A stretch of DNA of 64,000 bases from Oscillospiraceae bacterium (GTDB lineage: Bacteria; Bacillota; Clostridia; Oscillospirales; Oscillospiraceae): assembly GCA_015068425.1 (NCBI GenBank), contig SVKK01000008.1, positions 1-64,000 on the forward strand, given 5' to 3'. This document shows, piece by piece, positions 1 to 64,000 of the stretch. The notes beneath the pieces were generated by a model. It was given only the letters and a program-made list of their open reading frames with translations, did not search any database and was not told where the DNA came from. The first letter of the stretch is position 1, and each line of letters opens with the position of its first letter. Position numbers and translations under genes: made by a program.

Positions 1-169
1 TAAGACCTGCACCGCCCTTGGCGATCTCGCTGTGGTGGTGAATGTCACGCTCGCTGACGGAACCGTCTGCATGAGAGGAACTGACATCGGTGGGTACATG
101 GCAAATGCGGTTGGGTACGATCATGTTGCCGATTTTCAGAGGAGTGAACAAGTGGGGGTATTTCAGCAT
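1..169 (-). CDS. NADH:flavin oxidoreductase / Old Yellow Enzyme family, N-terminal part (truncated by window edge)
   Basis: Not in ORF track because it runs off the edge. Reverse strand from ATG at 169 reads MLKYPHLFTPLKIGNMIVPNRICHVPTDVSSSHADGSVSERDIHHHSEIAKGGAGL, the OYE-type N-terminus (LFTPLKIGN...NRI). Confidence 0.8.
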   Translation of the reverse strand, partial: MLKYPHLFTPLKIGNMIVPNRICHVPTDVSSSHADGSVSERDIHHHSEIAKGGAGL

Positions 170-323
170 AATAAATCTCCTTCCATTTTGACGCAGTTTA
201 AATTTTCTGTCTAAAATGTACAAAACACGCTTGTTATTCGATCATTCCGACATTCATATTTTATAGCATTTATATGCATTATAAAAATATCAAAAGTGTT
301 CATTTTCTTGTCATATCCGGCTA

Positions 324-1232
324 TCAGCCTTTCTTTTGTGCCTCTTCCAGTCCTTTGCGCCAAGCATAAGGTGTAAGCCCCTCATTCTCACGGAACATTT
401 TATAAAAGCTATATGAGTTGCTTATACCGGAAGTGCGTATGGCGTCTTCAATGCTGCCCACTCCCGAAGCAATTTTCCGTCTGGCCTCCAGATAGCGCAG
501 TCGCGCCACATAATCCTGAAAACTCATGTGCATCTGGCTGCTAAACAAATGGCGAAACCTTGACTCACTCAGATAACAAAGTGCAGCAATTTCCTTCTGA
601 ACAAGCTTCGAGGTATAGTTTGCGTCAATATATGTCAGCGCCGGACGAAGTCTTAAGTAATCTGCAAATCCTGCGGCAGAGTCAGCGCCGTCATCCAGCT
701 TCAGAATGCTGCAAAGCTCTGCAAGAAGCAATTGAAGTCGGGATCTTATCAAACGCTGTTTTCCCGCTTTTTCACAGTTTGCGTCCTGCCACAGCTCTTC
801 CAGAATTTGTTTCAGCTTCCGTCCTTCTGCGCTCTCCGCCGCAATTTTGTTGCAAAAGCGGGCGCTGTCATAATGGAAAGGCAGAAGATACTCCGCAGCC
901 TGAACTCCGCCTCCATCGAAAAAAAGCTCGGGAAGAAACAGGAAAAACCGAAAGTGGGTATCCTGCCCCTCTGCTGTGGCAGCGCCGTGCTTTTCAAGGT
1001 TATTGATCAGGAAAACATCTCCCGCAGAGTATTCATAGGCTTTACCCTCGAAGTAAAACACACCTTCCCCTGCTGTGCAGATGCCCAATTCATAAAAACT
1101 GTGCCAATGCAGCCGGGGAGGAGCGCCTAATGCAGTGTCTAACACATGATAATCCAATGCGGAAAACGGGAAGCTTGGATCCATCCTGTATTCCCAGAAA
1201 AAGCTTTGCAGCTCCCGGTTTTCAGCTTTCAT
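324..1232 (-). CDS. AraC family transcriptional regulator (cupin-like N-terminus, AraC HTH C-terminus)
   Basis: 302 aa; C-terminal IAALCYLSESRFRHLFSSQMHMSFQDYVARLRYLEARRKIASG...ISNSYSFYKMFRENEGLTPYAWRK is an AraC HTH. Confidence 0.9.
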   Translation of the reverse strand: MKAENRELQSFFWEYRMDPSFPFSALDYHVLDTALGAPPRLHWHSFYELGICTAGEGVFYFEGKAYEYSAGDVFLINNLEKHGAATAEGQDTHFRFFLFLPELFFDGGGVQAAEYLLPFHYDSARFCNKIAAESAEGRKLKQILEELWQDANCEKAGKQRLIRSRLQLLLAELCSILKLDDGADSAAGFADYLRLRPALTYIDANYTSKLVQKEIAALCYLSESRFRHLFSSQMHMSFQDYVARLRYLEARRKIASGVGSIEDAIRTSGISNSYSFYKMFRENEGLTPYAWRKGLEEAQKKG

Positions 1233-2409
1233 CCGTATGCGCTCCTTTAAGCTTCAGCACGCCCACGCAGCACGCAGCCGCAAGAATGCCCGCTATGATC
1301 GGGAATGCCATTCCGACCTGAACGGAAACTATCTCCGTCAGCGCGGCCATCAAAACGGGAACAATTACTCTGGTAACTCCCATAACGAGCATAACAATGG
1401 AGGTTGTGAGAGTGGTGCTTCCGTGATAGCCCTCTGCGCATTCCGAAACCACCATGGGAACAAAGTGTCCTGTGCAGAGGCCGATAAGTCCCACACAAAC
1501 GCACATCACTATTGCATTGCCGCTCAATATTCCAATTCCGAGGAAAGCGGAATCCAACAAAGCGCCGATCAAAACCAGCACAATAGGACGCGCTTTCAGA
1601 CGGGGAGTAATGAAGCGGTTAACTGTGGCGGCTATCCAGAAAATCGTAAGGCAGCTTGCCCCAAGGGCAGAGGCATCATGAGCCAGAAGCATATATCGGG
1701 CGATCCAGCAGATAACACCTGTCTGCAATATGGATGTCATGGCTGCGCAGCCGAGAAGAAGCAGATTTCTTCCGCTTTTCAGATAAGCCCACAACTGCTT
1801 GGCCGTAAGGCGCTCCTCCTGAGTTTTGGAAAACATACCTGCAGTTTTCTTTCCGCCGCCGGAGACAAACACCATCGCCATGGCAGCCACCATCAAAGCC
1901 GCGGTGGCAACATTGACCCATCTCCAGCTGCTTGCCCCCAGCAGCCACTGCATGGCAAGGGGCGCAAGGAGGCTGCCTATGCCGAAAAGTCCGTGAAGCA
2001 GTCCCAGATATTTGGGACTATCCTTGGGATGAGCATCTATCATTGTGGAGTTCATATATCCGTCCATCCAGCCGCAGCCTATGCCCATGCATACGACGGA
2101 CACCATGAACAAAACAACATTGGGAGAACCGGCAGACAGCAGGAGCATCAGCGCCTGAAGTCCTCCGGAAACCAGTATCATGGTAATTTTTCCCACTCTT
2201 CCCTGAAACAGTGGGTTAACAAGCAGGGCTATCATAAGCCCCAGACTGAGCATACTGCTCATCAGTCCCTGAGACGCGCCTGTCAGAGAAAACGCGTCAA
2301 CAACATCGTTGACCAAAACGCTGGTAATAGAATTGACAAAAGCATAGGCAAAGCTGGTCACAAGAACCGCAAGGGTAACTCGCTTTGCAATATTTGCTCG
2401 CTGTTCCAT
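1222..2409 (-). CDS. MFS transporter
   Basis: 395 aa with about 12 hydrophobic segments; overlaps the AraC start by 11 bp. Confidence 0.85.
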   Translation of the reverse strand: MEQRANIAKRVTLAVLVTSFAYAFVNSITSVLVNDVVDAFSLTGASQGLMSSMLSLGLMIALLVNPLFQGRVGKITMILVSGGLQALMLLLSAGSPNVVLFMVSVVCMGIGCGWMDGYMNSTMIDAHPKDSPKYLGLLHGLFGIGSLLAPLAMQWLLGASSWRWVNVATAALMVAAMAMVFVSGGGKKTAGMFSKTQEERLTAKQLWAYLKSGRNLLLLGCAAMTSILQTGVICWIARYMLLAHDASALGASCLTIFWIAATVNRFITPRLKARPIVLVLIGALLDSAFLGIGILSGNAIVMCVCVGLIGLCTGHFVPMVVSECAEGYHGSTTLTTSIVMLVMGVTRVIVPVLMAALTEIVSVQVGMAFPIIAGILAAACCVGVLKLKGAHTDES

Positions 2410-2422
2410 TTTTATTGCCTCC

Positions 2423-2693
2423 TAGCCTGACCGACATAATCCGAACCCGCTTCACGGGGTGGATTTAGCGCCAAGCTTCATTTCATTCTTTGGTGGGCAA
2501 CAGCCCGCCTGCATCATTCAATTTTACCTGACTAAAATCCTCGCCCGTGAAGTCGAAGATTTTTGAGGTCATATACTACGGCAGTGCAAGGCGGCGGCTT
2601 GCAGACAGGCTCTACGCCTTTCAAAAGCCGGTAACGCGGCAATGCCGACGGATATGACCTCAAAAACGTGTTCGGATTATATCGGTCAGGCTA
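2423..2693. repeat. Candidate non-autonomous MITE-like element with nested inverted repeats
   Basis: Outer 24-bp inverted repeats tagcctgaccgacataatccgaac (2423-2446) / gttcggattatatcggtcaggcta (2670-2693), one mismatch; inner 14-bp perfect inverted repeat ttttgaggtcatat (2561-2574) / atatgacctcaaaa (2652-2665). Confidence 0.6.
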
Positions 2694-2695
2694 TT

Positions 2696-2740
2696 AAAAA
2701 TACGGGGACAGGGTCAGGCAAGGCCTGTCCTGTCCCCGTA
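2696..2740 (-). terminator. Rho-independent terminator of the sugar ABC operon
   Basis: tacggggacagg...cctgtccccgta hairpin (2701-2740) followed on the minus strand by TTTTT (2700-2696). Confidence 0.8.
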
Positions 2741-2749
2741 AACTAACTA

Positions 2750-3745
2750 TTACTGGCGAACATTCTTTTCACGGTTATACAAAATAAGCAGAAGGATAAG
2801 GATAACACCCATAAACAGGTTGCGCTGAGGCTGAGTCAGGCCGATAACGGTCAGCATATTACTGAGTACGACCATAACCAGAGAGCCGGCAATACTGCCG
2901 GTATAAGTACCTACACCGCCGGAAAGAAGGGTTCCGCCAATGATAACCGCTATGAGAGACTCATATGCGTAGTTATCAAAGATCTGGCAGCGGGCAGCAT
3001 TCATATAAGCAGCGCCCAGCATGCCTGCAAAAGCGGCAAACAAGCCGGAGAACACATAAGTCAGAACCTGCACCTTTGCCACATTGATACCGCTGAGCTT
3101 AGCTGCCACGGGGTTATTACCTACAAGGTAAACCTGCTTGCCAAAGCGGGAACGGTTCAGCAGGAAATATACCAGAGGTATGATAATGAAGGCGTACAGA
3201 ATGATGGAGGGCAAAAACTGCACTCCGAAAAGACGGGAGGTAACGGACTTAATAAACTGGGGGCCGGCATAACCCATGGGGCTGCCCTCGGTAAGCACAT
3301 ACTGCATACGGGTAACAACATTGGCTATTGCCATGGTAACGATCATGGGGGGCAGACCGATCTTTACGCTGCAGATACCGTTAAGCAGACCAACCAGAGC
3401 GCCCATTGCCAGAGCGGTAATGAGCAGCTGGAAGAAATGACCGTCCTGAGCGTTCATGATGGTGGTGGTCAGAATAGCCGCAGAGGACATAACCGCGCCA
3501 ACACCGAAGTCCATACCGCCGCCGATCAGAACTATAGTCTGTCCGGCAGACGCAAAGCTCAGCAGAAGAGTCAGCATAATAATGGAGCCGATTGCGCTGG
3601 CATTGAATGCGGCGGGATTGATAGCAATGGTGACCAGATAGAGGAATACAGCAATGATAAATGCCATACGGGCAGGGCTCTTCTTAACGAAGACGCCGAT
3701 ACGCTGACCAAAGGTCAGTTTAGCGGTCAAACTGGGATTTTTCAT
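2750..3745 (-). CDS. Sugar ABC transporter permease (RbsC-like, CUT2)
   Basis: 331 aa; multi-TM, GxDFGVGAVMSSAAILTTTIM and GGTLLSGGVGTYTGSIAGSLVM typical of BPD_transp_2 permeases. Confidence 0.9.
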   Translation of the reverse strand: MKNPSLTAKLTFGQRIGVFVKKSPARMAFIIAVFLYLVTIAINPAAFNASAIGSIIMLTLLLSFASAGQTIVLIGGGMDFGVGAVMSSAAILTTTIMNAQDGHFFQLLITALAMGALVGLLNGICSVKIGLPPMIVTMAIANVVTRMQYVLTEGSPMGYAGPQFIKSVTSRLFGVQFLPSIILYAFIIIPLVYFLLNRSRFGKQVYLVGNNPVAAKLSGINVAKVQVLTYVFSGLFAAFAGMLGAAYMNAARCQIFDNYAYESLIAVIIGGTLLSGGVGTYTGSIAGSLVMVVLSNMLTVIGLTQPQRNLFMGVILILLLILYNREKNVRQ

Positions 3746-4821
3746 TTGCCCTCACCCCCATTTCCTTCTTTAGCCTCTGCTTTATAAGGCTCGCGCTTGA
3801 ACTGACGTACGATGCCCTGCTTCAGTGCCTCGCGCTGACCCTTGGCAGTAACGATGGTCATCAGCAGGCCCAGGAATATGATAATGTCAGTAACGAAATT
3901 CTGCCAGTAGCTGCTGACGGCGAAGCCGGGAATAAGCTTAACAAGCAGGGAGAAGAAATAGTAAACAGAGTTTTGAATGAGAACATAGAATCCTGCGCCG
4001 AACACACCGCAGGCGACAGAGCCCCAGCCGCCAAAGCCAAGACCACCCAAAATACACGCTGAAAGCGAACGTATACCGTAGTCCTCAGCCTGCAGCGGGT
4101 TGCCGGAAGCAATCATCAGGGTAATGCAGACACCTGCGATACCGGTGAACAGACCCTTCAGGAGGAAAGCCTTAAGCTGAACTCCGGAGGGGCTGATGCC
4201 GGCTGCAAACGCATTTCTGGGGTTGGCACCAACCGCATATATATGGGAGCCAAACTTTGTGCGTTTTACATAGAGCCAAATCAAAAGCACCAATACAAGC
4301 GCCAGTGCCGACACCGGTATAAATCCGAAAATCTGGCTGTCATAAGCCTTGTAGAATACTTTTTCAACCTTGCCCTGAGGTACGTCCATAATCATAACGT
4401 TGATACCCTTAATGGCAAAGGTGAGAGCATAGCTGGCCAGCAGCGCGGGAAGACGGAATATGGAGCAGCAAACCCAGCAAACCACGCTGGCGAGCATTGC
4501 CGCAACAATACCCAGCAGGCAGCATACCAGGAAAGGCAGACCCATTCTCTGGCCGCTCATTATAACCACAACATTGACCAAAGCGACCTGGACACCGCAG
4601 GAAATATCCATAGTACCGGACATAAGCAGCAGCGCCTGACCGATGGTGACCAGAATGAAAGGTACGTTCTTGGCAAAGAGAGTATTAAAAGTTCTTACAG
4701 TGAAGAATGCAGAAGGTCCCTGAAGTGCGGCATTGAGAATGAATGCTACTACAAACAGAATAAAACCTGCAAAAGCGGGAGATCTGCGGAAACGCTGAAG
4801 AGTGGATTTAATTTTTGTCAT
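3742..4821 (-). CDS. Sugar ABC transporter permease (RbsC-like, CUT2)
   Basis: 359 aa; GTMDISCGVQVALVNVV, AVGANPRNAFAAGIS, CILGGLGFGGWGSVACGVFGA; ATGA overlap with the downstream permease. Confidence 0.9.
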   Translation of the reverse strand: MTKIKSTLQRFRRSPAFAGFILFVVAFILNAALQGPSAFFTVRTFNTLFAKNVPFILVTIGQALLLMSGTMDISCGVQVALVNVVVIMSGQRMGLPFLVCCLLGIVAAMLASVVCWVCCSIFRLPALLASYALTFAIKGINVMIMDVPQGKVEKVFYKAYDSQIFGFIPVSALALVLVLLIWLYVKRTKFGSHIYAVGANPRNAFAAGISPSGVQLKAFLLKGLFTGIAGVCITLMIASGNPLQAEDYGIRSLSACILGGLGFGGWGSVACGVFGAGFYVLIQNSVYYFFSLLVKLIPGFAVSSYWQNFVTDIIIFLGLLMTIVTAKGQREALKQGIVRQFKREPYKAEAKEGNGGEGK

Positions 4822-4838
4822 TTCACGTGCCTCCCTTC

Positions 4839-6332
4839 TTATTCAGTCATACCCATCATGGCAGCAACAAGTGCCTCGGGAGTCTTATTTGCGCCGGAAA
4901 GAACAGCGCTGACTGCGCCTTCATAAAATACGTAGATGCGGTCAGAAACTGCCAGCAGCTCTTCGGATTCACTGGAGGAGATTATAACGGTCATTCCTTC
5001 GTCTGCGCACTTGCGGAGAATGCGGTGGATCTCCTGTCTGGAATGTATGTCAACGCCCTTGGTGGGGTCATCCAGGAGCAGCAGCTTGGGCTGCATAGCG
5101 ATCCAACGGGCAACAACAAGCTTCTGCTGGTTACCGCCGGACAGTGAGTTTGCGGGATGGCCCAGCTCACCGATCTTGATGCTGTACTTCTCAACAGCAT
5201 CATTGGCAAATGCATGGTTGGACTTGTTGGTCATAAAGGCAAAGAGATTGCCCTTGGCTACCTTACCTGCGATGATATTTTCCTCAATGGTACGCAGGGG
5301 GAACATTGCCTCTCTGTTGCGCTCGCCGGAAATAAAGCCCATTCCGTTCACAACCGCAGCAGCAGGTGACTTGAACTTAGCTTCCTTGCCGTCATAAATG
5401 ATAGTGCCGTCTTCAACGGTTTCAGCGCCCAGCAGCGCACGGATAAACTCGGACTGACCCTGTCCCTGCAGACCGCCGATACCGACTATCTCGCCCTTAT
5501 ATGCCCGCATAGAGAGATTGCGGACCTTGGGGAATACGGTCATACCCTGCACATCGAGCAGAACCTCGCCATCAGCCTTTTCAACGTGCTCTCCTGCACC
5601 CTTGGCATCTGTTTCAGGCCGCTGACCGGTCATGTAGTACACGATATCATCCAGGGTGAAGTCGCTCATCTTACCCTCGGTGACAGTTTCACCGCTGCGC
5701 ATTATAGTGGTGGTGTCGCAAATCTGGAACACCTCGTTCATGCGGTGGGTAACATACAGCATGGCTACGCCTTCCTCTTTCAGCTCACGCATAACAGAGA
5801 AGAGAACTTCGATTTCATCATAGTGGAGGGAAGCGGTAACCTCGTCCAGAAGCAGCAGACGGGGCTTCAGCGAAACTGCCTTAGCCACCTCAAGCATAGT
5901 CTGAACAGAGGGCATAAGGGTCTGAACATAGGCATTGGGATCACAGTCGATCTTAAAACGCTTCAACAGTGAATCAATCAGCTCATCAGCAGCCTTCTTG
6001 TCCACCATTCCTAACTTATTGCGAGGCTCGTTGCCAAGCAGAATGTTATCGCGCACACTCATGGTAGGGATCAAGCTCAGATCCTGGAATGCGGTTGCAA
6101 TTCCAAGCTTTCTGGAGTCCTGTCCGTTCTGGATTGTCACCGGGTTTCCGTCAATCAGCACCTGACCCTTGTTGGGATTTACCAATCCCGCCAAAACCTT
6201 AATCATGGTGGACTTACCGGAACCGTTGGAACCCAGCAGTGCGCGAATCTCGCCGGGTTCAACCTGCAGATGAGCGCCATTAAGGGCCACTACTGCATCG
6301 AACCGCTTTTCGATTGCGCGTAACTCAAACAT
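4839..6332 (-). CDS. Sugar ABC transporter ATP-binding protein (RbsA/MglA-like, two NBDs)
   Basis: 497 aa; Walker A GSNGSGKST, LLLDEVTASL, second NBD LSGGNQQKLVVARWIAMQPKLLLLDDPTKGVD. Confidence 0.95.
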   Translation of the reverse strand: MFELRAIEKRFDAVVALNGAHLQVEPGEIRALLGSNGSGKSTMIKVLAGLVNPNKGQVLIDGNPVTIQNGQDSRKLGIATAFQDLSLIPTMSVRDNILLGNEPRNKLGMVDKKAADELIDSLLKRFKIDCDPNAYVQTLMPSVQTMLEVAKAVSLKPRLLLLDEVTASLHYDEIEVLFSVMRELKEEGVAMLYVTHRMNEVFQICDTTTIMRSGETVTEGKMSDFTLDDIVYYMTGQRPETDAKGAGEHVEKADGEVLLDVQGMTVFPKVRNLSMRAYKGEIVGIGGLQGQGQSEFIRALLGAETVEDGTIIYDGKEAKFKSPAAAVVNGMGFISGERNREAMFPLRTIEENIIAGKVAKGNLFAFMTNKSNHAFANDAVEKYSIKIGELGHPANSLSGGNQQKLVVARWIAMQPKLLLLDDPTKGVDIHSRQEIHRILRKCADEGMTVIISSSESEELLAVSDRIYVFYEGAVSAVLSGANKTPEALVAAMMGMTE

Positions 6333-6470
6333 GAATTACTCTCCTCCCGCTTTAAAATTCCTTGTTTATAACATATTGTTGCGTGGTTTTTTCGCAAAAC
6401 CGCCTCTCCCCTTTGTCGGCAAGGGGCGCTTTTCCGAACCCATCCGGGGATGGATGCCCTTATAGAAATT

Positions 6471-6502
6471 TGGCCGGCGGAATAATGTTATTCCGCCGGC
6501 CA
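6471..6502. terminator. Strong hairpin between SBP and ATPase genes (attenuator/processing or partial terminator)
   Basis: tggccggcggaataatgttattccgccggcca, near-perfect palindrome; no long U-tract on the minus strand. Confidence 0.5.
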
Positions 6503-6539
6503 AGCGGTTAGTTAAAACTCAATGGGGATGAAGAATTGC

Positions 6540-7682
6540 TTACTTGAAGTAGAGTTCAGCAACTTCGTCGATGGTGAGCCAATAGGTGATAGCATCGCCA
6601 GGAGCCATGCCTTCAGCCATTGCCTTGAACTCGGCGTTGCTGATGTCGTCATAGGTGTAAGCGACCTTGGAGGGCAGACGGATGGAGTGGATCTCGGGGA
6701 TGGTGTAAACGTCATCCTTGAGCTCCTTGCCCAGGATCATGTTAAGACCGAAGTTCAGAGCAGAAGCGCCAACTCCGGGAGGGTTGGACAGGACCATGAA
6801 GTCCATCTTCTTCTCGTCAGCATTCAGCTTGAGCATACGCTGCATGAACTCACCGGTATCGTTGAAGCCGATGAACTTGGGATATGCAGCACCGGCAGCA
6901 TCATAAGCAGCCAGAGCAGCCTCAGCGCACTGAGAAATGAGGATACCGTCGAACTCCAGACCGGAGTTGAGGATTTCGGTCATGATCTGCTGTGCCTTAA
7001 CAGCGTCCCAGTCATGGTTGTACTGGCCGCCAACGACTTCCAGACCTGCCTCTTCGATGCCCTTTTCAAAACCAGCCTGACGGTCGGTGTTTGCAGAGTT
7101 GCCGTCCAGAGCAGCGATCATGATGACCTTAGCGCCTTCGCCAAGAACTTCGCCTGCATACTTAGCAGTGGTGTAGCCGAGGTAGTACTGGTCGGTGCAA
7201 ACGTTCAGAACGTTAACATCGGGAGAGGTGTACTCGCAGTCAGCATTGATGTAGACGATGCCTGCATCCTGAGCCTTCTCGATGATGGGATCAAGACCGG
7301 TGGAAGAAACGGGGTTGACAAGGATGATGTCATAGCCCTCGTTGATGGAGTTCTCGATCTGCTGAGACTCGGTAGCAGCGTCCCAGTTGGAAACGAAGGA
7401 TGCGTAGGTGACGGTCAGGCCGTGATCGGCAGCAGCAGCTGCTGCTTCCTGGATGTCAGCCTCGTAACGGATACGATAGGGGTTGCCCTCGATAACAGCG
7501 TTATGAGAGGCGAGCTTGAATTCGGTTTTTGCTTCGGGAGCTGCGGGAGCTGCGGGATCAGCGGGAGCTGCAGGAGCTGCGGGATCAGCGGGAGCTGCAG
7601 GAGCAGCGGGAGCTTCGTTGCCGCAAGCAACCAGAGCGAACAGCATAACGAGAGCAAGAACCAGTGCCAGGTACTTCTTCAT
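6540..7682 (-). CDS. Sugar ABC transporter substrate-binding lipoprotein (periplasmic-binding-protein type I fold)
   Basis: 380 aa; lipoprotein signal LALVLALVMLFALVACGN, Ala/Pro-rich linker (PAAPAAPADPAAP)n, then an RbsB-like domain. Confidence 0.9.
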   Translation of the reverse strand: MKKYLALVLALVMLFALVACGNEAPAAPAAPADPAAPAAPADPAAPAAPEAKTEFKLASHNAVIEGNPYRIRYEADIQEAAAAAADHGLTVTYASFVSNWDAATESQQIENSINEGYDIILVNPVSSTGLDPIIEKAQDAGIVYINADCEYTSPDVNVLNVCTDQYYLGYTTAKYAGEVLGEGAKVIMIAALDGNSANTDRQAGFEKGIEEAGLEVVGGQYNHDWDAVKAQQIMTEILNSGLEFDGILISQCAEAALAAYDAAGAAYPKFIGFNDTGEFMQRMLKLNADEKKMDFMVLSNPPGVGASALNFGLNMILGKELKDDVYTIPEIHSIRLPSKVAYTYDDISNAEFKAMAEGMAPGDAITYWLTIDEVAELYFK

Positions 7683-7763
7683 TGTGTTTCCTCCTTAAGA
7701 GTTTTGTTATATAATCAGGGGTCTTCCTCCCCCATGATTATCAAAGGAATGTTTGCCCGAAAA

Positions 7764-8708
7764 TCAGGCGTTTTCGATCAGGCCACGGAAATATTTCTGG
7801 GCAATGCGGATCTGATCTTCAATATAGTCGTTATAGCCAAGAACTTTTCCGTTCTGGAAGGGCATATGGCAGAACTCATAGTTGATGTATCCGTCATAGC
7901 CGGTTTCCTTCAGAGCCTTGATAAAGGCGGGATAGTTGGTGAGAACGGGCTGAATGTGGGGATCGAAGGAGATCATATGGATGGTTCCGTCTTCATTCTC
8001 CACGAACTCGGCGTTAGCGTGGGAGAGCATCTGCATCTTGCCCACGTCGTAAACAGCTTTTGTAATGTATTCGTCACTCTGACGCTTTTCGGTCCAACCG
8101 CAGCAGGGAGCATCCAGGCAGCACTGCACCCAGGGAGAATCCACCCACTTGACCAAATCGATCATATCGGTGTACTCATCGATTATGGGATGATGGTTCT
8201 GGAGAGCCAGAATAACGCCTGCCTCCTCTGCCCATTTTGCGGCTTCCTTCAGGCAGTTGACAATGCTCAGACGAAGCTCATGATCAAGTGCTCCGTAATA
8301 TGTATGGTGCTTTCCGGTGATTTCATAGGTGGCGACGCCATCCTTCATCACGATACCGCGCCAGCAGGCAAACACACGCAGAACAGGAGCGCCAAGCTGC
8401 TTTGCCACGCGGATCTGCTCCTTCACCATAAGGAGCTCGTTTTCAATATGCTCGGGAACGATGGATGCAAAATTATTGTTTGCGGCCACAGCGCAAATTT
8501 CCAGCCCCTGCTTTGCGGCATACTCGCGGATCTCCTTGCAGCGCTTTTCATCAAGGTCAATAGGAGAGCCATGGGGGCGCTTTAAGTCGATCTCAACGCC
8601 GTCATAGCCAAATTTCTTGGCGGTGTCGATAAACTCCTCAACAGTGAGTGCGGGGCGGTCATTAAACCAGGTTCCGGAACAGGAAATGGAATACAGGCCA
8701 ACCTTCAT
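7764..8708 (-). CDS. Sugar phosphate isomerase/epimerase (AP endonuclease 2-type TIM barrel)
   Basis: 314 aa; KFGYDGVEIDLKRPHG, ALQNHHPIIDEY, GYDGYINYEF. Confidence 0.85.
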   Translation of the reverse strand: MKVGLYSISCSGTWFNDRPALTVEEFIDTAKKFGYDGVEIDLKRPHGSPIDLDEKRCKEIREYAAKQGLEICAVAANNNFASIVPEHIENELLMVKEQIRVAKQLGAPVLRVFACWRGIVMKDGVATYEITGKHHTYYGALDHELRLSIVNCLKEAAKWAEEAGVILALQNHHPIIDEYTDMIDLVKWVDSPWVQCCLDAPCCGWTEKRQSDEYITKAVYDVGKMQMLSHANAEFVENEDGTIHMISFDPHIQPVLTNYPAFIKALKETGYDGYINYEFCHMPFQNGKVLGYNDYIEDQIRIAQKYFRGLIENA

Positions 8709-8739
8709 ACTGGGGTCGCTCCTTCCTAATTATCAAAAA

Positions 8740-9864
8740 TTATTTAAGAATCTCTTCAGCGCGAACTTCGCGGTTTTCCGCAGCGGAGAGATAGAACGCA
8801 TCGATAATAGCGGCAACGGTCAAAGTTTCCTCAGGTCTTACAGCAAGAGGAGAACCGGTCAGGATATGATCCACGGCATTTTCAAAGAGATAGGAATGGC
8901 CGGGGAAGGGCTCTTCTGCGAAGCGGGCTTCCTCGGGGAACAGACGGGGCTGAACATTGGTCTGGTACTTGCCCATGGTAGTCAAAATCTCCATCTTGGG
9001 CAGCAGCAAACCGGCCTTGCTGCCTGCAAAGGACATAGAGTACTCGGGAGGCAGGTTTACAGCCCAGGAGGTCTTGAAGTTGATGCAGCAGCCGTTATCC
9101 AGACGGATATTACCTGCGGCGAATTCTTCTACCTCAAATTCTTCGGGAGAATAGGGTCTGGCATTAAACACTCCGGCAGGAGCTCCGCTTTCGGCAAGAC
9201 TTGTGATAACGCCCTGCTCATTGCGGGCAATGCGGGAGGAGGAAGTGCCGGAAATGGAGACAAAGCCGGGATTGCCCATTACCCAAAGGGCAGCATCGAT
9301 CAGGTGAACGCCCAGATCGCACAGCACGCCGCCTCCGTTGGCATCCTTTCTGTGGAAAGCGCCCCACTTGGGCACGCCGCGGCGACGAATGAGAGAAAAC
9401 TCGGAGAAATAGACATCACCGAGGACGCCATCTTCCATCATTTCCTTAGCGAACTGATATTCCTGATTATAGCGCACTACCTGGCAGGCAAAAAGCACGC
9501 GGTTTTTCTCCCGGGCATATTCAAACATTTCCTTCGCATCCGCATAGGTGAATGCGATGGGCTTTTCGCAGGCTACATGGCAGCCGTAAGACAGCGCCAG
9601 CATGGTCATCTTCTTATGTAACGCATTGGGAGTGCATACAGAAACAAGATCGGGTTTCTCCTTCTGAAGCATCTCTTCCGCATCGATATACCAGTTGGGA
9701 ATACCGTGACGCTTGGCAGTCTGCTCCGCAGAAACGGGATTAATGTCGCAAACAGCCACAAGGTCAACCTTGTCACCCAGATTGCGGTATGCAGGAATGT
9801 GGGCAGCATTGGTGATCATGCCGCAGCTGATAATAGCAACTTTCAGTTTACTTTCTTTCAACAC
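8740..9864 (-). CDS. Gfo/Idh/MocA family oxidoreductase
   Basis: 374 aa; KVAIISCGMITNAAHIPAYRNLGDKVDLVAVCDIN, CEKPIAFTYADAKEM. Confidence 0.95.
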   Translation of the reverse strand: MLKESKLKVAIISCGMITNAAHIPAYRNLGDKVDLVAVCDINPVSAEQTAKRHGIPNWYIDAEEMLQKEKPDLVSVCTPNALHKKMTMLALSYGCHVACEKPIAFTYADAKEMFEYAREKNRVLFACQVVRYNQEYQFAKEMMEDGVLGDVYFSEFSLIRRRGVPKWGAFHRKDANGGGVLCDLGVHLIDAALWVMGNPGFVSISGTSSSRIARNEQGVITSLAESGAPAGVFNARPYSPEEFEVEEFAAGNIRLDNGCCINFKTSWAVNLPPEYSMSFAGSKAGLLLPKMEILTTMGKYQTNVQPRLFPEEARFAEEPFPGHSYLFENAVDHILTGSPLAVRPEETLTVAAIIDAFYLSAAENREVRAEEILK

Positions 9865-9983
9865 ATATCACTCCAGGCTATAAAATGTTGGAAAAACCCA
9901 ATATTACTCACACATTGTACCAAAAGGTGCGTATTATTGCAAGCAAATTCTATATGATCGTGCAACAATTAACAATAAAAACA

Positions 9984-11408
9984 TTACCAGTTAATGTCAA
10001 AGCTCTCCCCAGCCTCAATTGCAGTCAGGGCCTGCTTCACGCGTTCAACAAAAGCATCCTTCATTCCGAATTCGCAAACACCGTTGACATAGACATTTAC
10101 GCGTCTGGTGCTTCCGGAATAAAGAGCAATTACATCGTCGCTCTTCCCCTCCGTATAGTGATAAGTTACCGTCATAAGGGGCTTTTCATTGGGCTGAGTC
10201 TGAACTCCCAGATAGTCTCCGTCAGCAGCGGCGCTGTTTAAAAGCTGGAAAAGACTGCGGAACAGCGAAATATCCACCGTCTCACCGTTAAGAGCGGCAA
10301 TGGGATTTTTGACATCGCTTCCGTCGATGGTAAAGTCATAAACCTTATCTCCGCTTTCCACAGTGATGCCTGAAACATCCATCAGCAGGGGCGACACAAA
10401 CCAGCGAAGCAGAAGTTTTTCATAGACAATATCCATAAAGGCAGGTCTTTCAATCAAAAAGACAAGACCACTGCCGGCAGCATTTACATAGAAATAAGAC
10501 CCATCCTCAATTGCAGGCAGAAAACGCAGCACATACAGAGCGGATTCGCCCGTGCCGTTTTTATAATCAAATTCCACCTGCATATAGGGCTCGGCAAAAC
10601 CCATAGCGTTTTCCTGTTCAGGAGTCAGACCGTAATACACAATGCTGTCTCCGGTCATGCCGCACAAAGGAGTAAGCATTTCAAGGCCGTAGCTCTGGTC
10701 CAGCTCGTACACTCCGTTGCCCCGAACAATATGGGTGGCAGCGCCGAAGGAACGGGCAAGTTTGCGAACCTCCTCATCGCCGAAGGAGACGGATTCAATC
10801 GTCACGCTCTCTTCCAGAGGGCCGCCGCTGAAGGTAACGTCACCCACTGCGGACAAAGGGCTGGACACTTTAAGTTCAGGCGTCACATAGAAGGAGATAA
10901 GGGATTCTTTCACCATAAGGTAATATTCCGCGGTCTCTCCCGACATCAGGTAAATACCCTCCTGACCGTCCACGGAGAAATAATAATTTCCCGATACCCG
11001 TTCCTGGCTTCCCAACTGAAGGCTCAGTTCCAGACCGTCGGTATAGGTCACATACACCCATGCCTGGCAGGGCGCAAGGCCAAACTCCGCAAGATCTTTT
11101 TTATTGGCATCCACCTTTTGCAGGGCGGAAACCTCGCTGCAAGCGCTTAAAAATTCAATAAATGTTTCAATATCCACAAGCTCGGAAGGAACACCGTCAA
11201 TCATAAAGCCGCCGTTCTGGCTCTTGATGTCGATAGCTCCCGCCTCATGCTCCACATGGATAGCTGCAATTTCCGTGGCAGAGCGGTCGGCAAACACATA
11301 GCTTTCCACCTCGCTGCCGGGGGGATTCAGGATAAGACCAACAAGTGCGGCAAGCAAAACCACCACTATAACGATCTCTGCAATCAGAAGACGAAGCAGT
11401 TTTTTCAT
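9984..11408 (-). CDS. DUF4340 domain-containing protein
   Basis: 474 aa; N-terminal TM then repeated domains with ADRSATEIAAIHVEHEAGAIDI... and LELSLQLGSQERVSGNYYFSVDGQEGIYLM, located directly after the gldG-like gene. Confidence 0.75.
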   Translation of the reverse strand: MKKLLRLLIAEIVIVVVLLAALVGLILNPPGSEVESYVFADRSATEIAAIHVEHEAGAIDIKSQNGGFMIDGVPSELVDIETFIEFLSACSEVSALQKVDANKKDLAEFGLAPCQAWVYVTYTDGLELSLQLGSQERVSGNYYFSVDGQEGIYLMSGETAEYYLMVKESLISFYVTPELKVSSPLSAVGDVTFSGGPLEESVTIESVSFGDEEVRKLARSFGAATHIVRGNGVYELDQSYGLEMLTPLCGMTGDSIVYYGLTPEQENAMGFAEPYMQVEFDYKNGTGESALYVLRFLPAIEDGSYFYVNAAGSGLVFLIERPAFMDIVYEKLLLRWFVSPLLMDVSGITVESGDKVYDFTIDGSDVKNPIAALNGETVDISLFRSLFQLLNSAAADGDYLGVQTQPNEKPLMTVTYHYTEGKSDDVIALYSGSTRRVNVYVNGVCEFGMKDAFVERVKQALTAIEAGESFDINW

Positions 11409-12850
11409 TACTTATACCTCCGATACAGCCATACGCCAATGCCGGCCAACAGAATTCCCAAAGGCAGTATGCCGCCGAGAACAACACCAAGTCTTGTAAC
11501 CTGCGCCGTGGTAATGCCCAGAGTTTTTCCCGCCAGAGATTTGGGCGCGATAACAATGGACTCCTCTTTTTCGGTCATATCACCCAAAAGATTGACCATA
11601 TAGGGGCTGTTGGCCAGAGAAGAATTCTGGATGCAAAGCTCCTCAAGCATTGAGGTGGAGCCGGATACAATAATGGAGGAGCGCTTATCAAGTTCGCCGT
11701 TAACATACACACAGCGGCTGGCAAGCACCATAGCGGGCATGGGACCCCACTTTTCGGCATTCTCCGGGTTGAAATCATCTCCTGCATCTATGGGGCGCAC
11801 ACCCGCAGTTTCCCCGAAGGAAAGCAGAGTTTCCGTATACTGTCCGTCCCGGGAAGCGAAGAGCAGCTCCAGAGGTCTGGACATGGGCATAAGCATAGGC
11901 GCACTGGAATCTATCAGCATATCCTGATAAGTGGTGGACGAATGGTCCGCAACAGGATAGAAGGGCTGATACTGATAGGTACGCTCAGCCTTTGTTTCAA
12001 ATACAATCCCGCTTCCGATAGCAACGCCCCACTCGCCTATGAGAGTTTCGATATTGGGGAGCTGAGTCTGGGAGATGGAGGCGGTATAAAGCAGCGTGCG
12101 TCCATACTCACCGTCATTATACAGATAAGCTTCTATCGTGCGTATATCATCCTCAGACAGGTCGGTCTGGGGCGCCAGCAGCATCAGCGCATCAAAGCCG
12201 GAAAGGTCGTCCGTTGCAAGCACCGCGGTTTCAAGCACATAGTTATTGTTCACAAGCAGCGCGGTGAAATTGCTCATGGATTGCTCGCCGTGGCCGCTGA
12301 TAACGCCGATACGAACTTCCTCATCGCTCAGCACGCTCATTATTGCGCCGGTGACAGCCTCTTCCGCACGGGAAGACTCCACCGTCAGAGAGCCGCTGGC
12401 AGTATATGCATAGTTAAACAGGGATTTAAGGGTAATTTGTTTTACATCGTCCCCGGCGGAAACAATGATGTCACCCTCCGTCAGGCTCAGGTCGGGATGA
12501 CCTGCGGCGTAGCTGGGGTCAGCGGCATAGTCGATATACCGCAAAGTCACGCGGTCACAGTACTGGGGATAGCGATCCATAATATATTTTGCCTGAACCA
12601 GATAGGAGTCTCCGGCGAAGGCTTTTTCCGAAGCCAGCACATCAATTGTCACATTTTTGCTGAGAGAATCAAGCACCGCCTTGGTTTCATCGCCTATCTC
12701 GTAGACAGCATTGGCCGTAAGGTCGATTGCCAGAGGGTATCTGTTGGAGAGAATCAGCGCCACAGCGTTAAGCAGGAACACCGACACGATCAAGAGCACA
12801 ATGATGATGGTAAAGATAAGGCTCATCTTTTTGCCGTTTCTGATTTTCAT
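11408..12850 (-). CDS. GldG family / ABC-type uncharacterized transport protein
   Basis: ORF track start (12922) is probably too far upstream; MKIRNGKKMSLIFTIII start at 12850 follows the permease stop at 12864. TM anchor, ABC_transp_aux-like domain, C-terminal TM. Confidence 0.75.
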   Translation of the reverse strand: MKIRNGKKMSLIFTIIIVLLIVSVFLLNAVALILSNRYPLAIDLTANAVYEIGDETKAVLDSLSKNVTIDVLASEKAFAGDSYLVQAKYIMDRYPQYCDRVTLRYIDYAADPSYAAGHPDLSLTEGDIIVSAGDDVKQITLKSLFNYAYTASGSLTVESSRAEEAVTGAIMSVLSDEEVRIGVISGHGEQSMSNFTALLVNNNYVLETAVLATDDLSGFDALMLLAPQTDLSEDDIRTIEAYLYNDGEYGRTLLYTASISQTQLPNIETLIGEWGVAIGSGIVFETKAERTYQYQPFYPVADHSSTTYQDMLIDSSAPMLMPMSRPLELLFASRDGQYTETLLSFGETAGVRPIDAGDDFNPENAEKWGPMPAMVLASRCVYVNGELDKRSSIIVSGSTSMLEELCIQNSSLANSPYMVNLLGDMTEKEESIVIAPKSLAGKTLGITTAQVTRLGVVLGGILPLGILLAGIGVWLYRRYK

Positions 12851-12863
12851 GCCGCCACCTCCA

Positions 12864-13568
12864 TCAGCTCCAGCGGCGCTTTTCAAGCACCGCCGCGGTA
12901 AGCAAAACGAACATAGCCGCAATGCTCAGGAAAAACAGCACATTGGAAAAATCAATTATTCCGATGGTAAAGCCGTTATAGCGTCCGTTGAAGGACATAT
13001 AGGAGAAAATCTTCTGGAAAAGCTCTCCGGTCACCACATAGATAAGCGCGTCCACCAAAACCAGGAAAAGGCTCACCGCGAAGCCGGAAACCGCGGCAAT
13101 GACCTGACTTTCCGTAATGGAGGAAAGGAACATACAAATCGCGATCAAAGCAGCACCCAACAGAATAAGTCCTATAATGTTGCCGATTATAACGGGCCAA
13201 TCTGGAGTTCCGTAAACAGAAAGCACCACCGCCATAAGCAAAGAGGCGGAAATGGCCACAAGATAAACACACAGCGCGGAGAAATATTTTCCCAGTACTA
13301 TTCCTATTCTGGAAACAGGTGCGGTGAGGAGCAGCTGGTCGGTTCTTGCCCGCTTATCCTCGCTCATCAGGCGCATGGTGAGAATGGGTACCAAAAACAG
13401 CACAACAGAAAAAAGCTGATTGAAAAGGGCAGACATATCCGTTGTGTTGTTGTAGAGATTATAGGTGAAGAAATAATAGGCGGTGAAGAAATACATTACC
13501 GCGATGAATACATATCCAAGGGGAGACTGGAAATAGGCGCGAACCTCGCGCTTAAAAACAGCTGTCAC
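12864..13568 (-). CDS. ABC-2 type permease (GldF-like)
   Basis: 234 aa; FKREVRAYFQSPLGYVFIAVMYFFTAYYFF, RLMSEDKRARTDQLLLTAPVS. Confidence 0.9.
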   Translation of the reverse strand: MTAVFKREVRAYFQSPLGYVFIAVMYFFTAYYFFTYNLYNNTTDMSALFNQLFSVVLFLVPILTMRLMSEDKRARTDQLLLTAPVSRIGIVLGKYFSALCVYLVAISASLLMAVVLSVYGTPDWPVIIGNIIGLILLGAALIAICMFLSSITESQVIAAVSGFAVSLFLVLVDALIYVVTGELFQKIFSYMSFNGRYNGFTIGIIDFSNVLFFLSIAAMFVLLTAAVLEKRRWS

Positions 13569-14545
13569 TTCTCCTCGCCCCCTTTCTGTTCTCCATGGGT
13601 ATCGCCAATCAAATGGAGGAAAACATCCTCCAGAGAAAGTTCATTGTTATATGTGCACAGCAAGGGCAAATCCGCTTTGGCAAGGCAGCGGAAAACATCT
13701 GCCCGAATATCGGTGTTGGGTTCACCGTCTATCCGATAGTCATAGGCGCCGGGTTCTTTCTCGCTGAGGCAGGTAACCTTCAGCACACCGGGCGTTGCTT
13801 TCAGCACTTCTGTCACCTTTTCGCTCTCTCCTAAAATTCGCACCACCATTCTGTGAGTGGCAAGAATCATGCGGGAAAGGCTTTCGGGGGTATCGTCCGC
13901 TATAACTTTTCCCCCGTGAATTACGATCACTCGGTCGCAAATGGCCTGAATTTCACTCAGAATATGGGAAGACACGATAACCGTGCTTGATTTGCCCGCA
14001 GAGCGAATAAGCTCGCGGATCTCAATGATCTGAGAGGGGTCCAGACCTACGGTAGGCTCGTCCAGAACAAGAACCTTGGGACTGCCTACAAGCGCCTGGG
14101 CAAAGCCCACGCGCTGTTTATAACCCTTGGAAAGATTGCGGATCATTCTGCCCCGAACATGGCTCAGACCCACCCGCTGGCAGATTGCATCCAGATGCTC
14201 CCCGCGCTCTTTTTTGTTCTTTGTGACCCCTTTCAGGTCGCAGCAGAACTCCAGATATTCATTCACCCTCATCTCGGGGTAAAAAGCAAACAGCTCGGGC
14301 AGATATCCTATGTTGCGCTTTGCCGCGTTGGCATCGGCAAGGATATCGTGTCCGTCTATCTTTACGCTGCCGGAGGTGGCACTCAGATAACCGGTCAGAA
14401 TATTCATAGTGGTGGATTTGCCTACGCCGTTAAGACCCAGCAAACCGACAACTTCACCTTCACGGATAGAAAAGCTGATATCCGAAAGAACTTCCTTTTC
14501 TCCGTAATATTTCACAAGATGCTCCACTTTAACCAAGCTTCTCAT
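13565..14545 (-). CDS. ABC transporter ATP-binding protein (GldA/NatA-like)
   Basis: 326 aa; Walker A GLNGVGKSTT, signature LSKGYKQRVGFAQAL, VLVLDEPTVGLDP. Confidence 0.95.
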   Translation of the reverse strand: MRSLVKVEHLVKYYGEKEVLSDISFSIREGEVVGLLGLNGVGKSTTMNILTGYLSATSGSVKIDGHDILADANAAKRNIGYLPELFAFYPEMRVNEYLEFCCDLKGVTKNKKERGEHLDAICQRVGLSHVRGRMIRNLSKGYKQRVGFAQALVGSPKVLVLDEPTVGLDPSQIIEIRELIRSAGKSSTVIVSSHILSEIQAICDRVIVIHGGKVIADDTPESLSRMILATHRMVVRILGESEKVTEVLKATPGVLKVTCLSEKEPGAYDYRIDGEPNTDIRADVFRCLAKADLPLLCTYNNELSLEDVFLHLIGDTHGEQKGGEEK

Positions 14546-14612
14546 GCTCCTTTTTTATGTTTTTGCTCAGTATGCATCATTTCAAGAAAAAGTGCAAGTT
14601 ATTATATCTCTA

Positions 14613-15539
14613 TTAGGAGTTTTTCCCGCTGACAGCCAATATTTTGCCCTTGCCCCGGAGAAGAATTTCCTCTCCGGCATTGAGAAACGCTCCGGCGCCG
14701 GGCGCAAGAACACAGCAATTCCCATCCTGAAAGGCGCTTACTTCGCCTTCCGTGCAAAGCAGGTGGCAGAAACTGTCCTCAGGAGCTGTAAATTCGCTGT
14801 CCTTTTCCACAGTTAGTTCCCTAAGGGTGAAATATGGGCAGTCGGCAATAATTCCCTCCGCCTCATTTTTCCCCAAAGGAGCGGTGTCCACATAAGAGAG
14901 CACAGAAACCGCAAGCGCATCCTCAATATGGAGCTGACGGGGCTTTCCGTCCGCACCAAGGCGGCCGTAATCATACACCCGGTAAGTCAGATTGGAGCTT
15001 TGCTGTACCTCATAAATCAGGCAGCCGGCCCCTATGGCGTGGAGAGTTCCTGCCGGTATATAGTAACTCTCCCCCGCCTTGACCGGTACCCACCGAAGAA
15101 TCTGCTCAACAGTGTTTTCGGAAATATGCCGTTTAAATTCCTCCCGGCTGATCGGCTCCTTCACGCCGAGATAAATACCCGCTCCCGGCTGGGCATCCAG
15201 TATATGCCAAAGCTCCGTTTTGCCCCGCTGCCCCATTTTGGCAGCATATGCATCATCGGGATGCACCTGCACGGACAAGGCTTTTTGAGCATCGATAAGC
15301 TTGACCAATATGGGCGTCTCTCCGCTTTCCGCAACGCAGCTTCCTCCTGCACCGGGATTGTTTTCCAGATAACAGCGCAGGCTTTCCTCTCTGCCTTTCA
15401 GCAGAGTAAGTCCGTCAGGATGGGTGGAAAGCTCCCAGCTTTCAGCCACCACAGCGCCTTCTCCGGCTTTTCCGAAGCGCTCTTTCAAAAGAGTGCCGCC
15501 CCATATGTAGTCTTTACTTATCGGCTCCAGCAAAAACAT
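14613..15539 (-). CDS. manA: Type I mannose-6-phosphate isomerase
   Basis: 308 aa; DYIWGGTLLKERFGK, VQVHPDDAYA, GKTELWHIL, YIPAGTLHAIGAGCLIYEVQQSSNLTYRVYDYGR. Confidence 0.9.
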   Translation of the reverse strand: MFLLEPISKDYIWGGTLLKERFGKAGEGAVVAESWELSTHPDGLTLLKGREESLRCYLENNPGAGGSCVAESGETPILVKLIDAQKALSVQVHPDDAYAAKMGQRGKTELWHILDAQPGAGIYLGVKEPISREEFKRHISENTVEQILRWVPVKAGESYYIPAGTLHAIGAGCLIYEVQQSSNLTYRVYDYGRLGADGKPRQLHIEDALAVSVLSYVDTAPLGKNEAEGIIADCPYFTLRELTVEKDSEFTAPEDSFCHLLCTEGEVSAFQDGNCCVLAPGAGAFLNAGEEILLRGKGKILAVSGKNS

Positions 15540-15541
15540 AT

Positions 15542-16447
15542 TTATCCTCCGATTTGTATCTCAAGTCCCATATTTGCTCCTATGGCTATCATATCTTCCA
15601 ATTCCCCCGCCTGCATATTGGGAACGGATTCCATAGGGTAGTCCAAATCCAGTTTTTCATATTTTCCGCGCCCCAGACTGTGATAAGGAAGCAGCACATG
15701 CTTTTTAAGCCCCAGAGAAGCGGAAAAAGCCAGGCAGCGGCGCAGAACTTCCCTATCATCGTTAAAGCCCGGTATCACCGGTGTTCTCAAGGTGATATTC
15801 GCCCCTTTTTCCATCAGGAAGCGGATATTGCTTTCGATCACGGCAGCGTCCGCGCCCGTTGCTTTTTTCAAAGCTTCCGGATCGGGATGCTTATAATCCA
15901 CATAAAAGCCATCGGCATACCTTGCGGCTTCTTCCAAAACCGCCTCAGGCACAAAGGCGGTTGTCTCCAGCCACGAAGATAAGCCCCGCTCCGCGGCCAT
16001 TTTCAGCAGAGCAAGCGCCGATGGCTGCATCAGCGGTTCACCGCCGGACAATGTCAGACCGCCGCCGGTGGATTCATAATAGGCACGGTCGCGCTCTGCC
16101 ACATCCAGAATATCTCTCAGCGCCATCTCCCTGCCCGACATTGCGTTTGCCCCCACAGGGCAAATATCCACACATTTTCCGCATCCGCGGCACGCGAGCC
16201 TATCCACCGCCACTTTACCTCCGCTAAGGGAAAGGGCGGCATTTGGGCACAAGCTGACGCAAGCGCCGCAGCCAAGGCAAAGCTTTCCGTTATGGAGCAA
16301 AACGGGTCTTATGGGACGGGTCTCGGGATTGCAGCACCAGAAGCACCGCAGGGGACAGCCCTGCAGAAATACCACAGTTCGAAGACCCGGCCCATCATGG
16401 ATAGCGCTTCGCTCTACCTCGGTTACTATCAGTCTCTGATTATCCAT
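15542..16447 (-). CDS. Glycyl-radical enzyme activating protein (radical SAM with two ferredoxin clusters)
   Basis: 301 aa; GCPLRCFWC (CX3CX2C), CLGCGACVSLCP and CRGCGKCVDICP. Confidence 0.95.
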   Translation of the reverse strand: MDNQRLIVTEVERSAIHDGPGLRTVVFLQGCPLRCFWCCNPETRPIRPVLLHNGKLCLGCGACVSLCPNAALSLSGGKVAVDRLACRGCGKCVDICPVGANAMSGREMALRDILDVAERDRAYYESTGGGLTLSGGEPLMQPSALALLKMAAERGLSSWLETTAFVPEAVLEEAARYADGFYVDYKHPDPEALKKATGADAAVIESNIRFLMEKGANITLRTPVIPGFNDDREVLRRCLAFSASLGLKKHVLLPYHSLGRGKYEKLDLDYPMESVPNMQAGELEDMIAIGANMGLEIQIGG

Positions 16448-18710
16448 ACAGCACCCTGCTCATAAGCTCCTGCTGAATATCGGATTCAAGGTTTACAAAC
16501 ACTGCGGAGAAGCCGGAAACACGAACGATCAAATCCCGATACTCATCGGGACGCTCCACCGCGGCCTCAAGCACGCCACGGTCCACAACGGTGACCATCA
16601 GGTGGCAGCCGCCCCGGTCAAAGTAAACCCGGAACATCTGCTTTATAAGCTCACGGCGACCGTTAAAGAAGTCCGGAGTGAATTTAATATTCTGCACGCT
16701 TCCGCCATGAAGAGCTGCGTCAAAGCGGGAGAGTGAATTGAGCATGGCGGTGGGACCGTTCTGGTTTGCGCCACCCTGAGGGTTATTGGCGGGGTTCATA
16801 AACTGACCGTCCCGGCGTCCGTCATAGGAAGCTGATGTTTTTCTTCCCCACTCGGTGTTGAGCTGGTTATTGCTTATGACGATCAGGTAATACTGCATTC
16901 CGGCTTCAATGCCGCGGTCGCGGACTCCGTTGGCCACGAAGCGGAACACTCTGTCCGCCATATCGTCGGCACAAGGATCGTCGTTGCCGTATTTGGGGCA
17001 CTCCCAGAGCTGACGGCGGAGCCATTCCTGCCCCGCAAAATTCTCCTTGGCCGCGTCACGCAGCTGCGGCAGGGAAACTATTTTCCGCTCATAAACCAGC
17101 TGCTCAATGGCGGTGAGAGAATCGGAAACATTGATATTGCCATAGGTTTCGTTGGTGCCGCCCAGATAGCGGATGCCTCCGTCCAGCACAGCCAGCCCGC
17201 GTCCCAGACAGTCCTCCATAAGGATGCTGGTAAACAGGAAGGAGACCTCCTGATTCATAATTTCATAAGAACGGGTCTGGGCAGCCACGGAAAGATCCAG
17301 ATAATGCTCCACGAGGCGTCGATACTGGTCAAAAAGTGCCTCAAAGCTATCCAGCTTTTCCGCAGGCAGAAGCTCAACTCCGTCGCTCTTATCAATTCCG
17401 TCCTTGGGGTCAATGCCGCCGTTAATTGCCATCTGAAGTATCTTCAGCAGATTGATGCAGGTATTGGGTGTGCCCGTGCTCTGTCCCTGAATAACAAACT
17501 CCCCACAGCCGAAGGGCACATACTGCTCCGCCGTCTTCTCGTCCACGCGCATAGCGTGCATAACGGCGGGGATGTTCACATCGTCATTATAGAGAGTGGG
17601 ATATGTAGCGCCCTTTCCGATGGTATCCAAGGCGGCGTCCATTATGTCCTCAGGGGTGTTTTTGTCGAAACGCAGAGTGAACTGAGGCTCAACATAGCGG
17701 CACTCGCTTGCCACCTTCATGGCGATGCGGGTGAATGTATCCGCCGCCTCGCTGTCGCGTCTGCCCCGTCCGCCCACGATGATTCTTCCGTTAACGGTTG
17801 TTCTGCGGTTTTCTATCATTGTCCAGAGGGATTTGAGGAGACGGAATGCCTCCGCCTCGTCTATTCGTCCCTCATCAAGATCCTTCTGCAGGAAGGGACC
17901 CAGAACATCATCCATACGTCCGTAATTGATGACTCCCGCAAGAAGGGCATAGAGCCAGAAAAGCTGAAGAGCCTCAAAAAAGGTTTCGGGACGGTCATTT
18001 TTGATTTTTCCAAGGGCATGAATCATACGCTGCAGATCCCTGCGGCGCTGCTCTCCTGCCCCATTGAGCAGGGCTGCGGCCTTATCCGCAAGGGCATCGG
18101 CGCAGTCCCCGAAAAGGTCAAGGCAGCTCAGGCAGGCGCGATAAAATGGCTTATCACCCTTCTGCTCCTGCAAAGAGTGAATCCTGCTGCGTATTCCACC
18201 TATTCCAAGATCCATCAGGCTGCGGTAATCCAGCATCATGCCGGAAAGGCGGGCAGTGGCGATGAGAGGATAGTCGCAGTCAATAAACATACCAACGATA
18301 TCATCCTTCAGCGCGTCCTTGCAGTACTTGGTTTTGACATCGTGGTCAAGCCAATAGCTATAAAGGGCGTCAACCCTGTAATGCTCCTCTTCCGGTATCT
18401 GCTGCTTGAATTTTGTCAGCTTATTGAACACACAGTAATGTCCCACACCGCCCACAGATGTTACGCAGCCAAAGCCAATAGGGAGAAAATCCAGACGGCC
18501 AGCAAACAGGTCTTCCTCCTGAATAGAGCGGAAGAGTTTGGGATAGAGCACCCTTAGACAGGCGATTTCCCTTTCCTCCTTGCTTTTCCCGCTGTTTTTA
18601 TGAGCTTCGGTATAACGTTCCATCAGGGAAAGCTGCTCCATAGGCGGCAACTCGGGAGGGATTTTAATGCTGACCTCTACGTTTTGAGCAGTTTCGGCAT
18701 GGAAAGCCAT
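16440..18710 (-). CDS. Glycyl radical enzyme (PFL-like family, function unknown)
   Basis: 756 aa; thiyl-cysteine/Glu loop VPFGCGEFVIQGQ (Cys codon 17505-17507, Glu codon 17499-17501), C-terminal glycyl motif RVSGFSAVFVN (Gly codon 16512-16514); overlaps its activase start by 8 bp. Confidence 0.93.
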   Translation of the reverse strand: MAFHAETAQNVEVSIKIPPELPPMEQLSLMERYTEAHKNSGKSKEEREIACLRVLYPKLFRSIQEEDLFAGRLDFLPIGFGCVTSVGGVGHYCVFNKLTKFKQQIPEEEHYRVDALYSYWLDHDVKTKYCKDALKDDIVGMFIDCDYPLIATARLSGMMLDYRSLMDLGIGGIRSRIHSLQEQKGDKPFYRACLSCLDLFGDCADALADKAAALLNGAGEQRRRDLQRMIHALGKIKNDRPETFFEALQLFWLYALLAGVINYGRMDDVLGPFLQKDLDEGRIDEAEAFRLLKSLWTMIENRRTTVNGRIIVGGRGRRDSEAADTFTRIAMKVASECRYVEPQFTLRFDKNTPEDIMDAALDTIGKGATYPTLYNDDVNIPAVMHAMRVDEKTAEQYVPFGCGEFVIQGQSTGTPNTCINLLKILQMAINGGIDPKDGIDKSDGVELLPAEKLDSFEALFDQYRRLVEHYLDLSVAAQTRSYEIMNQEVSFLFTSILMEDCLGRGLAVLDGGIRYLGGTNETYGNINVSDSLTAIEQLVYERKIVSLPQLRDAAKENFAGQEWLRRQLWECPKYGNDDPCADDMADRVFRFVANGVRDRGIEAGMQYYLIVISNNQLNTEWGRKTSASYDGRRDGQFMNPANNPQGGANQNGPTAMLNSLSRFDAALHGGSVQNIKFTPDFFNGRRELIKQMFRVYFDRGGCHLMVTVVDRGVLEAAVERPDEYRDLIVRVSGFSAVFVNLESDIQQELMSRVLYG

Positions 18711-18712
18711 AA

Positions 18713-19462
18713 TCAGTGTGCACTCCTTTCAGCATCGCGCCAATTGGTTTTATAGCAGCCCATCAGATCAGTAAATCTCTTGGTGATCAGGTGGGGGCGG
18801 GTGATGGCGCTTCCCACCACAACAGAATGCGCGCCAAGATAAAGACACTTGATCGCATCCTCGGGAGAGTAGATGTGACCCTCCATAATCATATATACCT
18901 TATCGCCGAAATCACGGCACATACGGGCGAATTCACGCAGGTTGGGTTCTTCAATATGCTTGGTCTGCTCGGTGTATCCGTAAAGAGTGGGGCCTACAAT
19001 GTCGGCACCAAGTTCCACCGCTCTGGCAGCCTCTTCATAGGTGGATACATCCGCAAAGAACATAGCGTCGGGGAATTCCTTCATAGCCTGGGGCAGCAGC
19101 TCCCACGCGGGTCGACCCTCCGCAGTTATCTGATCGGTGCAGTCCAGAGCAATTATCTCCGCGCCCGCTTCATAGACCTCACGGACAGCCTCCATGGTTG
19201 GAGTGATGAACACATCCGTGCCGGCCTTCCACTGTTTATAAAGACCGATAACAGGCAAATCCACAACTTTCTTGATATCGCGAATCTGCTCGGGAGAATT
19301 TGCGCGAATGCCAACCGCGCCGCCCCAAACAGCTGCCTCTGCCATTTTTACGTGCATATCGGGGGTAGAAATGGGATCATCATGCTGCACCTGGCAGGAC
19401 ACGATCAAACCATTTTTGAAAGACTCTAATATTGCTTTTTTTCTGGGATCATTGGTTTTCAT
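18713..19462 (-). CDS. NanE-like putative N-acetylmannosamine-6-phosphate 2-epimerase
   Basis: 249 aa; GLIVSCQ, AVGIRAN, PVIGLYKQ, IIALDCTDQ, DVSTYEEA, AHSVVVGSAITRP. Confidence 0.85.
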   Translation of the reverse strand: MKTNDPRKKAILESFKNGLIVSCQVQHDDPISTPDMHVKMAEAAVWGGAVGIRANSPEQIRDIKKVVDLPVIGLYKQWKAGTDVFITPTMEAVREVYEAGAEIIALDCTDQITAEGRPAWELLPQAMKEFPDAMFFADVSTYEEAARAVELGADIVGPTLYGYTEQTKHIEEPNLREFARMCRDFGDKVYMIMEGHIYSPEDAIKCLYLGAHSVVVGSAITRPHLITKRFTDLMGCYKTNWRDAERSAH

Positions 19463-19525
19463 GGGGACTGACTCCTCCCTTTTTTATTTATCGATTTAAT
19501 TTCATACTAAATTACATTTTTGCAA

Positions 19526-19554
19526 AGCTGCCCATGCCGAAGCATGGACAGCCT
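19526..19554 (-). terminator. Hairpin between the DeoR gene and nanE-like gene
   Basis: agctgcccatgc-cgaa-gcatggacagcct stem; U-tract stronger on the + strand, so assignment is uncertain. Confidence 0.4.
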
Positions 19555-19564
19555 TATTTTTCTC

Positions 19565-20329
19565 TCAGACAAACACTATGTTTTCCGGGAAATCTCCATC
19601 CGGCTTCGGACCGTTGATATACACCTTTTCAAAGAGATCAACACCCGCAAAGCGGAAAAGACCCACCTTGCTGAGCTTGCTGCTGTCCGCCAAAAGATAA
19701 CTGTGCTCCGCGTTTCTCATGGCAACCTGCTTCAGCCGCACGCACTCCATATCCGTCGCATAGACAATATTATTGGTGGGGTTTAAACCCATACAGCCGA
19801 TGAAGGCGCGGTTAAAGCCGAACTGCTCCAGATTGCTCTCTGTCATAGGACCCACGATCATCTGGTCCCGGGGAACTACTCGGCCACCCAGAGAAAAGAC
19901 CTCTGCCTTGGTGTCCGGAGATACCCGCTGGAGCACCACATTGTTGCAGGTGACGATACGAATAGGTTTTGAAAACAAAACGGAGATCATGGGCGCAATG
20001 CTTGTGCCCATATCAAGAAAAATGCATTCTCCCGGCTGCACCTCTTCTGCCGCCGCCCGGGCCACAGCAATCTTCTCATCATGATTGATATTATGCTTTG
20101 CGCGTATGGACAGCTCCACATCAAAGTCCGAGCCGTCCCCATCGGGGCGCATCGCTCCGCTTTGCACCCGGCGCAGCTTGCCCTGAGCTTCCAGCTTCTC
20201 AAAGTCGCGCCTCACCGTGGCTTCAGAAACGCCCAATTCCCGGGCGATGCTCTTATAGTCCACAACCGCCGACTCGTTGAGTCGCTTCAAAATATATAAA
20301 CTTCTCGCTGACGCTATCATCGCGCTCAC
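19565..20329 (-). CDS. DeoR/GlpR family transcriptional regulator
   Basis: 254 aa; N-terminal HTH VVDYKSIARELGVSEATVRRDFEKLEAQGKLRRVQSGA and DeoR sensor domain. Confidence 0.95.
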   Translation of the reverse strand: MSAMIASARSLYILKRLNESAVVDYKSIARELGVSEATVRRDFEKLEAQGKLRRVQSGAMRPDGDGSDFDVELSIRAKHNINHDEKIAVARAAAEEVQPGECIFLDMGTSIAPMISVLFSKPIRIVTCNNVVLQRVSPDTKAEVFSLGGRVVPRDQMIVGPMTESNLEQFGFNRAFIGCMGLNPTNNIVYATDMECVRLKQVAMRNAEHSYLLADSSKLSKVGLFRFAGVDLFEKVYINGPKPDGDFPENIVFV

Positions 20330-20333
20330 CCTT

Positions 20334-21329
20334 TCATTGGCGCAGATTTTTGAAATCGATGCCCGTTTGTGAACGTATCTCGTCCATCAAAACCAGCACC
20401 TGCTCCGTCACTTGATTATAGCTTTCCCAAGGGCGGCTTCCTTCCGCGGAAGCTGCCGCGAAATCCATAAAAGAGCGTATTTCATGCTTCATGTTGAAAA
20501 ATTCCGGGTCCGGGTCATGGTATATAACCCGACGGGATTTATCCCTTCCCACAAAAACGATGTCCTTGGGGTTTGTTATGCTGTCAATAAGCAGCGTTCC
20601 CTGCTCGCCCTGAATTTCATTGCTGCGTCGGCTGTCGGAAACTTTGGACCAGCTCAGCTCCGCCAGCATTTCAGGATAAACGCAGAGAGCTCCGCCCTGG
20701 CTGTCAAGGCCGTTATCCAGCCTGTTGGCCACGGCGCTGAGCTTCTCGGGTACGCCGAAAAGCGCCACCAGCGCGTGTATGCAGTAAACTCCGATATCCA
20801 TCAGGGAGCCGTTGCAAAAAGCGGGATTGAAGGCATTTTCCACCACGCCCCGCTTATACGCGTCATAGCGGGAGGAATATTGGCAGTAGGTAAAAGATAC
20901 CCGTCTGACCTTCCCCACTTCCTCAATAGCCTTTTTCAGAATAGCAAAACCGGGCATAAATGCAGGACGCATAGCTTCAAGAAGCACAAGTCCCTTTTCC
21001 TCCGCCAGAGAGCGCAGACGGGCAAAGGTTTCCCTGTCGGGGCAGGCAGGCTTTTCCAGCAGCACGTGTTTTCCCGCCCGGAGCATCAGCTCAGCCTGCT
21101 GAGCATGAAAGAGATTTGGCGAGGAAATATAAACTCCGTCCACATCTTCTCCGGCCGCAAGCTCACTGAGATCCGTTACGCACCGGACGCCGGGACGTTC
21201 TCCGGCAAAAGCCTTTGCCCTTTCCACATTCCGGGAATATACAGCCGCAAGAGAGAATCCCTCAAGACTCTCTCCTGCGCTGAGAAATTCCCGGGCGATA
21301 AAGTTTGTTCCTATAGTTCCAAAACGCAT
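20334..21329 (-). CDS. Gfo/Idh/MocA family oxidoreductase
   Basis: Start revised from 21377 to 21329 (MRFGTIGTNFIAREFL) so it does not overlap the ROK gene; VLLEKPACPDRETFARL. Confidence 0.9.
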   Translation of the reverse strand: MRFGTIGTNFIAREFLSAGESLEGFSLAAVYSRNVERAKAFAGERPGVRCVTDLSELAAGEDVDGVYISSPNLFHAQQAELMLRAGKHVLLEKPACPDRETFARLRSLAEEKGLVLLEAMRPAFMPGFAILKKAIEEVGKVRRVSFTYCQYSSRYDAYKRGVVENAFNPAFCNGSLMDIGVYCIHALVALFGVPEKLSAVANRLDNGLDSQGGALCVYPEMLAELSWSKVSDSRRSNEIQGEQGTLLIDSITNPKDIVFVGRDKSRRVIYHDPDPEFFNMKHEIRSFMDFAAASAEGSRPWESYNQVTEQVLVLMDEIRSQTGIDFKNLRQ

Positions 21330-21333
21330 AACA

Positions 21334-22281
21334 TTACATTCTGTCCAGATATGCAGCGCCAATGGTGCCGGCCGCATTACCCAAGCTTGCCTTTATGATG
21401 GGGGGCGCGCCGATAATATCATAGGCGAACACATACTTCTTTACCTTTTCACGAATGGGGTCAAGGAGATAATCGCCCTGAGCGGACAAACCGCCGCCAA
21501 TCAGGAAAACCTCGGGACGGAAAATATTTATGAGACCGCCAATGCCGTTTGCCAGATATTCTTCATACTGATCCAGAACAGCCAGCGCGGCGGGGTCATT
21601 TTCATGGGCGCAGTCGAAAATAATGCGTCCGTTGAGTTTTCCTCCGTTTTCCTTTGCCCGGGCATGGAGCAGAGAATCGGGATAAAGCTTCATTGCTTCC
21701 TCGGCCTGCTGAATCAATGCGGTGACGGAAGCATAGGCCTCAAGGCAGCCGGGAATTCCGCAGGTGCACATGTTGCCCTGATGCATTACAGGGGCATGAC
21801 CAAGCTCTGCTCCCATACCGTCTCCGCCTACAAAAAGCTTTCCGCCCAGAATAACGCCGCCGCCCACACCGGTGCCCAGTGTCAGCATAATAACGCTCTG
21901 GCAGCCTTTGGCAGCACCTGCCACCGCTTCGCCGATGATGGCGCAGTTTGCATCGTTTCCGATATATACAGGCACGGGCAGATGCTTTTCCAGTTCCTCA
22001 CGAAGAGGCATATCTCTCCAGTTGGTATTGTTGGAGAAAACCAGCCTGCCTGTATTGGGGTTGATGCAGCTGGGAGTTCCTACGCCAACGCAGGGAAAAT
22101 CAGAAACCTTCAGTCCTGCCATAGCGGCAACCGTTTCCGCGGCCTTGGCCATATCCGCAACAACCTGCTCAAATCCCTCGCCGGTGGGCTGGGTATGGCT
22201 GAACACCACCTCGTTGTTTTCATCCACGACACCCGCCTTGATGGCAGTGCCGCCCAGATCAATTCCGATACGGTATTGCAT
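21334..22281 (-). CDS. ROK family sugar kinase
   Basis: 315 aa; GIDLGGTAIKAGVVD, GTGVGGGVI, zinc motif CTCGIPGCLEAYAS. Confidence 0.93.
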   Translation of the reverse strand: MQYRIGIDLGGTAIKAGVVDENNEVVFSHTQPTGEGFEQVVADMAKAAETVAAMAGLKVSDFPCVGVGTPSCINPNTGRLVFSNNTNWRDMPLREELEKHLPVPVYIGNDANCAIIGEAVAGAAKGCQSVIMLTLGTGVGGGVILGGKLFVGGDGMGAELGHAPVMHQGNMCTCGIPGCLEAYASVTALIQQAEEAMKLYPDSLLHARAKENGGKLNGRIIFDCAHENDPAALAVLDQYEEYLANGIGGLINIFRPEVFLIGGGLSAQGDYLLDPIREKVKKYVFAYDIIGAPPIIKASLGNAAGTIGAAYLDRM

Positions 22282-22305
22282 AGTTTTTCCTCCGTTTTTT
22301 CCGAC

Positions 22306-23208
22306 TTATACGCCCACGCGCTTGAGGACGCTGTCGGTGAAGCGCTTGGCGCGCTCAATGTCGCCCTCATCCAGATGCTCAATGATCAGGGGAATATTGG
22401 GATGCTCTTCAGCCAGACGCTTAACATAGAGCTCATAGTTCAGTATTCCCAGACCGGCAGCAGGCAGCTCAACGCCGCCGGAACCGCGGAAGGAGTGGGA
22501 AGCATCGGCATCAATATCGGCATGCTTTTCACCGGTATCGGTGGCCAGCTTGATATCCTTGGCATGAGCTATCTTCATATAGGGGCTCAGACGGTCAAAT
22601 ATCTTGTTGATAGTTCCGTCCACATCCTTGATGGTGTTCTCATCAAAATAGTTGGTGGGATCGCAGATAAGTCCCAGATGCTTGCTGTTTACATCCTTGA
22701 ACATACGCTCAACCTGCTCCACAGAGCCGATAACGTTGTTTACATAGTTTTCAACGATGAAGGTGGAGCCCCACTGGCCTGCAAATTCAGCCAGATCGCG
22801 GATGATCTCAATGGTCTCATCGTATACCTTGGGACTGGCGTTCATATCATGCCATACCCAGTCGCTTTCAAGGTTATAGGTGCCGGTCTCGCTGCCTACA
22901 TAGGGGCAGCCCAGATCGCGTGCATAGCGGAGCATCATCTTAAGATAGTTGATGTTGCGCTTGCGGATATCGGGGTCGGGATGGATGAAGTTGGTGTAGC
23001 CGGAAACTGCGATTACGGGAAGATTTGCATCACGGAAGGCATCGCGGATCTCGTGAGCCTTCTTCTCGGTGAGGGGTTCATAGGCAGCGTCAAAATCCTT
23101 GAAGGATACATCCAGCTGTACACAGCCGAAGTCGCTGGCTTTGATGCGGCGAATGACCTCGTCCATCTTATAGGGATAATAACCGGTGAAAATACCAACG
23201 TTTATCAT
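22306..23208 (-). CDS. Sugar phosphate isomerase/epimerase (AP endonuclease 2-type TIM barrel)
   Basis: Start revised to MINVGIFTGYYPYK at 23208; GCVQLDVSF, FIVENYVNNV, ICDPTNYFD, IIEHLDEGDIERA. Confidence 0.85.
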   Translation of the reverse strand: MINVGIFTGYYPYKMDEVIRRIKASDFGCVQLDVSFKDFDAAYEPLTEKKAHEIRDAFRDANLPVIAVSGYTNFIHPDPDIRKRNINYLKMMLRYARDLGCPYVGSETGTYNLESDWVWHDMNASPKVYDETIEIIRDLAEFAGQWGSTFIVENYVNNVIGSVEQVERMFKDVNSKHLGLICDPTNYFDENTIKDVDGTINKIFDRLSPYMKIAHAKDIKLATDTGEKHADIDADASHSFRGSGGVELPAAGLGILNYELYVKRLAEEHPNIPLIIEHLDEGDIERAKRFTDSVLKRVGV

Positions 23209-23228
23209 TATTAAATCCTCCTTAAATA

Positions 23229-24341
23229 TCAATCGGTGGGCAGCAGCAGCTCACTGAGAGCAACTGTGCGCTTTTCGGCAATAGACTTATAGCAGGCTTC
23301 CACGCAGGCGATGGTGTGGACATTATCGCGGGCGGAGATTTCAGGCTCCGCGCCCTGCTCAACAGCCCGGAGCAGCTGAGCCATAGTGCCCTCAAACGCA
23401 TCGGGAAACCATACGGTATCCCACTTGGGCTCTATCCACTGATGGGGATAGCGCTTGGAAGTGAAGCGCAGAGTGGAGGGGCAGCGCTCGGGATACTTGG
23501 GCCAGCCGATGGTGCCCTGAGCCATACCCTCGGTGCCTTCCACACGCCACTTGATGTAAATATCCTTCTCGCAGGGCTCTTCGGGCCATGCCCAAACATC
23601 GTCAAGAGAGGTGGCCATAATGCCGTTATCATACTTATAGGTGAACTGCACGATACCGTCCACATGCTCAAACTTGGTGCGGGGGTCGGTGCGGCAAACA
23701 GCGGTGATCTCGGCGGGGTCACCGAACATAAAGCGGAAAATATCAACATGGTGAATGCCCATGCCGAAGATCTCCAGCTTGTCATACTCCTGCAGGAAGG
23801 TCTGCCAGTGGGGGATTGCGCGCATTTCAATGGTGGCAAGAACGGGCTCGCCAAGCTCACCGGTATCCAGCAGATACTTCAGCGCACGCATGGACTGGTC
23901 GCAGCGCATATTGGAGTTAACTGCGATAGCCTTGCCGTTTTCTTCGCCCAGACGGACTATCTCGCGGGCATTTTCAATGGACATTTCAATGGGTTTCTGG
24001 CAGAGAATGCCCTTCAGGTTGGGGCATTTTACCGCCTCGCGGACGATATCAAGCTGCTGATCGGGAGGGTATGCAATGTCAAGAATCTCGATGGAATCAT
24101 CCTTCAGCATTTCCTGCCAGGTATCGTATACCTTGGGAATATTATGACGCTCGGCCACAGCCTTTGCATTGGCGGGAGTGCGGGAGGCAATGGCAACAGG
24201 GTTGAAGCCTGCAGCACGGTAGGACTCCAGATGGCAGTCAGCCATAATAAAGCCTGAGCCGATGCAGCCTATGCGCCAATCCTTGCGGACGGGCGACTCA
24301 TATTTTGTCGCGGCAATCAGTTTTTCCTTTATGTTTTCCAT
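23229..24341 (-). CDS. Gfo/Idh/MocA family oxidoreductase
   Basis: 370 aa; RIGCIGSGFIMADCHLESYRAAGFNPVAIASR, CQKPIEMSIENAREIV. Confidence 0.95.
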   Translation of the reverse strand: MENIKEKLIAATKYESPVRKDWRIGCIGSGFIMADCHLESYRAAGFNPVAIASRTPANAKAVAERHNIPKVYDTWQEMLKDDSIEILDIAYPPDQQLDIVREAVKCPNLKGILCQKPIEMSIENAREIVRLGEENGKAIAVNSNMRCDQSMRALKYLLDTGELGEPVLATIEMRAIPHWQTFLQEYDKLEIFGMGIHHVDIFRFMFGDPAEITAVCRTDPRTKFEHVDGIVQFTYKYDNGIMATSLDDVWAWPEEPCEKDIYIKWRVEGTEGMAQGTIGWPKYPERCPSTLRFTSKRYPHQWIEPKWDTVWFPDAFEGTMAQLLRAVEQGAEPEISARDNVHTIACVEACYKSIAEKRTVALSELLLPTD

Positions 24342-24367
24342 GCGCTCATTCTCCTCGATTTTTTAAT

Positions 24368-25135
24368 TTATTTACCCTCACGGGCTGCCAGAACGGCGGG
24401 GAATTCCATATCATCGGTAACCTCGGGCAGAACCAGAGTGCCGGCAGCCTCACGCTCGCGGGCGTCAGCCATCATGGTCTCGGTGCGGGTGCAGCCGAAT
24501 CGGGTGCCGCCAACAGCCTTTACCATCAGCGCGTCATCCAGCTTGCGAACGCCGCCTGCAGCCTTGACCTGCATATTGGGAGCGGTGTTGGCGCGCATAA
24601 GCTTCAGGTCATGAATGGTTGCGCCGGAAGGAGCGTAGCCGGTGGAGGTCTTGGTGAAATCAGCGCCTACGCGGGTGCAAATCTCGCAGGCCTTCTTTTT
24701 CTGCTCGTCGGTCAGATAAGCATTCTCAAAGATAACCTTGACGATAACATTCTTCTCATGGGCTGCATCCACAACAGCCTTCAGATCCTTCTCAACATAA
24801 TCATAGTCGCCGGAGAGGAGACGTCCGATATTCAGCACAACGTCAACTTCCACGCAGCCCTGCTCGATGGCCATCTTGGTTTCAAAAACCTTGACCTCGG
24901 TCAGGTTGGAACCGTGGGGGAAGCCGATAACAGTGGTGATAAGAACATCGCTGCCCTTCAGAATCTCGGATGCGAACTCAACATCGCAGGGGCGCAGACA
25001 TACGGAAATGCATTTATATTCCTTTGCGATTTCGCAACCTCTTTTGATTTCGTCCAGAGTAAAGGTGGGATTGAGCAGAGAATGGTCGATCATATCGGCG
25101 ATATCCTGAGCTTTTACTTTGTTCATAACGATCAT
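24368..25135 (-). CDS. deoC: Deoxyribose-phosphate aldolase family (DeoC-like)
   Basis: 255 aa; IADMIDHSLLNPTFT, DFTKTSTGYAPSGAT, Schiff-base segment QVKAAGGVRKLDDAL. Confidence 0.9.
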   Translation of the reverse strand: MIVMNKVKAQDIADMIDHSLLNPTFTLDEIKRGCEIAKEYKCISVCLRPCDVEFASEILKGSDVLITTVIGFPHGSNLTEVKVFETKMAIEQGCVEVDVVLNIGRLLSGDYDYVEKDLKAVVDAAHEKNVIVKVIFENAYLTDEQKKKACEICTRVGADFTKTSTGYAPSGATIHDLKLMRANTAPNMQVKAAGGVRKLDDALMVKAVGGTRFGCTRTETMMADAREREAAGTLVLPEVTDDMEFPAVLAAREGK

Positions 25136-25218
25136 TTCCTTTCAAAATTATGTATTGATTTTTCACCCCCGTCATCCCTCTTCGGGACGTAACCGGGAAA
25201 CATATTTGCTACGGAAAT

Positions 25219-25247
25219 ATTGTAGCATCTTTTTCATTTATTTTCAA
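25219..25247 (-). promoter_or_regulatory. Predicted sigma-A promoter for the minus-strand catabolic operon
   Basis: Minus strand TTGAAA (25247-25242), 17-bp spacer, TACAAT (25224-25219). Confidence 0.55.
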
Positions 25248-25266
25248 TACTTTTCAATTCTTTTCA
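25231..25266. promoter_or_regulatory. Four-fold 10-bp-phased TTTTCA operator-like array
   Basis: ttttcattta ttttcaatac ttttcaattc ttttca: TTTTCA at 25231, 25241, 25251 and 25261, exactly 10 bp apart, overlapping the minus promoter -35. Confidence 0.65.
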
Positions 25267-25292
25267 TCATTTGCAAATCCACCTAGTTTCTC

Positions 25293-25321
25293 TTGCATTT
25301 AATTGCAACATAAGGTATACT
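25293..25321 (+). promoter_or_regulatory. Predicted sigma-A promoter for the plus-strand catabolic operon
   Basis: TTGCAT (25293-25298), 17-bp spacer, TATACT (25316-25321). Confidence 0.6.
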
Positions 25322-25401
25322 TATTCTATCTGAAAACTTGCAAAAGCTTTCACGAAAAATGATAAAAATTAAAAACAATAAATACTAAGGGGGATCTTTT
25401 T

Positions 25402-26547
25402 GTGAAACGATTCAAGGCTTGCGTAATAGGCGTCGGATTTATTGGTGCCGCCCATATTGAGGCACTCCGCCGTCTCGGTAATGTTGACGTTGTTGCCGTT
25501 GCCGATTTTCCCAGCGGAGCCGCTAAGGCTGAAGCACACTGCGTACCCAGAGGCTACAATGACTACAAGGAAATGCTGGACACCGAAAAGCCCGATGTTG
25601 TCCATATCTGCACTCCCAATGCCTCCCATTATGAAATGGCAATGTATGCCATGGAGCACGGCATCGCCGTTGTCTGCGAGAAGCCTCTTACCACCACTGT
25701 TGAGCAGGCCAGAGAGCTGGTTGCCTGCGCCAAGAAGTACGGTATTGTCAACGCCGTAAACTTCAACTGCCGCTGGTATCCTCAGGTTATGCAGACCCGC
25801 TCCATGATAGAGCGCGGCGAGGTTGGAAAAATCTACAGCGTCCACGGCAGCTATCTCCAGGACTGGCTCTTCCTCGACACCGACTACAGCTGGCGTCTTG
25901 AGCCCGAAGTGAGCGGCGAATCCCGCGCCTTCGGCGACATCGGCTCTCACTGGATAGACATGGTGGAAAGCGCCGCCGGTCTCCGCGCCACCGAGGTTTT
26001 CGCAGATTTCGCCACCTTCCATAAGACCCGCAAAAAGCCCCTTAAGCCCGTGGACACCTATTCCGGCATGGCTCTTCGCCCCGAGGATTACGCAGAAGTC
26101 CCCATCGATACCGAGGACTATTGCGCAGTTTTGTTCCACTTTGATAACGGCGCTATCGGCTCCTGCGTCATCAACCAGGTATTCGCAGGCCGCAAGAACC
26201 AGATCACCTATAACATCAGCGGCAGCAACTGCTCTCTGCGCTGGGACAGCGAAGACAGCAACGACCTTTGGGTAGGCCGCCGCGAAGGTTACAACCAGAA
26301 AATCCCCAAGGATCCTTCCCTGCTTGACCCCATGGCCGCCTCCGTTAACGGCTATCCCGGCGGACATGTTGAAGGCTTCCCCGACACCTTCAAGCAGAAC
26401 TTCAAGGCCATTTATGCCGCTATTGAAAAGGGCGACACAAGCCGCGGCCTCTTCGCAACCTTTGAGGACGGCCTCCGCGAGATGACTCTGTGCGACGCCA
26501 TCATTCGCTCCTCCAAAGAAGGTCGCTGGGTCAAGGTTGAGGAGTAA
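25402..26547 (+). CDS. Gfo/Idh/MocA family oxidoreductase (GTG start)
   Basis: 381 aa; KACVIGVGFIGAAHIEALRRLGNVDVVAVAD, CEKPLTTTVEQARELV; RBS-like aaggggg upstream. Confidence 0.95.
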   Translation: MKRFKACVIGVGFIGAAHIEALRRLGNVDVVAVADFPSGAAKAEAHCVPRGYNDYKEMLDTEKPDVVHICTPNASHYEMAMYAMEHGIAVVCEKPLTTTVEQARELVACAKKYGIVNAVNFNCRWYPQVMQTRSMIERGEVGKIYSVHGSYLQDWLFLDTDYSWRLEPEVSGESRAFGDIGSHWIDMVESAAGLRATEVFADFATFHKTRKKPLKPVDTYSGMALRPEDYAEVPIDTEDYCAVLFHFDNGAIGSCVINQVFAGRKNQITYNISGSNCSLRWDSEDSNDLWVGRREGYNQKIPKDPSLLDPMAASVNGYPGGHVEGFPDTFKQNFKAIYAAIEKGDTSRGLFATFEDGLREMTLCDAIIRSSKEGRWVKVEE

Positions 26548-26552
26548 GGCCT

Positions 26553-27401
26553 ATGTTTAAGATTGCTACCCTTGCCGATTGGTTCGGCGTAGGTCTTATA
26601 GAAGGTATCCGCACCTCCCAGCGCTGCGGCGCCGAAGGCGTTCAGGTTTATGCCGCGGACGAATTCGATCCCCGCACCGTTTCCAAGGACATGATCGCAA
26701 CTGTCCGCGATACCGCCCGCAGCTGCGGACAGACTGTCACCGCTCTTTGCGGCGAGCTTGGCGGCTTCGGTTTTGAAAAGGCCGAGGATAATCCTGACAA
26801 GCTGAGTTATCTCAAAAAGGTCATCGACCTTGCGGACATGGTTGACTGCCGCATCGTCACCACCCACATCGGCGTTGTTCCCGGTGATAAATCCGATCCC
26901 CGCTACCAGATTATGCTGGATGCCATGGGCGAAGCCGGCGAATACGCCCGCAGGATGGGCTCCTATGTGGCTGTTGAAACCGGCCCCGAGGCTATTGCCA
27001 CCCTCCGCGGTTTCCTTGAAAAGGTAGGCGGCGGTGTCGGAATAAACTATGACCCCGCAAACCTTGTAATGGTAGGCGCCGACGATGAAGTAAGCGCTGT
27101 TAAAACCGCCGGAGATCTCATCGTCCACACCCACGCAAAGGACGGTCATTCCCTCAAAAAAATCGCCCCCGCCGATTTCTACCATAACTTTGCCGAGGGC
27201 GGTCTTGAATGGGCAGCCACCTGCGGAGTATGCGTTGAAACTCCCCTGGGAGAGGGCTCTGTACGCTGGATCCCCTATCTGAACGCACTGAAGGAAATCG
27301 GTTATGACGGTTATCTCACCATCGAACGCGAGGTTAAAAACGGCGCGGAAGATATCCGTATGGCTGTTCGCTTCCTGCAGGATACACTTAAAACTTTATA
27401 A
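26553..27401 (+). CDS. Sugar phosphate isomerase/epimerase (AP endonuclease 2-type TIM barrel)
   Basis: 282 aa; GAEGVQVYAADEFD, VAVETGPEA, GINYDPANLVMVG, GYDGYLTIERE. Confidence 0.88.
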   Translation: MFKIATLADWFGVGLIEGIRTSQRCGAEGVQVYAADEFDPRTVSKDMIATVRDTARSCGQTVTALCGELGGFGFEKAEDNPDKLSYLKKVIDLADMVDCRIVTTHIGVVPGDKSDPRYQIMLDAMGEAGEYARRMGSYVAVETGPEAIATLRGFLEKVGGGVGINYDPANLVMVGADDEVSAVKTAGDLIVHTHAKDGHSLKKIAPADFYHNFAEGGLEWAATCGVCVETPLGEGSVRWIPYLNALKEIGYDGYLTIEREVKNGAEDIRMAVRFLQDTLKTL

Positions 27402-27424
27402 TTTATTTTAGGAGGAACTTTATT

Positions 27425-28339
27425 ATGATGAAGCTTGGTCTCCATTCCGCTATTCTCCCCGACGAGAGCTTTGAGCAGGTTATCGACTACTGCGCCAAGG
27501 TTGGCTTTGAATGCGTTGAAGTTTGCTGCTGGCCCAAGGGCAAGGCTGTCCGCCGCTATGCAGGCATTACCCACATCGACCTTAACGAGTGCGACAACGA
27601 AAAGCTGCTCTACTATAAGAAGTATGCCGAAGATAAGGGCGTAGCCATCGCCTCTCTCGGTTATTACCCCAATGCAATGGACGCCGATCAGGAAGCCGCA
27701 GATGTTGCCATCAAGCACATCTACCGCCTTATCGACGCTGCCGCATTTATGGGCGTTAAAACCGTAACCACCTTCATCGGTAAGGACAAGAATAAGACCG
27801 TTGAAGAAAATCTGGATAAGTTTGAAGTTGTCTGGGCTCCCATCGTGGCCTATGCCGAAGAGAAGGGCGTTCGCATCGGTATCGAAAACTGCCCCATGCT
27901 CTACACCGTTAACGAGTGGCCCGGCGGCAATAACCTTGCCTGCTCTCCCGCCATCTGGCGCGAGATGTTCCGCCGCATCCCCTCCCCCGCTCTCGGTCTG
28001 GCACTTGACCCCTCTCACCCCTATCTGACCGGCGCCAGCTACACCAAGCCCGTATATGAGTTCAAAGACCGCATCTATCACATCCACTTCAAGGATATCA
28101 AGATCTATCAGGACAAGCTGGATGATTACGGCTGCTTCTCTTACCCCACTCTGTGGCATTCTCCCAAGCTTCCCGGCATGGGCGGCGTAGACTTCGGCGC
28201 ATTTGTCTCCGCCCTCAACGACATCCGTTACACCGGTTATGCCGTCATCGAGGTTGAGGACAAGGCATTTGAAGGCTGCATTGAAGACGTTCGCTCCGGC
28301 ATTGAGCAGAGCTACCGCTTCATGCGTCAGTACATATAA
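27425..28339 (+). CDS. Sugar phosphate isomerase/epimerase (AP endonuclease 2-type TIM barrel)
   Basis: 304 aa; GFECVEVCCWPKG, GIENCPMLY, LGLALDPSHPYLTG, YHIHFKDIK, GYAVIEVEDKAFEG. Confidence 0.88.
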   Translation: MMKLGLHSAILPDESFEQVIDYCAKVGFECVEVCCWPKGKAVRRYAGITHIDLNECDNEKLLYYKKYAEDKGVAIASLGYYPNAMDADQEAADVAIKHIYRLIDAAAFMGVKTVTTFIGKDKNKTVEENLDKFEVVWAPIVAYAEEKGVRIGIENCPMLYTVNEWPGGNNLACSPAIWREMFRRIPSPALGLALDPSHPYLTGASYTKPVYEFKDRIYHIHFKDIKIYQDKLDDYGCFSYPTLWHSPKLPGMGGVDFGAFVSALNDIRYTGYAVIEVEDKAFEGCIEDVRSGIEQSYRFMRQYI

Positions 28340-28369
28340 TCCATAAATAATAATTCAGGAGGATTTCCC

Positions 28370-29449
28370 ATGAGCAAGACTAAAGTTGCCGTTCTTGGCT
28401 GCGGTTTTATCTCCGAGATACATATTACCTCTTATAAGCGTTTCGTTCATGACGCTGAAGTTGTTGCCGTTTATTCCCATAATCTTGACAAGGCTCAGGC
28501 CTTTGCCGAGAAAATGGGTGTTCCCGCCGCTTATGACGATGTTGATAAGCTTCTGGCAGAATGTGAATGCGATATAGTGGACATTTGCCTTCCCAACTTC
28601 CTGCACCACGGCGTTTGCCTCAAGGCCGCAAAGGCCGGCAAGCACATAATCGTGGAAAAACCCCTTTGCCTTTCCATTAAGGAGGCCGATGAAATGATCG
28701 CCGCCTGCGAGGAAAACGGCAAGCTGCTTATGTACGCCGAGGAGCTTTGCTTCGCTCCCAAGTATGAGCGCGTCCGCGCTATTGTTGAAAGCGGCGCAGT
28801 TGGCGATCTTTATATGCTCAAGCAGGCCGAGAAGCACTCCGGCCCCCACAGCCGTTGGTTCTATGAATCCGATAAGTCCGGCGGCGGCGTTATGATGGAT
28901 ATGGGTTGCCACGCCATCGCCTGGTTTATGTGGATGCTCAAGGGCGCCACTCCCAAGTCTGTATACGGCAATTTCATGCACGTATACCATGACACCGACG
29001 GCGAAGACCATTCCGTCACTCAGCTGGAATTCGACCTCAACGGCAAAACCGTTCTTTGCATAGGCGAGGACAGCTGGGTCAAGCACGGCGGTATGCAGGA
29101 CTGCATTGAGGTTTACGGCGAGAAGGGCGTTTGCTACTCCGACCTGTTCCAGGGCAACTCCTCCCAGATGTACAGCCTTGAGGGTTATGATTACGCCAGC
29201 GAAAAGGCCGGCGCCACCAACGGCTGGACCTTCCCCATCTTTGAAGAGGCCTTCAACCAGGGTTATCCTCAGGAGCTCGGCCATTTTGTGGACTGCGTCC
29301 GCAACGGCAAAAAGCCCGTCTCCGACGGCAAGCTGGGCAAGGCTGTTCTGGAAGTTATCCACGCAGCTTATACCTCCGCCAAGGAAGGCCGCAAGGTTGC
29401 TTTGCCCTATAAGTCCGACGCTGCAAAGCCTGTGGATAACTGGAGATAA
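28370..29449 (+). CDS. Gfo/Idh/MocA family oxidoreductase
   Basis: 359 aa; KVAVLGCGFISEIHITSYKRFVHDAEVVAVYSHN, VEKPLCLSIKEADEMI. Confidence 0.95.
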   Translation: MSKTKVAVLGCGFISEIHITSYKRFVHDAEVVAVYSHNLDKAQAFAEKMGVPAAYDDVDKLLAECECDIVDICLPNFLHHGVCLKAAKAGKHIIVEKPLCLSIKEADEMIAACEENGKLLMYAEELCFAPKYERVRAIVESGAVGDLYMLKQAEKHSGPHSRWFYESDKSGGGVMMDMGCHAIAWFMWMLKGATPKSVYGNFMHVYHDTDGEDHSVTQLEFDLNGKTVLCIGEDSWVKHGGMQDCIEVYGEKGVCYSDLFQGNSSQMYSLEGYDYASEKAGATNGWTFPIFEEAFNQGYPQELGHFVDCVRNGKKPVSDGKLGKAVLEVIHAAYTSAKEGRKVALPYKSDAAKPVDNWR

Positions 29450-29454
29450 GAGCT

Positions 29455-30171
29455 ATGCTCCGTTTTCCCAATGACAGTGAACTGGGCAGCTATGTGGCAG
29501 ACCGCCTGGCTGAAATTCTATCCGATAAACCGAACGCTACATTTTGTATCGCTGCCGGCACGTCTTCATTCCCTGTTTTCGAGGCCTTGAAGGCACGGGT
29601 AAAATCCAGTGAACTCTCTTTTGCCAAGGCAAACTTTTTTGCAATGGACGAATGGTGCGGTTTACCTCAGGATGCAGACGGCGCTATGGCGGATTTCCTC
29701 CGCCGCCACTTCCTCAATGAAATGGATTTCGGAAACATCTTCCTCTTTGACGGCATGGCAGACCCCCAAAGCGAATGCGAGCGTGCGGAGCAGTTTCTCG
29801 CCGAGTGCGGAGGTCTCGACGCGGTGGTGTTCGGCATTGGCGTCAACGGCCACGTTGCTCTCAACGAACCCGGAGTTGACCCCACGCTGCGAACCCACGT
29901 TGCGCAGGTTGCTCCCGTAACTGCCACAGTTGCCCAAAAATATTTCCGGCAGGAAGCTCCCCCACTGACTCAGGGAGTTTCCATGGGCATCGGAAACACC
30001 CTTGATGCAAAAGCTCTGTTCCTCGTTGCAAACACCCCGGCAAAGCGGAGTGCGGTGGAAGCCATTGAAGAGCTGACCCGCGCCGGAAAGCCCAGCCGCG
30101 ATGTTCCCGCTTCATTTATCGCAGCTATGCCTCAAGCGCAGTTTCTGGTCACAGAAGCTGTATTCGCCTGA
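29455..30171 (+). CDS. Glucosamine-6-phosphate deaminase/isomerase-like (NagB family)
   Basis: 238 aa; FCIAAGTSSFPVFEAL, NFFAMDEWCGL, FGIGVNGHVALNEPG, QGVSMGIGNTLDAKALFLVA. Confidence 0.85.
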   Translation: MLRFPNDSELGSYVADRLAEILSDKPNATFCIAAGTSSFPVFEALKARVKSSELSFAKANFFAMDEWCGLPQDADGAMADFLRRHFLNEMDFGNIFLFDGMADPQSECERAEQFLAECGGLDAVVFGIGVNGHVALNEPGVDPTLRTHVAQVAPVTATVAQKYFRQEAPPLTQGVSMGIGNTLDAKALFLVANTPAKRSAVEAIEELTRAGKPSRDVPASFIAAMPQAQFLVTEAVFA

Positions 30172-30182
30172 TATATACACCA

Positions 30183-30230
30183 ACGAAAAAACAGCCGAAG
30201 ACATTTTTCAATGCCTTCGGCTGTTTTCGT
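30183..30230. terminator. Bidirectional terminator between convergent genes
   Basis: acgaaaaaacagccgaag...cttcggctgttttcgt. Confidence 0.85.
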
Positions 30231-30252
30231 ATTTATGTTCTTGCCTTATCTC

Positions 30253-31593
30253 TTAACCGCCGATTTGGCTGATAATTGTGCTCCATTCGTCAGCGGTAAA
30301 ATAAGTCTTGATATCGACGCCGCTGTTCTCAGATACCAGTGAGACGAAGTTTTCAAGTCTCTGCAGATGTGTTGCGCCCGCATAGGCGGCTTCATTTTCC
30401 TGCATATGGTGGAAGGTTTTTATAAAAGGCTCCCAGCCGATTTCATTTTTGATTTCCAAAAATCTTTTGGCTATGGAGAAAATATCATACTTCTGAGAAA
30501 AACCCGAGCCTAATATGTCATAGGCCCTGATGATGTCAGCGCCGTAAAAAACCTCCGATACGGAAAATTCCGAGGGTGCGGCGGCAGCGCCGTTTTTCTC
30601 CAGCACATAGGCCAGCTTGAAATCCGTCATTACCTCCGATTCAAAATTCCAGGGTCTTTGGCAGTCGAACATATGACCCATTTCGTGAAGCAGGCAGAAG
30701 TTCCAGTCGCTGTCCCTGGCTGCCATCTTTGCCATCTCGTCATAAACATAGGCGCTGTTGAAGCGGACAATGTTACAGTTATCCGTCACATAGGCAAAAT
30801 GCTCACCGGGTTTATAGGCCTCCACAATGATTTTTCCGTAGGGAATGAAGCCTGTCAGCTCATAGTATGTGTAATACACAGTTTCCAGCTCGTTCGCCCA
30901 CTGCAAAAGCCGAGCTTCGGATATAACGCTGAGGATATCAAGAGGGAGCTGCAGCTCAATGATTCCTCCGTCGCTTTCGTAGGAAAGGTAAGCTTTGGGA
31001 ATAGTATCGCTTGTGTCAACAGCTTCCCATTCCTGCATACCGTTACCGGCGCTGCGAAGCTGAAGCTGGGCGTTTTCGCCCTCAAATCCCAGACAAAACT
31101 GATTGTCTCCGCTGTACAAAATGGAATATGTGCCGTTGGTGTTTCCCTCTACGCACCATCTTTGAACATCATAGCCGGTGAGAATCCATAGCTTTATGGT
31201 CTTCCCGGGCACCACATGGGCGTTATCAATATCCAGCAAATAATCGGTGTCGTGGGCATACACGTAAAATACCTGATTGGAAAACTCCTTCAAGGTCCAG
31301 TTTGCGGGAGTATCGCTTAAAATAAGGCTTCCATCCCGGTGGGAAAGGTACTGACCGGTCTCCTTGTTGCGAAAAGTGTATGTTCCCGCCTGCAGCGGCG
31401 CTGTTTTCACCGTTTCCGGTGTTGCGGGTGTAAGCGTCTCCGAAACTGTGGGTGCAGATGTTTCCGACGAAGTTGTAGAATCGAAGGCGCCCAATTTGGC
31501 AGCGAATGTGATGCCAAGCAGTATCAGCATAATAATGATTGCCGCAACATGTTTTTTCATTTTTTGAACTCCTGTTTTTTCTAAAAGGCACAA
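30253..31593 (-). CDS. Secreted/anchored RICIN-type beta-trefoil + M60-like zinc metalloprotease
   Basis: 446 aa (likely start MKKHVAAIIIMLILLG slightly downstream of the track start); signal/TM, Ser/Thr/Pro linker, RICIN-like segment (TYTFRNKETGQYLSHRDGSL..., QRWCVEGNTNGTYSIL), HEMGH followed by Glu (HEMGHMFDCQRPWNFESE). Confidence 0.75.
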   Translation of the reverse strand: MCLLEKTGVQKMKKHVAAIIIMLILLGITFAAKLGAFDSTTSSETSAPTVSETLTPATPETVKTAPLQAGTYTFRNKETGQYLSHRDGSLILSDTPANWTLKEFSNQVFYVYAHDTDYLLDIDNAHVVPGKTIKLWILTGYDVQRWCVEGNTNGTYSILYSGDNQFCLGFEGENAQLQLRSAGNGMQEWEAVDTSDTIPKAYLSYESDGGIIELQLPLDILSVISEARLLQWANELETVYYTYYELTGFIPYGKIIVEAYKPGEHFAYVTDNCNIVRFNSAYVYDEMAKMAARDSDWNFCLLHEMGHMFDCQRPWNFESEVMTDFKLAYVLEKNGAAAAPSEFSVSEVFYGADIIRAYDILGSGFSQKYDIFSIAKRFLEIKNEIGWEPFIKTFHHMQENEAAYAGATHLQRLENFVSLVSENSGVDIKTYFTADEWSTIISQIGG

Positions 31594-31625
31594 AATGTCC
31601 GGAAGCCCTGTGTTTCAAAGTGCTT

Positions 31626-32102
31626 TCAGACCTTGGCAAGCTGCTTTTTGAAAATTTTGCTGAACAGGAACCTGTTTATGGGGCCAAGTAACCAAATCTG
31701 GACACCAAAGGCAAAGACCCAGTTCACGGGCATCTTGCTTATCCACGCCTCCATGAGCTGACCGAAGGTCCAGCCAAAGTTTATCATGTTGATAATATTG
31801 CTGTAGAGGCACATGATGGGGCACATGAGCAGTACGGTGAAGCCGGTGCGGATGCACTGGTAGAGAATCTTATTATCCGTTGGATATTTGGCAGCCTGCT
31901 TTCCGGCGAACTTCTGCACCACGAAAAACTGGAGCAAAAATGCCACAGGGGCCTTCTGGAGGAAGGCTATGCCTACCTGACGGAACAGCTCAAGGGAAAA
32001 TTCCCCGTAGACGAGATATTTGTTGTATGTAGCCATGGTGGTGGCCATCAGCAGCACGCCGAGGCAGGTAAAGACCACCCGCTGGAATGTGGTTTTGGGC
32101 AT
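31626..32102 (-). CDS. DUF2798-like small membrane protein
   Basis: 158 aa; two similar two-TM halves (FQRVVFTCLGVLLMATTMATYN...; IRTGFTVLLMCPIMCLYSN...). Confidence 0.65.
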   Translation of the reverse strand: MPKTTFQRVVFTCLGVLLMATTMATYNKYLVYGEFSLELFRQVGIAFLQKAPVAFLLQFFVVQKFAGKQAAKYPTDNKILYQCIRTGFTVLLMCPIMCLYSNIINMINFGWTFGQLMEAWISKMPVNWVFAFGVQIWLLGPINRFLFSKIFKKQLAKV

Positions 32103-32116
32103 AAAATTATCCTCCC

Positions 32117-33376
32117 TTAATCCTGAAATTTCTTTTCTATGGCTGTAATTCTCTTTCTGAGCACGAATATCGCTGCCATACCCACAAAGATGGGAACGGT
32201 CATTACTACCCAGATTATAGGCTCATAGCCAAAGGCATCTGCAACCTCACCGCAGATCATTGGGCCAAGGATGGTGGCAGAGTCCATACCGATATAATTT
32301 GTGCCGGAAGCACTGCCCCGTCTTTCCGGGCCCACAGCCTTCATGCAGAGAGATTGGAGCATGGGCTGCACAGCGCCATAGCCGAAGGCATTGACGAAGG
32401 CTGACACAAGAAGCCAGAACATATTGGCCGAGTAGCCTATCATAACCAGAGAAAGGGCCGTCATAAATACGCAGGGAATGGCCACCTTAACAAAGCCGAA
32501 GCGTTCCGTCAGCCTGCCCACAAGAGGCCTGGTTACAAGCATTGTGACAGCATATACCGTGAAGAACAGGCTTCCTCCGGGTATGCCCCGTTCCTCGGTA
32601 TAGACCATAAGGAATGCGTTTATGGCCGTAAAGCCCGTGGCCACAAGGAAGGTCACGCCAGCGGGAATGAGAGCTTCCTTCGCAATAATATTGCCGAGTT
32701 TGAGGTTGAAGGGAATACGCTCTCTGGGCGCCAGCTTGACCCGGGTAGAGGTGAAGATGGCAAAACACATCACGAAGAAAATGACGATATATGTTCTGCT
32801 GTAGCCCATTAAGTCACGGAGGAAAATGCCAACGGTGGGGCCTATGGCCTGAGCCACCACCTGAGCACAGGCATAATAGCCCATGCCGGTGGTAAATTTG
32901 TCCTTGGGCAGGGTGTCGGAAACTATGGTCAGGCAACAGGCACTGCCGAAGGCATTTCCCACGCCCTGAAGCAAACGGAATGCCATGAGCACAGCAATTG
33001 GCTTGACTCCCACGAAATCGGCAATAAGCTGAGCATTGCTGAAGCCCAGATAGGCGGTGGCCATAAAGCCCATAGCCATTGCCACAAGCTTTTTGCGGTT
33101 ATAGGCATTCATAGCGGGGCCGGAGATAAAGCGAAAGATCAGCGCTGTGACAGCGAACATGCTCATCAGCTGGCCTATCTGGTCCGCCGGTGCGCCAAAG
33201 GAATTGGCATAAACGGAAAGCAGGGTGTTACTCATCTGCTGTCCCATGCTCAGAGCCATATTGGTGAAAAAGATGCTTAAAAACATCCCGTTCCAAATGG
33301 TCTTGGGTGGCTCCCAGCTTCCGGCTGCCCCGGCAAGGACCTCCGGCGTGGTTTTATTGTTGTTCATTTCTCTCAC
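32117..33376 (-). CDS. MFS transporter
   Basis: 419 aa, 12-TM pattern; GFMATAYLGFSNA, TRPLVGRLTERFGFVKVAIP. Confidence 0.92.
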   Translation of the reverse strand: MREMNNNKTTPEVLAGAAGSWEPPKTIWNGMFLSIFFTNMALSMGQQMSNTLLSVYANSFGAPADQIGQLMSMFAVTALIFRFISGPAMNAYNRKKLVAMAMGFMATAYLGFSNAQLIADFVGVKPIAVLMAFRLLQGVGNAFGSACCLTIVSDTLPKDKFTTGMGYYACAQVVAQAIGPTVGIFLRDLMGYSRTYIVIFFVMCFAIFTSTRVKLAPRERIPFNLKLGNIIAKEALIPAGVTFLVATGFTAINAFLMVYTEERGIPGGSLFFTVYAVTMLVTRPLVGRLTERFGFVKVAIPCVFMTALSLVMIGYSANMFWLLVSAFVNAFGYGAVQPMLQSLCMKAVGPERRGSASGTNYIGMDSATILGPMICGEVADAFGYEPIIWVVMTVPIFVGMAAIFVLRKRITAIEKKFQD

Positions 33377-33382
33377 CCGCCC

Positions 33383-35029
33383 TCACAGTCTTGTGTCGGG
33401 CAAGCCGCAGAAGGGATCTACGGGACTGATGCCCTTAAATTCACTGCGGCCCATGAGCTTTTCAATGGTAAGTCGGATGGTGGTACGGGTGGCAGTATAG
33501 GCGTTTATATATGTGCGTATCATGGGCACATCCTGCAGGTGATAGGGATTCGCAAGAGACACAAAAATGCTGGTCTCCTCATTTATGAAGCGGGGAATAT
33601 CCAAAGCGTGCTTGGGGCACCAGTTGATGCGCACCGTGGTCTGGTTGCTGGCCTGCTCATAATTTGCCATGTAGAGGGTCAGCCTGCTTTTATCCAGCTT
33701 AGCGCTGCCGTGGAGATCGTCGGCAAAAGGCTCGTAGCACTCCACTTTGAAGCCCTCAGTTTCCAATATTTCTTTCGTTATGGCCTTTACGGAGCCATCA
33801 AGGATGTCATCCTTGCCAAGAGTAATAAGCCGTACAGTGGGGAATTTTTCGGGGCTTATGGGCAGTGCCTCCGGCTCACGGCTCTTCACAAGGGTGATTG
33901 CCTTGTCGGCGCACTCCTCATGCCATTTGGCGGCGGCGACCTCCTCCTCAAGAGGTTTTTCAAAGCAAACCTTTACCTTCAGAGCCAGTATTCTGGTGAC
34001 AGCCTCGTCAAGGCGCTCTCTGCTTAGCCTGCCATCAGCTATAGCTTCCAGAATATATCCGTAATCCTCCTCAAAGTCCGTGTTGAACACAAGCATATCA
34101 CAGCCCGCCATAATGGCGGCAGGCACAGCCTCGCGGCGGGGCTTATGCATACAGAAGCCGCCCATGATGGTGGCATCGGAGGTGATAAGTCCGTTGAAGC
34201 CCAGGATTCCTCTAAGCACCTTTTTAAGCAACGTGGGATTCATAGAGGCGGGTGCCATGGCCTCGGCATCGCTTATGGAACCATCTGCATCCCTTGCCAC
34301 ATGGGGCTGGGCTATGTGGCCCACCATAACACTCATAAGGTCATTTTTTATGAGGTTTTCATAGACCTTGCCGTAGGTATCGTACCACTTGTCGGCTGAG
34401 ATGGTATTATAGGTCACATGGAGATGGTGATCTCTGTGGTCCACTCCATCGCCGGGGAAGTGCTTGGCGCAGGCGGCAACTCCCCTGCTCTGTACGGCAG
34501 ACACATACTTCTCCGTGAAGCGCACCACCTTGTCCGTATCACTGCCGAAGCTGCGGACATTGGTGATAGGATTCATGTAGTTCATATCCAGATCGCAGAC
34601 GGGGGAATAGGTCCAGTTTATGCCGCATTTTCTGCCTTCAACGGCACAGACAGCGCCGAAGTGCTCAACGACCTTCTCATCGCTGCTGGCAGCGGAAAGC
34701 ATGGGCCAGCCGAAGAGAGTTCCGTCACTCATACCGCCGGAGCCGCCCTCTTCGAGATTCGCCGCCTTCAAAAGGGGTATTTTTGCTACCTCGTCAAGGG
34801 GCGCGAAGTCTGCTTTTATACCCTCGCAATCCTTTACGGGACGGAATAGTATACTGCCCACCTTGCCCTTTGCAACCATGTCTTTCAGGGTTTCGGGTGA
34901 ATAGTCGCCCCCCATGACGCAGAAAAGCTGTCCTGCTTTTTCCTCATCGCTGAGGGAAACAAGGCTTTCTCTCACCCAAGCAAGCTGTTCGTCGCTGAGA
35001 TAAAAGGGTTTTTCTTTCAAATATGTCAT
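33383..35029 (-). CDS. Glycoside hydrolase family 3 protein (beta-N-acetylhexosaminidase/NagZ-like)
   Basis: 548 aa; CAKHFPGDGVDHRDHHLHV, nucleophile region GFNGLITSDATIMGG, AGCDMLVFN. Confidence 0.88.
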   Translation of the reverse strand: MTYLKEKPFYLSDEQLAWVRESLVSLSDEEKAGQLFCVMGGDYSPETLKDMVAKGKVGSILFRPVKDCEGIKADFAPLDEVAKIPLLKAANLEEGGSGGMSDGTLFGWPMLSAASSDEKVVEHFGAVCAVEGRKCGINWTYSPVCDLDMNYMNPITNVRSFGSDTDKVVRFTEKYVSAVQSRGVAACAKHFPGDGVDHRDHHLHVTYNTISADKWYDTYGKVYENLIKNDLMSVMVGHIAQPHVARDADGSISDAEAMAPASMNPTLLKKVLRGILGFNGLITSDATIMGGFCMHKPRREAVPAAIMAGCDMLVFNTDFEEDYGYILEAIADGRLSRERLDEAVTRILALKVKVCFEKPLEEEVAAAKWHEECADKAITLVKSREPEALPISPEKFPTVRLITLGKDDILDGSVKAITKEILETEGFKVECYEPFADDLHGSAKLDKSRLTLYMANYEQASNQTTVRINWCPKHALDIPRFINEETSIFVSLANPYHLQDVPMIRTYINAYTATRTTIRLTIEKLMGRSEFKGISPVDPFCGLPDTRL

Positions 35030-35038
35030 AGTCTCTCC

Positions 35039-36016
35039 TTATATCATGCAAAGGGGGCTGCCTATCTCTTTGAGATGCTCCTGATATTCATTGGTACCGT
35101 ATAGGGCATCACGGAAGTTAATAAGCTCTATTTTATTTTCAATAATCCAGTTTTTCAGTCTGTCGTCGCACAGCGCCGCAACATCCTGACAGCGGGCCAC
35201 TGTAAACTGTCGGGCTCTGGGACGGTTCATGCGTTCACCCAGACGGTAGACAAAATAGTCCACATAGCCGGGATGCCAGGACTGCTCCACTATAGTGTCA
35301 TCACTCAGCTGAAGTATACCGGCGCGGTCCTCGGTGTAGTAGAGCACCGGGTCATAGTTATTTTCAATATCTGAGATGGAATCGGTGAGAAGGTCAATAT
35401 AGGCAAGGCCGCCGTCAAGAACCAGAATGTTCTTTTCCTTCCACTCTGGGGCAGCCTCACCGGCATGCATTCCCTTGGGATTATAGAGGAAAGCCCATTC
35501 CTCTCCTCTCTCACGGCCCGCCATAATACGCTCAGCATTTCTGGGGTCGCTGGCAAGGCGGCTGGCAAAGCGTATGGGTATATTCTTGTCCACCTGCACC
35601 TTTTCCATGGCCTTGGCCCAAATGCCATTACCGGGGATGTTGGCGCCGGTGTCGGGGTAGCGACCCAACACCTCTCTGCAAAGTTCAAGCTGGGCGCTGA
35701 GTTCAGCCACGGCCTCGTCAAAGCTGATGTCCTCTGCCTGACGCAGATCCTCCCGGAAGCGTCCGTCAAACTCTCCGCCGTGTTCCACAAGAGAGGGCAC
35801 CTTGTCGGCCCCCAGCACGGGGGAGCACCACATATGGGCATGCCAGCCCACACTTATCCAGGGATAATCCCTCAGTCTTTTGAGCGCATCCACAGCACCG
35901 GGAGCGTCCAGCATAACGTCAGCGGCGGTGGCTACTCCCTTGTCAAAGGTTTCAAAAGTGCCGATATTACATACATCGGTAAACCCGACATCGTCGGCGC
36001 GGATTATCATTTTCAT
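35039..36016 (-). CDS. ChbG/YdjC-like polysaccharide deacetylase
   Basis: 325 aa; MIIRADDVGFTDVCNIGTFE..., ISVGWHAHMWCSPVLG, WHPGYVDYFVY. Confidence 0.8.
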   Translation of the reverse strand: MKMIIRADDVGFTDVCNIGTFETFDKGVATAADVMLDAPGAVDALKRLRDYPWISVGWHAHMWCSPVLGADKVPSLVEHGGEFDGRFREDLRQAEDISFDEAVAELSAQLELCREVLGRYPDTGANIPGNGIWAKAMEKVQVDKNIPIRFASRLASDPRNAERIMAGRERGEEWAFLYNPKGMHAGEAAPEWKEKNILVLDGGLAYIDLLTDSISDIENNYDPVLYYTEDRAGILQLSDDTIVEQSWHPGYVDYFVYRLGERMNRPRARQFTVARCQDVAALCDDRLKNWIIENKIELINFRDALYGTNEYQEHLKEIGSPLCMI

Positions 36017-36034
36017 ATCTAGCTTCTGCCTTTC

Positions 36035-36901
36035 TCAATGTTTGTTCGGTTTAAAATTACGCCTGCGCTCTTCACTTCTGCATCTGACCTCGGCCTTGTC
36101 ATAGTCGAGAGGCTTTGCTCTCAGCTGTCTTATAAATGCATCGGCAAGCTCCACCCATTTCCCCATTGGTTCTCCTCTGCCGAGAGCATAGGCATGGCCG
36201 CCGCAGCCGAAGAGATGAACCTCATGGGCGATTCCGCTGGCTGCCAAAGCCTGAGAATACTCTATGCTTTCCCTGACAGGTACCATGGGGTCTGTGATAC
36301 TGTGGAACAGGAATGTGGGCGGTGTCTGTGCTCCAATAAGTTCACTGGCCATATAGCGGTGAAGTTCCTCTTCGGAGTAATGATCCTTATCTCCGTAGAT
36401 AGCCTTCATTATGATCTCATCCTGACTGAGCTCAGTTGCCGCATAGCCGAGAACACACACATCAGGTCTCAGTTCCTCTGCCCTGTCCGCTATGCCTTCT
36501 CCGATCTCAGGCTTATCCCAAAGGCTGCTGTAGCAAGCGGCAAGATGGCCTCCTGCAGAAAAGCCGATTATCACAAGGGGAATGTTGCCCTTTGTTTTTC
36601 TTATGTAGGTCACAGCCGCAGCAACCTCACGCAAAGGCTCCGGAAAGAAAGTATGGAGGTTTACTTCTCCACCCATATTCTCGGGGCTTCCGAATCTTGT
36701 GGAATACCGCAGCACATAAGCGCAGTATCCCATGTCCGCAAATCGCTCCGCAACCGGCATACCTTCCGGGGGTGCACACATATTGTAGCCCCCGCCCGGT
36801 AAAATCAGCACGGCAATATCACCGTTACCGTCGCCGCAGCAAGTAAGGCTTACGCTTTCATCCGCGGGCCAGATTTTAATCTCATTCATTTCTCTGTTCA
36901 T
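36035..36901 (-). CDS. Alpha/beta hydrolase (acetyl-esterase-like)
   Basis: 288 aa; VLILPGGGYNMCAPPEGMPVAERF, VIIGFSAGGHLAA, PTFLFHSITDPMVPV. Confidence 0.9.
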   Translation of the reverse strand: MNREMNEIKIWPADESVSLTCCGDGNGDIAVLILPGGGYNMCAPPEGMPVAERFADMGYCAYVLRYSTRFGSPENMGGEVNLHTFFPEPLREVAAAVTYIRKTKGNIPLVIIGFSAGGHLAACYSSLWDKPEIGEGIADRAEELRPDVCVLGYAATELSQDEIIMKAIYGDKDHYSEEELHRYMASELIGAQTPPTFLFHSITDPMVPVRESIEYSQALAASGIAHEVHLFGCGGHAYALGRGEPMGKWVELADAFIRQLRAKPLDYDKAEVRCRSEERRRNFKPNKH

Positions 36902-38553
36902 ACTGTTTTATCAAGCTCGATAATTCTGCCGTCTTTCCCTCTTGCAAAGCGACGGAGAAATTCCCAGCTCAGCTGGGCCATATTTGGCGTTATCATATGG
37001 GGCAGATTGTCAAGGCTCACAAAGCGCAGCTGCCATTTTCCATACTTATTCTGAACATCGGCAACATACACTTCGTGCCCCATGGAGTAGCGAACTTCCG
37101 TGCGGTCGGCGCAAACTCCGTTTTTGCGTTGGGCGATGTCTGAGCTTTGCAGCGCAGCTTCAACTTCCTCTGCACTCTTCTCCGGGCAGTTGAAGGCCAC
37201 GAGTCTGCGGCGGTAGGCCTCGATAGCCTGCTTGCGCTCCCTTGTGCCCGGTTGGGTGTGGGGGAACACATTTTCTATCTGGCCGCAGATATTGATAAGG
37301 GGCAGCTCGTTTGCCTTGAATATCTCGACCATTTCGTCGGTGACGGGAACGGATTCGTGGGCATAGAGGGGAGATGCAATTCCGTGCCTGTCGTTCAGCG
37401 TAGCAATGGCGGCAATGCGGTCAATATGGCGGCAGGCGAAGTCCAGTGCCAGATAGCCGTTGTGGCTTTGTCCGGTGATATACACCCGGCTCCTGTCAAT
37501 GGGATAAGAATCCATGACATGGTCCATTATCTCCACCAGCAGCTCATTGTCCTCGGGCGACTCCATGGCAAAGAACAATATCATGCACTCCTGCATAGCC
37601 ACAAGCTCCAGGTGTCCGGAATAAAACTGCAGAGCCGTCAGGGCGTGGAACTCATTGCTGGTGCGAACCTCCTTCATGCAGATAAAAAGAGGCAGCTTTT
37701 TATCGCAGCCTATGGGGCTGGCGGTGAGATACCTCTCTCCTTTCATAAAGTGGCCCTCCAGTCTGATACCCTTTTCCTCAAGCTGAGCAAGGAGCCGGGG
37801 ATCATCCCAGCGGCGGAAGTCATATTCCATTCTCATACCCTCCGCCATAGCCTTGCCCAAGGGAGAATGAATGAGCTTTTGAAGATCAAATTCCGGATTG
37901 CGCTTATTCAGCCCACCGCAGATATACTGGTGCCCCACATAGGCCTGCCACTGGTCATCAATATTCAATACACGCAGGCCATAGAAATCCTCTCCCCCGG
38001 GAAAGCTGTCCTCAGGCAGACCGCTGAGATCCATATATATGGGCTTCAGGTCCAGTCTCCACAGGGCGGAAACTTCCATAAGGATGTCGGTAAAGATGCC
38101 GCTGCCAAAGGGGGCGTTGGTCACCAGATACACAAGCGCAAAGCCACTTTCCGCTGCCTTTGCATTATGCCCGGCATAATAAGCCATTGTGTCCATGGCC
38201 CAGTTTTCGTCGGACATATCCACGCTGTGATAGCGCAGTACAACAGGGGTGTCTGCCTTTGCCTCCTTGGGAATAAGGGCGACCCATGCCATAAAGCCCA
38301 TACTGGTCACATGGAATTTGAGGCCCATTTCCTCGAGAGCCGCCACTACCTCGGGATAAACCCGAACATTGCTTTTGGCATTGTATTCGCCGTCAGTCCT
38401 GCCGCTGTGCAGTCCCAGGGAAGCCTTGGGCCGAACTGCTTCAAACATATATTTGCAGAGCTTATTCACAAGAGGCTGCACCGGGGCCTCACGCCCCTGC
38501 CATGTGGCATCATCCCACATATTGATATCTGGATAGATATAGGAAAAAGACAT
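36898..38553 (-). CDS. PHB-depolymerase/feruloyl-esterase-like alpha/beta hydrolase
   Basis: Start revised to MSFSYIYPDINMWDD at 38553; RVYITGQSHNGYLALDFACRHIDRIAAIATL. Confidence 0.7.
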   Translation of the reverse strand: MSFSYIYPDINMWDDATWQGREAPVQPLVNKLCKYMFEAVRPKASLGLHSGRTDGEYNAKSNVRVYPEVVAALEEMGLKFHVTSMGFMAWVALIPKEAKADTPVVLRYHSVDMSDENWAMDTMAYYAGHNAKAAESGFALVYLVTNAPFGSGIFTDILMEVSALWRLDLKPIYMDLSGLPEDSFPGGEDFYGLRVLNIDDQWQAYVGHQYICGGLNKRNPEFDLQKLIHSPLGKAMAEGMRMEYDFRRWDDPRLLAQLEEKGIRLEGHFMKGERYLTASPIGCDKKLPLFICMKEVRTSNEFHALTALQFYSGHLELVAMQECMILFFAMESPEDNELLVEIMDHVMDSYPIDRSRVYITGQSHNGYLALDFACRHIDRIAAIATLNDRHGIASPLYAHESVPVTDEMVEIFKANELPLINICGQIENVFPHTQPGTRERKQAIEAYRRRLVAFNCPEKSAEEVEAALQSSDIAQRKNGVCADRTEVRYSMGHEVYVADVQNKYGKWQLRFVSLDNLPHMITPNMAQLSWEFLRRFARGKDGRIIELDKTV

Positions 38554-38722
38554 ATTGCGCCCCACTTTCTGTATATTCAAGTTAATTATACTTCACCCGC
38601 ATTTCATATTGCAAGGTTTATTTTCTGATTATGCATAAATATTTTAAAATTAGGAATTGCACTTTTCTTTTGCCTTTAGTATGATATATATGTGAATTTA
38701 TACGATTGGAGCGTGAAGTCTT

Positions 38723-39937
38723 TTGAGTAAGACATATTTATACATAAGCGGCTGGAAGGAGCATGGAGGAGCCCCGGGAATAGGCCTTATTTCCTTTGAC
38801 AAGGCCACCGGCGCCATGACATATATGGGCAAGCAGCATCAGGATCTTTCCTGCAACTGCACCGCTCTGGACAAGGAGAACAACATCCTCTATATCACCA
38901 ACGAGCTTCACGAAAATCCCGATTTTATCAAGGGAGGCGGCGGTTTGATTTATGCATTTTCGGTAAATACCGAAGACGGCAGTCTCAGCCAGCTCAGCCG
39001 GGTCTACGCCTGTGCACCATGTCCCTGCTTCATAGCTCTGGACAAGACAAAAAAGTATCTTCTTTTGGCCAACCACTCCGGCTTCAATGTGGTAACCAAG
39101 GCTGTCAAGGGCGAGGACGGTTACTACCACATGGAGCGCATTTTTGACGACTGCTCCGTCTGTCTCTTCCGTCTGAATCCCGATGGCAGTATTGGCCCCA
39201 TGGTGGATGTGCATAACCACGATGCCTATCCCGTTGAGGGCAGGGCCCTCCACTCCCGCCCCCACACCATTCTCCCCAGCCCCGACGGCAGGTTCTTCGC
39301 CTGCTGTGACAAGGGCGACAGCCATATATATTTCTACACCCTTGATTATGAAAACGAGAAGCTGGTAGTCGCCTCAGAGCCTTACGCAGAAAAGGCAGGC
39401 AGCGCTCCCCGCTACTGCGCCTTCCATCCCACCAAGCCCTTTTTTTATCACAATCACGAGCGCAGCATGGATGTGGCAGCATTCAGCTATGATGAAGCGG
39501 GAGTTCTTTCTCCCATAAATGTTATAAGCTCTCTGGCTCCCGATGTGCCCACAGGAAAAACTCCCGAAACCAGAGAATATCTCCACGGCCGGTATGTGGA
39601 CCCTCCCGCCGACGGCTTCATGCCTCTTGAGCAGCAGGGCTTCGTTATCCACCCCAGCGGAAAGTGGATATATGACATGCTCAACGGTGCCGATGCTGTA
39701 AGCGTCCTCGCCATCGATCAGGACAGCGGCGAGCTGTCATTGGCCCAAACAAAGCCCGTTGACGGGCGCTGGGTGCGGGGCTGCGCCGTGTCTCCCGACG
39801 GGCGTTTCCTCATTGTTACCTGCCTCCAGAGCGGCGATGTTTACAGCTATCCCATTGGCGAGGACGGTCTCCTTGGCGACGCTGTCAGCCATGTAGTCTG
39901 TCCCGGCGGTTCCTACGCCACCTTCTTTGAGGCATAA
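38723..39937 (+). CDS. Lactonase family protein (6-phosphogluconolactonase/YbhE-like beta-propeller), TTG start
   Basis: 404 aa; LALD-type repeats, RPHTILPSPDGRFFACCDKGDSHIYFYTLD, APRYCAFHPTKPFFY, GCAVSPDGRFLIV. Confidence 0.88.
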   Translation: MSKTYLYISGWKEHGGAPGIGLISFDKATGAMTYMGKQHQDLSCNCTALDKENNILYITNELHENPDFIKGGGGLIYAFSVNTEDGSLSQLSRVYACAPCPCFIALDKTKKYLLLANHSGFNVVTKAVKGEDGYYHMERIFDDCSVCLFRLNPDGSIGPMVDVHNHDAYPVEGRALHSRPHTILPSPDGRFFACCDKGDSHIYFYTLDYENEKLVVASEPYAEKAGSAPRYCAFHPTKPFFYHNHERSMDVAAFSYDEAGVLSPINVISSLAPDVPTGKTPETREYLHGRYVDPPADGFMPLEQQGFVIHPSGKWIYDMLNGADAVSVLAIDQDSGELSLAQTKPVDGRWVRGCAVSPDGRFLIVTCLQSGDVYSYPIGEDGLLGDAVSHVVCPGGSYATFFEA

Positions 39938-39942
39938 AAAAC

Positions 39943-39975
39943 CACCGCCGCAGCTTTTTTCAAGCCGCGGCGGTG
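39943..39975. terminator. Terminator between convergent genes
   Basis: caccgccgcagctt-tttt-caagccgcggcggtg. Confidence 0.8.
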
Positions 39976-39978
39976 TAT

Positions 39979-40638
39979 TTACTCCCCTATCTCTACAGCG
40001 TCCCGGGGTGCGGTATTTTCATTTGCTACGGTTTTATACGGCGCATTGGCCTCCAGCCTGTTCAACATAACAGCCACGAGACCGGCCGCAAAATATAAGC
40101 CTATGCTGGTAAAATAGCTTGTCCAATCATCGGCGAAGAACAAATACATCACCGCTATCAGAGCGTTGAGCTCCAGAAACACGGCGGCACAGACGCTGCC
40201 GTATTTGAGGTTCCGGGAGGAGCTTTTCCAGTCGCCTACCGTCATTTTCCTTGGTGCGGTAAAAATACTCAGCAAACCTCCTAAAGTCCATGCAAGACCG
40301 ATAATAACGCCAAGCTGACTTATTGCAGAATACCATTTTTTGTTCAGGGACAGATCTCTGGCGGCGGCCATAAAAAAGAGCATGATAGCAAGCACATACA
40401 AAGCGCCGTAAAGGACGTGCAGACCAATGCGCTTTTCTTTCGCAAGATCAAGGGTGTAGTACTCCGCCGTATACACCCGTTTGATGACGGTTTTGCCCTT
40501 TGAGTTGGTAGTTTCAAACTCGGAATAACCCTCAAAATGGCGGTGGTACATCTTGCTGTGGTAGCCTCTGTCAAGAAGGTCGCTGTCCAGATTCGCTTTG
40601 CGTCTTATGCTTTTATTCAGTCTTTTCTTATTCATAGG
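39979..40638 (-). CDS. Integral membrane protein of unknown function
   Basis: Start revised to MNKKRLNKSIRRKANLDS (40638); several hydrophobic segments. Confidence 0.65.
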   Translation of the reverse strand, partial: PMNKKRLNKSIRRKANLDSDLLDRGYHSKMYHRHFEGYSEFETTNSKGKTVIKRVYTAEYYTLDLAKEKRIGLHVLYGALYVLAIMLFFMAAARDLSLNKKWYSAISQLGVIIGLAWTLGGLLSIFTAPRKMTVGDWKSSSRNLKYGSVCAAVFLELNALIAVMYLFFADDWTSYFTSIGLYFAAGLVAVMLNRLEANAPYKTVANENTAPRDAVEIGE

Positions 40639-40704
40639 AAAACCCTTTACCAAATCATTGACTTGCGCCGGGCAAGGCGCTATTATTTAGAAAAAACACG
40701 AGGA

Positions 40705-41124
40705 ATGCTTATGAAGAGAAATAAAATCGCTAATATAATTATTATAGCAGCAATTTTCATCGGAGTCACCCTGTATTTTATTATTTCCGGCGGTGACACC
40801 ATGATTCTGGATTTTGAGGAGAGCACTCTCACCATCCACGGCGTCTCCGATTTCACCGAGACTGTCCAATACAGCGAGATAGAGTCCGCCGAGCTTATGG
40901 ACATTCCCGAGCTTGGAGTTATGGCAGAAGGCTACACCAAGGGCCAATACAGCTGCGGCACATGGGAAAACGAGCAGTACGGTTCCTATCGCCTGTTCAT
41001 AACCGACAAGGCCACAAACTGCATAAAACTCAAGCTTACAGACGGAAGAATAATCGTCTTCAACTACATTCAAAGCTACCACACTCAGGAAGTCCACGAG
41101 ATGCTGCTGGAATTTCTTGATTAA
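40705..41124 (+). CDS. Small membrane-anchored PH-like protein of unknown function
   Basis: Start revised to MLMKRNKIANIIIIAAIFIGVTLYFII at 40705; single TM followed by soluble domain with SEIESAEL. Confidence 0.6.
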   Translation: MLMKRNKIANIIIIAAIFIGVTLYFIISGGDTMILDFEESTLTIHGVSDFTETVQYSEIESAELMDIPELGVMAEGYTKGQYSCGTWENEQYGSYRLFITDKATNCIKLKLTDGRIIVFNYIQSYHTQEVHEMLLEFLD

Positions 41125-41140
41125 AACTTAATACTTTTAT

Positions 41141-41168
41141 AAGCCCCGGAGATTTAGCTCCGGGGCTT
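41141..41168. terminator. Terminator between convergent genes
   Basis: aagccccggag...ctccggggctt with T-tract. Confidence 0.85.
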
Positions 41169-41174
41169 ATTTTT

Positions 41175-42440
41175 TCAGGCGAATCTCTTTTCCAGCCAGT
41201 CGGCTGCAAAGTCGAAGAGGTTTTTAACAGTATCGCCGAACTGTCCGGGATACTCCTCGCAGTCCCTTGCGGGGACAAGCATATGTGACGCGCCTTCCAC
41301 AAAGGCAAGGGTCTTATCCTCGGCGGCGGCATTTTCATAAATGCACTCGGCAGCAAGGAATTCATAACCGCCGGTCATACCCATAATGAGCAGGGGGCTG
41401 TGTATTCCCTTCACGTTGCCGGGAGTGCAGCAGAAACTGGAATCCCAGTCAACACCGTAAACATGGGTCTCATCATAGCCGAAGTCATCGGTGGTGCGCA
41501 CGCAGTTGCTGGCAAGATACTGCTTGACAGTAAGCTGGGCCGTACCCATACCGTAGACACCGGTAAAGGACTTGGCGCCTCTGGGCTTTCTGAGTGAGGG
41601 CACAACGCCCACGGAAACAGAGCCGTCTGCGTGGATAAGGGGCCACTCCCCTTTTGTGTGGCTCAGATAGCGAGTATCCTGGGGGAAGAGACGGTTATTG
41701 GGAGCCATCTGATTACCGCCGGTGAGAAGCCAGGGCTCATCATCCCTGTATGAGCCCTTACCGGAGTTTATGGCCTCAAGGCGCTCCAGCGCCCCGTCGA
41801 TAAGGCGGTTATTGCGCTTATGCTGGGCATAAAGATACTTCTTTACGAAGTCTTCATTGTAGCAGGCGCCGCCGTGGGCATATCCGTTGGCCTCGGAGCT
41901 GAGGTCATATTCGGGGTCAAGTTCAACACCGTTGCCCTCCTGCTTAACAGCAGGGTCAAGGCTGAGGAGAGTCATGGTGCCGTTGCCCCAGTTGGAGTCT
42001 ATGATCATAACGCCGTCAGCTGCCGGCAGGGGACCCACATCGCCCATGGGGACGATTTTTTCGCTTCCCCGGAAATACTCTGCACCGTTTTCAGCAGTGG
42101 CCTGGTAACAGCTCATAAGAGTTGCGCCGCCGCTGTGTCCAAGGATTACAACATTTTCAACGCCACTCAGACTCTTGAGATACTCAATACACTGTCTGAC
42201 ATCATCAAGCTTTTTATCAAGAGGCATCTGAGCCCGGCTCACATTTGCGCAAAGGGTTGGATAGCCATGGCTTGCCAGGGCCTGTCCGGCAGGGAATGTG
42301 AAGTAGTCACCGTCGGAATGCATGCACAGCACCGCAGTGCTTCTGCACTCTGCATCACATTCGGGAGTATACAGAAGACCGTTTATCCACATGCCCACAC
42401 GGACATAGGCGGATTTAACAGGATAATATATCTGACTCAT
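41175..42440 (-). CDS. Alpha/beta hydrolase
   Basis: 421 aa; nucleophile elbow VVILGHSGGATLMS. Confidence 0.8.
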   Translation of the reverse strand: MSQIYYPVKSAYVRVGMWINGLLYTPECDAECRSTAVLCMHSDGDYFTFPAGQALASHGYPTLCANVSRAQMPLDKKLDDVRQCIEYLKSLSGVENVVILGHSGGATLMSCYQATAENGAEYFRGSEKIVPMGDVGPLPAADGVMIIDSNWGNGTMTLLSLDPAVKQEGNGVELDPEYDLSSEANGYAHGGACYNEDFVKKYLYAQHKRNNRLIDGALERLEAINSGKGSYRDDEPWLLTGGNQMAPNNRLFPQDTRYLSHTKGEWPLIHADGSVSVGVVPSLRKPRGAKSFTGVYGMGTAQLTVKQYLASNCVRTTDDFGYDETHVYGVDWDSSFCCTPGNVKGIHSPLLIMGMTGGYEFLAAECIYENAAAEDKTLAFVEGASHMLVPARDCEEYPGQFGDTVKNLFDFAADWLEKRFA

Positions 42441-42467
42441 ATTAAATCATCCTTTCCTTTGTCCGTA

Positions 42468-43442
42468 TTAAAGGCCGTTGATTTCCTTGCAGCGGCAGCA
42501 CTGCACGAAGTGGTTGGGACGTACCTCTTCCAGCACCTGAGGCTCCTCGCACAGCTCGCAGGCATAGGGGCAGCGGGCGGCGAAACGGCAGCCGGGCTTG
42601 GGATTGATAGGAGAGGTTATCTCACCCTTCAGCTGAATGCGCTGCATGGGCTTGTGGATGTCCACGCTGGGAATGGCAGAGAGCAGAGCCTTGGTATAAG
42701 GGTGCAGAGGCTCATTGAAGAGCTCCTCGGTGGGGGCCTTTTCAACTGCCTGGCCCAGATACATAACAAGAATGTTATTGGCAATATGGCGCACAACACT
42801 CAGGTCATGGGTGACAAACATATAGGCCATGCCAAGCTGATCCTGAAGATCCATGAGAAGATTCAAAACCTGAGCCTGAATGGAAACGTCAAGAGCGGAA
42901 ACGGGCTCATCACAAACTATGAACTCGGGATTCAGTGCAAGGGCGCGGGCGATACCCACACGCTGGCGGCGGCCGCCGTCAAGTTCATGGGGATAGCTCT
43001 GGCGCAGACGCTCGTCGATTCCGACGAGTTCCATCAGGCGGTTTGCTTCTGCCTTCATCTCCGCCTTGGACTTGAAGCGTCCGGAATGCTGCAGAGGCTC
43101 CATAATAGCGGATTCAACACGAAGTCTGGGATTAAGGCTGGAATAGGGGTCCTGAAAAACTATCTGGAGCTTTTCACGGGCTTCCTTGAGCTTTTTGCCC
43201 TTGATATGGGTGATGTCCTCGCCATTGAGAAGCACCTGTCCGTCGGTTGCTTCAAGAAGGCGGATTATGGTGCGTCCAAGAGTGGACTTTCCGCAGCCGG
43301 ACTCGCCCACGACGCCGAGAGTTTCTCCACGCTCTATGGTGAAGGAAACGTCGTCAACGGCATGGTTCTGGCCGGCGGGAACGCGGAAATATTTTTTGAG
43401 GTGCTTTATTTCAAGCAGCGGAGTATCAGCCATATTACTCAC
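42468..43442 (-). CDS. Oligopeptide/dipeptide ABC transporter ATP-binding protein (OppF/DppF-like)
   Basis: 324 aa; GESGCGKSTLGRTI, QIVFQDPYSSLNPRL, C-terminal oligo_HPY domain with CRFAARCPYACELC. Confidence 0.95.
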   Translation of the reverse strand: MSNMADTPLLEIKHLKKYFRVPAGQNHAVDDVSFTIERGETLGVVGESGCGKSTLGRTIIRLLEATDGQVLLNGEDITHIKGKKLKEAREKLQIVFQDPYSSLNPRLRVESAIMEPLQHSGRFKSKAEMKAEANRLMELVGIDERLRQSYPHELDGGRRQRVGIARALALNPEFIVCDEPVSALDVSIQAQVLNLLMDLQDQLGMAYMFVTHDLSVVRHIANNILVMYLGQAVEKAPTEELFNEPLHPYTKALLSAIPSVDIHKPMQRIQLKGEITSPINPKPGCRFAARCPYACELCEEPQVLEEVRPNHFVQCCRCKEINGL

Positions 43443-44433
43443 CCTCCTTGATACATCTTACAAAGTGGCCGGGAGTGATCTCACGGTTGGGGATGCTGGA
43501 AAGCACTCCGACATTTACCTGCTCTTCGGTTGGGATGCACTTACAGGCCTCCGTTGCATAGGGGCAGCGGGGCCAGAAGGAACAGCCGGAGGGCAGATTG
43601 GTAGGATCGGGAGGCAGACCCACAATGGAGTGAAGCCTCTTCTCGCCCACCGCCATGCTGGGCAGAGAGCCGAACAGGCCCTTGGTATAGGGATGGGTAG
43701 GATGGTCAAAAAGGTCCTCCTTGCTGCCGGACTCTACCACCTGACCGGCATAGATGACCGCAACACTGTCACAGGTTTCGGCCACAACGCCCAGATCGTG
43801 GGTGATGAGTATCATGGAGGTGCCCAGCTTATCTCTCAGGTCGCGGATCATATCCAGCACCTGAGCCTGAATGGTAACATCAAGGGCGGTGGTAGGCTCG
43901 TCTGCCAGCAGCAACTCAGGGTCGCAGGCCAGAGCCATTGCTATGACCACGCGCTGCTTCATGCCACCGGAAAACTGATGGGGATACTCTATGTAGCGCT
44001 CGCGGGGGATGCCCACCATTTCCAGCATATCGCCGGCCTTGGTCATGGCCTCTTTTTTGTCCTTTGTATTGTGGAGAAGCAGAACTTCCGCGATCTGGTC
44101 ACCAACGGTCATAAGGGGGTTCAGGGCGGTCATGGGGTCCTGGAAAATCATTGCGATCTTGCTGCCTCTGATGGAGTACATCTCATCCTCGGATTTTTCC
44201 AGCAGGTTTTCTCCGTCCAGCCAAACCTCGCCGCCACGGATATAGGCAGCAACATCGGGCAGGATGCGCATAATGGATTTTGCAATGGTGGTCTTTCCTG
44301 CACCGGTCTCGCCCACCAGACCCAGAGTCTTGCCCTTTTCCAGCTTCAGACTGACGCCGTTTACAGCGTGAACAACCTGGCGGTTTTGAGTGTATTCCAC
44401 TACGAGGTCATTGATTTCAAGAAAATTCTTCAT
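43435..44433 (-). CDS. Oligopeptide/dipeptide ABC transporter ATP-binding protein (OppD/DppD-like)
   Basis: 332 aa; [47 protein letters not shown]. Confidence 0.95.
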
Positions 44434-44445
44434 TTTCTTACCTCC

Positions 44446-45348
44446 TTAACCGCGAAGCTTGGGGTCGAGAGCATCTCTCAGACCGTCACCCAGCAGGTTG
44501 ATGGCGAAAACGGTAAGGGCAATGGCAATGCCGGGCACCGCGATAAGATGGGGGTCGCTCATAATATAGCCCTTGCCGTCAGCCAACATGGCGCCCCATT
44601 CGGGAGAAGGAGGCTGGATACCCAGACCGATGTAGCTGAGGGAAGCAGCCATATTGATGGTGCTGCCCACACTCATGGTGGTGATGACGATGGAGGGCTG
44701 TATAACGTTGGGAAGCAAATGCTTGAACATAATGGAGAGCTTGGAGCAGTTGATGGACTCAGCCGCTTCAATATACTCGCGGCTGCGCTCAGAAAGCACC
44801 TGGCCACGGGTCATTCGGGCAACACCGGGTATTGAACCTATGGTCAGAGCCAAAACCGTGGCACCGAAGCCGTTGCCCATGGCTGCGGAAACGAGGATGC
44901 ACAGCAGCATGCCGGGCAAAGCAGACCAGACATCCATAAAGCGCATGATAAGGGTTTCGGTCATTCCGCCGAAGTAGCCGGCAACCAGACCCACGGCTAT
45001 TCCAAGCAGGGAGCCGATAACAGCGGAAAGCAGACCCATAAGCAGTGAGTACTGGCCGCCATAGAGAAGACGGGTAAGCATATCACGGCCAAGGGTATCA
45101 CAGCCAAGCCAGTGCTCAGCGGAGGGGCCGGCGCGCATCAGAGTGGCATCGCGCCAGTTGATGTCATAGGGACTGAGATAGGGGCCGATCACACAGGCAA
45201 GGATAATGAAGAGCATGAGGAACAGGCCCAGCTTGGCGCTGCCGCTTTTGATAAGTCTTCTGCAAAACTCAAGGAGCATGGAGGACTTTCTTGCGGTCTC
45301 TACAGTTTCAAGCTTTTCTGTTTTCATTTTGTTCATCAGAGCCATCAT
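44446..45348 (-). CDS. Peptide ABC transporter permease (OppC/DppC-like)
   Basis: Start revised to MMALMNKMKTEK at 45348 (ATGA overlap with upstream permease); HWLGCDTLGRDMLTRLLYGGQYSL. Confidence 0.93.
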   Translation of the reverse strand: MMALMNKMKTEKLETVETARKSSMLLEFCRRLIKSGSAKLGLFLMLFIILACVIGPYLSPYDINWRDATLMRAGPSAEHWLGCDTLGRDMLTRLLYGGQYSLLMGLLSAVIGSLLGIAVGLVAGYFGGMTETLIMRFMDVWSALPGMLLCILVSAAMGNGFGATVLALTIGSIPGVARMTRGQVLSERSREYIEAAESINCSKLSIMFKHLLPNVIQPSIVITTMSVGSTINMAASLSYIGLGIQPPSPEWGAMLADGKGYIMSDPHLIAVPGIAIALTVFAINLLGDGLRDALDPKLRG

Positions 45349-46292
45349 CTCATCCTCCTTCCGCTGGCATACTGAGCCTTGATTCTGGGATCCAGGAATG
45401 CATAGCACAGATCCATGATCAACATGGCCACACCGGTAAAGCCGGCAAAGAATATGACGCAGCCACATACCACCGGCCTGTCACGCTGGTTAACGCCGGA
45501 GAGCATATACTGACCAATGCCGGGAATGGAGAACACCTGCTCCAAAACCGCAGAGCCAACAACGATGTGGGCAAGTCCGCCGCCCACGCCGGTGATGATG
45601 GGCATCATGGCATTGGGGAGCATGTGTTTCCGGACAACCACCTTTTCCTTCTGGCCCTTTGCACGGGCGGTGGTGATGTAGTCTGCACGGATAACCTCAA
45701 GCATGGCGCTGCGGCTCTGACGGGCATTGATAGCAATACCGCCCAGAGCGCCGCAGACCACCGGCATTATGTAGCAGGTCCAACTGCTTATTCCGCTTGG
45801 CGGCAGCCAGCGCAGCTCCTGTGCAAACAGCAGTATGCACATCAGCGCCACCCAGAAGCCGGGAGCGGATACAAATACCATCGCAAGCACCATGGTGAGG
45901 GAATCCTGCCACTTGCCCTCATGGGTGGCGGCAAAGATACCCAGAACTGTGCCCACGACAACGTTAAGTATCATTCCGAAGCCGCCGATTATAAGGGTAC
46001 GGGGCAATCTGCTGCCCAGCTCGCTCATAACCTCCACACGGTATCTCCAGGAGTTGCCGAAGTCAAAGCGCAGGAAAACGTTGAAAAGATAATCAAAAAG
46101 CTGAATGATGTATGGCCTGTCAGTGCCCAGCTCGGCCCGCTTGGCGGCAAGAACTTCCTCGGAAGCCTCAACGCCAAGGAGCAGTTCGGCGGGGTCACCG
46201 GGGACCAGATACATCAGGGTGAAAACGACAACTGCGGCGGCTATCAGAATGACGATAAGCCACAGTATGCGTTTGATAACATATCTGCCCAT
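45345..46292 (-). CDS. Peptide ABC transporter permease (OppB/DppB-like)
   Basis: 315 aa; MGRYVIKRILWLIVILI, EVIRADYITTARAKGQKEKVVVRKHMLPNAMMPI. Confidence 0.95.
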   Translation of the reverse strand: MGRYVIKRILWLIVILIAAAVVVFTLMYLVPGDPAELLLGVEASEEVLAAKRAELGTDRPYIIQLFDYLFNVFLRFDFGNSWRYRVEVMSELGSRLPRTLIIGGFGMILNVVVGTVLGIFAATHEGKWQDSLTMVLAMVFVSAPGFWVALMCILLFAQELRWLPPSGISSWTCYIMPVVCGALGGIAINARQSRSAMLEVIRADYITTARAKGQKEKVVVRKHMLPNAMMPIITGVGGGLAHIVVGSAVLEQVFSIPGIGQYMLSGVNQRDRPVVCGCVIFFAGFTGVAMLIMDLCYAFLDPRIKAQYASGRRMR

Positions 46293-46380
46293 AGATTTCT
46301 CCTTATCCGAAAGACGCCCGGGTTTTAGGCCCGGGCGTCAGTGCTGTTTGTCCCGATTTTATATGTTGGGATGGATTAAT

Positions 46381-49300
46381 TTACTTGCTTGCGGGTTCGG
46401 GAGCGATGACGCCCTTGCCGCTGATGACCCAGACGGAGGTACCGTCGGAGTTCCACATATCGCCAAGGCGCTTCATCTCTTCGTCAGTCTCCTCGGGGCA
46501 GCTTACATTGATGACAGCCTTGTCCTTGGTGAAGGTGCAGTGATAAACCAGCAGTCCATCGGCAGTGCCCAGATTGGGATTTTCTACAACGATGATGCAC
46601 TCACCGGCCTCAAGGCCCTCGGGAGTGGGATCGCCGTTCTTGATAAGTACGTGCCAGGGGAAGGTGCCGAAGGGGGTCTCTTCCATGTAGTCGAAGCGGT
46701 CAAAGCCCATGTTGGCCAGAGCGCCCAGGATGCCGGGCTCTTCAGGCTCTGCGGGTGCTTCAGGCTCAGCTGCAGGAGCATCGCTTGCGGGCTCGGGTGC
46801 AATTACACCCTTGCCGCTGATGGTCCATACGGAAGTGCCGTCAGCATTCCACATGTTGCCAAGGCGCTTCATCTCTTCGTCAGTTTCATCGGGGCAGCTT
46901 ACATTGATGGTAGCCTTGTCCTTGGTGAAGGTGCAGTGGTAAACAAGAAGACCGTCAGCGGTGCCCATGTTGGGATTCTCTACAACGATGATGCACTCGC
47001 CGGCTTCAAGGCCCTCGGGAGTGGGATCGCCGTTCTTGATGAGTACGTGCCAGGGGAAGACGCCGTAGGGAGTCTCTTCCATATAGTCGAAGCGGTCAAA
47101 GCCCATGCCTGCCAGACCCTTCAGAATGCCGGGCTCGGGCTTGCTGGGGATGCTGCCGTCGTTAACGCCGGCCTTGTAGGCATCCATGTCGGCCACATTG
47201 TCGGAAGCGATGTTACCGGGTCCGAAGATGGTCCAGTTGGAGGAACCGTCAGCGTTGAACACGCTGCCCAGTCTGGGCTGGTCGGCCTCGGTCTCTTCGG
47301 GAACAGAAGCGGAAATATTTGCCTTTTCCTTGCTGTAGGTGCAGTGGTATACAAGGAGACCGTCCTCGGTGCCACCTGCCTCGTTGACGGAGACAAGGAT
47401 GCATTCGCCGGTTTCAACCTCGCCCTCAGTCTCGGGCTTGATCATGACGTACCACTCAATCCAGCCTTCCTCGGTCTCTTCGTAGTACTTGAAAGCCTCG
47501 AAGCCCATGTTGCCGGTGAGAGCATTGACAATGCCGGGCACCTCATCCTCGGCGGGAGCTTCTTCCTTGCCGCCTTCGGGAGCCTCGTAGCCAACAGGAG
47601 TAACGGTGCCGTCACCGTTGACCACCCAGCTGGTGGCAGGAGCGTCAACATTTGCCCAGCCGCTGTTCAGAAGACGGTCCATGGGACCCTGAACGCCGGC
47701 TTCGGGAGCTTCGCAGATAACAACGCCGTCAACATAGGCGTAGCTGCCTTCCATCCAAACGTCCTCACCGTACATATTGTGCTGGTCGATGCGGTAAGTG
47801 CCGTCTTCATTGAAAGTAACCTTGTATTCGCAGCTGCCGGAGCCTTCGCCAACTACCTCGGAGAAGGTGTAGCTGCCTACGATAGCGGAAGCATCGCCGC
47901 CGATGGCGAGAGGAATGCCGCCGCCTGCGGGATCCTTATTCTCAGTCTGGCCCACATAGGTGGATGCGGGAAGGGTATCATAGCCCTCGCGGTAGTAGAT
48001 GCCGGAGATGGTGTCCGCACGGTAGATGCGGGCGGATACAGAGTAAGCAACGGGGTAAATGTAGGCCTGCTCGAAGACGTAATCGATAACAGCCTTCATA
48101 TTTTCGGTGGTATGGGTGGCGTCCGCAGTTGCCACGTCATAGAGTTCAAAGAGAGCATCGTCGTTATGGAAAATGAGGGAGCCGGTATCGCCATCGCTTC
48201 TGGGGTTGCCCAGATCAGCCAGAGCCAGCTTCCAGGAGGATGCCAGATCCTTGCCTCCCATGGGGTTGAAGAACAGAAGATCCCAGTTGGAGGAGTTCAT
48301 GGTGTCAGTCTGGAAGGTTGCGGGGTCGACAGCCTTCATCTCAACATTAATGCCCAGAGCAGCCAGCTGGCTGACGATCATCTGAACAGCGTTCTTGTCG
48401 GACTCGGCAGACTTGCAGATAACGGTGATCATGGGGCTGCCGTTTGCTGCGTAGTCGGACTTGGCAAGGTAATCCTTAGCCAGTTCAAGGTCAAAGGTGT
48501 TGCAGTAGCTGGGATCGGCTTCCCATGCAGGATCATAATCCTTGAAATAGGGAGTGCCGTAGGTGTACATGGCAGTATATGAGCCGGGCATTGCTTCAGC
48601 AATGGAGTCGGAGTCCAGAGCGTAAGCAACAGCCAAACGGAGATTCTGGTCCTGAGCGAAGGGGCTTGCAGGGTCCATGTTGAAGCCCATGAAGCTATAG
48701 TCGGAAGCATAGCTGACATCAACAACGAACTCAGGGTTGCCCTCGAATTTATCCAGAGAGAGGTAACGGATGTAGTCGCAGTAGTCAATGTTGCCCATCT
48801 CAAGCTCGATCTCAGCGGTGGAGGATTCCTGAATGATTCTGTAGGTGAGCTTTTCAACAGTGGCATTGTGGAGAGCCAGACGCATGGAAACATCCTCAGC
48901 GGTGTTGGCTGCCCAGTAATTTTCGTTGGCCTTCAGCACCATCTCAGAACCGGTAATGAAGCTGTCAACAACATAGTTGCCGGTGCCGATGGGAGCGGTT
49001 GCAAAGGTGACTTCGTCAAAAGCGTCCTTGTCAAAGATGAAGGTGCGGACAAAGGGGAACTCGATATCGGAGGTGGAGGTGGGAGTCTCGGTCCAGGTGT
49101 ACTCAACGGTGTACTCGTCCACCACAGCAACGCTTTCGAAAATATCGTAGTTCAGGTCTTCGCCTGCGGTGCGCAGCCATTCAACGGAGGCAACAACGTC
49201 CTCTGCGGTGATATGGTTTCCGGCGGAGTCATAAATGGTCTCGAAAAGATGTACCTGCCAGTGGGTGGAGTCGACGACTTCATAGCTCTTGGCAAGGTCG

Positions 49301-49551
49301 GGTACGAGCTCCAGATTTTCGTTAAAATCGAAGAGGGACTCATAAATATTCCAGTAGAATGCAGCCTTGGGGTTGCCGTTGCCGTTGGTGGGCAGCAGAT
49401 TCTGGATCTCGGAGCTGACAGCAACGGTGACATTGGAGAATCTTCCGTTCTCAAGCAGGGTCTTGTCTCCGGATCCGGAATTGGTGGTGCCGCAGGCAGC
49501 GAGGGAGAACAGCATTGCAGCTACCAGCAGTATTGCGAACAGCTTTTTCAT
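46381..49551 (-). CDS. Peptide ABC transporter substrate-binding lipoprotein (SBP family 5) with extra C-terminal repeated domains
   Basis: 1056 aa; lipobox LLVAAMLFSLAACG, SBP_bac_5 core, then at least two near-identical GMGFDRFDYMEETPxGxFPWHVLIKNGDPTPEGLEAGECIIVVENPN... repeats and a diverged third. Confidence 0.9.
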   Translation of the reverse strand: MKKLFAILLVAAMLFSLAACGTTNSGSGDKTLLENGRFSNVTVAVSSEIQNLLPTNGNGNPKAAFYWNIYESLFDFNENLELVPDLAKSYEVVDSTHWQVHLFETIYDSAGNHITAEDVVASVEWLRTAGEDLNYDIFESVAVVDEYTVEYTWTETPTSTSDIEFPFVRTFIFDKDAFDEVTFATAPIGTGNYVVDSFITGSEMVLKANENYWAANTAEDVSMRLALHNATVEKLTYRIIQESSTAEIELEMGNIDYCDYIRYLSLDKFEGNPEFVVDVSYASDYSFMGFNMDPASPFAQDQNLRLAVAYALDSDSIAEAMPGSYTAMYTYGTPYFKDYDPAWEADPSYCNTFDLELAKDYLAKSDYAANGSPMITVICKSAESDKNAVQMIVSQLAALGINVEMKAVDPATFQTDTMNSSNWDLLFFNPMGGKDLASSWKLALADLGNPRSDGDTGSLIFHNDDALFELYDVATADATHTTENMKAVIDYVFEQAYIYPVAYSVSARIYRADTISGIYYREGYDTLPASTYVGQTENKDPAGGGIPLAIGGDASAIVGSYTFSEVVGEGSGSCEYKVTFNEDGTYRIDQHNMYGEDVWMEGSYAYVDGVVICEAPEAGVQGPMDRLLNSGWANVDAPATSWVVNGDGTVTPVGYEAPEGGKEEAPAEDEVPGIVNALTGNMGFEAFKYYEETEEGWIEWYVMIKPETEGEVETGECILVSVNEAGGTEDGLLVYHCTYSKEKANISASVPEETEADQPRLGSVFNADGSSNWTIFGPGNIASDNVADMDAYKAGVNDGSIPSKPEPGILKGLAGMGFDRFDYMEETPYGVFPWHVLIKNGDPTPEGLEAGECIIVVENPNMGTADGLLVYHCTFTKDKATINVSCPDETDEEMKRLGNMWNADGTSVWTISGKGVIAPEPASDAPAAEPEAPAEPEEPGILGALANMGFDRFDYMEETPFGTFPWHVLIKNGDPTPEGLEAGECIIVVENPNLGTADGLLVYHCTFTKDKAVINVSCPEETDEEMKRLGDMWNSDGTSVWVISGKGVIAPEPASK
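46387..46740. repeat. Intragenic tandem repeat copy A (C-terminal-most)
   Basis: Highly similar to 46783-47136; period about 396 bp. Confidence 0.9.
46783..47136. repeat. Intragenic tandem repeat copy B
   Basis: Long shared blocks such as ccaaggcgcttcatctcttcgtcagt and aaggccctcgggagtgggatcgccgttcttgat; protein copies nearly identical. Confidence 0.9.
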
Positions 49552-49658
49552 TTTTGTTTCTTCCTTTCTGACTAATTGTGTTTACTTCACATGCACAAAT
49601 GTCCTAAAAAAGTGTATTATTCCACACCTCTTTATGCTCATAATACACGACCCGATTG

Positions 49659-49687
49659 TTGACAAGCAATCCGTTTTTCGCTATTAT
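49659..49687 (+). promoter_or_regulatory. Sigma-A promoter for tandem LysR genes
   Basis: TTGACA (49659-49664), 17-bp spacer, TATTAT (49682-49687). Confidence 0.65.
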
Positions 49688-49724
49688 TTATTCATAAACG
49701 GAAATTTACTCCCGGAGGTGAGCC

Positions 49725-50624
49725 ATGACCATAGAGCAAATGCGCGAGTTTGTCATACTGGCTGAGGAACGCAACTACCTTGTGGCGGCGGATATGCTAT
49801 ATTCCACCCAGACCACCCTCTCCCGCCATATCATGGCCATGGAAAAGGAGCTGGGTTTCCCTCTTTTCAACCGCTCCACAAAAAGGATAGAGCTGACCCA
49901 GGATGGCAGCCGTTTCCTTGTTTACGCCCGAAGAGCCATGAAGCTGCAGGATGACTATCTTGCCGAAATTGAATGGGCCAAGCGCAGCATGTCCGAAGCC
50001 CTTACTGTAGGCTATAACGCCCTTGTTACATTTTATCATTTTACGGAAAAGCTCACAAGCTTCATGATGGATATGCCAAAAATACCCATCAAGATAGTGG
50101 AGGACGAAACTGAGCTGCTAATTAAGGCCGTGCTCAACGGCAGCTGCGACATTGCCTTCATACAGGAGGATCCCTTCCACCCAGTGGAGGGTCTGGACAA
50201 GCTGTATATCGCTTCCGACACTCTGGTGGCCGTTCTCCCTGCCGGACACAGGCTAAGCGGCTGTGAAAGTCTGCAGCTATCCCAGCTCCAGCACGAAAAA
50301 TTCGCTATTGGCTTCGAGGACAAAACTCCTTCCAGCGTCTTTGTCGAGGCCTGCCGCCATGCAGGCTTTGAGCCCCACATAGGACGAAACGGTCTCGTGG
50401 GGCCGGCCCTGTTCAGCTGGATAGGTAGCTCCGGCTGCGTTGGGCTTGAGTGGCTCAGCCCCGCCCTGAATCACCAGAATGAGCGCACGGCCATCATAAA
50501 TGTCAAGCCCACCATACGCTCCTATACCACCGTTATTTACAAATCCAGGCGTCTTTCCGATACCGGCCGCCAGCTTATTGAGTATTTCAGCTCCGAATCC
50601 CAAGCCCGGAGGGACGAAAAATGA
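49725..50624 (+). CDS. LysR family transcriptional regulator
   Basis: 299 aa; MTIEQMREFVILAEERNYLVAADMLYSTQTTLSRHIMAMEKELGFPLFNRS. Confidence 0.92.
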   Translation: MTIEQMREFVILAEERNYLVAADMLYSTQTTLSRHIMAMEKELGFPLFNRSTKRIELTQDGSRFLVYARRAMKLQDDYLAEIEWAKRSMSEALTVGYNALVTFYHFTEKLTSFMMDMPKIPIKIVEDETELLIKAVLNGSCDIAFIQEDPFHPVEGLDKLYIASDTLVAVLPAGHRLSGCESLQLSQLQHEKFAIGFEDKTPSSVFVEACRHAGFEPHIGRNGLVGPALFSWIGSSGCVGLEWLSPALNHQNERTAIINVKPTIRSYTTVIYKSRRLSDTGRQLIEYFSSESQARRDEK

Positions 50625-51544
50625 AATTTGATTATTTGAGAGAATTCGTCTCTGCCGCCCAGTCAAACGAAATGCAGCAGAGCGCCAGAGAACTGGGCAT
50701 ATCCCCCTCTGTGCTTTCAAAACATATAAAATCTCTGGAACAGGAGCTGGGCGTTCCTCTTTTCACCCGCTCCAGAAAAACCGAGCTCAGCCCTTACGGG
50801 AAAATACTTTTTCCCTATGCAATGGAGCTCGTTAAGCTGCAGGAGGAATATCTCCAGGATTTCTCCACGAACTCCGCTATTGAAGCGCCAAAGCTTGTGG
50901 TAGGCCTCTCCCCCATCCAGTTCCGCGAACGTTCGGGACAGCTCATAGAGAAATTTATGCTCAGTCATCCTAAGGATGTCCAGATGCGCGAGGCGGATAA
51001 TTCCAGCCTCTGCAAAATGGTGGAGAACGGCTCTCTTGATATGGCTTTCGTCAGGACCCAGCCCACATTGGAGAGAAGCTCAGAGCTTATCTACATGCCC
51101 TTTTGCTCTGACCACATGGTTGCCTTTCTGCCCCCAGAGCACCGTCTGGCCCACGCGCCAAGCATAGGCATAGAGGATTTGAAAAACGAGCATATTCTGC
51201 TCCGGTCCGACAAATCCACCATCTACAGGGTATATACCGCTGCCTGTGCCCAACTGGAAATCAAGCCAAATATAAGCTTTGCCAGCACATTTATAATTTA
51301 CGATATGGTCCGCCGGGGTGAGGGCGTGACATTGTATCTTGCACCCCCTGCGGATACAAAACGCAGCCAGCAGCAGTTGGCCATAGTTCCCATACGCCCT
51401 GGGATCACCAGCTATGTTGATATAGTCTTTCGGCCAAGGCATCTGCCCCAGCTGGGACTGGAGCTGTTGCACTACGCCCAAAACTCCGCGGCTGAATGGT
51501 ACCGCGCCCCCGACTCCGAAGCCGGAGAAAAAGTCAAGGTATAA
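50621..51544 (+). CDS. LysR family transcriptional regulator
   Basis: 307 aa; MKFDYLREFVSAAQSNEMQQSARELGISPSVLSKHIKSLEQELGVPLFTRS; ATGA overlap with previous LysR. Confidence 0.92.
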   Translation: MKFDYLREFVSAAQSNEMQQSARELGISPSVLSKHIKSLEQELGVPLFTRSRKTELSPYGKILFPYAMELVKLQEEYLQDFSTNSAIEAPKLVVGLSPIQFRERSGQLIEKFMLSHPKDVQMREADNSSLCKMVENGSLDMAFVRTQPTLERSSELIYMPFCSDHMVAFLPPEHRLAHAPSIGIEDLKNEHILLRSDKSTIYRVYTAACAQLEIKPNISFASTFIIYDMVRRGEGVTLYLAPPADTKRSQQQLAIVPIRPGITSYVDIVFRPRHLPQLGLELLHYAQNSAAEWYRAPDSEAGEKVKV

Positions 51545-51587
51545 TAAGAACGGATGTGCCCTCACGGGGCGCATCCGTTCTTATTAT
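51541..51587. terminator. Long bidirectional terminator hairpin
   Basis: ataataagaacggatgtgccc-tcac-ggggcgcatccgttcttattat. Confidence 0.85.
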
Positions 51588-51597
51588 ACCTTATATC

Positions 51598-52371
51598 CTA
51601 TATCCCGGGAGGATAGGGGGAACAAGGCTCCATATCCGCCCATTTTTTTGTGTATTCAAGGCTGACACCTCTAAATACCACCTTGCCGTCCACGTGGTAG
51701 CGGTGGCCGTCCGGTGCCAAGGCTGCACGGCAGGCACAGATGGCGTCCTCCAGAACCGATGCGGGCATTCCACGGTAATCGGTATAGGAGATATGACCGG
51801 GATAGAGTCGGTCAAGACCGGGCGCCATGCGCTTCAGGTTCATCAAACCCGTCAGCATATCCGAAACCGCGTTATTTGCCTTAAGCTCCCTTCCACAGGC
51901 ATCACCCACAAAGGCTATACCGCTTTGTCTGTCATAGAAGCTGCAGCTGCCGGCCGTATGGCCCGGTGTTCTCACACAGACTACCACTCTTCCGCCCAGG
52001 TCAAACTCGTCGCCCGTGTAAAGAGGCAGGCACTCAGGCAGAAAATCCTCGCCCTCATAGGCAGGGGCAATAAAATCCGGAGAAAGCGCCTCGTCCCTTA
52101 CGGCATTTTGAACCGTGTCGGCGCAGAACACCTTTTCAAAGCATCCCGCTCCCCCGGCGTGATGGCTGTGGCCATGGGTGAGCACAACCTGATAGGGTCT
52201 CCCCTCAAAGAGCCTTGCCGCCAGAGCCTTTATATTCATTCTGCCGCAGCCCGTGTCTATCAGCAAGCCGGAGCGCTCACCCAGCAGCGCATAGCAACAG
52301 TCAAGGCCATATTCCTGAACAAGCCAGGTTTTTCTGTCTATCTCAACAACAACAGGGGTGCGTATGGGCAT
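51598..52371 (-). CDS. MBL-fold metallo-hydrolase
   Basis: 257 aa; VVLTHGHSHHAGGAGCF, RTPGHTAGSCSFYD, FVGDACG. Confidence 0.88.
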   Translation of the reverse strand: MPIRTPVVVEIDRKTWLVQEYGLDCCYALLGERSGLLIDTGCGRMNIKALAARLFEGRPYQVVLTHGHSHHAGGAGCFEKVFCADTVQNAVRDEALSPDFIAPAYEGEDFLPECLPLYTGDEFDLGGRVVVCVRTPGHTAGSCSFYDRQSGIAFVGDACGRELKANNAVSDMLTGLMNLKRMAPGLDRLYPGHISYTDYRGMPASVLEDAICACRAALAPDGHRYHVDGKVVFRGVSLEYTKKWADMEPCSPYPPGI

Positions 52372-53216
52372 CAGGCCCCCTCCTTTCTCAGTTTCTCGGG
52401 ATTATATGTGACAGTGACCGCTCCGCAGATATAACTGGCCACCATAGGCTTATCTGCCCACTGGGAGCGGAAGGACACATTGGGCTGCGCTCTGTCCGCC
52501 AGTATATCTTCCATGGCACGGATGCAGTCATCAAGAGTGCTCAGAGGCATAGAGATATGAGTAACGCCCGAGGCATAGGCCAGATGGCCGTTGAAATTAC
52601 GGTCAAACTCATGCTCAAAGCTTTTCAGCCTGAGAAGGCCCTTCAAGGCGGTCTCCACGTGGCAGTCAGTAACGCGCAGACTTACATTGCAAGCATCTCC
52701 GGAAAACAGTATACGGCTGACCGGGTCAATAATGCAGCAGCTTCCTGCCGAGTGACCCGGGGTGTGAACACAGTGGAGCACACGGTCGCCAAGATCAAAT
52801 TCCATGCCGTCTTCCAGAGGCAATATCTCAGGCAAACGCTTCCACTCTCTGAACTGTTCCGGTGAATAGCTCCATACATCCGCATCGCCCTCCTGGCCTC
52901 GCATACGCTCACCGGAGGCTATTCTGGGTGCCAGTTCCACGGCTTTGGCCTTATCCCAGTCATCAGGATGGAGATACACACGGTCGAACTGATCCCAGGA
53001 TCCGATGTGGTCAAGGTGTCCGTGTGTCAGCACAACCTCATAGGACAGCGCAGTAATATCTTCAATTATGCTCTTCATATCGCAGCAGCCTATGCCCAAG
53101 TCAATAACGAGGGCGGACTTGCTGCCCTCCACCACAAAAACGGAGTCCAGACCGTATTCGTTTATAGCATAAACACCTTTTGCCACCTGTACAATTATAG
53201 GTTTTGAAATTGGCAT
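52371..53216 (-). CDS. MBL-fold metallo-hydrolase
   Basis: Start revised to MPISKPIIVQVAKGVYAINEYGLDS at 53216; VVLTHGHLDHIGSW, HTPGHSAGSCCIID, LFSGDACN. Confidence 0.9.
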   Translation of the reverse strand: MPISKPIIVQVAKGVYAINEYGLDSVFVVEGSKSALVIDLGIGCCDMKSIIEDITALSYEVVLTHGHLDHIGSWDQFDRVYLHPDDWDKAKAVELAPRIASGERMRGQEGDADVWSYSPEQFREWKRLPEILPLEDGMEFDLGDRVLHCVHTPGHSAGSCCIIDPVSRILFSGDACNVSLRVTDCHVETALKGLLRLKSFEHEFDRNFNGHLAYASGVTHISMPLSTLDDCIRAMEDILADRAQPNVSFRSQWADKPMVASYICGAVTVTYNPEKLRKEGA

Positions 53217-53277
53217 ACAAAAGCTCCTTCTGAACAAATTGGGGATATTTGTCTTATATTGGGCCTGTCATTCGCTC

Positions 53278-54519
53278 TCAGTCGTCCATAATAATGAGCT
53301 CGCCGGTCTCGGTGTTTCTGGCAAAGCGCTTCATAAACGCCCAGCCCAGCTCACCCATGCTGAGTTGAGGCCAATGAGGCGTATTCTGCACGCAAACAAA
53401 ACGATATACCTCATGACCCGCTCTGTCATTTATACCAACGGTGTAATGGCGATAGCCATAGTGATACTCAACGGCTTCGTAATCGCCGTAAATTCCAACT
53501 ACCCGGTGTATCTCGTCCTGATGCTCGCTCAGGTAGCCCCTGCAGATCTCCACATCGCGGTGGGGGCAGTCCAGCAGATCCATGCGGAAGTTCACCCGCC
53601 TCATGGCAAATTCAACAACATCTTCCCCCTCGGCCGGTTCATACTGCAAAGCCATTCGCCACTTGTGTTCATTGGGGTCGCCGAACACGGCGTCGAACTT
53701 ACCCTTGCTCAGGTCGTGGATGCGGGTGGGGTCAAGGTCGTCGTTTTTGCCGGGATGTTCAAAAGTATCAGGTCTGCCCCAGGGCTTCTGCTTGGGCGGT
53801 CGGCGGGGAGACCAGTGGTTAAGGGGCGCATAGGGAAAAGGCTCCACCTGTCCGCACATCTGCATGAGGGGTACCCGGTATTTGCGGGTATTCTCTATCT
53901 CCTCCTGGGTATAGTCCACCTGATAATTATCCCAAGGTCTCCATATATCATTGCCGGTGGTCACAGCAGCGGCAAAGCGCTCCGGATTGCGGAAGTATGC
54001 GCCGTGGCTCTGGGCGCCGCCCTGAGAGAAGCCGGAAAGATACACTCTCCCTCTGTCCAGCGGGTACATCTCCGCCACACGCTCTATTATCTGCTCCAGC
54101 TTCTCCGGGCTTGTATTCTGAGGCACGGCGAGCATGAAGCCCTCTTTCGCAGCAATATCCGTAAAGCCGGTCATATTTTCCTCAGCTTCAATGCTGTTGC
54201 CGCCGCCATGGAGCCAAAACACCAGGGGATAGCTTCTGCCGGGCTCCATATCCAGGGGAGTCAGCAGAGTCCAGCGCTCATAGTAATCCTCCCAGTCGAA
54301 ATACTCTTTTTTCAATCCTACGGAAGCATAGTAACGTATGGCCTCATCGTGGTCATACTCAATGCGGCTTCTTATCTGCAGTCGTCTGGCAGTTTCCCTG
54401 CCGTATTCGGAGTCAATAAAGCCTTCAACATCCATACAGCCGTTATTGACAGTGTAAAGATAGCCGTGAAAATCCCGGAGCGTGGGTTCCAGCCAGCAGG
54501 AATCTCTCATAACATACAC
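53278..54519 (-). CDS. PHB-depolymerase/esterase-like alpha/beta hydrolase
   Basis: 413 aa; YPLVFWLHGGGNS, GRVYLSGFSQGGAQSHG. Confidence 0.82.
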   Translation of the reverse strand: MYVMRDSCWLEPTLRDFHGYLYTVNNGCMDVEGFIDSEYGRETARRLQIRSRIEYDHDEAIRYYASVGLKKEYFDWEDYYERWTLLTPLDMEPGRSYPLVFWLHGGGNSIEAEENMTGFTDIAAKEGFMLAVPQNTSPEKLEQIIERVAEMYPLDRGRVYLSGFSQGGAQSHGAYFRNPERFAAAVTTGNDIWRPWDNYQVDYTQEEIENTRKYRVPLMQMCGQVEPFPYAPLNHWSPRRPPKQKPWGRPDTFEHPGKNDDLDPTRIHDLSKGKFDAVFGDPNEHKWRMALQYEPAEGEDVVEFAMRRVNFRMDLLDCPHRDVEICRGYLSEHQDEIHRVVGIYGDYEAVEYHYGYRHYTVGINDRAGHEVYRFVCVQNTPHWPQLSMGELGWAFMKRFARNTETGELIIMDD

Positions 54520-54608
54520 CTCTTAAGTATAATTATGAGTTTATTATATTTTCTTGACAGCCTTAATTCAAACACAAAAACTTACAATGAGTTATGCAAT
54601 ATTGGAAT

Positions 54609-55082
54609 TTAACAGCAGTTTTTCGTTGCACTATCATTTACGCCGAACATTCTGAACAAACGAGCCTGCAGCCACTGGAAGTCGTCCTCCAATGCGAGGT
54701 ATAAGACTGTCGCAGGATGGACATCATAATTCCAGAGCTTTTGGCCTGTGCTGACATGGTAGGCCAGTTGAGCCACAAGAAAGGATTTTCCAATTTTAGG
54801 CGCACCGGCCAGAATATATGCGCCGCTGTTAAGCAGGCCGTCAATGATAGCCGGTCTCCCGGTGTAAACCTTCTGATAAAGCTCACGCTTTGAAACCGTG
54901 TGCAAATAGTTCGGTTCCTCCATGAGTTTCATTTCTCGCAGTAATTCTTCAAGAGATTTTTCGCAGGAATTGAAATCCTCTGTCATATTTGCTATACTGT
55001 TTTCGCTACATAGATTCGACTGCCCTGCATCTGCGCCAACAGATGCAACCGGGGTGGTCGTTTTCTTTTTATCCCCCTGCAT
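54609..55082 (-). pseudogene. Truncated RepA-like AAA ATPase (mobile-element replication protein remnant)
   Basis: 157 aa; Walker A ILAGAPKIGKSFLVAQLAYHVSTGQKLWNY, VLYLALEDDFQWLQARLFRMFGVND then abrupt end. Confidence 0.65.
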
Positions 55083-55224
55083 TAGAATCCCCCTTCATTC
55101 CGTTCATTATTGAAGTTATCATTTGGATGGTGCTCAGCAGCTCGTCATCAACTCCGCCCCCTGCTTCAATGCGTCGAAGCTCGTCCAGAACAGATGCAAA
55201 TTGCTCTCTGAGTGCCTTATACAC
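55069..55224 (-). CDS. Small mobile-element protein translationally coupled to the RepA-like remnant
   Basis: Not in the track: GTG at 55224 reads VYKALREQFASVLDELRRIEAGGGVDDELLSTIQMITSIMNGMKGDSNAGG*, stop overlapping the RepA-like ATG region. Confidence 0.45.
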   Translation of the reverse strand: MYKALREQFASVLDELRRIEAGGGVDDELLSTIQMITSIMNGMKGDSNAGG

Positions 55225-55249
55225 TCTCGGATTCCCCTGTTTTGCAGAG

Positions 55250-55405
55250 CAGGCTGTTAAAATGGAGGCAGGACAGATAACGAAAGAGGAGTATGACCGC
55301 TGGCGTTATCGCTATCCCGAGTTCGATGGTTCCCAAATCTGGGCAAAGGTGCCGTCAAAGGAGTTCAGCGATGCGCTGATTAAGAACCTAGAAATAGACA
55401 AATAA
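55250..55405 (+). pseudogene. C-terminal remnant of a small mobile-element-associated protein
   Basis: KMEAGQITKEEYDRWRYRYPEFDGSQIWAKVPSKEFSDALIKNLEIDK*; native-looking C-terminus with no plausible N-terminus upstream. Confidence 0.45.
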
Positions 55406-55445
55406 AAAAGGTCTTACCGATAACAAAAATCGGTAAGACCTTTTT
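55404..55445 (+). terminator. Rho-independent terminator
   Basis: aaaaaggtcttaccgat-aacaaaa-atcggtaagaccttttt. Confidence 0.85.
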
Positions 55446-55622
55446 ACATATTAAGGATAATCTTCAGCACTCCTGCAAGCCAGTGGTTACCTTCAGGATA
55501 AACCAACAAGCCGAAATTTTGGAAGTGCTATCAATCTGCTATCAAAGGGATGAGAAAACTACCCTAAATGACCGTTTTTGGGGCTTTTTTGCAGGGGAAA
55601 TGGGATTTAGGATAAAATTTTC

Positions 55623-56621
55623 TTATTCCCACTCTATTGTTCCGATGGGCTTGGGCGTGAGGTCCAGAAGGACGCGGTTGATGCCTTCAACCTCGTGGGT
55701 GATGCGGTAGGTTATCTTGTGGAGAATCTCGTAGGGGATTTCCTCAATGGTGGCGCTCATTGCGTCCTTGGTGTTGACGGCGCGGATGATGGCGGGCCAG
55801 CCTTCATAGCGGCTCTCGTCCTTGACGCCGACGCTCTTGATATCGGGAACGGCGATGAAATACTGCCATACCTTTTCGCTGAGACCGCAGATTTCGAACT
55901 CCTCACGGAGGATAGCATCAGCTTCTCTGAGGGCGTGGAGACGGTCACGGGTGATTGCGCCAAGGCAGCGTACGCCAAGACCGGGGCCGGGGAAGGGCTG
56001 ACGGTAAACCATGGCGTGGGGCAGACCGAGAGCCTCGCCCACAACGCGGACTTCGTCCTTGAAAAGCAGCTTGAGGGGCTCAACCAGTTCAAACTGCAGA
56101 TCCTCGGGCAGACCGCCCACATTATGATGGGACTTAACGGCCTTCTTACCCTCGGCAGCCTTTATGGACTCCAGAATGTCGGGATAAATGGTACCCTGAG
56201 CCAGGAAGGAAATGCCCTCCAGCTTGCGGGCTTCCTCCGCAAACACAGTAATAAACTCCTTACCGATTATCTTGCGCTTGCTCTCGGGATCGGAAACACC
56301 TGCCAACAGGCCAAGGAAATGGTCGGTTGCATCTACATAAATCAGGTTGGCATCAAGACCTTCTCTGAAGGTTTTGATAACGCTTTCAGACTCGTTCTTG
56401 CGCATAAGACCGTGGTTGACGTGAACGCAGACAAGCTGCTTGCCGATGGCCTTGATAAGCAGCGCGGCAACGACGGAAGAATCAACACCGCCGCTGAGAG
56501 CCAGAAGAACCTTTTTATCGCCCACCTGCTGGCGGACGGCGGCTACCTGCTCTTCAATAAAAGCCTCAGCCAGAGCGGGAGTAGTAATGCGCTCCATGCT
56601 TTCGGGACGTAGATTAGACAT
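55623..56621 (-). CDS. guaA: GMP synthase ATP-pyrophosphatase subunit (lacks glutamine amidotransferase domain)
   Basis: 332 aa; LLALSGGVDSSVVAALL, QPFPGPGLGVRCLG, C-terminal PKPIGTIEWE; protein begins just before the PPase domain. Confidence 0.93.
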   Translation of the reverse strand: MSNLRPESMERITTPALAEAFIEEQVAAVRQQVGDKKVLLALSGGVDSSVVAALLIKAIGKQLVCVHVNHGLMRKNESESVIKTFREGLDANLIYVDATDHFLGLLAGVSDPESKRKIIGKEFITVFAEEARKLEGISFLAQGTIYPDILESIKAAEGKKAVKSHHNVGGLPEDLQFELVEPLKLLFKDEVRVVGEALGLPHAMVYRQPFPGPGLGVRCLGAITRDRLHALREADAILREEFEICGLSEKVWQYFIAVPDIKSVGVKDESRYEGWPAIIRAVNTKDAMSATIEEIPYEILHKITYRITHEVEGINRVLLDLTPKPIGTIEWE

Positions 56622-56710
56622 ATATTTATCCCTCCAAATTAGATTTGTTTCAACAAAAGTAAATTATACAACCATTGTTTTTCTATGACAATATTTTTTT
56701 CAGAAAAATT

Positions 56711-57439
56711 TTAGTTTCCGTAAATGACGGGAGGCACCAGCTTGTGGGTGGAACGGGAATGATATCGGTCAATTATGGCTTTGTCCTTCTCATCCGCCTT
56801 GCCGGTAAGGAGATATTCATCGATTGCCTTGTAGGTGACACCCATCTCCTGCTCATCGGTCTGCCCCTCGAAAAGACCTGCGGAGGGTGCTTTCTCTATG
56901 ATAGAGCGGGGAGCGTCCAGATACTCAAGGAACTCATAAACCTCGGTGACGGTCAGGTCGGCAATGGGGTCAAAGTCAAAGGCTCCGTCTCCCCATTTGG
57001 TGAAGTAACCCATATAGCGCTCGCTGCGGTTTCCGGTGCCCGCTACGAGGAGATTTTCGCTGCCGCCAATGGAATAGAGGGTTGTCATACGAAGGCGGGG
57101 AGCAATGTTCGCAGTGGATGCGGGGGTCATCTCGGTAACAGTGGCAAGAGCGGCAAGCTCCGCCTCCCGAACGGCGGTGAGGTCCACAACCCGGGTCTCG
57201 ATGCCGTATTTTTCCGCAACAGCTAAGCCGTCCTCATAGTCGGAGCCAAAGTTGCGTTTGCTGGCGCAGGGCATAATAATGCCCACGGTGTTTTCGCAGG
57301 CGGCCTTGCAGAGTATGCCCACAAGGGCGCAGTCCTTGCCGCCGCTGTTGCCGAAGATAATACCGTTGGTGTGGCTTTGCTCAACAAGACCGCGGATAAA
57401 CTCCACGCGTTTTTCAAATTCCTTCTTATAATCTCTCAT
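56711..57439 (-). CDS. nadE: NAD(+) synthase, NH3-dependent type
   Basis: 242 aa; GIIFGNSGGKDCALVGIL, LVAGTGNRSERYMGYFTKWGDGAFDFDPIADLTVTEVY; no nitrilase domain. Confidence 0.9.
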   Translation of the reverse strand: MRDYKKEFEKRVEFIRGLVEQSHTNGIIFGNSGGKDCALVGILCKAACENTVGIIMPCASKRNFGSDYEDGLAVAEKYGIETRVVDLTAVREAELAALATVTEMTPASTANIAPRLRMTTLYSIGGSENLLVAGTGNRSERYMGYFTKWGDGAFDFDPIADLTVTEVYEFLEYLDAPRSIIEKAPSAGLFEGQTDEQEMGVTYKAIDEYLLTGKADEKDKAIIDRYHSRSTHKLVPPVIYGN

Positions 57440-57510
57440 AGTCTCGCCCCTATGCTCAAATTTTCACCCATATATTATAACTCAAAACGGAACATATTGG
57501 AACAGAAAAA

Positions 57511-57540
57511 TTGATTTTTCCACGCCAATAATGATATAAT
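57511..57540 (+). promoter_or_regulatory. Predicted sigma-A promoter upstream of the flavodoxin-like gene
   Basis: TTGATT (57511-57516), 18-bp spacer, TATAAT (57535-57540). Confidence 0.5.
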
Positions 57541-57568
57541 ATCCCCAAAGAAAAAGGAGGACGGGAAT

Positions 57569-58132
57569 ATGAAAAAAGTTGTTGCCATCTATGGAAGTCA
57601 TAGAAAAGGCGGAAACTCCGCCCATCTCACCGATGTTCTCCTCGGCGCTCTTCCCGAGGATGTTGAAGTCAAAAAATTCTATCTTGCCGACATGGAGATA
57701 AACCACTGCAAGGGCTGCTTTGTATGCCGCCGCAACGGCAATATCTGCGTACATAAGGATGATTTTCTCACCCTTCTCGATGCCATAGCTGAGGCGGACA
57801 AGCTTATCATTTCCATACCCATATTTTTCGGCACCGCCTGCAGCACTGTCACGGGCTTCATCCACAGAGGCTACATTCTTCTTGCAGGTGAAAACGGGCA
57901 GTACACCCTCCGCATCCCCAAAAAGGACACCGTTGCCATCTATTCTCAGGGCTCTCCCTTCCCCGAGGAATTCAGAAAAGGCATGGAGCTTACAAACTTT
58001 GCCCTCGGCGCTATGGGCTTGAAAGTCAAAGAAACCATAGTCTGCACCCTCTCAAATGAGATCGGCGCAGCGGCACAGCGGAGTGAGCTTCTCGATAAAG
58101 CCGCGAACGCGGGCAAGACTCTGTTTGAGTGA
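57569..58132 (+). CDS. Flavodoxin family / NADPH-dependent FMN reductase-like protein
   Basis: 187 aa; VVAIYGSHRKGGNSAHLTDVLL, INHCKGCFVCRRNGNICVHKDDF. Confidence 0.9.
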   Translation: MKKVVAIYGSHRKGGNSAHLTDVLLGALPEDVEVKKFYLADMEINHCKGCFVCRRNGNICVHKDDFLTLLDAIAEADKLIISIPIFFGTACSTVTGFIHRGYILLAGENGQYTLRIPKKDTVAIYSQGSPFPEEFRKGMELTNFALGAMGLKVKETIVCTLSNEIGAAAQRSELLDKAANAGKTLFE

Positions 58133-58337
58133 TATAGGCACATTCCTCTTTTGTCGCCGCATCCCCTCCGTCTGCCATTCGGCATCCACCTCCTCTTGAG
58201 CGCAAGGGGAGGCTTTTTATTTTGATACAAAAACCTGTTATACAAAAATACGAAAAATTTTAGAAATTATTTATTTTCCGTTAATGTCTGGATCTGAATC
58301 CATAGTATATAGGTGAAACGGAAAGAGGTGACAGTCT

Positions 58338-58895
58338 ATGACAGACACAGAGATCATCGCCCTGTTTTTTGAGCGCTCAGAACAGGCGATCGATGAGCTT
58401 GACAAAAGCCACGGCAATGCTGTGGCAAAAGTGGCATGGAATATTCTTGGCAACGAGCAGGATGCCGAGGAATGCGTAAGCGATACATATTTCGGAACAT
58501 GGAATGCCATCCCGCCTCATCGGCCGTCACCGCTGCGGACATTTGTCTGCAAGATCGCGCGCAATCTTGCAACGGCGAAGTATCACAGCAACACTGCAAA
58601 AAAGCGGAACAGCCGGTATGATCTGGTGCTTGATGAACTTGAAGAATATCTCTCCGACAACAGCAGCGTGGAAAAAGCATACGAGGCGAGTGAACTTGCA
58701 GCTGCGATCAACGGCTTTATCTCCACCTTGAATTATTCCGACAGATTTATCTTTACCCGTCGTTACTGGTATTCAGATTCGGTTCAGGACATTGCCAAAA
58801 TGGCGAATTCAACCGCCAACAGTGTGACTGTCCGCCTTTTCCGTATCAGAGAAAAACTAAGACTCTATCTTGAAAAGGAGGGATTTCTTGTATGA
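58338..58895 (+). CDS. RNA polymerase sigma-70 family (ECF-like) factor
   Basis: 185 aa; region 2 NILGNEQDAEECVSDTYFGTWNAIPP, region 4 DRFIFTRRYWYSDSVQDIAKMANSTANSVTVRLFRIREKLRLYLEKEG. Confidence 0.92.
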   Translation: MTDTEIIALFFERSEQAIDELDKSHGNAVAKVAWNILGNEQDAEECVSDTYFGTWNAIPPHRPSPLRTFVCKIARNLATAKYHSNTAKKRNSRYDLVLDELEEYLSDNSSVEKAYEASELAAAINGFISTLNYSDRFIFTRRYWYSDSVQDIAKMANSTANSVTVRLFRIREKLRLYLEKEGFLV

Positions 58896-59953
58896 ACAGG
58901 GAAACGATCACCTTGATGCTGAATGGACTGGATGATAATTATATCAGCGAGGCGGCGGTCTTTTGTCCCAACACCGTGCAGGAAGCCCCGGAAAGGATCG
59001 TTCAAATGAAGAAAAAAAAGATCATTGTGCTTGCGCTTGCTGCTGTGCTGGTGTTTGCGCTTGGAGTCACCGCCTTTGCAGCAGGATGGCTTGCTCCTAT
59101 GTTCAATGAAATGAAGCAGGATTATCAGAATCGCTTATCCAAAGAAGGATATACCTCTCCGGAGTTTGCGGAGGTAGAAGACCTGTATGATGCCTACTAT
59201 CAGGAACAGGCAGAGCTTTTTGAAAACGCAGAGCAGTATATGAATGAGAAGCAGCCCCAAGTGGAAAAGGTAACTCTTCCCGAGTTTGATGAAAGTTCCG
59301 TCACCCTCTTAGAGAGATACTATGACGGGGAGACTCTGCTCATAGGCATTGATCTTTATGAAAGCGTCCCCGATACAGTTGTCGGTTATGAGCCGGATGA
59401 CGAGCTGATGGATAAAATCACAAATGTAGCCTTTTATTCGGATGTAACGGGAAATGACGATCTTGATGTTCTCCTTGAAGAAGGCATGACGCAGGAGATC
59501 TATGACCTTTACATCAATAATCGCACGGATTACGCAGAAGAATACGATTTTCGCCATTTGAGCGCAATCGAGTTCGACTGGTGGCTGGAAAACAATCTGA
59601 GTTCCGAAGAATACGAGGCTGCGTGGAAAACATTGCGCGAAACCGGACACCTCGGAGTTGTTCAGAGCATCGTTTATGTGGGAGATCATATAAAGATGGC
59701 AGACGGCACAGACCTCGGCCCCACCGGACAGGAGAATATGGACAGCAACGATACCTATGCCCACAGCGGCAACATTTTGATCAGGGCATCCGAGCTTCCC
59801 GATAAGGCAAAAAACCTTGACCAGCTGGATTTTGTGCTGAATGTCAGACAGGTGCGGGTTTATTACTATATGGAGCTTGGCAGTCCCTGCTACTTTTTCC
59901 TCGAACAAGTTGCCACATCCGAAGTTCCTTTCTCCATTGAAAACGGCGCATAA
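58892..59953 (+). CDS. Single-TM anti-sigma-like protein
   Basis: 353 aa; ATGA overlap with the sigma gene; cytoplasmic N-terminus, TM KKKIIVLALAAVLVFALGVTAFAAG, large extracytoplasmic acidic domain. Confidence 0.7.
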   Translation: MNRETITLMLNGLDDNYISEAAVFCPNTVQEAPERIVQMKKKKIIVLALAAVLVFALGVTAFAAGWLAPMFNEMKQDYQNRLSKEGYTSPEFAEVEDLYDAYYQEQAELFENAEQYMNEKQPQVEKVTLPEFDESSVTLLERYYDGETLLIGIDLYESVPDTVVGYEPDDELMDKITNVAFYSDVTGNDDLDVLLEEGMTQEIYDLYINNRTDYAEEYDFRHLSAIEFDWWLENNLSSEEYEAAWKTLRETGHLGVVQSIVYVGDHIKMADGTDLGPTGQENMDSNDTYAHSGNILIRASELPDKAKNLDQLDFVLNVRQVRVYYYMELGSPCYFFLEQVATSEVPFSIENGA

Positions 59954-60000
59954 TGTTCAGTCTGTCACCACAGCATATCCTGTTTTCTGCGAGAAGGGAA

Positions 60001-60120
60001 TCTGTTTGGCGCGTATATTCTTTTCGGGCATGGCGAAAAGAATATGGCCGTCGGAGACAATCCCTCCGAGTTTCGCTTCGCTCAACCCACCTAGCTTAAC
60101 ACAGGGGAGGCTTTAAAAGT
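60001..60120. repeat. Intergenic dispersed-repeat-like element
   Basis: Contains atattcttttcg-ggcatgg-cgaaaagaatat (12-bp perfect inverted repeat, 60015-60045) and ...cacctagcttaacacaggggaggctttaaaag. Confidence 0.5.
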
Positions 60121-60134
60121 CGACATATACTAAA

Positions 60135-60166
60135 AAACCGCGAAGCGTGTGAACGCTTCGCGGTTT
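60135..60166. terminator. Terminator between convergent genes
   Basis: aaaccgcgaagcg-tgtgaa-cgcttcgcggttt. Confidence 0.85.
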
Positions 60167-60172
60167 CGATTT

Positions 60173-61390
60173 TTATCTTATGCCGTAGTTTTCGATGACA
60201 TAGTCCATATCCTTATCTCCCCGTCCGGAGAGGTTGATAAGAATGGAGCCGTGGTCCATCTGTTTTGCAAGGCGCATGGCGAAGGCGACAGCATGGGCAC
60301 TCTCGATGGCGGGGATGATACCCTCCATACGAGCCAGCTTATAGAAAGCATCAATGGTCTCTTCATCGTCCACCACATCATACTTGACTCTGCCAAGCTC
60401 GTGGAGGAAGGCATGCTCGGGACCTGAGGAGGGATAATCCAGACCGCTGGCGACGGAGTAAACAGGGGCGGGCTCGCCGTTTTCGTCCTTGAGCATAATG
60501 GAGTTAAAGCCGTGCATAATGCCCTCAGTACCAAACTTCAGGCTGGCGGCATGGTCGCCCAGCTTGGGTCCTCTGCCAAGAGGCTCAACACCGTAGATAT
60601 CCACGGGGTCATTGAGGAAGCCGGCAAACATACCGGCGGCATTGCTTCCGCCGCCTACGCAGGCAACTACAGCATCGGGAAGCTCGCCTGTCATGCCGGT
60701 GAACTGCTCTCTTGCCTCTATGCCCACGATGCTCTGGAAATCACGCACCATCAGGGGGAAGGGATGGGGGCCGAGGACGGAGCCAATGCAGTAGATGGAG
60801 TCCTTATAATCCTTGGCGTATGCGTCAAAGGCGGCATCCACTGCCTCCTTGAGAGTCTGAAGTCCTTCGGTGACCTCGATGACATTTGCGCCCAGAATCT
60901 TCATTCGGGCCACGTTGGGAGCCTGCTTTTTAATATCCACAGCGCCCATATAAATATCGCACTGGAGTCCGAAATATGCGGCGGCAGTGGCAAGGGCAAC
61001 GCCGTGCTGACCGGCACCGGTTTCGGCAATAACTCTCTTTTTGCCCATATACTTGGCAAGAAGAGCCTCGCCCATGCAGTGGTTGAGCTTATGAGCGCCG
61101 GAATGGTTCAAGTCCTCGCGCTTTGCGTAAAGCTGAACATTGCCTATGGAGTTGCTCAGCCGCTCCAGATGGGAGATGGGGGTGGGGCGACCCTGGAATT
61201 CCTTGCGTATGCGGCGAAGCTCCGCGATGAATTTTCTGGACTTACAGATGGTGAAATAGGCCTCGGTTATCTCGTCCATAGCCTTCTGCAGCTCGGGAGA
61301 GACAAAAGAGCCGCCGTATTTGCCGAAAAAGCCGTTTTTATCGGGAAAATGCTTGAAATAAGTATCAAAATCAACGCCGTTGAAGTTCAT
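60173..61390 (-). CDS. trpB: Tryptophan synthase beta subunit
   Basis: 405 aa; [81 protein letters not shown]. Confidence 0.93.
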
Positions 61391-61499
61391 TTTATATTCT
61401 CCTTTTTATTGTTTATGGGTGGTTTTGTAATTTTCTTAGAAAAGCCGCCATCGTCTTTTCAGCAGTATCATAATTTTTCCTCCCTTTTCTGTGGGAAAA

Positions 61500-61757
61500 A
61501 TAAAAAATCCCCGACAGAAATCATTTCTGTCAAGGACGAATTGCTCCGCGGTGCCACCTTGATTTGCGGCCTAAAGCCGCACACTTTTCGGAATGCCGTC
61601 ACATTCCCGGCAACTGACGCATGCCTTCTCGTCGCAGAATACTCGGCTTTCGCCTTTCCCTGCGCCCTCCGTGGCCCATTTGACGGTTTGTTTTCTGCCC
61701 GGATCTCAGCATCCCGGGCTCTCTGGAAGAGCATCGCCGCCTTTACTCCCACTTCAT
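61500..61757 (-). ncRNA. T-box riboswitch leader (tryptophan specifier UGG)
   Basis: Minus strand: AAGGTGGCACCGCGG T-box (61547-61558), terminator GACAGAAATGATTTCTGTCGGGGATTTTTT (about 61535-61502), Stem I GATGAAGTGGGAGTAAAG...CAGAGAGCCCGGGATGCTGAGATCCGGGCAG, candidate specifier TGG at 61678-61676. Confidence 0.9.
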
Positions 61758-61926
61758 CGGTTTATCTATTATTCATTTTATCCGATTATACCCCTCCCCC
61801 GCAAAAATTGTCAAGGCACTTTTGCCGTCATTCTTTTTGAAATAATTTTTGTTTTTGTGGAAAAAACCCATTGAATTGTGACGAAAAATGCTTAAAATTA
61901 AAGTATAAACAATAAAGGAGAAAGTA

Positions 61927-63297
61927 ATGTCCTCTCAGGTTCAGAAAGAAAATCCTTTGGGCACAATGCCAATAGTGCCTCTTCTCATAAAAATGTCTGT
62001 ACCCATGATGATAAGCATGTTCGTGCAGGCTCTATACAACATCGTGGACTCCATGTTCGTTGCCCGAATAAGCGAGGACGCTCTCACCGCCGTTTCTCTG
62101 GCCTTCCCCGTCCAGATGGTCATGAGCGCCATTGCTGTTGGAACAGGTGTTGGCACAAACGCTTCTATCTCACGTTTGCTTGGACAGAAAAACTATGCCG
62201 ACGCTCAGCGCACCGCCAATAATCAGATCTTTCTCACGGTAGCCTACATAGTTTTATTCTTCCTCATCGGACTTTTCCTCGCCCGTCCCTTTTTCAATGC
62301 CCAGACCGATGTCCCCGATATTGTTGAAGGCGGCGTAATCTACCTGCGCATAGTATGCTATTTCTCGCTGGGCTCCTTCTTCGCCCAGAACTTTGAAAAG
62401 CTGCTTATCGCCCTCGGCAAAAGCACCCAGTCCATGATTGCCCAGATTTCCGGCGCGGTGTTCAACATAGTATTCGACTGGCTTCTCATCTTCGGTATAG
62501 GCCCATTCCCCGAGATGGGTATTGCCGGCGCAGCCGTTGCAACCGTTCTCGGTCAGCTCCTCAGCGCAGTTCTGGCCTTCATCTTCTGTCTCCGGGCAGA
62601 CGCAGGCATCCGCTTCCGCTTCCGCGAGATATTGCCCCGTTGGGATATTATCCGCCGTATATATGCCGTGGGCATTCCCAGCATGATCACAATGTGCCTG
62701 AACTCCGTTATGATTTTCTTTATGAATCTCATCCTTCTCGGCTTCTCCACCACCGCTGCAGCGGTTTTCGGAATTTGGATGAAGCTCCATTCCTTTGGCT
62801 TCATGCCCGTATTCGGCTTGAATAACGGCACGGTTTCCATCTTCTCCTACAACTACGGTGCAGGAAAAATTGACCGTGTCCGCAAAACTCTTAAGCTTTC
62901 CCTCATTGTTGGTTTCGTTGTCTCCGCCGCCGTTATGGTGCTCTATCTGCTCATCCCCACCACCCTGCTTCGTTTCTTCGATGCAAGCCCCTATATGATT
63001 GAGATCGGCATCCCCGCCGTGAGAATATGCTGCATCTCCGTTCCTATCGGTGCCCTCTCCATTATTATAGGCACTTTCTTCCAGTCCCTCGGACGCTCCA
63101 ATTATGCCCTTATCATCAACCTTTGCCGCCTTATTATCTTCATGCTCCCTGTTGCCTGGCTTCTCTCCCTCAGCGGCATTTTGACCAATGTATGGTTTTC
63201 CACCATAATCGGTGAGGCTATTGCTCTTATACTCGCTGTTGCGCTCTACAAAAAAGACTCCAAAGCACTTTATAATAAAAAAGAATTTTTAAGCTGA
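61927..63297 (+). CDS. MATE family efflux transporter
   Basis: 456 aa; PLLIKMSVPMMISMFVQALYNIVDSMFVARISEDALTAVSLAFPVQM. Confidence 0.95.
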   Translation: MSSQVQKENPLGTMPIVPLLIKMSVPMMISMFVQALYNIVDSMFVARISEDALTAVSLAFPVQMVMSAIAVGTGVGTNASISRLLGQKNYADAQRTANNQIFLTVAYIVLFFLIGLFLARPFFNAQTDVPDIVEGGVIYLRIVCYFSLGSFFAQNFEKLLIALGKSTQSMIAQISGAVFNIVFDWLLIFGIGPFPEMGIAGAAVATVLGQLLSAVLAFIFCLRADAGIRFRFREILPRWDIIRRIYAVGIPSMITMCLNSVMIFFMNLILLGFSTTAAAVFGIWMKLHSFGFMPVFGLNNGTVSIFSYNYGAGKIDRVRKTLKLSLIVGFVVSAAVMVLYLLIPTTLLRFFDASPYMIEIGIPAVRICCISVPIGALSIIIGTFFQSLGRSNYALIINLCRLIIFMLPVAWLLSLSGILTNVWFSTIIGEAIALILAVALYKKDSKALYNKKEFLS

Positions 63298-63301
63298 GAT
63301 G

Positions 63302-63329
63302 AAGCCTCCGCCCGCTGTGGCGGAGGCTT
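63302..63329 (+). terminator. Rho-independent terminator
   Basis: aagcctccgcc-cgctgt-ggcggaggctttt. Confidence 0.85.
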
Positions 63330-63396
63330 TTCTTTGTCTTTACTCACTAAAGCCTGCGTGATATAATTTTGTTAAGAAACCGAAAGGGTGACAGCT

Positions 63397-64000
63397 ATGA
63401 AAGCATACGACAAGCAGTTTATTGGTGGACTCTGGCGCGAAGGACGGGGCGAAGGTCTTCTTGACAATATAAACCCCTTCAGCGGCGAAGTTCTCTATTC
63501 CTACCGCCCCGCATCCAGAGAGGATGTTGACGAGGCTTATGCCGCCGCTAAAGCCGCTCAAAAGCTCTGGGCAGATTACTCTCCCTCCGCTAAAGCTGCG
63601 GTTTTGGAGCGCCTTTTATCCATCATACGTGAATACCGCCCCATAATGGACGAATGCCTTTTGCTGGAGGCTGGCTGCGCAAAGCCCAAGCGTGACTACG
63701 AGGCAGGTACCTCTCCCGACTTTGTAAGCTACTGCATGACTTTCCCCAAAATGATGGAGGGGCGCATCCAAAGCTCGGATTTCCCCGGGCAGACAAACTT
63801 TGTGTTCAGAAAACCCAAGGGCGTTGTAACCGTTATCGCCCCATGGAATGTGCCTTTTATCCTCGCCCTGCGCAGCGTCATCCCCGCCGTTGCCGCAGGA
63901 AACGCCGTTGTGCTCAAGCCCTCCACCGAAACCCCCGCCTCCGCCTTCATAATTGGCGAGATGTTTGAAAAAGCGGGCTTTCCCAAGGGTCTTCTCAATG
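63397..64000 (+). CDS. Aldehyde dehydrogenase family protein, N-terminal part (truncated by window edge)
   Basis: ATG at 63397; MKAYDKQFIGGLWREGRGEGLLDNINPFSGEVLYSYRPAS..., GVVTVIAPWNVPFILALRSVIPAVAAGNAVVLKPSTETP. Confidence 0.92.
   Translation, partial: MKAYDKQFIGGLWREGRGEGLLDNINPFSGEVLYSYRPASREDVDEAYAAAKAAQKLWADYSPSAKAAVLERLLSIIREYRPIMDECLLLEAGCAKPKRDYEAGTSPDFVSYCMTFPKMMEGRIQSSDFPGQTNFVFRKPKGVVTVIAPWNVPFILALRSVIPAVAAGNAVVLKPSTETPASAFIIGEMFEKAGFPKGLLN

Follow-up and report, generated by a model that had tools for sequence, protein, structure and literature searches.

A phased array of four TGAAAA boxes as a predicted DeoR-family operator on the promoter of a sugar-breakdown operon in an Oscillospiraceae bacterium

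The locus considered here occupies positions 14613-30171 of the window (the whole 64-kb stretch of Oscillospiraceae DNA that was analysed), and is conserved in one other genome. It encodes four Gfo/Idh/MocA oxidoreductases, three AP_endonuc_2 proteins, one deoC-type aldolase, NanE, a ROK kinase and a glucosamine isomerase-like protein, which together would form a sugar pathway that is present in only two genomes among those searched. Part of the locus is arranged as two divergent operons. The leftward operon encodes, in order, the deoC-type aldolase, a Gfo/Idh/MocA oxidoreductase, an AP_endonuc_2 protein, the ROK kinase, a second oxidoreductase and a DeoR-family regulator, and the rightward promoter faces two more oxidoreductases, two AP_endonuc_2 proteins and the glucosamine-6-phosphate isomerase-like protein. 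The genes of most concern here are the following.

24368..25135, minus strand: deoC-type aldolase (TIGR00126), first gene of the leftward operon
19565..20329, minus strand: DeoR-family regulator (PF08220, PF00455), sixth gene of the leftward operon and proposed binder of the array described below
25402..26547, plus strand: Gfo/Idh/MocA oxidoreductase, first gene of the rightward operon (ortholog in locus L039 at 83%)

The minus strand also carries a glycyl radical enzyme (16440-18710) and its activase (15542-16447), the former scoring far below the cut-offs of the NCBIfam glycyl radical models (at best 323 of 678 bits). In addition, a sugar-type ABC transporter with two permeases, an ATPase and a periplasmic binding protein lies at 2750-9864 on the minus strand, in a region that includes a further oxidoreductase/AP_endonuc_2 pair and has no pair of TGAAA boxes upstream.

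The second copy of the divergent locus is found in another Oscillospiraceae MAG (genome G401; locus L039, JAQXJQ010000004.1), with proteins at 75-88% identity, and the rest of the leftward operon lies on a separate contig of that genome (L084) in the same gene order, with a DeoR that is 75% identical. The genus set of the window holds two genomes only and that of G401 holds 42, and G401 thus represents another genus; the second genome in the window's genus set is without the locus. Searches with the aldolase in 401 genomes of the family and in the 42 of the genus of L039, and with DeoR in 396 genomes of the order and 358 of the class, returned no further copy. Aldolase homologs at 63-66% identity (L040-L043) were considered as orthologous loci and set aside, since their neighbourhoods are different and the array is absent, as was an Anaerostipes DeoR (39%) beside another deoC (L085), where there is no TGAAA pair. 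Adjoining one of the deoC-type homologs, in a Clostridia MAG, is a gene for a small protein resembling a bacterial microcompartment shell protein, as judged from its translation (L041, 980-1270).

Directly after deoR, both genomes have a strong hairpin (window 19510-19556, minus strand; L084:4430-4475), TGTCCATGC...GCATGGGCA, with a folding energy of -24.6 kcal/mol and a z of -5.2 in the window and a z of -3.5 in L084. It looks like an internal terminator or a processing site ahead of nanE, and is followed by a lone TGAAA box.

Between the divergent operons, the hexamer TTTTCA begins at 25231, 25241, 25251 and 25261, giving an array of exact 10-bp spacing that spans 36 bp (25231-25266). Read on the minus strand, that of the leftward operon, the boxes are TGAAAA and are separated, in order, by GAAT, GTAT and TAAA. 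The boxes and the predicted promoters are as follows.

25261..25266, minus strand: box 1, TGAAAA, at about -54 to -49 of the expected leftward start (TGAAAA in L039)
25251..25256, minus strand: box 2, TGAAAA, at about -44 to -39 of the expected leftward start (TGAAAG in L039)
25241..25246, minus strand: box 3, TGAAAA, overlapping the leftward -35 hexamer (TGAACA in L039)
25231..25236, minus strand: box 4, TGAAAA, in the leftward -35/-10 spacer (TGAAAA in L039)
25219..25247, minus strand: leftward promoter TTGAAA-17-TACAAT with an extended -10 (TGC), from the promoter scan (TTGAAC-17-TATAAT with TG in L039)
25293..25321, plus strand: rightward promoter TTGCAT-17-TATACT (both hexamers and the spacing conserved in L039)

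The original prediction had described four TTTTCA boxes at exact 10-bp spacing, and the exact positions, a mismatch search and shuffles all agree with that description. When up to three mismatches are allowed, the four-box pattern occurs in the window only as the array and its own shifted register, and in none of 100 shuffles. A word-free test, which accepts any hexamer with at least three different letters in four copies at a period of 8-12, found no array when the intergenic region was dinucleotide-shuffled 5000 times, and the array is the sole fourfold repeat of an identical hexamer with such a period in the real 64 kb. Pairs of the form TGAAA-N5-TGAAA are likewise confined to the array, with no second exact pair in the 64 kb, and a pattern search of the genome outside the array yielded weak two-mismatch triplets only. 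Among other genomes of the family, five have the array at one mismatch or fewer, as compared with two for a control pattern, and the contexts are unrelated where looked at. The 84 exact matches in viral contigs are scattered among 2.9 million contigs and were treated as background. In another genome of the family, a small HTH_17 gene is preceded by a promoter resembling TTGACA/TATAAT, over which TGAAA repeats lie (L056, 580-700); these repeats form a phased array that is unrelated to the one described here.

The position of the array relative to the leftward promoter bears out the earlier claim that it overlaps a minus-strand -35 element, as the promoter scan finds TTGAAA-17-TACAAT with a TG extended -10, and the third and fourth boxes lie over the predicted -35 and spacer in the window and in L039 alike. 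For the proposed rightward promoter, the evidence is divided: the -35, the -10 and the 17-bp spacing are kept in L039 where much other intergenic sequence is not, but TTGCAT-17-TATACT is too far from consensus and falls below the threshold of the scan. Its -35 begins 26 bp beyond the end of the array, so that the expected rightward start lies about 62-97 bp downstream of the array, and comparison of the window with L039 revealed neither the array nor a second conserved site over this promoter. Further sites had been put forward, namely two palindromes (25269-25278 and 25293-25308) and the boxes at 25331-25358; they are not conserved in L039 (for 25293-25308, beyond the -35 hexamer), the same being true of candidate boxes at 25331-25370, and the best of the palindromes and 25331-25358 boxes scores 17 bits versus 27-28 for pairs within the array. 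The suggestion that both arms are controlled is not supported by this layout, in which the array overlaps the leftward promoter only and sits at a distance from the rightward one. Control of the rightward arm by the array is possible as judged from the sequence.

The array in L039, TGAAAAGAAATGAAAGGTATTGAACATAAATGAAAACGGTGTTATAAT, likewise consists of four boxes at the same 10-bp phase, and occupies the same place on the -35, the spacer and the extended -10. From the array through the -10, 42 of 51 bases are identical between the two genomes, and the L039 boxes match TGAAA at 19 of 20 positions, as opposed to a maximum of 16 in 5000 shuffles. The core TGAA is kept in 8/8 boxes of the two genomes, while the A-tract is broken in the L039 boxes TGAAAG and TGAACA. 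The original prediction had named loss of the 10-bp phasing upstream of orthologous loci as evidence that would count against it, and in L039 the phasing is preserved.

As for the protein that binds the array, DeoR is the sole regulator among the genes of the conserved block, where no other transcription factor was found, and a search of the window's own genome gave a single clear DeoR-type HTH besides one match at the cut-off. The HTH is nearly invariant between the two species, with an identical recognition helix and an identical segment SEATVRRDFEKLE; the sensor domain is more variable. Several features of DeoR-family operators can be recognized at the locus, namely short direct repeats at 10-11 bp periodicity (PMC3870299), a site that overlaps either the promoter or the 5' UTR of the operon under control (PMC8579813), conservation of the array in the one ortholog available, and a DeoR gene that lies within the controlled locus and has been retained along with it. 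The single other species in which this operon turned up has retained the array, which argues that the array is a landing pad for DeoR. The proposal of a regulatory operator, for which the locus DeoR is the likeliest binder, is strengthened by the retained phasing, the co-conservation of DeoR and the likeness to an architecture verified by EMSA, and the array is very probably the operator of the locus's own DeoR-family repressor, which would silence the leftward operon.

We infer that DeoR is the array binder, and that repression, release by an effector and any effect on the rightward arm would follow a scheme in which at least two DeoR subunits line up along the same face of the double helix, with one WTGAA box read by each HTH at every turn. 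Once bound, the protein would mask the leftward promoter at its -35 hexamer and spacer, RNA polymerase would be blocked, and the deoC...deoR operon would be silenced. By blocking this promoter DeoR would repress its own operon, a form of negative autoregulation. A sugar or sugar-phosphate intermediate of the pathway would presumably release DeoR, and repression may extend to the rightward operon through this nucleoprotein complex, located at about -62 to -97 relative to its expected start. The full version of this scheme, with a multi-subunit DeoR at one box per turn controlling both divergent operons of an anaerobic sugar pathway that has yet to be described, by occlusion leftward and at a distance rightward, is tentative and somewhat doubtful. 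The pathway in this two-operon reading comprises several Gfo/Idh/MocA oxidoreductases, sugar isomerase-like proteins, the deoC-type aldolase and the glycyl radical enzyme.

Tracts of A4-A5 at 10-bp phase are the classical pattern of DNA curvature, and UP elements sit at about -40 to -54. The array could be an intrinsic element of this type, with phased A-tracts that curve the DNA and serve as an UP element to boost the leftward promoter, no specific repressor being involved: its own tracts are A4-A5 with that phase, boxes 1-2 lie in the UP-element range just given, and, as in phased A-tract/UP-element promoters, AAAA recurs every 10 bp at and upstream of the -35. Such an element is unlikely, however, as comparison of the window with L039 does not reveal conservation of A-tracts rather than of the sequence core; in the ortholog, box 2 has only AAA left of its tract and box 3 only AA, and the array runs on into the -35/-10 spacer, which is not expected of an UP element. 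Retention of TGAA in all eight boxes where the A-tract is not kept argues for protein recognition over plain A-tract bending. That protein might be a regulator encoded elsewhere (for instance, of the AraC, LysR or response-regulator type), possibly acting as an activator, and a LysR gene is indeed present at 49725-50624. AraC-type activators too use direct repeats, at 21-bp periodicity (PMC3870299), but the array repeats four times at 10 bp, not twice at 21 bp, and is placed over the core promoter instead of further upstream. Moreover, the LysR gene is outside the conserved block, and DeoR alone among regulators travels with the array, making an elsewhere-encoded binder quite improbable.

Other genomes of the family do have occasional repeats of TGAAAC or CGTGGTGAAA at unrelated sites, as might be imagined if the array were a product of chance or a decaying minisatellite without function. 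This reading is already contradicted by the orthologous conservation and is scarcely credible, given that both the phase and the position on the promoter are conserved in a species of another genus, and given the shuffle tests. Furthermore, the bases between boxes differ from unit to unit, and the array is thus not a simple tandem repeat.

On the DeoR operator reading, a rare regulator belonging to a sugar-breakdown operon of a gut bacterium gains a clean predicted operator that is open to testing, and the array is usable as a marker for finding co-regulated genes of the locus. The array would be a further case of a switch type already known elsewhere. Motifs of the DeoR-family regulator RhaR are imperfect direct repeats with 10-11 bp periodicity, and the RhaR of Chloroflexus aurantiacus binds, as shown by EMSA, a synthetic 38-bp region with four tandem sites of consensus TCGAAA, from which it is released by L-rhamnulose (PMC3870299). 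The two operators share four tandem sites (in 36 bp here and about 38 bp there), a near-identical core ((A/T)TGAAA here and TCGAAA there), and a position upstream of an operon for sugar catabolism in which the regulator itself is encoded. They differ in that the core has TG here and CG there, the sugar pathway is a different one, and the array of the window is predicted from sequence. The four-box form in two species, together with this EMSA-backed precedent from another phylum, suggests that tandem operators with one box per turn are a general binding mode of the DeoR family.

In Caldicellulosiruptor, sites of DeoR and LacI family regulators overlap promoter elements or sit in 5' UTRs, from which the authors infer repression (PMC8579813). 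The array resembles the sites of other RhaR groups (PMC3870299) and of Caldicellulosiruptor AxgR (PMC8579813) in consisting of direct repeats that lie over promoters or in 5' UTRs, whereas its box sequence, being regulator-specific, sets it apart from other DeoR-family repressors, and the motifs of the other RhaR groups are described as two repeats, as opposed to four here (PMC3870299). The closeness of box number, length and core to those of the C. aurantiacus RhaR operator argues that the array, judged on every feature testable here, belongs with the DeoR-family tandem operators and would work like them.
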